The notes under the pieces were generated by a model. That model was not told the origin of the DNA and ran no database searches. It saw nothing but the letters and a program-made list of their open reading frames with translations. The translations under genes were made by a program, and so were the position numbers. Of a stretch of DNA of 26,161 bases, positions 1 through 26,161 are shown one piece after another; the stretch's first letter is position 1, and each line of letters opens with the position of its first letter. The DNA comes from a virus: positions 1-26,161 of the IMG/VR virus record IMGVR_UViG_3300012985_000024; one strand, 5' to 3'.

Positions 1-641
1 AACGGGAAAAGCTGCATGATAAGACGCGGCTGATCAAAAACGGCGGTTCCAAAGAGGACTGGGACGCGATGAAAAAGCGTGCCGATGAGCTGCTTTTGCC
101 GATCGTCGACCATAAGACGTGGCGGGAAGCCAACGGCATGGCTGATTCCGTCAAGGCTCATAAGCAATGGAAAAAGCTAGGCAAGGGAGCGGAATTCGAG
201 TTGTCTGTCTTTGGCCAGATCAATGGACACCCTGTCAAAGCCAGATATGATGCAGTGAAGAATGGCGTCATACTTGATGTCAAAACGTGCCGATTCCCCC
301 TGACAGACGCCAAAATCATGCAGGTCATAGCTTCCGAGAAATATCACCTGTCGGCCGCAATGTATCTGGAAGTCGGAAAATCCATCGGTCTCGATGTCGA
401 TACGTTCAACTGGGTTTTCGTCGAATCCTTCAGGCCCTATCTCTGCCGGTTCTTTGAGGCCAAACCGAAAATGCTGGAAGTCGGTCTGGAGGAATTCTAC
501 TATGCCCTGGAAAAGCACGGCCAGTGCAAGAAAGATAAGAAGTGGCCCGGTTATACCGAGGAAATAACAGAAATTGATTTGCCTGACTGGTATGAAAGCC
601 GGGAAGCCTGGATGTATGAAGAAACGGAAGGGACGATATGA
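1..641 (+). CDS. RecE/Cas4-like phage exonuclease (PD-(D/E)XK), 5' partial
   Basis: Probable DNA-end exonuclease that would resect double-stranded ends for the annealing protein encoded next. The reading frame is open without a stop from base 3, so the true start lies left of the window; the ATG at 69 is internal. Counting from that Met, the nuclease core shows E42/E44, then D61, then D70-V-K72 (the ExK/DxK element), followed by a Tyr-rich helix with YHLSAAMYLEV near residues 92-102. This matches the Q/Y motif of RecE-type, DUF3799-like PDDEXK nucleases. The stop codon overlaps the next start as ATGA, with GGAAGGG upstream acting as ribosome binding site. Exonuclease plus annealing protein is a standard phage recombination pair. 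Family call is strong; RecE as opposed to another PDDEXK exonuclease is less certain. Confidence 0.8.
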   Translation, partial: REKLHDKTRLIKNGGSKEDWDAMKKRADELLLPIVDHKTWREANGMADSVKAHKQWKKLGKGAEFELSVFGQINGHPVKARYDAVKNGVILDVKTCRFPLTDAKIMQVIASEKYHLSAAMYLEVGKSIGLDVDTFNWVFVESFRPYLCRFFEAKPKMLEVGLEEFYYALEKHGQCKKDKKWPGYTEEITEIDLPDWYESREAWMYEETEGTI

Positions 642-1525
642 ACGCGATCGTAAAGACCAGTAGCAAAAATGCCCTCATAGCGGCTGAAATCAAGGAAACG
701 GCTGAGCTATACGGCATTAGGGATGATGAGATTGTTCACCTCAAGCGGGCTTATTTCTTTGGCACGATCAGCAGCGGACTGGTCCCTGACATTTATAAAG
801 GCGACGTTGCATCCCTATTCGCCATGAGCGTGCTTGCCGATCAAATGCAGTGCTCTCTGATCGAGGTTTTGAACGGCGGCTATATGGTTCACGGCCGACA
901 CGGCTGGTATACCGAGTTCAAAATCAAACGCGTTCAAGCACTCGGCATACTGAAAGATCTGGATTATGAAGTTTCAGGCGACACCGTCGACGCTCTTAAG
1001 GTCCGATCCTATGCGTTCCGAGCCGATGGAACCAAGGTCCTCGGCACGCCGGTAAGCATGGCAATGGCCAAAGCGGAAGGCTGGACGCGAAATTCTAAAT
1101 ATAAGACCATGCCTCTATACATGCTGAAAAAACGCGCGGCATCCTTTCTGATCAATGAAGTTGCCCCGCATGTATTCGGGAAATCGTCCACTTCAGTCGA
1201 GGAATTGGAGGACGACAGCAAGCCACAACGGAAAAAGGAAGGCCCTTCCACCTCTGATCGGTTGGCCATGGATATGGAAATGGATGTTGAAGTTGTTGAG
1301 GCAGAGCCCGCAGAGCCCGCAGCAGCGTCGGAACCCGAACCAGCGCCTGAACCGGCTCCAACCGAGGACCAGCACCGCCTCGATATGCTCAAAAAGGTGA
1401 TGGACCGGCTGAACGAACTGAGTTGGGATGGTGACAAAATATTGGAAAAGACCGGCAAGCCATTGTCGATGATCAAGCGGGCAAGCGCCGTTGACCTGGC
1501 CAAGATATATGGAGATTTGAAATGA
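638..1525 (+). CDS. RecT-like single-strand annealing protein
   Basis: Probable annealing recombinase working with the upstream exonuclease. The first roughly 185 residues have the RecT-type layout seen in many phages: an N-terminal helical region, the stretch KGDVASLFAMSVLADQM, a beta-rich core with GGYMVHGRHGWYTEFKIKR, and a helix with MPLYMLKKRAASFLINE. After about residue 195 comes a low-complexity acidic Ala/Pro/Glu linker (about 215-245), then a small helical C-terminal domain of about 50 residues. Length (295) is usual for the family. The gene starts inside the exonuclease stop (ATGA) and its own stop overlaps the next start in the same way. ERF or another annealing family is possible, but neighbour and core pattern favour RecT. 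Confidence 0.72.
   Translation: MNAIVKTSSKNALIAAEIKETAELYGIRDDEIVHLKRAYFFGTISSGLVPDIYKGDVASLFAMSVLADQMQCSLIEVLNGGYMVHGRHGWYTEFKIKRVQALGILKDLDYEVSGDTVDALKVRSYAFRADGTKVLGTPVSMAMAKAEGWTRNSKYKTMPLYMLKKRAASFLINEVAPHVFGKSSTSVEELEDDSKPQRKKEGPSTSDRLAMDMEMDVEVVEAEPAEPAAASEPEPAPEPAPTEDQHRLDMLKKVMDRLNELSWDGDKILEKTGKPLSMIKRASAVDLAKIYGDLK
1511..1525 (+). repeat. first copy of 15-base operon junction repeat
   Basis: GGAGATTTGAAATGA appears here and again at 1738-1752. Each copy contains a Shine-Dalgarno (GGAG), the codons for the C-terminal Asp-Leu-Lys of the upstream protein, its TGA stop, and the overlapping ATG of the next gene. Confidence 0.8.
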
Positions 1526-1752
1526 AACCAACCATAGGCCGGATTGTTCATTTCGAGGACTGGTTATACGGGACTTGCGCGGCGATTATAACGAATGTCG
1601 ATCTTGATAATGACCGCTGCTTGCTCGGCCTGTTTCATAAAGGACCGCCAGGGGAGTATCAACCATCGGTCGTCTATCACGCAGCTAATTTTTCAGAGAC
1701 ACCAAAGCAAGGCCACTGGTCGTGGCCGCCGATCGAGGGAGATTTGAAATGA
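1522..1752 (+). CDS. small phage protein of unknown function, 76 aa
   Basis: Function not recognised. The pattern GRIVHFEDW...CAAIITNV...GLFHKGP...HWSWPP is that of a small beta-rich protein often seen in phage early regions, where it is uncharacterised; that is recalled, not searched. The start ATG sits in the RecT-like gene's stop (ATGA) and is preceded by GGAGATTTGAA, which also encodes the RecT-like C-terminus. The protein ends GDLK, exactly as the upstream protein does, because the same 15-base junction recurs at its 3' end. It is clearly in the recombination operon and translationally coupled. Confidence 0.7.
   Translation: MKPTIGRIVHFEDWLYGTCAAIITNVDLDNDRCLLGLFHKGPPGEYQPSVVYHAANFSETPKQGHWSWPPIEGDLK
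1738..1752 (+). repeat. second copy of 15-base operon junction repeat
   Basis: Identical to 1511-1525. It joins the 76-residue gene to the 59-residue gene and supports 1749 as the start of the latter. Confidence 0.8.
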
Positions 1753-1928
1753 TTGAGACAGAATTTGACGTGATAATCAAAGCCTATGAATTGGGAATGA
1801 GACGGCAGCAGGAAATCAGTGCGAATGTCAGAATTAATGATCAACTTCCGCCGCCGCCAACAGATGAACTGATGCAGCTACGCGATCTAATATCAATGCG
1901 GGAAGTTATCGCTTCCCTCGAAGCCTGA
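1749..1928 (+). CDS. hypothetical small protein, 59 aa
   Basis: Function not recognised. I choose the ATG at 1749 because it overlaps the preceding stop as ATGA and has GGGAGA nine bases upstream; an in-frame ATG at 1722 would run 31 bases into the previous gene without need. The protein is acidic and helical with a short Pro run (residues 34-37) in the middle. It is the last gene of the plus-strand operon. Its final 23 bases are antisense to the end of the convergent minus-strand gene at 1906-2100. Confidence 0.6.
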   Translation: MIETEFDVIIKAYELGMRRQQEISANVRINDQLPPPPTDELMQLRDLISMREVIASLEA

Positions 1929-2100
1929 TCAGCTGATAAAGATACTCCAGCTTATCATTCGTGTCGTGAAAGTGGTTCAGCACCTGCATTTTAAACGCCT
2001 CATAGCCGTTGGTCAGATCCTCGATCTGATCGCGGCTGAGAGTCTCGATCAAAGAGAACTGACTATCCAGGATCTTTTTGTCGGTTTCAAATCCAGCCAT
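1906..2100 (-). CDS. hypothetical helical protein, 64 aa
   Basis: Function not recognised. A longer frame opens at 2250, but it would lie mostly over the VRR-NUC gene and starts with a basic shadow-like stretch. The ATG at 2100 gives a 14-base overlap with the VRR-NUC stop, the usual spacing for coupled phage genes. The product is acidic at the N-terminal side and predicted helical throughout (LIETLSRDQIEDLTNGYEAF), with a basic tail ending RLRGKR. It is the last gene of the minus-strand late operon and overlaps the convergent plus-strand operon by 23 bases. Confidence 0.55.
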   Translation of the reverse strand: MAGFETDKKILDSQFSLIETLSRDQIEDLTNGYEAFKMQVLNHFHDTNDKLEYLYQLIRLRGKR

Positions 2101-2458
2101 TGATTTTGACCAATTCTGAAATATCTTCGAAAGAGCGAACAACATAATAGGATCCCCCAGAGCGTCTGAATTTCTCTGAGAACGCAATCTGACTCTGCAG
2201 GATTTTACCCTTGGGCGTTTTGACTTCGATCGCAACGGCATGACCGTCAATGACTCCGAGGATGTCTGCGATACCGTTCGGTCGGTACCTGTTCTCTCTT
2301 TTGCGTCCCCGGATTCCGATGCTATCGTTTTGCCAGAACATCCCGTCAGTATTCACGTTCAGATATTCAATGATCTGATTCTGTAAATACTTTTCGGAGA
2401 TAAATTCCTTTACATCCATAGCTTGAGGCTCGTCTGCAAATACCGCTTTTGGCCCCAT
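2087..2458 (-). CDS. VRR-NUC domain nuclease
   Basis: Small stand-alone PD-(D/E)XK nuclease of the VRR-NUC family, the type phages use on branched or flapped DNA during replication, recombination or packaging. The core is visible: E31 in the first helix (QNQIIEYL), D65 in NGIADILG, E78-V-K80 in AIEVKTPKG, Q88 and Q90 after it, then the closing strand YYVVRSFEDI. A start at 2458 has AGGGGA upstream but overlaps the previous gene by 49 bases; the ATG at 2419 (M14) would overlap by 10 bases with a weaker ribosome site. Both keep the full catalytic domain. It sits at the end of the late operon, opposite the exonuclease/annealing pair. Confidence 0.85.
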   Translation of the reverse strand: MGPKAVFADEPQAMDVKEFISEKYLQNQIIEYLNVNTDGMFWQNDSIGIRGRKRENRYRPNGIADILGVIDGHAVAIEVKTPKGKILQSQIAFSEKFRRSGGSYYVVRSFEDISELVKINGWI

Positions 2459-3504
2459 TGCATCCCCTGTCCTTCATATTCGAAACGTGGGCGAATCATC
2501 CATGAAAAACCTAGCATTCGGCGAATATCAGAATTCAGCGAAGTTTCCAGCTGATCCTGCTCAAAATAAAGATCCAAACCTCGTACTGGGAAAAAACCAA
2601 ACCGACCATAGCTAGTTAAGATTCCTTTACTCTGGTCGCTATCCTGCTGCAAAAAGATATACGCGTGTCCCTTGGATATTCGAGTCGAGTAGCCAAGCAA
2701 GGTTTGAATCCCGTCCTGGACGCGGGCGTGGACGCCGAATTCAAACTTTTCAATCCTTTTCAGTTTCACGTCCCATATCAATTCCGGTTTGTCGTCCGCA
2801 TCGTTTTTAGGAAAATTATCTTTTCCCTTTACAATATCTATATCCGAATGCGCGATCATAACTTTCGACTCGAACCAACGATTGAGCCATGTCACCTGTC
2901 CGATGAATTTTTCGGATCCGCGGCCGAATCCGTTCGCTTTTTTGATGGAAAGATCGTGGTTATTGCTTTGAATCCCAATAGCAGGGATCCAATAACCGAG
3001 CTTAAAAGCCAAACTATGAGTGTCAATATCGACATGATAGTTTACCCCGTAGTTTCGCGTCTGATAGACTCGGTCTCGCCCAAAATATCCAGCAGAGCCA
3101 AACAAACTAAGGCCATCATGTCTAAGAGCCAGTTGGCCCACCGTATACATGTGGAAATTATCCCGCTGTCCTGTGTCTGCATCCCGAATCTCCATCGAAC
3201 GATAGTCGATTCCAAGGTCCAGAAAGTCAGCTTCACCGAGACCGAAGAACTCCCGCGCCTCACCCTCGCGGGCGAAGCTTGCCATGAATTCCTCGGTCAT
3301 CGCACGTCCATAGTTGTTCAAAACATCCCCGCCATCCCCAGTGAGATGGCAGGTTCCGCAATTTGAATAGCCGTGGACTATAGTCTGAGGATAACAGAGC
3401 GCTGGATCACTTATCAATAGTGCCAGTGACAGTAAGCGAATCGCCGATAAGAATGTCTTTATAGCTGACTTCAGCAATGCCAAATTCCTTACGGTTGATT
3501 TCAA
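2410..3504 (-). CDS. exported CxxCH protein with putative outer-membrane beta-barrel
   Basis: Predicted extracytoplasmic protein with a single covalent-haem motif, C49-G-T-C52-H53, in the context HGYSNCGTCHLTGDGG...NNYGRAM just after a signal peptide (hydrophobic core about residues 24-37). The remaining 280 or so residues are rich in alternating aromatic and polar residues, as expected for a transmembrane beta-barrel, ending in Leu-Trp-Met. Proteins of this layout, a CxxCH next to Asn-Tyr-Gly-Arg then a barrel, occur in Bdellovibrio-like and other delta-type bacteria; their function is not settled. The ATG at 3504 overlaps the YceI gene by 98 bases; a TTG at 3477 with AAGGA eight bases upstream fits the signal peptide better. 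No haem partner domain is recognisable. The gene follows the YceI gene and precedes the nuclease. Confidence 0.75.
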   Translation of the reverse strand: MKSTVRNLALLKSAIKTFLSAIRLLSLALLISDPALCYPQTIVHGYSNCGTCHLTGDGGDVLNNYGRAMTEEFMASFAREGEAREFFGLGEADFLDLGIDYRSMEIRDADTGQRDNFHMYTVGQLALRHDGLSLFGSAGYFGRDRVYQTRNYGVNYHVDIDTHSLAFKLGYWIPAIGIQSNNHDLSIKKANGFGRGSEKFIGQVTWLNRWFESKVMIAHSDIDIVKGKDNFPKNDADDKPELIWDVKLKRIEKFEFGVHARVQDGIQTLLGYSTRISKGHAYIFLQQDSDQSKGILTSYGRFGFFPVRGLDLYFEQDQLETSLNSDIRRMLGFSWMIRPRFEYEGQGMQWGQKRYLQTSLKLWM

Positions 3505-3898
3505 ATTTGAACCCGTAGCCTATGCTCGACTTATCCGCGGTTCCCATGATCCGCTTTTCGATGCCGTGAAGGGTGAGATTTCCAGTGAACGCGCCGCCCG
3601 CCTCTGGCATAGGATCAAGCTTCAGCGTGGCCTTTGGGAATTTGGCAGTTTCCAGATATTTTTCATGCATATGGGTGCTCCGAACGCCGCCGTCAAGCTT
3701 GGTCGCGTCGACCGTGAATTCCCCGGAAACCTTCCCTCCCTCGATCTTTGGCTTGCCCTCGATAACGCAGCCAGCAATCGTGAAATCCAGAGTTCCCTTG
3801 ATCGCATGGCCCGAGATTTCACACTTGCCAGCTGCCATGACAAAACCGCTGGTCAAACATAATGCAATGGAAATGAGCGTGAAAACCTGCTTTAACAT
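3407..3898 (-). CDS. YceI-family periplasmic protein
   Basis: Small secreted lipocalin-like protein; YceI folds bind isoprenoid or other lipid ligands, and some members are linked to electron transport or stress. Signal peptide at residues 1-23 (FTLISIALCLTSGFVMAAG). The family signature is clear: GEFTVDATKLDGG, then RSTHMHEKYLETAKFPKATL at 73-92, LHGIEKRI near 110-117, and the closing FEINRKEFGIA. Cys26 and Cys44 could form a disulfide. AGGGA lies eight bases before the ATG, and a GATAAT hexamer is 29 bases upstream. It is the first gene after the endolysin and its end overlaps the CxxCH barrel gene, so the pair is probably co-expressed. Phage-borne YceI is unusual. Confidence 0.88.
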   Translation of the reverse strand: MLKQVFTLISIALCLTSGFVMAAGKCEISGHAIKGTLDFTIAGCVIEGKPKIEGGKVSGEFTVDATKLDGGVRSTHMHEKYLETAKFPKATLKLDPMPEAGGAFTGNLTLHGIEKRIMGTADKSSIGYGFKFEINRKEFGIAEVSYKDILIGDSLTVTGTIDK

Positions 3899-3927
3899 GA
3901 GTCTAGTCCCTGAATTTGAGGTTGTGA

Positions 3928-3933
3928 ATTATC
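3928..3933 (-). promoter_or_regulatory. candidate -10 element upstream of YceI gene
   Basis: GATAAT preceded by C on the minus strand, matching TATAAT at five of six positions. No good -35 hexamer is visible 16-18 bases upstream. The same CGATAAT precedes the large CxxCH lipoprotein gene, which makes it worth marking. Confidence 0.35.
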
Positions 3934-3960
3934 GGCTATTTGAGCATAGGAGCCTGAAGT

Positions 3961-4080
3961 ATGGGAAGCAAAAAAGAACCGGCGCCGATTCTGGACATGA
4001 ATTTTTTGAAGAAAAGGCTGGTCGATAGGATCCTGCCAGGGATCATCAAACCAGCCAGTGAAAAACTCCTGCGTGACTAG
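3961..4080 (+). CDS. possible small protein, 39 aa, divergent from YceI gene
   Basis: Function not recognised. The ATG has an AGGAG eight bases upstream, a better ribosome site than many annotated genes here. The product is basic and helical, starting MGSKKEPAPILDMNFLKKRL and ending KLLRD. Its stop TAG shares a CTAG palindrome with the stop of the convergent endolysin gene. It fills the gap between the endolysin and YceI genes on the strand opposite to both. No convincing plus-strand promoter is visible. It could be a small regulator or a chance frame; the ribosome site and neat fit favour a real gene only moderately. Confidence 0.4.
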   Translation: MGSKKEPAPILDMNFLKKRLVDRILPGIIKPASEKLLRD

Positions 4081-4469
4081 TCGTTGGCCTTCTTTTTGTA
4101 AAGGCTCACCCAGAGCACTTTTTGATCCAGCCGGGTATCGACATGAAAGTGCTTGGGATAAATCCCAACACTAAAGCCGAGCGCACACGCCGCGGAAATG
4201 AATTGAAACCGTATCGCACCGTTCCACCGGGTATGGTCGACATCGACTGCAATGCCGTCCAGGTGCTTTGAGCTGCCGGCACCGCCCACCCGGGCATTAT
4301 ATTCCGGTGTCCTGAACCCACCGCCCGGTGCGATAAGGAATGGGACACCGACAATGTTTCGAAGCTTTTGAAGCTTATAAATGAACTCCGCATTCATTTT
4401 TGCCGTATTGGTGTCGGGTGACCAGAATTCATCTTCATAGAAATCAACGCTTAGTTTTTTTCTGTTCAT
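4077..4469 (-). CDS. M15-family peptidase endolysin
   Basis: Zinc peptidase expected to cut peptidoglycan cross-bridges and release progeny. The M15 (VanY/peptidase M15_3-like) core is visible: R53 in GGGFRTPEYN, the zinc motif S67-K-H69 with D76 (GSSKHLDGIAVDV), and the third ligand in HFHVD at H108 with D111. At 130 residues it is a stand-alone catalytic domain with no cell-wall binding domain and no signal peptide, so it needs a holin or similar protein for export. It overlaps the preceding membrane-protein gene by 26 bases, which fits a lysis cassette. Confidence 0.85.
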   Translation of the reverse strand: MNRKKLSVDFYEDEFWSPDTNTAKMNAEFIYKLQKLRNIVGVPFLIAPGGGFRTPEYNARVGGAGSSKHLDGIAVDVDHTRWNGAIRFQFISAACALGFSVGIYPKHFHVDTRLDQKVLWVSLYKKKAND

Positions 4470-4767
4470 ATGCTTTTAGAACCCCCCGAAGCTGTTCGTG
4501 CTCTGCCTTTAGACGCGCGTGCTCTTCCTGCAAATCAAAAAACTTTTGCCGGTATTCCAGAAGTTCCGTTTTCATTTTCTCCAACTCCGCCTTCAGCTCT
4601 TCGACCTGTTCGTTGAGATGTTCTAAGATCTTGTCCTTTTCCTGATTCTGTAACTCCATTTTTTTGAGTGAGTAATAGGGTAATCTTTTCAGAGCATAGA
4701 GCACGACCAAAACCCCGAGTGTCAACGGGCTGAAATCCTTCAAGTGCTGAATCAACACAGGATCCAT
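4444..4767 (-). CDS. single-TM coiled-coil protein, putative holin or inner spanin
   Basis: Lysis-cassette membrane protein, 107 residues. I choose the ATG at 4767 because GGAGG lies four bases upstream; an in-frame ATG at 4815 falls inside a terminator hairpin. Residues 12-26 (FSPLTLGVLVVLYAL) form one short membrane segment near the N-terminus, followed by a charged heptad-rich coiled coil from about 35 to 98. One N-terminal anchor plus a long coiled coil resembles an i-spanin (Rz-like) more than a classic multi-span holin, but no outer spanin lipoprotein is obvious beside it unless a neighbouring lipoprotein serves. The gene runs directly into the endolysin gene. Role inferred from position and topology only. 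Confidence 0.6.
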   Translation of the reverse strand: MDPVLIQHLKDFSPLTLGVLVVLYALKRLPYYSLKKMELQNQEKDKILEHLNEQVEELKAELEKMKTELLEYRQKFFDLQEEHARLKAEHEQLRGVLKAYEQKKTKR

Positions 4768-4797
4768 CGTGCCTCCAAAAACAAAAAATGGTTGTAA

Positions 4798-4827
4798 TAA
4801 AAAAGGACGCTGCATGATTCATGCCGC
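4798..4827 (-). terminator. rho-independent terminator after the cytochrome group
   Basis: On the minus strand CGC-g-GCATGA-a-TCATGC-a-GCG folds as a nine-pair hairpin with one mismatch, followed after TCC by TTTTTATT. It lies between the 67-residue gene and the lysis genes, so lysis transcription needs read-through or antitermination unless a promoter lies in the short gap. Confidence 0.6.
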
Positions 4828-4906
4828 GCCCTTCGCCTTTTTCTATACTTCCAGGAGTTATGAAAACAAAGCTCGATGTCCCTACACTCTCGCACAGAAA
4901 AGCATA

Positions 4907-5110
4907 TTACGTGGGCTGTGATATTGCTTCAAAAAAATCACGTTGGCGCTGTTCGAAATAGTTTTTGTCGATGGTGCAGATCATCTTCCCGTCCACGTGG
5001 AAAAGGAAATGACCTGACCTTGATTCGACCGTATCGAATTCGAGGTCAACCTTTCGGCGCTTTGGAACCCGCGCTGAAACGTGATCGTTGTAATCGTGAT
5101 AAGCGCTCAC
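4907..5110 (-). CDS. hypothetical protein, 67 aa, GTG start
   Basis: Function not recognised. The GTG start has AAGGA nine bases upstream in the 12-base gap after the small cytochrome gene, so it is likely translated from the same message. The product is soluble, with charged N-terminal part, a beta-hairpin-like middle (SGHFLFHVDGKMICTIDKNYF) and a helical tail. No signal peptide. It lies between the cytochrome gene and a terminator, and may be the last gene of the cytochrome group or an isolated lysis-region protein. An ATG five bases before the GTG opens only a two-codon frame. Confidence 0.55.
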   Translation of the reverse strand: MSAYHDYNDHVSARVPKRRKVDLEFDTVESRSGHFLFHVDGKMICTIDKNYFEQRQRDFFEAISQPT

Positions 5111-5122
5111 TTCATTCGATCC

Positions 5123-5440
5123 TTAAAAAAAACCAAGGAACTTAGTCTTGTCCCCCGCGCTCATTTGAGAAGCGTATGGGGGAGGCATGGTCGAATTCTG
5201 AACGCGCGACTTGGCAGACGATGCAATCAGCGCCTGCTCGGTTTTGGTGAAAGGTGCAGTCGCATGACACTCGACACAATATTTTTGCATTACTGCCTGC
5301 GCATCAGCGAAGCTGGTTTTCCCGCCTGGCTGAGGCGTGGGCGTCGGAGTTGGTCCGGGAATAGGCTGCTGCGCCTGCTGCTGAGGTGCAGGGCCCCCGC
5401 AGGAAACGATCAGAAAAACGATTGCCAGCAGAAATTTCAT
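5123..5440 (-). CDS. small monohaem c-type cytochrome lipoprotein
   Basis: Exported electron carrier. Residues 1-13 are a lipoprotein signal (FLLAIVFLIVSC, lipidated Cys14), followed by a Pro/Gln/Thr-rich tether (about 17-40) and a compact cytochrome c domain. The haem attachment site is C55-V-E-C58-H59, and the expected axial Met is M85 in STMPPP, which is the usual class I arrangement. At 105 residues it is a short, single-domain member. AGGAG lies seven bases before the ATG. It follows the large CxxCH lipoprotein by 17 bases, so both should be co-transcribed; together they could form an electron-transfer pair on the periplasmic side. Such genes normally belong to the host, not a phage. Confidence 0.85.
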   Translation of the reverse strand: MKFLLAIVFLIVSCGGPAPQQQAQQPIPGPTPTPTPQPGGKTSFADAQAVMQKYCVECHATAPFTKTEQALIASSAKSRVQNSTMPPPYASQMSAGDKTKFLGFF

Positions 5441-5457
5441 CGTTCCACTCCTATCGA

Positions 5458-6948
5458 TTAATCCAATTGCCCCGCATCTCTAAAAAGACGCATCTCATCT
5501 TGGAGTACGCGAAAACCCCGGCTGAAATCACTGATCGCCACAACCCCGCCCGGTTCAAGCAGAGCACCGAATAGGACCTTACTCAGGTTGGTTCCAGCCA
5601 GGCGCACGCTGAATTCATCGGGCTCCAGGAAAACCTTGCCTGCGACTTTTTCAAGAGTGAGCTCCCCCCGAATCGGCTGGATGAGTTCCGTCACGACCGG
5701 ATCTTCAGCAAAAGTGCTCACGCCAATCCGTTTCAAAGCGTCGGTGTGCTCGCGGTTGGCCACGGCGCGTTTGGCCTGAAACTTATCCGCCCGATAGAAA
5801 GTGTCAGCCAATGCCTTTTCGGCTGCATTAAAATTCCCATTGTTTTGGACAATGCTGAAAACCTCATCCCGGAAAAAGATTCCCGATTCCTGGTGATGGC
5901 AGTTTGAGCATGCCCCCAAAGTGATATCCGGCGGAAGGCCGCGACCTGCCTGTTCTACGTCGATAACTACGTTCGTGGGCGCGATAACTTCCGCTGTTCC
6001 CCCGGCGTTTGACAATCGATAGCCTGTCATCAGTCCGTTTGGCAGACTAAAGATCCACTCACTCGCGACGAAATTGAAAACCTTATTGGTCTGAAACCCG
6101 GGAATCAGGGCCATGTTTTTGAAAAACGGGTTTTGCTGAATGGAATCGTTTTTGGCCAGCGAAACATCGCCCGTGAACATCAGAAAGCCGTCCTGGGTTG
6201 TGTCCAGGATGCAAATGAGCCTCGGCTTCCCAAGGGCAATTTGCGACTTCCCCCCCGCAGCGCACGCGGGGCTCTCCTCATTGAATTCCTTTTGAAGGTC
6301 TATGCCAAGTTTGGCCAGGAACTCCGTATCGTTCAGCGGCTGCTCTGTCAGATCGTAGTAAAGCTGGTTGCCAATGCTGACCTGGTCGGCCTGCATCACA
6401 GTCAGGAAAAAGCTGGACGCGTAAACCATCGGCTGGTTGGTTCCGGTCAGAGCTCTCAGCGTACGCCCGCGCACCGAATTGGAAATGAAAGGGAGGACGT
6501 TGGCGCGTTCGAATTTCTGCCATTCCTCGTTGGTCATCCCGATATCGTCAAGATTGATGCGGTGCACGCAGCCGACATCCTCATCGATGGTATTGACGTA
6601 GGCGATGAGCCGCTCAGTCGATACCATATTGATGCCCTTATTGATCCCGGCCAGGACGTTTGAAAGGTCCTTGATGCCCTGATCATAAAGGTCGCATGTC
6701 AGAAAATAGCGTGTGCGACTGCGATCAGCCGCGTTCAGCGTTTTTATGTCGCGATCGGCATACTGTTCAATCTCATCGAAACGCAAAAAACCAGGTTTAC
6801 CGGGCTCGACAGGGGGCGCTGGTTCGATGGGCAGTTGGGGAACCGGCACCTCAACCTGAACGGTTTTGTTCACGGGCTGCTGACAGCCGAAGGCCGCAAA
6901 AAGACATAGCATGGCTGGAATGCACATAGTCTTCATAAAATAACCCAT
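5458..6948 (-). CDS. large CxxCH-containing lipoprotein, cytochrome-associated family
   Basis: Predicted lipoprotein of 496 residues. The signal (about 5-21) ends AAFGC with lipidated Cys22, followed by a Pro-rich tether to about residue 52. The next domain (LRFDEIEQYADRDIKTL, RYFLTCDLYDQG, then RINLDDIG with W143 and PFI near 153-155) resembles an uncharacterised domain that I recall from large c-type cytochromes of delta-type bacteria. A single haem motif C347-S-N-C350-H351 is followed by another His (HHQESGIFF). Extra Cys at 85, 127, 229 and 246 could form disulfides. No ribosome site precedes the ATG at 6948; Met5 or Met8 are alternative starts. It heads the cytochrome group, just after a promoter-like sequence. 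Enzymatic role unknown. Confidence 0.75.
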   Translation of the reverse strand: MGYFMKTMCIPAMLCLFAAFGCQQPVNKTVQVEVPVPQLPIEPAPPVEPGKPGFLRFDEIEQYADRDIKTLNAADRSRTRYFLTCDLYDQGIKDLSNVLAGINKGINMVSTERLIAYVNTIDEDVGCVHRINLDDIGMTNEEWQKFERANVLPFISNSVRGRTLRALTGTNQPMVYASSFFLTVMQADQVSIGNQLYYDLTEQPLNDTEFLAKLGIDLQKEFNEESPACAAGGKSQIALGKPRLICILDTTQDGFLMFTGDVSLAKNDSIQQNPFFKNMALIPGFQTNKVFNFVASEWIFSLPNGLMTGYRLSNAGGTAEVIAPTNVVIDVEQAGRGLPPDITLGACSNCHHQESGIFFRDEVFSIVQNNGNFNAAEKALADTFYRADKFQAKRAVANREHTDALKRIGVSTFAEDPVVTELIQPIRGELTLEKVAGKVFLEPDEFSVRLAGTNLSKVLFGALLEPGGVVAISDFSRGFRVLQDEMRLFRDAGQLD

Positions 6949-6971
6949 GACTGAAGTGATTGAATCTTTTG

Positions 6972-7001
6972 ATTATCGTCGAAAGAGTGCACAAAACGCA
7001 A
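6972..7001 (-). promoter_or_regulatory. candidate promoter of the cytochrome group
   Basis: Minus strand TTGCGT, an 18-base spacer, then GATAAT (five of six to the -10 consensus, preceded by C as upstream of the YceI gene). The -10 ends 23 bases before the lipoprotein ATG. The -35 is weak (three of six). Confidence 0.45.
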
Positions 7002-7025
7002 GCAGGATTCGCTGGATGGGGGAAG

Positions 7026-7058
7026 GCCGGGGACGGGATAAATTCCCCGGCTCTTTTT
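7026..7058 (+). terminator. GC-rich hairpin with plus-strand T tract
   Basis: GCCGGGG (7026-7032) pairs with CCCCGGC (7045-7051) across a 12-base loop, followed by TC and TTTTT on the plus strand. That is a rho-independent terminator for plus-strand transcription. On the minus strand the hairpin is followed by CTTCCCCC, so it may only pause the late message just after the Acb2-like gene. Confidence 0.5.
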
Positions 7059-7060
7059 GA

Positions 7061-7297
7061 TCATGCGTTTGAACGTTCTTCCTGAAGTTCAGCGGCTCGA
7101 TTCTCAACCTGATCATCGCGGATGGCCTTGCCGATCCACATATAAACCTCTTCGAGCTTAGTCAGGGCCAATGATTTAGATCGCCCGTCCCGAAGATTGT
7201 CATCGATGAGACTTTCGAGATTCGAGCAAATGTCCTTTGCGGCATTCTGGATGACCTGCGCAGTTTCATCATAGCGAACGTAATCGAATCGACTCAT
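7061..7297 (-). CDS. acb2: Acb2/Tad1-family cyclic-nucleotide sponge (anti-CBASS/anti-Thoeris)
   Basis: Small phage protein of the Acb2/Tad1 hairpin family, which counters CBASS or Thoeris defence by binding and holding the signal molecules (cyclic di- and trinucleotides for Acb2, cyclic ADP-ribose isomers for Tad1). The diagnostic helical segment is GRSKSLALTKLEEVYMWIGK followed by AIRDDQ (about residues 38-63), preceded by SRFDYVRYDETAQ and an Asn/Ser-rich helix. At 78 residues it is close to known short members. It is the second gene of a tiny unit after the tail fibre, starting in the ATGA overlap of the 35-residue gene with GGAAGG upstream. Family assigned from remembered sequence pattern; ligand choice cannot be read. 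Confidence 0.75.
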   Translation of the reverse strand: MSRFDYVRYDETAQVIQNAAKDICSNLESLIDDNLRDGRSKSLALTKLEEVYMWIGKAIRDDQVENRAAELQEERSNA

Positions 7298-7401
7298 TTC
7301 TTTTTCCTTCCTTTCTTTTTTTCCTCACGCGTCGGGTATTCCGAATCCGCAGGTTTTTCTTTCGGTGGTTTTTTCCAGTCTTTTGGCTTTTTGTCGTTCA
7401 T
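7294..7401 (-). CDS. Lys-rich micro-protein, 35 aa
   Basis: Short gene with an excellent ribosome site (GGAGGGGG about seven bases before the ATG at 7401) and a stop that overlaps the Acb2-like start as ATGA. The product is very basic, about 40 percent Lys, with the motif DWKKPPKEKP and a C-terminal run KKKGRKKK. It contains a single Trp and a central acidic patch (ADSEY). No fold is recognisable; it may be disordered, nucleic-acid binding, or act mainly to couple translation to the next gene. Confidence 0.6.
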   Translation of the reverse strand: MNDKKPKDWKKPPKEKPADSEYPTREEKKKGRKKK

Positions 7402-7430
7402 TATTTTGCCCCCTCCCGAGGGCGAGAGGG

Positions 7431-9857
7431 TTATGCGATGCGGACAGCCCTAATTGAGCCGTAAACATTCACTGTCCCAGCAGAAAAATCGGCTCGTCCT
7501 ATCAGATAAAAATCTGTATTTGCGGATATGCTAACTCTACAAGCTGGAACAGATACACTAGCGTCAAACGTACCTAAATTAGTTGTCATTGCCGAGCGCC
7601 TTTCCCCGGAGCTATTCGGAACAGCTAGGGTATCAGCGCTGGGCATTGTTGCCGAAGTCCTAGATATAGCTCCTGCTATTGCTGTACTGGTTACAGGGGT
7701 TACGGGAGTATATCCAACTTCTGCTGAAATTTCCCAGGTGCCGGGCGTCAAAGTAAGCGGCGATGCTGTTACATTCGCTACAGTTGCAGTAGCAATTGAA
7801 GGTGCAGCGGAACGGAGACGTGACTGCGTTTTCTCTTCCCCAACATAGCCAGAGCCAATCGCAACACCCGTCGTCAAACCCGGAGCCTGCCCGGCCTTAT
7901 ACAAACCAGCAGAGCCATCCGTCCCCGCGTTTGCGTAGGGGAGTGAGGCTTTTTTGGTTTTGCGGACGCGCCATTTGTAAGTTGTGGCGCTACTCCAGCC
8001 TGCGCCCGCAGCTCCGAATGCACCACTTGCAAGGCGACCTCCGTTACCTAGCGACACCCATACCGAAGTTGACGAACGCGGTTTTATTCCCATTCCATAG
8101 GATGCATTTTGTGATCTATAAAGTTGGACGATGTTATTTCCGCAGTATTCAATCGGAACCCATTCATTAGTTGAACTTGGATTAAGTATCTCAATCGATA
8201 GGTGGTCGTCAGATTGAATCGGATACTGGAAATTTACCACGTAGTCGGTTACTTCGCCCGCTGTTACAGTAGCAGAGTTAGTGCCGACAAAGAACGATCC
8301 ACCAGATACAGATCCAGTAGCATACTGAGTATTCGCAGAAGTTCCCCCGGAACCGTCGTTACTTGCAAACTCCTCAGCCGGTGCCGGACCTGTGCTGACT
8401 GAGCCGGCCCACTCTGCGATTGGGACGTCAATATCAACAGTGATGTAATCTCCAGTGGACACAGACCAAGCACTTGTTGTGGTAAGGACGCCTGTTCCGC
8501 TTTCATCAACCAAAACAAGTTGAGTAGTATTTAGATAGGCCGCCCCGCCGTAATTTTGCGTGCCTGTGTCGATACCATGCCACGACCCATTGCTAAGCGT
8601 GTCCGCGCTAGCAGCCAAGGACGTGTCTACTGTCAGCCCGGTTCCTGCAAGTAATTGTGCATGGGATAGGATTAAGTTTCCAGCTCCAGGAGTATTAGTG
8701 AATGCAAATTGTAAATGGAACTTGGCTTTATTCCCCACCTGTTGATATCGAGCAGACATGGTTGTATTGGTTAGTGAAGTTGTGGGGCTGGATGGAATAT
8801 CTTTTCCAATTGAAGCAATGGAACTTACAAACGGCCAGCCGAGGAACACGTTGCAAACGTTCAGTGTCGCAGAGCCCGTTCCACTGGTCCGGGCGAAACG
8901 AAGGGTATATGCCGTTGACGCAAGGGCATCGAACGCCGTCGTATACCTTACGATGCCGTTTGGCAGATAGCTGATGCTGCTCGAATCATTGCGAAGTGCC
9001 TGCCGTGTCGAACCCTGGTAAACGGAAATCGTCCATTCACTCGTAGCGAAGCCAGTTCCAGGACGAATGAAAAGATCGACTTGCAAGGTTCCGTTCATGG
9101 CCGCTGATGTCGTGACGGGAAAGGAATTGTAATTTGTCGCTTCGGTTCCGCTGTTCGTTGCGACAAATTTGATGGCCGAGTTGGTCGCGCCTTCCAGGGG
9201 AAGGTCGGCCGATGTCGTTGTCGTCACTGGCGCTGCGAACACAGTTCCCGTCGCAGTCCAGCCGGTCGCAGTGCTAGGCGATGTGATGAGGTTTATGCCA
9301 TCGGTTCCACTCCCGCCCGATGATGCAGCGCCTGCCAGACGCCAGCGGGAACCGCCTGTCTCATAAACAAGGCCAACCATCTGACCGGCCGCAATGGAAA
9401 AATCCGCTCCGGTTCCCGTCACGATCCGATTGGCCGCGGTCGCACTGGTATCTTCGTTTTTGAGCGTGATGGCCTGGCTGGTCTGTCCGTTGACAAAAAA
9501 GATGACCTTTTGAATCGTCGGAACGATCGATCTGATGCTGGTCAGGGAGTTATTAGTGAACTGGATGATCTGGGCCACGGTGTTCGGCGTGATATCCTGG
9601 GAAGCGCCCGTAGTTGTCGAGTCGGTCTGCGTTTCAAACGAAGTTTTGTCATTCTGCCAGGCCGTTCCGTTATGCTCACGGATAAGCTTTTCAGTCGTGT
9701 TCCAATAGATATCACCAGCAGCGCCTGGGCCATGATCAGCCTCGAATGCGGCGTCATTGGCATATGGTTCATGGGAATTCGATGTGAAATCATTCATTGT
9801 TGGATTTCCAACGTTCGCGCCATCGATATTACTTAGATTCCTAGTTTTCGTTGACAT
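7431..9857 (-). CDS. tail fibre / receptor-binding protein
   Basis: Large distal tail protein of 808 residues. The N-terminal 70 or so residues (HEPYANDAAFEADHG...GDIYWNTTEKLIREHNGTAWQND) look like a fibre attachment segment. A beta module follows near 75-175 (ANRIVTGTGADFSIAAGQMV...YETGGSRWRLAG), a carbohydrate-binding-like beta-sandwich near 190-340, then further beta repeats. The last 130 residues (YVGEEKTQSR, ANVTASPLTLTPGTWEISAE, RVSISANTDFYLIG, VYGSIRAVRIA) match a C-terminal trimerising or receptor-binding beta domain common in phage fibres. GAAGG lies eight bases before the ATG, and the start overlaps the hub-like gene by 17 bases. The C-terminal half appears richer in A/T codons than its neighbours. 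Confidence 0.82.
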   Translation of the reverse strand: MSTKTRNLSNIDGANVGNPTMNDFTSNSHEPYANDAAFEADHGPGAAGDIYWNTTEKLIREHNGTAWQNDKTSFETQTDSTTTGASQDITPNTVAQIIQFTNNSLTSIRSIVPTIQKVIFFVNGQTSQAITLKNEDTSATAANRIVTGTGADFSIAAGQMVGLVYETGGSRWRLAGAASSGGSGTDGINLITSPSTATGWTATGTVFAAPVTTTTSADLPLEGATNSAIKFVATNSGTEATNYNSFPVTTSAAMNGTLQVDLFIRPGTGFATSEWTISVYQGSTRQALRNDSSSISYLPNGIVRYTTAFDALASTAYTLRFARTSGTGSATLNVCNVFLGWPFVSSIASIGKDIPSSPTTSLTNTTMSARYQQVGNKAKFHLQFAFTNTPGAGNLILSHAQLLAGTGLTVDTSLAASADTLSNGSWHGIDTGTQNYGGAAYLNTTQLVLVDESGTGVLTTTSAWSVSTGDYITVDIDVPIAEWAGSVSTGPAPAEEFASNDGSGGTSANTQYATGSVSGGSFFVGTNSATVTAGEVTDYVVNFQYPIQSDDHLSIEILNPSSTNEWVPIEYCGNNIVQLYRSQNASYGMGIKPRSSTSVWVSLGNGGRLASGAFGAAGAGWSSATTYKWRVRKTKKASLPYANAGTDGSAGLYKAGQAPGLTTGVAIGSGYVGEEKTQSRLRSAAPSIATATVANVTASPLTLTPGTWEISAEVGYTPVTPVTSTAIAGAISRTSATMPSADTLAVPNSSGERRSAMTTNLGTFDASVSVPACRVSISANTDFYLIGRADFSAGTVNVYGSIRAVRIA

Positions 9858-11799
9858 AGAAATACCTTCCCTGGATTGTCCGGCCTTGTTGTTTATTGTC
9901 GATACTGATGATCATGATTTTGTTTTTGAACATGTCATGGTCGATGAAAACCATATCCCCGAGCTCGATTGAGACATCCTCATCGAGCAGATCGAACGTC
10001 ACCAGTGTCGTTGGTGCCCCGTATATCTCTGTCATTTCCGCCCAACGATCGGTAACAGCAGTGGGGATTTCCGAAAGGACATGATTCACACTAAAGGTTT
10101 TCTGCGATGCAAAAAGGTCCTTATTTGGAGCTTCGATGTTCTTATAAAGGCTGTATTTATAGACATCCGATCGCGCGTATTTCGGCCGGAACTGCACGTT
10201 AGCTGCCTGATTCCGGTATTCGCTGCTGACCGATAGCCTTGTGATCTGGGTTTCGTCCAGGGTCTGACTGGATGCCTCGGTTGGGTCTATCTTTTTGATA
10301 AACGGCACGTCATTGTCTGCGGGGAAAACCAGGATTGTCATCAGGCTTTGGTTCATTTCTGCAATCAGGGAACCAAGGTTTGGCATGTCCTGACCCAAGC
10401 CGACCTGCTGGATCGTCTCAACCGTGCTGAATTCGGCCGAAAGGCTTGCGAAGGATGTCGGCTCGACCGTGAAACCGTGCTGTTCCATGATCCATTGCAT
10501 GAGCTCAAAATTATCTGCTGCTCCGGTGATGCCGGTGAACACGACATATGTTTCGTTATCCAATAGGTTGATTCCGGTGAAGTTTACTGTAATCCAACGG
10601 TGTCCACCCGGAGTGAATGACCCAGACGAAACAGCCGGAAGGGTCCAGGTGTTATCGGGGATACGACTGGAATACCAGTGCTCAGTCGGTGAAAAGCTGA
10701 GCATCGTATTGAAACGATCATAGGCTGTATCCTCAAGACCGAGGAATGCCGCGCAATTGCCAGTCACAGTATCTTTTTGCCATACCCTTGATGCACTGAT
10801 GACTGCACCGAGGTCGCGCCTGATTAGGATGATTTCCCCTTGAATGACGCCATTTGTTATTGTCGCATTCGCAATATTTTCAGAACGCTTATAAAATCTC
10901 TGGTCTGGAACCGGAAACGACGCCGTATTAAAAAGAATATTGCTTGGGCTTGATACGAGAGATTGGAAGGTGGGCATTCGTCCAATGATCCCGGTAGTCG
11001 CAGACGTCGGAATCACCCGAACCATGACGGCGCCTGTGTTCAAAGATTTCTGGCCGAACTTGGTAGCCCCTCCCGTTGGGAAAAAAGTCGGATTAGTTGG
11101 TCCTACGTCAATCTCTGAGTATTCCGTCTGATCATAGGGAAATTCAGGCCCAAAGAGCATTGGTATCGCAACGCCCTCAAACTGTTCGGGGACGTTGGAT
11201 CCATTGTAATAGGCCGTGTTCGTGCTTCGATCGATTCGGTTCAGGTATGCAGGATCTCCGAAATGGCATTCAGAGTCGAATATCGTGACGCGCTTTTGAA
11301 TATTGATCGTGATCAGATAGTCGGAAATCGTATGCTTGGTTGCCACGCCTTTAAAAACGATCTGGCCATCGCGATAAATCCGGACAATCGTGTTTGGCAT
11401 GATCAGCTGCTGCTGAGCCAGTTGGATCCAATCATCATCGAGTTGGATCACGACGGCACCAACGTTGATTTCGGTGAGGCCCGATTCGAAGGACTTGAGT
11501 GAGGTGCTGAAATTGATGAAATTTCGAAGGCGGTTTTCCCAGAAGACTGGATCTGAACCTGAGTCAGTTGGATCGGATGGCAGATTTTGGCTCGGCGCGT
11601 CGTATAAGAGATAGAGCGGGAATTCCACGAGGACCGTTCCGACCGTGTAAGACGGAATGGAAAGGCTTCCCCCTGTCCAACTGAAAGGCGTGCTGATCCC
11701 GTTTACATAAACCGTCATCACTTCGAAAGACCAGCTGGCCGTGGTTCCGGTAATGATGGATGTGATATCTGCCAAAGGCGCGAGGGTGACCTGCTGCAT
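9841..11799 (-). CDS. tail tip / baseplate-hub-like protein
   Basis: Virion protein of 652 residues between the distal tail genes and the fibre, the place of the tail-associated hub or central tip protein in siphophages. The middle contains a hub-like beta region (FWENRLRNFINFSTSLKSFE, LDDDWIQLAQQQLIMPNTIV, RIYRDGQIVFKGVATKHTIS) resembling the domains that thread and close the tail tube. A loop-rich insertion (about 250-420) and a beta-strand C-terminus (SIELGDMVFIDHDMFKNKI, GRTIQGRYFYV) follow. No peptidase motif is visible. GGAG lies eight bases before the ATG, right at the end of the upstream gene. Family not identified precisely; role by position and architecture. Confidence 0.65.
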   Translation of the reverse strand: MQQVTLAPLADITSIITGTTASWSFEVMTVYVNGISTPFSWTGGSLSIPSYTVGTVLVEFPLYLLYDAPSQNLPSDPTDSGSDPVFWENRLRNFINFSTSLKSFESGLTEINVGAVVIQLDDDWIQLAQQQLIMPNTIVRIYRDGQIVFKGVATKHTISDYLITINIQKRVTIFDSECHFGDPAYLNRIDRSTNTAYYNGSNVPEQFEGVAIPMLFGPEFPYDQTEYSEIDVGPTNPTFFPTGGATKFGQKSLNTGAVMVRVIPTSATTGIIGRMPTFQSLVSSPSNILFNTASFPVPDQRFYKRSENIANATITNGVIQGEIILIRRDLGAVISASRVWQKDTVTGNCAAFLGLEDTAYDRFNTMLSFSPTEHWYSSRIPDNTWTLPAVSSGSFTPGGHRWITVNFTGINLLDNETYVVFTGITGAADNFELMQWIMEQHGFTVEPTSFASLSAEFSTVETIQQVGLGQDMPNLGSLIAEMNQSLMTILVFPADNDVPFIKKIDPTEASSQTLDETQITRLSVSSEYRNQAANVQFRPKYARSDVYKYSLYKNIEAPNKDLFASQKTFSVNHVLSEIPTAVTDRWAEMTEIYGAPTTLVTFDLLDEDVSIELGDMVFIDHDMFKNKIMIISIDNKQQGRTIQGRYFYVNEN

Positions 11800-12276
11800 T
11801 CAAATCGCTCCGTAAAGTTCAATGGCCATCGGAGCCGAACTTGCTGCACCTGGGTTTTCGTTATAGGCCATGGTTACAGGCCAATCCAAAACGCCGCCTA
11901 TGAAGACCGTGTCAGCGGTATATGCATAATTTTCCAGTTCGAGCTCGAAACGCGTGTCGGTTCCAGCATTGAGGTTGAACCGCGGCTCAAAGGTGAATCG
12001 AACCCAGCCATAAAAGTTATTAGTCGATGGGTAAAGGTCCTCAATCGTCCCCACCACAACGTCCTCGCTCGTGCCTTCCAGGATTCCTGCGACGTAGGCA
12101 TTGACTCGCATCCTGACCAGGGGCTGAAGGCCGCGCTTGAATATCTGAAGGCCGAATATCTCAAGCTGCTGGTCAGTGTCAGGATCAACCGGGCCGAGGT
12201 CGATGAGATTGTCCCCGCCAGTGCATATGACAACGGCAAGATCGTCTGGATATTGGTTGAAAGCCATACTAGACAA
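11800..12276 (-). CDS. distal tail structural protein, unknown family
   Basis: Not recognised by family. The 158-residue product is beta-rich and acidic, with alternating hydrophobic strands (DLAVVICTGG, VRMRVNAYVAGIL, TRFELELENYAY, VFIGGVLDWPVTMAY). It overlaps the upstream gene by eight bases and ends one base before the hub-like gene, whose ribosome site lies in its last codons. Position between a distal tail protein and the hub suggests a tail-tip component. Confidence 0.6.
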   Translation of the reverse strand: MSSMAFNQYPDDLAVVICTGGDNLIDLGPVDPDTDQQLEIFGLQIFKRGLQPLVRMRVNAYVAGILEGTSEDVVVGTIEDLYPSTNNFYGWVRFTFEPRFNLNAGTDTRFELELENYAYTADTVFIGGVLDWPVTMAYNENPGAASSAPMAIELYGAI

Positions 12277-13078
12277 CCTCCCGCAGTTGAAAGGCTACGT
12301 TGAATTTGTTTTGGTATGCATGGGTGAACTGGGGAAGCGAATCGAAATAGCAGAGCGTCGTGCCGAATTCCCATTCGAACGCTATTTGGAGCGGATCGAG
12401 GATGAATATGAACGGCGTCGAGAGTCCGAGGGTCTCGGTGGACGACTGAATCTTGCGGCGATCATCAGTGTTAAGGTAGCTGAAGCCCATAGCACTGAAT
12501 AGAGCGTATTGATTTTTTCGAACAGTGTAGACAACTCCGGAGTCACTGCTTGCCCTCCTCGTAAGATCAACCCAGCTGAATTCAAACTGCTGCTTGGCAT
12601 TGAACTGAAAGTCTATATGATCGCCCAAAAAGATGGCACTGATTTCGATGTCGTCTGGGTTTAAAAGATCCTCGATCGTTATCTGCCAGTAGCGGTATTG
12701 CATGCCGGTTGGGTTATCATCGTCAGTCAGATCTGCAAACACACCCTTATCAGTCACCGTTGCAGTCGTTGTAAACGGTTCCCCGCCAGTGAAAAGGTTG
12801 ATCATATTGGCTTTGATCGTGATGACAGCCTGATCTGAAATCCTGAGATATTTATCGATTTCCCCAAATATCGCAAAAAAGCTGCACTGCTTATTGGCGA
12901 GCAGGTCAATTTCGATGACGAAATCTTTGTCGTCAGGCTTCCAGACGCGGCCACGTTGCCGAAAGTTCAATGCATTGGTAAACGGGAACGACGCATGCTC
13001 AGGAGCCACAACCGTGGCTGAATCAAGATGATTATTGTCGGCTATTCGAGCATTCCGTCGCAGTTTTAGATTCGACAT
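12269..13078 (-). CDS. distal tail (Dit-like) structural protein
   Basis: Protein of 269 residues directly after the tape measure, the usual place of the distal tail protein that joins tube and tip. The sequence is beta-rich, with a galactose-binding-like middle (FVIEIDLLANKQCSFFAIFG, RYWQITIEDLLNPDDIEISA, IFLGDHIDFQFN) and a C-terminal sandwich (FSWVDLTRRASSDSG, PFIFILDPLQIAFEWEFG). This pattern, strands describing position-dependent binding followed by a second sandwich, suits a Dit-like hub adaptor, but homology to a named Dit is not shown. It starts three bases after the tape-measure stop. Confidence 0.6.
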   Translation of the reverse strand: MSNLKLRRNARIADNNHLDSATVVAPEHASFPFTNALNFRQRGRVWKPDDKDFVIEIDLLANKQCSFFAIFGEIDKYLRISDQAVITIKANMINLFTGGEPFTTTATVTDKGVFADLTDDDNPTGMQYRYWQITIEDLLNPDDIEISAIFLGDHIDFQFNAKQQFEFSWVDLTRRASSDSGVVYTVRKNQYALFSAMGFSYLNTDDRRKIQSSTETLGLSTPFIFILDPLQIAFEWEFGTTLCYFDSLPQFTHAYQNKFNVAFQLREVV

Positions 13079-13081
13079 TCA

Positions 13082-15325
13082 CTATGCTCCGAGAGGTGCG
13101 CGTGTTTTTATTATCCGATCAAAATTCTGACTTCGTCCGCCTGGCCCTATGGATGCCGGATTGAATCCGCCCTGAGATTGTGGACTATTCTGGGCAATCT
13201 CTGTGATGATCGGTTCAATGGTTTTGGTATCGAATGATGGAATGCTGCTCGATTGCATGCTTCCGATCTGATCAAGCTTGGCGATGATCGTAGTCAGTTT
13301 TTCAATGACAGCGCCAAACGTCACTGACTCCAGGATCCTCGCTTGAATGTCATTGCTTTGACGCATGAGGATGACCTGATCGTTCGCAATTGCGCCTTGG
13401 ACAAAGCTGGCTTCAAGATCTGCAAAATTCTTTTTGGGGACTATGACTTCCCCTGGAGTCAAGAGCGCCGGAACCGTGTCTTTGTTTCCTACTCCGGGAA
13501 CCATACCGCCTTCAGCGAACGCGGGAAGTTTGGTAGCCTGGATCGCGCGCACGTTTTCAAGACCAGCCGCCGTTGCTGCCGCCGCCGCTGCTATACCCAG
13601 TCCAACACCGACAACTGGAATACCGGCCAGGGATTTATACGCTTCAATGGCACTGACGGGAATTGCCACCAGCGCCTGCGCAATGGACGCCGCCTTGCCA
13701 ATTTCAAAGGCTTCCCTATTTCTAGATTTCATCAGACTGGACAAAGCAGCAAGTCCCGTCTGCGCCGTAGTCACCCGTTGGGCATATGTCTGCTCATCGA
13801 ATTTCTTTTGAGCATTCTGTGTCGCAATTTCAAGGTTGAACTGCTCGGCCTGGGCTTTTTTCGAAATGGCAAGGCGATCTGTTTCCGCTTTCTTTTCGGC
13901 CGCAATCTTTTTATTTAGGGTGTCCTGCCTTTGCAACAGTTCAGAACTTTCGAATTCCTTTAGGAGTATGAGGCGATCGGATTCAATCTTGAGGCGTTCG
14001 CTGGTCAGGACGGCTTCCCGTTCCTGAAGGGCCGTGACCTTTTCTGCGTCGTTGGCGCCTTGCTGCTCTTTTAGGATCGCATTTCTGACAGCCGCTTCCT
14101 GAAAAGCTATCTCAGTTATCCGCTTTTCTTTTTCCTCGACCTTTTTGACTTCGGTCTCAATCGCCTTATCACGTTCGGCCTGCTCAATCTTTTGCTGTTC
14201 GGCAAGCTTGCCCGCAGCGGCATCGGCCTTTTTCTGGTCGATTGCCTTTTGTTCAGCGTCGTCGGCCTTTTTCTGCTCGGCTGCTATTTCATTGTTTCGT
14301 TCGACGCTGAGGGAAACCAGTTCCTTGTTCAGTTCTTTGTATTTTTGCAGGATCTCAGTGCGCTCGATATTGAGCCTGATCGTTGAGAACCCGCCAGCGT
14401 TGTTGCGTTTGATGTCCTCTTCGACATCATTCAGGGTGCCACGAAGTTCCTCAAGCTGGTCCTTTAGTTCCGCGACCCGTTTCGATTTCTGGCCGCCTTG
14501 TTCCAATTCCCTTTGGGCTGCTGAATACGCAGTGAGGGCATTGACGCCTTCAGTTACAACCGAAATCCAATCGGAAAAGATCCCTTTTTGCCTGCCACCA
14601 ATCTCAGCGCCGAGTGCCGTGAAGGCATCCTTGAGTGTGGACAGCTGGCCAGATACCGTTTTCCCGAGCCTTTCCGTAGCGCCAAAGAACTGACCACCTG
14701 CCGAAGTCATCTTTTCGAATGCGGATGCGACAGCGTCAGCCGTGATCGCTCCATCAGATATCAATCCCCGAATGGAGGTGCTCGCCACGCCGAGGGATTT
14801 GGCAATCTCAGGCCCGATGTTAACGCCGCGTTCGATCAGCTGGTTGAATCGCTCGCCTGTCAGCTTCCCCTCGGCCTGGATCTGGCCAAAGATCGTCGCC
14901 AATTCCCCGATCGGCTTGCCCGTTGCGGCGGCTACCTCGCCCAATTGCCGAAGCTGCTCGAGCGATTGCTTGCTCGATGATCCAAAGGCCAAAAGTGTCC
15001 GGTTGGCGTCGGCCAGTTCGGTCAATTCGAATGGGGATGTTGCGGCGAATGCCTGAAGCTTCTCAAGCTGCAGCTGCGCGCCTTTGGTTGAACCCGTGAA
15101 CGCAATGAATTGCGTCGTGAGGTCCTCCATCTGGCGCGTGGAATCCAGGACAAAACTGAAAGTGCCTTTCAAAGCAGCAAGGGAACCAAGTGCAGCAGCG
15201 ACTTTTCCAAAAGAGCCGGAAAGGCCATCGACGGCCTTTTCAGCTTCCTTGGACTGTTTGATGAGTAGGGTTAAGGGCTGAGCTGGATCGGTCTTTATCG
15301 CAATGTTAATTGTCGCATCAGCCAT
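13082..15325 (-). CDS. tail tape measure protein
   Basis: Sets tail length and probably helps DNA entry. N-terminal region (about 35-230) has the phage tape-measure domain (RQMEDLTTQFIAFTGSTKGA, FAATSPFELTELADANRTLL, GKLTGERFNQLIERGVNI). A long Lys/Glu/Gln-rich coiled coil runs from about 270 to 540, then a hydrophobic helix (IPVVGVGLGIAAAAAATAAG) and the typical FAEGGMVPGVG...DTVPALLTPGEVIVP segment near 605-635. At 747 residues, the usual rule of about 0.15 nm per residue predicts a tail near 110 nm. Its ATG overlaps the stop of the T extension of the tail chaperone by eight bases. Confidence 0.93.
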   Translation of the reverse strand: MADATINIAIKTDPAQPLTLLIKQSKEAEKAVDGLSGSFGKVAAALGSLAALKGTFSFVLDSTRQMEDLTTQFIAFTGSTKGAQLQLEKLQAFAATSPFELTELADANRTLLAFGSSSKQSLEQLRQLGEVAAATGKPIGELATIFGQIQAEGKLTGERFNQLIERGVNIGPEIAKSLGVASTSIRGLISDGAITADAVASAFEKMTSAGGQFFGATERLGKTVSGQLSTLKDAFTALGAEIGGRQKGIFSDWISVVTEGVNALTAYSAAQRELEQGGQKSKRVAELKDQLEELRGTLNDVEEDIKRNNAGGFSTIRLNIERTEILQKYKELNKELVSLSVERNNEIAAEQKKADDAEQKAIDQKKADAAAGKLAEQQKIEQAERDKAIETEVKKVEEKEKRITEIAFQEAAVRNAILKEQQGANDAEKVTALQEREAVLTSERLKIESDRLILLKEFESSELLQRQDTLNKKIAAEKKAETDRLAISKKAQAEQFNLEIATQNAQKKFDEQTYAQRVTTAQTGLAALSSLMKSRNREAFEIGKAASIAQALVAIPVSAIEAYKSLAGIPVVGVGLGIAAAAAATAAGLENVRAIQATKLPAFAEGGMVPGVGNKDTVPALLTPGEVIVPKKNFADLEASFVQGAIANDQVILMRQSNDIQARILESVTFGAVIEKLTTIIAKLDQIGSMQSSSIPSFDTKTIEPIITEIAQNSPQSQGGFNPASIGPGGRSQNFDRIIKTRAPLGA

Positions 15326-15844
15326 TGGGTAACCTCATCTTATCAACTTCAGCAGACAGATATGAAACCAGGTTGAATTCCTTGGGTGTCAGGTCCCGGA
15401 ACTCAAGTTCAAAACCGAGCCGGGATGCACCGCGTATTGCTTCCAGTAGACCCACTGCGAGGATCACGTCCTCATGCTGATCAAGGTCAACGTCGCGCAA
15501 ATAAGGAGCCTTCGCCGCGATATTGACCGCGACCAGCCTCAGGGCTTTTTTGTCGATTCACCTAACTTACCGCCCGCGATATCCCACGCCAGAGTGATAA
15601 ATGCATCGATGTTATCCCGATCGTTCAAGAGCTCATCGATCGAATCGACGATGCCTTGAACCTCGATGATAAAGCCCTTGATATGTTCAATCGCCTTGGA
15701 TGTTCTCAGCCAAACGTCTGACTGACACTCAGGGGAATGCCAGCCTGATTGTCCGAGAAAACGCAGCTGCTCGATTACGTTCGGCAATCGATACTTGATG
15801 CAGCCGCCATTTGCCAATTGAACTTCCTTGATGGACTGACTCAT
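15318..15844 (-). CDS. tail assembly chaperone GT, made by programmed -1 frameshift
   Basis: Frameshifted fusion of the G chaperone with a T domain that recruits tape measure and tube protein during tail assembly. The zero frame runs from 15844 to the slip site at 15545-15551; after a -1 slip the frame continues from base 15545 through ALRLVAVNIAAKAPYLRDVD to a stop at 15318-15320. The fusion would be about 175 residues (100 plus 75). The T frame is open only from 15557, so it has no room for an independent gene, and the TTG at 15500 is not a convincing start. The T stop overlaps the tape-measure ATG. This G/GT order before the tape measure is a hallmark of long-tailed phages. Confidence 0.85.
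15539..15844 (-). CDS. tail assembly chaperone G
   Basis: Zero-frame product of 101 residues, made in excess over the frameshifted GT form. It is helical with an N-terminal beta segment (IKEVQLANGGCIKYRLPNVI), W35 and W45, and ends ESTKKP. It lies between major tail protein and tape measure. GAGG precedes the ATG. Sequence resembles phage tail chaperones by size, place and the terminal Lys-Lys slip codons rather than by a strong motif. Confidence 0.8.
   Translation of the reverse strand: MSQSIKEVQLANGGCIKYRLPNVIEQLRFLGQSGWHSPECQSDVWLRTSKAIEHIKGFIIEVQGIVDSIDELLNDRDNIDAFITLAWDIAGGKLGESTKKP
15545..15551 (-). promoter_or_regulatory. -1 ribosomal frameshift slip site A AAA AAG
   Basis: In the zero frame the codons read ACA AAA AAG CCC TGA. 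The heptamer A AAA AAG is a canonical bacterial -1 slippery sequence, three codons before the G stop, and the -1 frame is open into T. Confidence 0.85.
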
Positions 15845-15850
15845 GAAACC

Positions 15851-17380
15851 TCACAAAAAGTTAATATAGATGTCTTCCATGTCTGGACCGACGAATGCCG
15901 TGCCTTCCATATTCACAACCAGATAGCCGTCCTGGTCTGCAATGGTGTTGGCCGTAATGCTGAGCGTTGGCAGATAGACAGACACGATCGTGCCTGGAAC
16001 CCAGTTCCCGCCGATCTTTTTGCCGTGGACGAAATGAAGCTGCATTTCGACGTTGTTCAGGAGGTTGTAAAATTGCTGGACGTTGTGTTTTTGGAATTTC
16101 AGCGTAGCCGATACCCTGACTTCCCGCGACAGGATCACAGACTCGTCAATCCCGGTCACGGCGCACCAGTTGGGGACATCGGTCTTTGGCGTGGCAATCG
16201 AAATACTGAGCGCCTGGCCGCCGAAGCAGAGGTAATCAGAGAAAGTTCCGAGCTCAAGCATGTTGTCGCGAACAACCTGCGGGGCTTGACTGTCGTAGGA
16301 CGGAGTTACGCCGGGATCCCAGCTGAGCTCAGTGTCTGAGGTATAGGTGAGAGACGCCGTGTCATCGGTATTCGCGAAGCCGAGCTTGGTTTTGGCGGAG
16401 TTGGCGGTGTTCGTTCCCGATTGCCAGAGAAGGGAGAGGACTGTGCCATCGGATGTGATCGTGAACTTTCCAGTCGAGTTGTTCCATGCGCAGCTGATGA
16501 TATCAGCGCCGGACGATGCCGAAGCACCGGTCATCTTGGATGCAATCTCGGCGGCGAGGTCTATCGGTGTCGCGTATGTCTTGACTTCCAGCTGAGCAGC
16601 GACCGTGCCAGCCGAATCAGTGAAATCGATATAGCGAGAGCTGCTAGTAATCTCAACCGGATCGACAAAATATTGAACCCCCCCGAATTCAAAGGTCACG
16701 GCCGCCAGTTCATTGGCCGTGAATTCGATGTTCATGCTCGAGGTCCGACATCCTGCGATCATTTGATGGACGGCGCTGTTAGTCTGGGCCTGCCACATGT
16801 GAGCGGTAAAAGTCGGCTGCGTTGTGGAAGGCAGATAGAGCACCGACTTCCCAAGGTTCACGGCCGCAGCAGGTGCAGTGCCGAGATTGAATGCAAGGGG
16901 GAGGTTGGTCGATGTGATGCCGTCAAAGATCGGGCGCACGGCGTAGTTATTCACAGCGTCCTTTATCAGGACCGCCTGGCCTTTTTGAAAGTTGGCCTCG
17001 ATGCCTGCCACGACTTTGATGTTCCCGCGTACGCTCGTGGTTCCTGCCGTGGAACCCGCATCAGTCGCGTATTCAGTCGAGTTGACGTCGACTTCACCAA
17101 GGCAGGATTCGATCAGGATTCCGTAGTCAGGTGCCACGCCCTCGGTGCCGGATGGCTTGAAATATTTGGGAATGGAACCGGTTGGAGCCTGGGATGTGAC
17201 GAATGCCTGGGAAGCACCGATCGAGTTTCGGAGCTCATCCGATGTCACGGTATTGACGGCACCGGTGAATGATGCACCTTCACGGACAACAGTGAAATCA
17301 TTGCCCGTAGCCGCGACGGGAGTGCCTTCTGTGACTTCCTCAACGAAGGCGACGATGCTGGAACGCGTTGCAAAAGCCAT
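15851..17380 (-). CDS. major tail tube protein with inserted domain
   Basis: Tube subunit of 509 residues, larger than the usual 150-300. The tube fold is split: N-terminal part (RSSIVAFVEEVTEGTP, then ELRNSIGASQAFVTSQAPTG) and C-terminal part (REVRVSATLKFQKHNVQQFY, TIVSVYLPTLSITANTIADQ, NMEGTAFVGPDMEDIYINFL). Between about 245 and 355 lies an inserted beta domain (SSRYIDFTDSAGT, TYATPIDLAAEIASKMTG, STGKFTITSDGTVLSLLWQS) of a type found in several phage virion proteins. Its start TGATG overlaps the tail terminator stop with GAGGAG upstream. It is followed by the tail chaperones. Confidence 0.85.
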   Translation of the reverse strand: MAFATRSSIVAFVEEVTEGTPVAATGNDFTVVREGASFTGAVNTVTSDELRNSIGASQAFVTSQAPTGSIPKYFKPSGTEGVAPDYGILIESCLGEVDVNSTEYATDAGSTAGTTSVRGNIKVVAGIEANFQKGQAVLIKDAVNNYAVRPIFDGITSTNLPLAFNLGTAPAAAVNLGKSVLYLPSTTQPTFTAHMWQAQTNSAVHQMIAGCRTSSMNIEFTANELAAVTFEFGGVQYFVDPVEITSSSRYIDFTDSAGTVAAQLEVKTYATPIDLAAEIASKMTGASASSGADIISCAWNNSTGKFTITSDGTVLSLLWQSGTNTANSAKTKLGFANTDDTASLTYTSDTELSWDPGVTPSYDSQAPQVVRDNMLELGTFSDYLCFGGQALSISIATPKTDVPNWCAVTGIDESVILSREVRVSATLKFQKHNVQQFYNLLNNVEMQLHFVHGKKIGGNWVPGTIVSVYLPTLSITANTIADQDGYLVVNMEGTAFVGPDMEDIYINFL

Positions 17381-17835
17381 CAGGCTGTCTCCTCAAAATA
17401 ATCGACTGTGATTGTCATGCTGACGATAATAAACTGCTTCGAATCATCGATCAAATACTCGACACCGTTGTCGAACGAATATCTGGAACTGACGTCCATC
17501 CCTGTCAGGGTCGGGTCTTTCTCGACTGCAGATATGAATGCGAACTGATCGTCGACAAGGCTATCCTCAAGTTGTTCGCGATAGTCCGCGTCCATATTTG
17601 GCATATAGATGTTGACCATCACGATTTGAAACTGCCGCCGTATCCGCATTTGGCCGAGGTTGCACCATTCGTTAGTGAGGTTTTCCGCGGACGAATAGCC
17701 GATCGAATATCCCTTTTGGAAAAGGGGATTCGCATTGTCGGATGTCTCATAGCTATCGGCCAGCTTCACATAGGCAGGCAAAACTGCGAGCATGATGGCA
17801 TTCAGGCGGTCCCTGATGTCGGCAACAGCTGTCAT
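17380..17835 (-). CDS. tail terminator protein
   Basis: Protein of 151 residues just before the major tail gene, where the tail terminator (gpU-like) sits. It has an N-terminal helix (VADIRDRLNAIMLAVLPAYV), a strand region with RRQFQIVMVNIYMP, a helical middle (YREQLEDSLVDDQFAFISAV) and a closing strand FIIVSMTITVDYFEE, which is the alpha/beta order expected for this family. Four-base overlap with the connector-like gene upstream; GAGGG before the ATG. Confidence 0.7.
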   Translation of the reverse strand: MTAVADIRDRLNAIMLAVLPAYVKLADSYETSDNANPLFQKGYSIGYSSAENLTNEWCNLGQMRIRRQFQIVMVNIYMPNMDADYREQLEDSLVDDQFAFISAVEKDPTLTGMDVSSRYSFDNGVEYLIDDSKQFIIVSMTITVDYFEETA

Positions 17836-18680
17836 CGCGTGGCCCTCGATGTCGTGTTCATCGAGACCTCGTGGCGGTCCTTACGCGCGTTGGCGTTGGT
17901 ATCGACCTGGAAGCGGTCAAGGTTCATCGCCTCGGAATAGGCCGACAGCGCTGCTTTGATTTCCTCTGAGTAGTTCTTAACCCCAAGGCCACTATAGATG
18001 ACGTGCGCTGTTTTATGGACAGCCGCGGACCGGAGCGTGGCGATATCGAGGATCTGTTGGTTCGTCAAAAGGATATTCCGCTGCACCAATTCCTTCCCGA
18101 TATAGCAGGCCGCGGTCAGGTGTTGGTCTGCCCAATCGGTCTTTCCTGCCTTCCATCCAGTGAGGATGGCCGGGGCTTTCAGCATTGGGTATTCCTGATA
18201 GAGCTCATCATCCGATGAAAACCGCTGACCGATATAGTCGATGGACATACTGGTGGACGCGGCGAAGCTGATCCGAAGCCAGTAGGCACCATAGACCGTG
18301 GGCCCACCCGAAAGGGCCGTGATATCCCGCGATGAGTCAGTGACCAGTCCCCAGTTTTTATCAAAGTTAGGTGTCCACTGGAGGACGCCGGACTGCTGCA
18401 TGCCGTTGGTATAGTCGATCTGGTCGACAACCTGACTCCACTCATTCGGTGCATTCAAAATCTCAATGATCGGCGTTCTTTCAAGGATCGACGCCGTGCT
18501 CAGCTTGAAATACTTATGGTTGAATGGCAGAAAACAACCGATGTAAAGATAATCGCCCGGTTCCATCGCGACGATAGCCGCCTGCCCGCTGGTCCATTCA
18601 TTGACCTTTGGCGTCAGATCGGTCCAGGTTGGACCCGATGCCGTGTAAAGGAACACTCTTTGATCAAGGTTTGATTGCAT
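17832..18680 (-). CDS. head-tail connector-like virion protein
   Basis: Two-part protein of 282 residues. The first half is beta-rich (VFLYTASGPTWTDLTPKVNE, GDYLYIGCFLPFNHKYFKLS, YWLRISFAASTSMSIDYIGQ) and resembles a surface or binding sandwich. The second half from about 175 is helical (KTDWADQHLTAACYIGKELV, TNQQILDIATLRSAAVHKTA) with a basic tail, similar in style to head-tail adaptor proteins. It lies between the small virion genes and the tail terminator, the neck position. GAGGAA upstream. Exact family not recognised. Confidence 0.55.
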   Translation of the reverse strand: MQSNLDQRVFLYTASGPTWTDLTPKVNEWTSGQAAIVAMEPGDYLYIGCFLPFNHKYFKLSTASILERTPIIEILNAPNEWSQVVDQIDYTNGMQQSGVLQWTPNFDKNWGLVTDSSRDITALSGGPTVYGAYWLRISFAASTSMSIDYIGQRFSSDDELYQEYPMLKAPAILTGWKAGKTDWADQHLTAACYIGKELVQRNILLTNQQILDIATLRSAAVHKTAHVIYSGLGVKNYSEEIKAALSAYSEAMNLDRFQVDTNANARKDRHEVSMNTTSRATR

Positions 18681-19151
18681 TCAGCGGTATTCCTCTGTCT
18701 CAAATGAAATTTGGTATGGGATGGCAGACAGCAAGGTGTGATCGCGGATATAGAGCCTGACTGTGGTCGCGTCCGAGCCGTCGTCCAGGTCGGCGGTCTG
18801 CATGACACACGGCTCAAACTCCCATGCTCCGTTGGTTCCGATGAAGCTCAGATCGAAGTTTTGGACCAATTTGAGGTCAGTGCTGGCCGGTCCCAACGTG
18901 ATATAAAGGCGGCCGGTCGGTGCGCCCTTGCAGGCGATCCTGATTTTATGGATCGTCGTTTTATACGGCCAGGTGAAGTCGACCCGGAGCGTTGTCGCAG
19001 TCGCCGCCAATACAACAGCCAGGACGTTATTCAAGAGGGTCGTCGTGCATGTGACGATAGCAGCGCCATTGACGTCCAGCATTTGCGCACTGCCGGCCGT
19101 CGCTGTCGTCAATTGAACGCTGATATTTTGGTATCGTTTTACAGTTGCCAT
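18681..19151 (-). CDS. small beta-rich virion protein
   Basis: Unknown family, 156 residues. Ser/Thr/Ala-rich N-terminal half (VQLTTATAGSAQMLDVNGAA, NNVLAVVLAATATTLRVDFT) and a strand-rich second half (HKIRIACKGAPTGRLYITLG, TTVRLYIRDHTLL). No signal peptide. It lies in a run of small virion-like genes and shares size and style, and perhaps the LYIRDHTLL-type strand, with the next two upstream genes. Decoration or neck protein are both possible. Confidence 0.5.
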   Translation of the reverse strand: MATVKRYQNISVQLTTATAGSAQMLDVNGAAIVTCTTTLLNNVLAVVLAATATTLRVDFTWPYKTTIHKIRIACKGAPTGRLYITLGPASTDLKLVQNFDLSFIGTNGAWEFEPCVMQTADLDDGSDATTVRLYIRDHTLLSAIPYQISFETEEYR

Positions 19152-19628
19152 TTATGTCCTAAACATCTTTCCGGCCAGCGTAATTCCCATCGCAGTCAGT
19201 CCTGTCAGGTTGTCTCTGACTGTTACCCGGAACCTGTCATTTGGTTGAAAAATAATCGGCGGGTCATGCCACTGCCTGCCAATCATCACTGTTCTGTTTC
19301 CGTTTCCTATTTGGACCGTCTCATCGACGAATACCCGATATAGGTCAAAGTTGTTTTTTATGAGACCTGTCAGGCTATAGGTCTGTCCTGAAAATAGAAA
19401 ACTCAGGTCAAGGCCATTGGTGAGCGGTGCGAAATCGGCGAATTTGGTTATGAGCTCATTCACGTTCCCTGCCGTTGACAGGATGAAAGAGGACTCGAAT
19501 ATCTGGAAGCGTTCGGTCGCGGTTGTCGGCGCAAAATCGAAGTTTTGCGGCGTGACGGATCCATTGACGGCCATATTGCTGACCGCGCCGTTCAAGAGAT
19601 TCGCTCTGAAGGGGAATACCGTGGCCAT
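19152..19628 (-). CDS. virion protein, paralogue of upstream gene's C-terminal domain
   Basis: 158 residues, unknown family. It appears paralogous to the C-terminal part of the next upstream protein: both have LLNGA...VNGS/T, a Phe-rich strand, LTNGLDLSF or LTNGIQIIR, and a closing RVTVRDNLTG or IIRIRDNLTE motif followed by GI. This suggests a duplicated beta-sandwich virion domain. GAGGT lies eight bases before the ATG. Confidence 0.55.
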   Translation of the reverse strand: MATVFPFRANLLNGAVSNMAVNGSVTPQNFDFAPTTATERFQIFESSFILSTAGNVNELITKFADFAPLTNGLDLSFLFSGQTYSLTGLIKNNFDLYRVFVDETVQIGNGNRTVMIGRQWHDPPIIFQPNDRFRVTVRDNLTGLTAMGITLAGKMFRT

Positions 19629-19631
19629 GGT

Positions 19632-20513
19632 TTACACCTCTTTCAAAAGGACCGTAGCCCTTTGATAAGCAATGCCCGACGTGGCTTCAGTCAGATTGTC
19701 CCGGATTCTAATGATAAGACTGTTGCCGGTCTGCATGAGAATCGGGTCTTTCAGGATGACTGACACAATGATCAGGTCTTCTGTCGCGTTGGCTTTCAGG
19801 GCAATCGTCTGAAAGGCTCCCGATGTCGACGGATGAGCGAATTGAACCATCCGCGTGATCGTGAAAAAGATGGTTTCAACTGCCCCGACCTTTCGGATGA
19901 TCTGGATGCCGTTGGTCAGGCCGCCTGAAAGGGTCCCATAGTCCAGGACAGAGCCCATATTCCTTGCCACGATGACCATATCAAAGGAATGGATCAGGCT
20001 TCGGGTTGTGGCCGTAGTCGTGAAGTCGACCGGCACCGCAAGCGTCCCATTGACATTCTGATCGGCGCTGGCACCGTTCAAAAGATATCGCAGAAAGTGG
20101 TTATACGTCTCATGCGGAACAACCGAGTAATCGGCATTCATGACGGGATTGGTGATCTGGGTAACAGCCTGGACGGTCTGCACGGTCGTGACGTGAGTTA
20201 CCTCGTCCACCAGATCCAGGTTTGTTACGTGTGTGACTTCATCGATGGAATTGATGTTGTCCACAACGTCAATCAGGTCAACGTTTGTAACGTGTGCGAT
20301 TTCACTCACAAGGTCGAGCGAGTCGATATTCGTGACGTGAGCCAACTCATCGATGAGGTCAACCGATTCCAGATTCTCGATATTGGTGACCAGATCAACC
20401 GTGCTGACGGCAATTTTACCGTCATGCTGCACGCGAACAGTGGAGGAAACATTGTCTCCCCCTGGCAAATATTTCCCGCGCTCTAGGTCAGTCAGGCCTT
20501 GCTTTGTCGGCAT
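19632..20513 (-). CDS. virion fibre-like protein with three-residue hydrophobic repeat
   Basis: 293 residues. Residues about 35-120 show Ile/Leu/Val at nearly every third position (VDLIDELAHVTNIDSLDL and onward), with HVTN recurring at spacings of 15, 21 and 12 residues, all multiples of three. Such repeats suit a trimeric beta-helix or beta-spiral shaft. The last 150 residues form a sandwich domain related to the downstream gene (RYLLNGA, VNGTLAVP, GLTNGI, IIRIRDNLTEAT). This is a shaft-plus-knob layout, perhaps a head or neck whisker. GAGGGT precedes the ATG. No family name assigned. Confidence 0.55.
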   Translation of the reverse strand: MPTKQGLTDLERGKYLPGGDNVSSTVRVQHDGKIAVSTVDLVTNIENLESVDLIDELAHVTNIDSLDLVSEIAHVTNVDLIDVVDNINSIDEVTHVTNLDLVDEVTHVTTVQTVQAVTQITNPVMNADYSVVPHETYNHFLRYLLNGASADQNVNGTLAVPVDFTTTATTRSLIHSFDMVIVARNMGSVLDYGTLSGGLTNGIQIIRKVGAVETIFFTITRMVQFAHPSTSGAFQTIALKANATEDLIIVSVILKDPILMQTGNSLIIRIRDNLTEATSGIAYQRATVLLKEV

Positions 20514-20574
20514 TTCGCATCACCCTCAGGGTGTGGAAAAACATGGGTCGACGCAAACATTTCACGTCGCCCAT
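20488..20574 (-). CDS. possible micro-ORF, 28 aa
   Basis: From an ATG at 20574 the frame reads MGDVKCLRRPMFFHTLRVMR and on to a stop inside the next gene. In the same frame the sequence is open upstream to the double stop TAA TAG that ends the 82-residue gene, and that stretch (YADSRYRIEILDDSEW) looks protein-like but has no ATG, GTG or TTG. It could use a rare start, be a remnant, or reflect a sequence change. No strong ribosome site. Confidence 0.25.
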   Translation of the reverse strand: MGDVKCLRRPMFFHTLRVMRNADKARPD

Positions 20575-20625
20575 CCATTCTGAGTCATCGAGAATTTCAA
20601 TTCGGTATCGGCTGTCCGCATACTA

Positions 20626-20874
20626 TTACGATTGCGGCTGCTGATCATTAACAACCTGGCCCGGCTCTGATTTTTTATTGCCGGATTTTCTTTCCTGCCG
20701 TGAAACGTTGAGGATAACGAAGGGGAAACCCCCGTTCTTCAGCCCAAATTGCACGACGTTTGCTGGCACGCGTATTTCAGTGATCATTCTTTTTTTGAGC
20801 GTCTCAAATTCGCGTGCTTCAAGGTAAACGAGATTGGAAAAACCGTTGATATCCTCGATTACGTTTGGTTCCAT
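20626..20874 (-). CDS. hypothetical protein, 82 aa
   Basis: Unknown function. First gene after the capsid terminator. The N-terminal 55 residues form an acidic helix-strand unit (MEPNVIEDINGFSNLVYLEA, IRVPANVVQFGLKNGGFPFV), and the tail is polar and charged (RQERKSGNKKSEPGQ). It ends with two in-frame stops, TAA TAG. No ribosome site is obvious. A small capsid-associated or head-completion protein would fit the place, but nothing proves it. Confidence 0.55.
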   Translation of the reverse strand: MEPNVIEDINGFSNLVYLEAREFETLKKRMITEIRVPANVVQFGLKNGGFPFVILNVSRQERKSGNKKSEPGQVVNDQQPQS

Positions 20875-20900
20875 TCATAAAATCCGTTTAAAGGTGATGT

Positions 20901-20937
20901 GAAAACGCGGCCTTCCCAACTTAACAAAAAGGCCGCG
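20901..20937 (-). terminator. strong terminator after the major capsid gene
   Basis: On the minus strand CGCGGCCTT pairs perfectly with AAGGCCGCG across a 14-base loop, followed by TTTTC. It lies 37 bases after the capsid stop and would limit transcription into the neck and tail genes. Confidence 0.8.
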
Positions 20938-20973
20938 ACGGAGATGGGTTTTTAAACCGCAGACAGACAGAAA

Positions 20974-21843
20974 TTACACACCGGTCTGCACTTTGATATG
21001 CTTCGCAGCGCCGGAAATACCAAGCTTCGCACCGATCACCCAGTCAACGCTGAGCACGTACGCGAACTCATGCTGCGCGTGCTTATCGGAGACTTTGAAC
21101 CGTGGTTCGTACTGCGATACCAAGTACAAAAAGTCTGGATGGAAGAACAGGCCGCCCGATGTTGCGCTGATGGATTGGGTATTGTCTTCGTAGACGCGGA
21201 ATCCATAGCGCGGTAGACCGATCTGGCCGTTGATCACGGGAGCATCAGAGCCAACGAAGTCAGCGCTGGTGAACGTGGTATCCACGAGCAGGTCCGAGTA
21301 ATACTGGGGCGCAAGCAGAGCATACCAAGGTTTGTTATAACCCCATTTTGCCAAAGCCGCGGTCTCGCGCGCAAGGGCCACGGTCGACGCTGTCATGGTC
21401 GCAATGCTTGGGATCGTGGTCGTTGGTGCCACGAGGGAGTAAAGATAGGTGTTCAGCTGGTTGCTGATCGCAGACACCATGGCATTACGGACTTCGGTGG
21501 ACTTCCCACCCAGAGGATCGATCAAGCTTTGGATTGCCATGAGGTCATGGAAATCATAAGACGCAACCAAACGCTGATCGGCGGTAACCGACACAGAGCT
21601 CAAGCTGATCGTCTCAGGTGTGAATGTCCGGCCTACGCCCGCGCCGTCGATAGTCAGACGCTGACCAGTGGGAGCGTTGATCTGGTTGACCTTGACGGTG
21701 TCGCCGCCCTCACGAAGGTCGCCCGTATAGTCACGGTTCACCAGGTTATAGAGGAGGTTTGTTTGACGCAATTGGTCCATAAACAATGGGCTCCAAAAGG
21801 TCTGAATCGCACTCGCTACATCATCCAAATCTGAGTTGGCCAT
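20974..21843 (-). CDS. major capsid protein (HK97-fold)
   Basis: Shell subunit of 289 residues. The N-terminal helix (FWSPLFMDQLRQTNLLYNLV), a strand-turn typical of HK97 E-loops (LREGGDTVKVNQINAPTGQR), a spine helix (LGGKSTEVRNAMVSAISNQL) and a C-terminal P domain (LPRYGFRVYEDN, HEFAYVLSVDWVIGAKLGIS) are in the expected order. Location after a scaffold gene supports the call. AAGGG lies eight bases before the ATG, in a leader that can form alternative hairpins. A terminator follows the gene. No protease domain is visible near it. Confidence 0.88.
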   Translation of the reverse strand: MANSDLDDVASAIQTFWSPLFMDQLRQTNLLYNLVNRDYTGDLREGGDTVKVNQINAPTGQRLTIDGAGVGRTFTPETISLSSVSVTADQRLVASYDFHDLMAIQSLIDPLGGKSTEVRNAMVSAISNQLNTYLYSLVAPTTTIPSIATMTASTVALARETAALAKWGYNKPWYALLAPQYYSDLLVDTTFTSADFVGSDAPVINGQIGLPRYGFRVYEDNTQSISATSGGLFFHPDFLYLVSQYEPRFKVSDKHAQHEFAYVLSVDWVIGAKLGISGAAKHIKVQTGV

Positions 21844-21851
21844 AGTGTTCG

Positions 21852-21904
21852 CCCTTCCCTTCGCGTTTTATCGTTTAGGGAAGGCAAACGATTGACCTTC
21901 CCTA
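21852..21904 (-). promoter_or_regulatory. alternative hairpins before the capsid gene
   Basis: Hairpin 1 pairs TAGGGAAGG (21904-21896) with CCTTCCCTA (21884-21876). Hairpin 2 pairs ATCGTTT (21892-21886) with AAACGAT (21876-21870). They exclude each other. The CCTTCCC arm can also pair with GGGAAGG at 21859-21853, which is the capsid ribosome site. Scaffold's stop is inside hairpin 1. Confidence 0.55.
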
Positions 21905-22540
21905 CTTCCTGCCGAAATTGAAGTTGTGCTTTACCTGGCCCTTGCGAAGTGCTTCCACCTTGTCTTTTGGGGGAAGCTGCTTCCATTCCTCGACAGAGAT
22001 TTTTGCGCCGGAATCACCCGACTTATCTGATGGGAGGAATTTGCTTGCAGGTGCCACGAGCCGTGGGTGCTCTTTTTGGAAGGTTTCAATCACGCTGGCA
22101 ACCGAACTATGGTCGATGCCATTTTCCGTGATTTGAATTTCATCGAGTCGGAGATGTCCCATGTACTGGGGATCGACGCGAATGCCTTTTTCGTTGAGTA
22201 AACCCACTGCTGCATTAAGCTTGCGGAAGTCGGTCTGCTCAGACTTCAGACGCTGATTCTCACCGAGAATTTCAGCATTCTGCTTTTTGAGCTGTTCGAT
22301 AAATTCCACATGCTTTTTTTGGTCCAGCATGGCCTGTTCGTCGCGGGCTTGACGCTCGTTCTCGAACACGGACAGCTTTTCCTGGGTTTCCCGCAGCGAA
22401 TCCCGGAGTTTCTTTTCGCTCTGAACCGTACGGTTATACGTCTCATAGCTCACAGAGCTCGGTCTCTCGCTGCCCTCACCGGCACCGCCTGCGTTTGGGC
22501 TTCCCCCACCAGGGGAATTTTGGGAAGTGTTGTCTGACAT
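21902..22540 (-). CDS. capsid scaffold protein
   Basis: Internal scaffold expected to guide shell assembly and then leave. The product is very polar: a Gly/Ser/Pro N-terminus (residues 1-30), a long coiled coil (about 35-115, SEKKLRDSLRETQEKLSVFE through EILGENQRLKSEQT), a mixed C-terminal half and a basic end (KVEALRKGQVKHNFNFGRK), the usual capsid-binding tail of scaffolds. Its position just before the capsid gene fits. No protease motif. AAGGG is about eleven bases before the ATG. Confidence 0.8.
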   Translation of the reverse strand: MSDNTSQNSPGGGSPNAGGAGEGSERPSSVSYETYNRTVQSEKKLRDSLRETQEKLSVFENERQARDEQAMLDQKKHVEFIEQLKKQNAEILGENQRLKSEQTDFRKLNAAVGLLNEKGIRVDPQYMGHLRLDEIQITENGIDHSSVASVIETFQKEHPRLVAPASKFLPSDKSGDSGAKISVEEWKQLPPKDKVEALRKGQVKHNFNFGRK

Positions 22541-22541
22541 A

Positions 22542-22571
22542 CTTATAATGCCCTTCTGTTTCGGTTGTCAA
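22542..22571 (-). promoter_or_regulatory. sigma70-like promoter overlapping the scaffold start
   Basis: Minus strand TTGACA (perfect -35), 18-base spacer, TATAAG (five of six -10). Transcription would start inside the first scaffold codons, so it would serve internal scaffold or capsid expression rather than full-length scaffold. Confidence 0.4.
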
Positions 22572-22583
22572 TATGGTCTGGGT

Positions 22584-23042
22584 CTATCTCTTTAGGTTCA
22601 ACTTAACGTAGTTCGCAGCGTCCCTGATTTCCTTTCCACTGAGAAACATAAAGCGGCGTCCCTGCTCAGCCTGACCTTCGGCCTTTTCCTGTTCCTTGAT
22701 GGTCCTTAGACCGATGAACAGCTTATTGGCCGTAGCAGTCTTGATGATCAGGGAGTCAAGCATCGTCCCCCGAAAGGTCAGGTTACTCGACTTGCCGCTC
22801 GCTGCTTCCGGGTGTCTGACTTGCCTTGCCCTCCATTTTGCGTACTTGTCCGTCACGCGGCGTAGCTTCACGGCGTTACCGCCTGGGCGTCCAACCCCTT
22901 TACCTTCGCCACGCGTGCGTTGACGGATTTGTTTTATGACATATCCACCGAGCCTGCGCATTGCAGCCGGGGAGTCGATGGATTTTATGATGTCGGCGAA
23001 TATTGCCTCGACCTTTTCAAGGCCAGTGATGGTCACGCTCAT
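22584..23042 (-). CDS. neck / virion morphogenesis-like protein, copy 2
   Basis: 152 residues. Starts MSVTITGLEKVEAIF, the opening seen in many HK97-gp10-like or virion morphogenesis proteins, then a basic helix-turn region (IKQIRQRTRGEGKGVGRPGG, KYAKWRARQVRHP) and strands with MLDSLIIKTATANKLFIGLR, EKAEGQAEQG and FMFLSG. It appears related to the gene just before it (shared MLD...IG/VG...EKAEG). Four-base overlap with that gene. Position between portal and scaffold is unusual for a neck protein. Confidence 0.6.
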   Translation of the reverse strand: MSVTITGLEKVEAIFADIIKSIDSPAAMRRLGGYVIKQIRQRTRGEGKGVGRPGGNAVKLRRVTDKYAKWRARQVRHPEAASGKSSNLTFRGTMLDSLIIKTATANKLFIGLRTIKEQEKAEGQAEQGRRFMFLSGKEIRDAANYVKLNLKR

Positions 23043-23497
23043 GCACTTTCCTTTTCAACCTTGCTGATGATCTTTTGAAGGTCCTTTTGCAGGATGTCGA
23101 GGAATGGACGCGCCTTCCCCGGTATAGGATCGGGCTGGCCGTAGGTGCCCTTTATGTTGCCCTCGGCCTTTTCTCCCAGCTTAGTCCCCTTTTGATAGCC
23201 CACCGTGATCTGACCGCGCGGCGAAAGACTGGAAAAATAACGCATGCCGTCAAGCATGTCGTGACTAAGGGATAAGTCCACTGGACCGCCCTCTGAGACG
23301 CCCTTTCTTTTCGCGTACGCCTCTGTGTATTCGCCAGCCTTTCCTGTCCAATCGCGGCCGTTGACGTTGTAACCCTTTTTGCTCCGATCGATAATGAATT
23401 CCATGACTCGTTCGGCAACGTCGGCCCTCTGCTGAGCGTCGAAATATTCAGGCACTGAAAGCTTGAGTTGGATTTCCCTGTTCCGCGCCAAAGCCAT
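23039..23497 (-). CDS. neck / virion morphogenesis-like protein, copy 1
   Basis: 152 residues. Contains LSLSHDMLDGMRYFS, QITVGYQKGTKLGEKAEG and DPIPGKARPFLDIL, the last being the terminal motif of phage virion morphogenesis proteins that trim or close the head-tail joint. The start overlaps the portal gene by 50 bases, with GGGGGGA immediately before the ATG; no better internal Met start exists. Appears to be a tandem paralogue of the next gene. Confidence 0.6.
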   Translation of the reverse strand: MALARNREIQLKLSVPEYFDAQQRADVAERVMEFIIDRSKKGYNVNGRDWTGKAGEYTEAYAKRKGVSEGGPVDLSLSHDMLDGMRYFSSLSPRGQITVGYQKGTKLGEKAEGNIKGTYGQPDPIPGKARPFLDILQKDLQKIISKVEKESA

Positions 23498-24920
23498 TCC
23501 CCCCCATCGGCGTGATCACTGGCGTTTCCTTATCAATCTCGGACAGCAGTTTAGCTATTTCCTCATCCGTCATGTCGGGATTGAGCTTTTTCAAGGCCCG
23601 CTCTTTCGATATGAAACCAGCAGCCCGCTCGGCATCCAGGTCCTTTACGAGTTCCCCTCTGGTCTGCATTGGGACTGGCTTGGCGAACTCCGTCACCACG
23701 CGCGCGCCCGGGCTGAATATCGTTTTGTTTTCGATCACGCCAGCCGCTACCCACTTGGGATGCATATGCTTTAGGAGGCGCTCCCAAAAGTCCGCTTCGA
23801 AATTCTTATAAACAGTGATCTGCCATTTAAGGGCCTCGAAGGTGTCGGCCTCATCGATGATCTTGGATATGCCTGATGCGAAGCTATCGTTGCCAAGGTC
23901 CCCTGCCACCACGGTCGGGCGCACGCTCTTTGATGAGAGCCAAAGGGACATTTGGGACGCCGCAAGGTTCAGGACTTCACTGATGTCGACGGTTGGCTTC
24001 AGGGTTTCAAAGGATGATTTGTCGGCGGCCGGATTCACGTCGAACTCGATGACTGAGTTTGGAGAGAGCTCGGCCTTGACGTTTTTCAGGCCGATGGCCA
24101 CGAACACCGAGAACGCTTGAAACTTCGTTGCATAGTTCAGGTCAGTCAGTAGCAGCGGTATGAGCAGGGCCATGTCGAGGGTATCCGTTTGGATTTCCGG
24201 CATCGCACAATCCTGGCTGGCGTTGGCGTAGCTGAATGGATTGACGCCGTATCCGTTTACCCCGTCCATCTCTTTTTCCTGCATCAGATCCAAACGGATT
24301 TCGCCCGCCTGATTCATGATCACGAACTGCTCGCGGGTATAGACGTAATAAATCTCATCGTATGCCCCATCCGCGCGCCTTTTCTTTGGCATGCAGACGA
24401 TGATCACGTCAGCCGATGTCGGATCGGTTGGGGATATGTTCATGATCAGAAATTGATGGTTCGGGATGGTCCTGACAAAAGGCTTTTTGAAGTTGGGATT
24501 GGGATTATCCTGAAACTCTGGCTCAGTCAGGCCGATGTGAAGCAGAGCGTAAAGGAATGCGTTAAAGTTTTCGTTATTTTTGCTGAACTTCGAATTCAGA
24601 TCCAGCGTGTCGATATACCACTGCATGAGCTTCACGTCGGCATCGTTCCCGCCTTCGACCTTTCTGACAACGCCGTTTTGATAAATACGGGTCAGCTTAT
24701 CGATCACTTTTCGCGTGATATTGATCGGTGCCTGCCGGAACTGAGCAGCGCTAAACGACTTTGACCCAAGGTCTTCGAGCATTCTCTTTTCCAGCAGCGG
24801 CTTGAGGTTCCCGCCGAGGATCGTGAAAATGTCTTTGTTATACTGAAGGCGGTCGGTTTCGGTTCGGATGAAATTCGCAATCGACTTTCTGTCCTCATTG
24901 TCAAACAGATCTATACTCAT
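23448..24920 (-). CDS. portal protein
   Basis: Dodecameric head vertex through which DNA enters. At 490 residues it has the usual size. Visible features: an N-terminal helical region, the clip/stem order in the middle, and a helix near 355-385 (SGISKIIDEADTFEALKWQI, NFEADFWERLLKHM) typical of portals, followed by a disordered Gly/Pro-rich tail. It overlaps the terminase gene by four bases and follows it, as expected for a packaging module. Confidence 0.82.
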   Translation of the reverse strand: MSIDLFDNEDRKSIANFIRTETDRLQYNKDIFTILGGNLKPLLEKRMLEDLGSKSFSAAQFRQAPINITRKVIDKLTRIYQNGVVRKVEGGNDADVKLMQWYIDTLDLNSKFSKNNENFNAFLYALLHIGLTEPEFQDNPNPNFKKPFVRTIPNHQFLIMNISPTDPTSADVIIVCMPKKRRADGAYDEIYYVYTREQFVIMNQAGEIRLDLMQEKEMDGVNGYGVNPFSYANASQDCAMPEIQTDTLDMALLIPLLLTDLNYATKFQAFSVFVAIGLKNVKAELSPNSVIEFDVNPAADKSSFETLKPTVDISEVLNLAASQMSLWLSSKSVRPTVVAGDLGNDSFASGISKIIDEADTFEALKWQITVYKNFEADFWERLLKHMHPKWVAAGVIENKTIFSPGARVVTEFAKPVPMQTRGELVKDLDAERAAGFISKERALKKLNPDMTDEEIAKLLSEIDKETPVITPMGGNGFGAEQGNPTQAFSA

Positions 24921-26161
24921 AAGTGAATCACCCTCGGTTGAGTGTCTGAATCGAAATTTTTGGTATACCAGACCGCATATCCCAGTGCCGTCGTCACGTG
25001 CTGATAGCGCTTGCTGTCGTCCTCGATTGCAGTCCCTTCCTTTTTACGCACAAGCTTCATACCCGTGTTCAGGACGGGACAGCTGTCGTGGATATATAGG
25101 CGGACTTCCTGTTTCGCATTTTGGCATGCGGCGTTAACCGTTGTCCAGCGCGTAACCAGGGGAGGATTCGCACGCGGAACCTCAAGAGAGCAGTTCATTT
25201 TCCTCTGGGTAAACCAGCCGGTGATCAGGTCATAGTTGGAGTAAAGGGAATTCGAGGACTTCGCCCGACCGGACGCATCCCCGTAAATCAAAAACTTTTG
25301 GAAGCCATCAAAGTACCCTCTGGCCTGCAAATCGTCCAGGTTATCCAGACACCAATTCGCCCCATCTATGATCGACTCCCCGTAAAAGTGCCAATAGCCC
25401 CGGATGAATTGGAACACCGCCGCTGATGCGGGCTTTCCGTCGGCCACGTTGAAGTCAAAGGTGATCCGAAGCGGCTGCGTTTGGTCAGGGACCCAAGGCG
25501 ATCGGATAAGGTTTCGATCCTCGGCATAGGCGTGATAAATCCCCTTCCCGCCAATGCTGATCCATTTTCCTTCCAGGTATCGCTCGGCTTCCAGGGCACT
25601 TAGATCCCGCTTGAGCTGCTCGATATAGATGGGATTCAGGTGAAAGTTGTCGGTGGTGTTCGAATAGAAGACAAACCTGGACGGGGAGCTGAGGGATCCT
25701 TCGATAAAATACCTATACCAAAAGCTGTCTGGCTCACCTGGGTTTGTCGCAGCGATGAGGAAATTCTGCCTGATGCCGGGAATACGCCGAAGGCGGGCCT
25801 TTAGGATTTTGAATCCTGCCTCGAAATCATCGTCATTTTCGGTCAATTCCTCGATCAGCAAACCGCTCAGCTTGAGCGATCGGAACTTGGCCCACCTTTG
25901 ATCACCCCAGGTGACCGAGATAATCCGCGCGCCGTTGCAAAACTCGATTTCCCCGGTGTGATTTCTGACGGTGTAATGAACTCCCTCGATCAAGCTGTCC
26001 TGCAGGTGCTCGATTATCTCCCTGAACAATGTTTTCTTTAAGTCTGGGAGACTTCGGCGGCCGATCGCGATACAGGCATTAGGATTTTCAAGGCAGTGCC
26101 TGACCGCGACGTGGGCCATCAGAATTGATTTCGCAGACCCATAGGACCCCGATAGCAGGAT
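24917..26161 (-). CDS. terL: terminase large subunit, 5' partial
   Basis: ATP-driven packaging motor with a nuclease domain. The frame is open to the right edge: upstream of the ATG at 26119 it reads ILLSGSYGSAKSIL, a P-loop (G-x-x-G-x-A-K-S), so that ATG is internal and the true start lies outside. Walker B is LLIEEL, and the coupling motif is IAATNPGEP. The nuclease domain shows ITFDFNVADG (first Asp), YGDASGRAKS (second Asp), and DDSKRYQHVTTALGYAVWY (third Asp region). No small terminase is visible; it probably lies further right. Confidence 0.9.
   Translation of the reverse strand: MLLSGSYGSAKSILMAHVAVRHCLENPNACIAIGRRSLPDLKKTLFREIIEHLQDSLIEGVHYTVRNHTGEIEFCNGARIISVTWGDQRWAKFRSLKLSGLLIEELTENDDDFEAGFKILKARLRRIPGIRQNFLIAATNPGEPDSFWYRYFIEGSLSSPSRFVFYSNTTDNFHLNPIYIEQLKRDLSALEAERYLEGKWISIGGKGIYHAYAEDRNLIRSPWVPDQTQPLRITFDFNVADGKPASAAVFQFIRGYWHFYGESIIDGANWCLDNLDDLQARGYFDGFQKFLIYGDASGRAKSSNSLYSNYDLITGWFTQRKMNCSLEVPRANPPLVTRWTTVNAACQNAKQEVRLYIHDSCPVLNTGMKLVRKKEGTAIEDDSKRYQHVTTALGYAVWYTKNFDSDTQPRVIHL

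Follow-up and report, generated by a model that had tools for sequence, protein, structure and literature searches.

A c-type cytochrome is encoded by phages in the form of the auxiliary gene soxD (PMC8190135). YceI lipocalins of bacteria bind isoprenoids, including ubiquinone-8, and are described with a cytochrome b561 partner and with protection against lipid peroxides, as in the bacterial lipocalin BcnA which, together with the cytochrome b561 LcoA, guards the envelope against lipid peroxidation (PMC9113575). In Cbp2D, a YceI and two cytochrome c domains are combined in a single protein (PMC8981238). The locus presented here is located in an incomplete virus record of IMG/VR (IMGVR_UViG_3300012985_000024; the whole stretch of 26,161 nucleotides is referred to as the window). 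It comprises genes for four conserved exported proteins that travel together, two lipoproteins, a YceI lipocalin and a porin-like protein, of which the lipoproteins and the porin carry a CxxCH motif. In an exported protein, this motif normally receives covalent haem from the host cytochrome c maturation system.

Organization of the module and its proteins

Thirty-two ORFs of the window were taken as genes. Along the minus strand, the genes of the tail fibre and the Acb2-type protein are followed by those of the 496-aa and then the 105-aa lipoprotein, after which come the 67-aa protein, the coiled-coil protein, the M15 endolysin, YceI and lastly the CxxCH-porin; beyond the porin lie recombination genes on the opposite strand (DUF3799 at 69-641). 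Three CxxCH motifs were observed in the 32 ORFs, compared with ~0.006 expected by composition. Two of them, in the lipoproteins of 496 aa (5458-6948, minus strand; C347-S-N-C350-H351) and 105 aa (5123-5440, minus strand; C55-V-E-C58-H59, with a Met in STMPPP), had been noted in a first-pass annotation, and ORFs, motifs and positions are exactly as described there. Both genes of the annotated pair are present, but the unit is larger, the YceI gene (3407-3898) and the gene of the third CxxCH protein (2410-3504) having been missed beyond the lysis genes.

Further minus-strand genes, lying between the module halves or next to them, are not members. They code for a conserved 67-aa protein (4907-5110), a coiled-coil protein that has a weakly hydrophobic segment and may be holin- or spanin-like (4444-4815), an M15-type peptidase endolysin (4077-4469; PF08291, phrog_894), and an Acb2/Tad1-hairpin protein of anti-CBASS type (7061-7297; PF24729, E=6e-12), the last of which is confined to the window and the two relatives nearest to it. 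A promoter scan gave a number of sites no higher than in shuffled sequence.

The 496-aa protein starts with a hydrophobic stretch followed by a lipobox-type cysteine at C22, and the 105-aa protein has the same arrangement with C14, both recognized by inspection. C, C and H of the motif are unchanged in six aligned versions of each lipoprotein, and at the sequence level the signals for export and lipidation are conserved along with the haem-attachment motif. A portion of a bacterial multidomain c-type cytochrome is homologous to the longer lipoprotein: residues 59-374 of the latter, CxxCH included, share 26% identity with the later part of a 1157-aa protein from a Neorhizobium petrolearium plasmid (WP_227705619.1), which has extra CxxCH motifs and whose gene adjoins one of the ferredoxin-reductase family. 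None of the cytochrome families of Pfam matched the 496-aa protein, two scans with it of GTDB contigs gave no chromosomal relative, and its AF2 model (pLDDT 37) offers no usable fold. Its candidate distal ligand, H401, is lost in the version carried by an unrelated phage, IMGVR_UViG_3300049825_000606 (hereafter G016). Sequence searches of PDB with both lipoproteins or their profiles disclosed nothing convincing.

The Pro-rich 105-aa lipoprotein appears to contain a minimal cytochrome c-like domain. All 6 homologues match the Cytochrome_CBB3 profile of Pfam, though under its curated threshold (best E 0.002), the 106-aa protein of G016 matches PccH (0.0013), and M85, a candidate distal ligand, is invariant, including in the G016 version. 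Being small, Pro-rich and encoded next to the endolysin and coiled-coil genes, this lipoprotein might instead act as an outer spanin-like lysis accessory, with its neighbours timing or helping lysis. We regard such a role as improbable, because conservation resides in the CxxCH...Met domain and not in the variable Pro-rich linker, two sister phages (G009 and G010) manage without the protein, and G016 keeps all four genes beside a different lysis enzyme.

The YceI family protein (3407-3898, minus strand) is a periplasmic lipocalin with a signal peptide. It matches PF04264 (E=4e-15; 56.9 bits, cut-off 23.7) and YceI structures in PDB, and the PF04264 cut-off is also passed by the homologues from five other contigs of the clade and from G016. 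Membership of YceI in the module, together with the envelope location of all four proteins and the published BcnA/LcoA shield against lipid peroxidation (PMC9113575), fits an antioxidant function, in which YceI-bound quinol and the cytochromes would quench peroxyl radicals or peroxides and let infected or lysogenic cells survive stress until lysis. Such antioxidant protection comes nearest to rivalling the electron-transfer relay proposed below, and we hold it to be rather unlikely: the module yielded no match to a cytochrome b561 or to a peroxidase family, the porin would be superfluous, and the partner would be c-type, whereas the published system has a b-type one.

The start of the fourth gene (2410-3504, minus strand) is overlapped by the YceI gene. 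Its product of 364 aa has a hydrophobic N-terminus, as seen by inspection, while the exact start codon is uncertain, no in-frame ATG having been seen ahead of the signal sequence. In the AF2 model, built with eight relatives, ~270 residues form an up-and-down barrel of ~16 strands, as of a porin-like exported outer-membrane protein. The pLDDT has a mean of 56 overall and reaches 65-80 in the C-terminal third; the barrel is mostly at 50-80 with a low-confidence stretch at 123-164, and confidence is also low in the pre-barrel region bearing the CxxCH (C49/C52/H53). Comparison with classical porins gave a Foldseek prob of 1.0, and in VIA-align the best match was OmpT (Z 19.9; 2.8 A over 245), with Z 19.0 for OmpU. 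The CxxCH is unchanged in all homologues, G016 included, M38 (A5/A9 numbering) is invariant across them, and the region around the motif matches Cytochrome_CBB3 below the cut-off (best 0.0082). The haem may be placed at the periplasmic mouth of the barrel or in its pore.

Distribution, conservation and loss of the module

Eight other contigs of the same clade were revealed when the proteins or profiles of the 496-aa lipoprotein and the CxxCH-porin were used to scan the viral collection. The IMG/VR sample is small, with nine clade contigs (window and G008 counted) and one unrelated phage. The whole four-gene module is present in seven of the eight, and the remaining one, G008, ends within this region. 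The order 496-aa lipoprotein, 105-aa lipoprotein, lysis genes, YceI, porin is the same in all seven, except for the end-to-end break in the circular G003, and the module proteins of the related contigs are 45-97% identical. G003 is 35.8 kb long and has a 127-base end repeat with the module spanning the join, which makes a complete circular assembly very likely.

In view of the incomplete record and the bacterial appearance of the cytochrome genes, an artefact of assembly or a chromosomal piece could be suspected, and the first-pass annotation had named misassembly, or the lack of any related phage with the genes, as what would overturn its reading. Both lipoproteins are, however, found in the seven other clade contigs, which come from several metagenomes and hold the module between the same phage genes, in G003 across the repeated ends, as well as in the unrelated G016. 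The genes are thus truly phage-borne, and the artefact, to which we attach only a negligible chance, is refuted by these contigs.

When the window is compared with its closest relative, dN/dS amounts to 0.06 for the 496-aa lipoprotein, 0.08 for the 105-aa lipoprotein, and 0.11 for both the porin and YceI, pointing to strong purifying selection on all four genes. The module is nevertheless dispensable. The sister phages G009 and G010 are placed inside the module-bearing clade in a tree of five structural proteins (UFBoot 93), and both of them are devoid of the two lipoproteins, with a phage lysozyme gene in the interval between fibre and M15 genes. Their CxxCH-porin is reduced to a broken remnant without the CxxCH, and the YceI reading frame, broken in G009, is still open in G010. 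The parts of the module therefore decay together, in what should be counted as one loss event and not two, as G009 and G010 are close relatives.

None of the four module genes has a match in 50,697 GenBank phage records, and matches of the terminase and capsid among GenBank phages are too distant for naming a host. A scan of 46 early proteins, taken from three genomes of the clade, showed no integrase or repressor family. Several relatives (G001, G003, G005, G009 and G010) have a VRR-NUC-type nuclease gene after the porin position (L063:844-1275, L066), and none was seen in the window. A segment of ~12 kb in the window (11119-23042) has 98.4% DNA identity to IMGVR 3300012988_000035, while identity drops to 85% in the adjoining 5.5 kb and is lower still in the fibre region, suggesting recent mosaic recombination.

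G016, 48.3 kb long, was disclosed in a search with the YceI profile. It had not been found by the first two scans with the 496-aa protein, which indicates that pattern-based scans can miss distant relatives. This phage differs from the window clade in its terminase, prohead protease, capsid protein (Phage_capsid family), amidase endolysin and YqaJ recombinase, and its terminase gene carries a LAGLIDADG homing-endonuclease-like sequence (L088:6886-9198). The four genes stand side by side in G016, in the order YceI, CxxCH-porin, 488-aa CxxCH lipoprotein, 106-aa CxxCH lipoprotein, and they occupy the lysis end of the late region as in the window clade. With E values of 5e-9 to 1e-58, they are the strongest matches to G016 among the 32 ORFs of the window. 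Apart from them, E<1e-3 is reached only by a portion of the tail fibre (6e-8) and by 33 residues of the tape measure (3e-5). The 67-aa, coiled-coil and M15 genes situated between the module halves are not common to G016, and the 67-aa protein is unmatched there. Because the four genes are shared and the intervening ones are not, they make up a unit separately acquired or exchanged by unrelated phages. In the tail fibre (7431-9857), residues 113-276 share 32% identity with the fibre of G016, which may hint at related hosts.

Conversion of the cell surface has to be weighed as well. The porin and lipoproteins would then replace or mask phage receptors, leading to superinfection exclusion, with haem being secondary. 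In the relative G014, the place between fibre and lysis genes is taken by different exported proteins, two with CAP domains (L071:16232-17127), and phage-encoded porins are known in structure libraries. The lambda proteins Bor and Lom and the Lc porin of PA-2, envelope morons sited near lysis or tail genes, also speak for surface conversion. Masking, on the other hand, requires neither three invariant CxxCH motifs and YceI nor co-inheritance across two unrelated phages, and we judge surface alteration or exclusion to be somewhat less probable still than antioxidant protection, next to which it is ranked on account of the other exported proteins in the G014 slot.

Proposed electron transfer at the host outer membrane

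The best explanation of the module, to which we give an even chance, is that the four envelope proteins make up an electron-transfer relay at the host outer membrane. The host cytochrome c maturation system would attach one haem per CxxCH. Both lipoproteins, having no Asp at position +2, would sit in the outer membrane, and YceI would carry an isoprenoid quinone. Electrons would be exchanged between a haem at the mouth of the porin and the quinones or cytochromes of the periplasm, along a path from the quinone carrier through the two outer-membrane cytochromes to the haem on the porin. In this way, the respiratory chain of the infected cell could be kept oxidised, or a surface acceptor fed, during late infection.

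An electron-transfer function had been suggested in the first-pass annotation from the lipoproteins, and that part of its reading gains from the quinone-type lipocalin and the CxxCH-porin as module members, so that it can be regarded as partly supported. The four-gene module contains no electron donor and no membrane quinone enzyme. The members, their motifs and their joint inheritance are observed, and haem loading, potentials, the direction of electrons and the benefit of the module are what we infer. A more far-reaching proposal, which we put forward tentatively and consider less likely than not, is that the module represents a phage-encoded outer-membrane electron conduit, the first such, in which a haem porin, two cytochromes and a quinone lipocalin would move electrons to or through the outer membrane, and which spreads between unrelated phages.

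Comparison with known systems

As phage soxD is already known, a viral electron-transfer gene is not new as a general idea. It resembles the module, with its putative cytochromes, in that a phage encodes a c-type cytochrome destined for the host periplasm; unlike the module, soxD codes for a single sulfur-oxidation subunit, some copies of which are without the motif, whereas the module codes for four envelope proteins with motifs intact. Membership in the SoxD group was rejected, no soxC or other sulfur gene being present among the early genes and module neighbours scanned. Searches of the open-access literature turned up no description of phages that carry cytochrome lipoproteins, YceI and a CxxCH-porin as a set.

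The N. petrolearium cytochrome is a multidomain protein with further CxxCH motifs, and neither YceI nor a CxxCH-porin is listed alongside it. BcnA/LcoA and Cbp2D resemble the module in that a YceI is partnered with a cytochrome. BcnA/LcoA, however, includes a b561, which the module does not have, and the partners in the module are separate CxxCH lipoproteins and a porin, all phage-borne. Bor and Lom of lambda and the PA-2 Lc porin are likewise phage-borne envelope proteins encoded near tail or lysis genes, but they have no haem motifs and do not form a joint four-gene unit.

With the MtrCAB and PioAB conduits, the module shares the combination of an outer-membrane barrel and c-type cytochromes, both predicted in its case, which is a likeness in the way of working. 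MtrB is a far larger barrel that holds the decahaem MtrA, whereas in the module ~16 strands go with a single CxxCH per protein, and the scanned contigs of the clade contained no multihaem ORF. With a single haem site in each protein and a smaller barrel of ~270 residues, the module is not an MtrCAB conduit, and this assignment was rejected. Phage electron-transfer auxiliary genes are known mainly as single enzymes or parts of photosynthesis. If the relay is true, the module would be a transferable multi-protein envelope redox unit by which viruses re-wire the bacterial respiratory surface late in infection, and its porin with a c-type haem site of its own would be a new protein arrangement that is directly testable.
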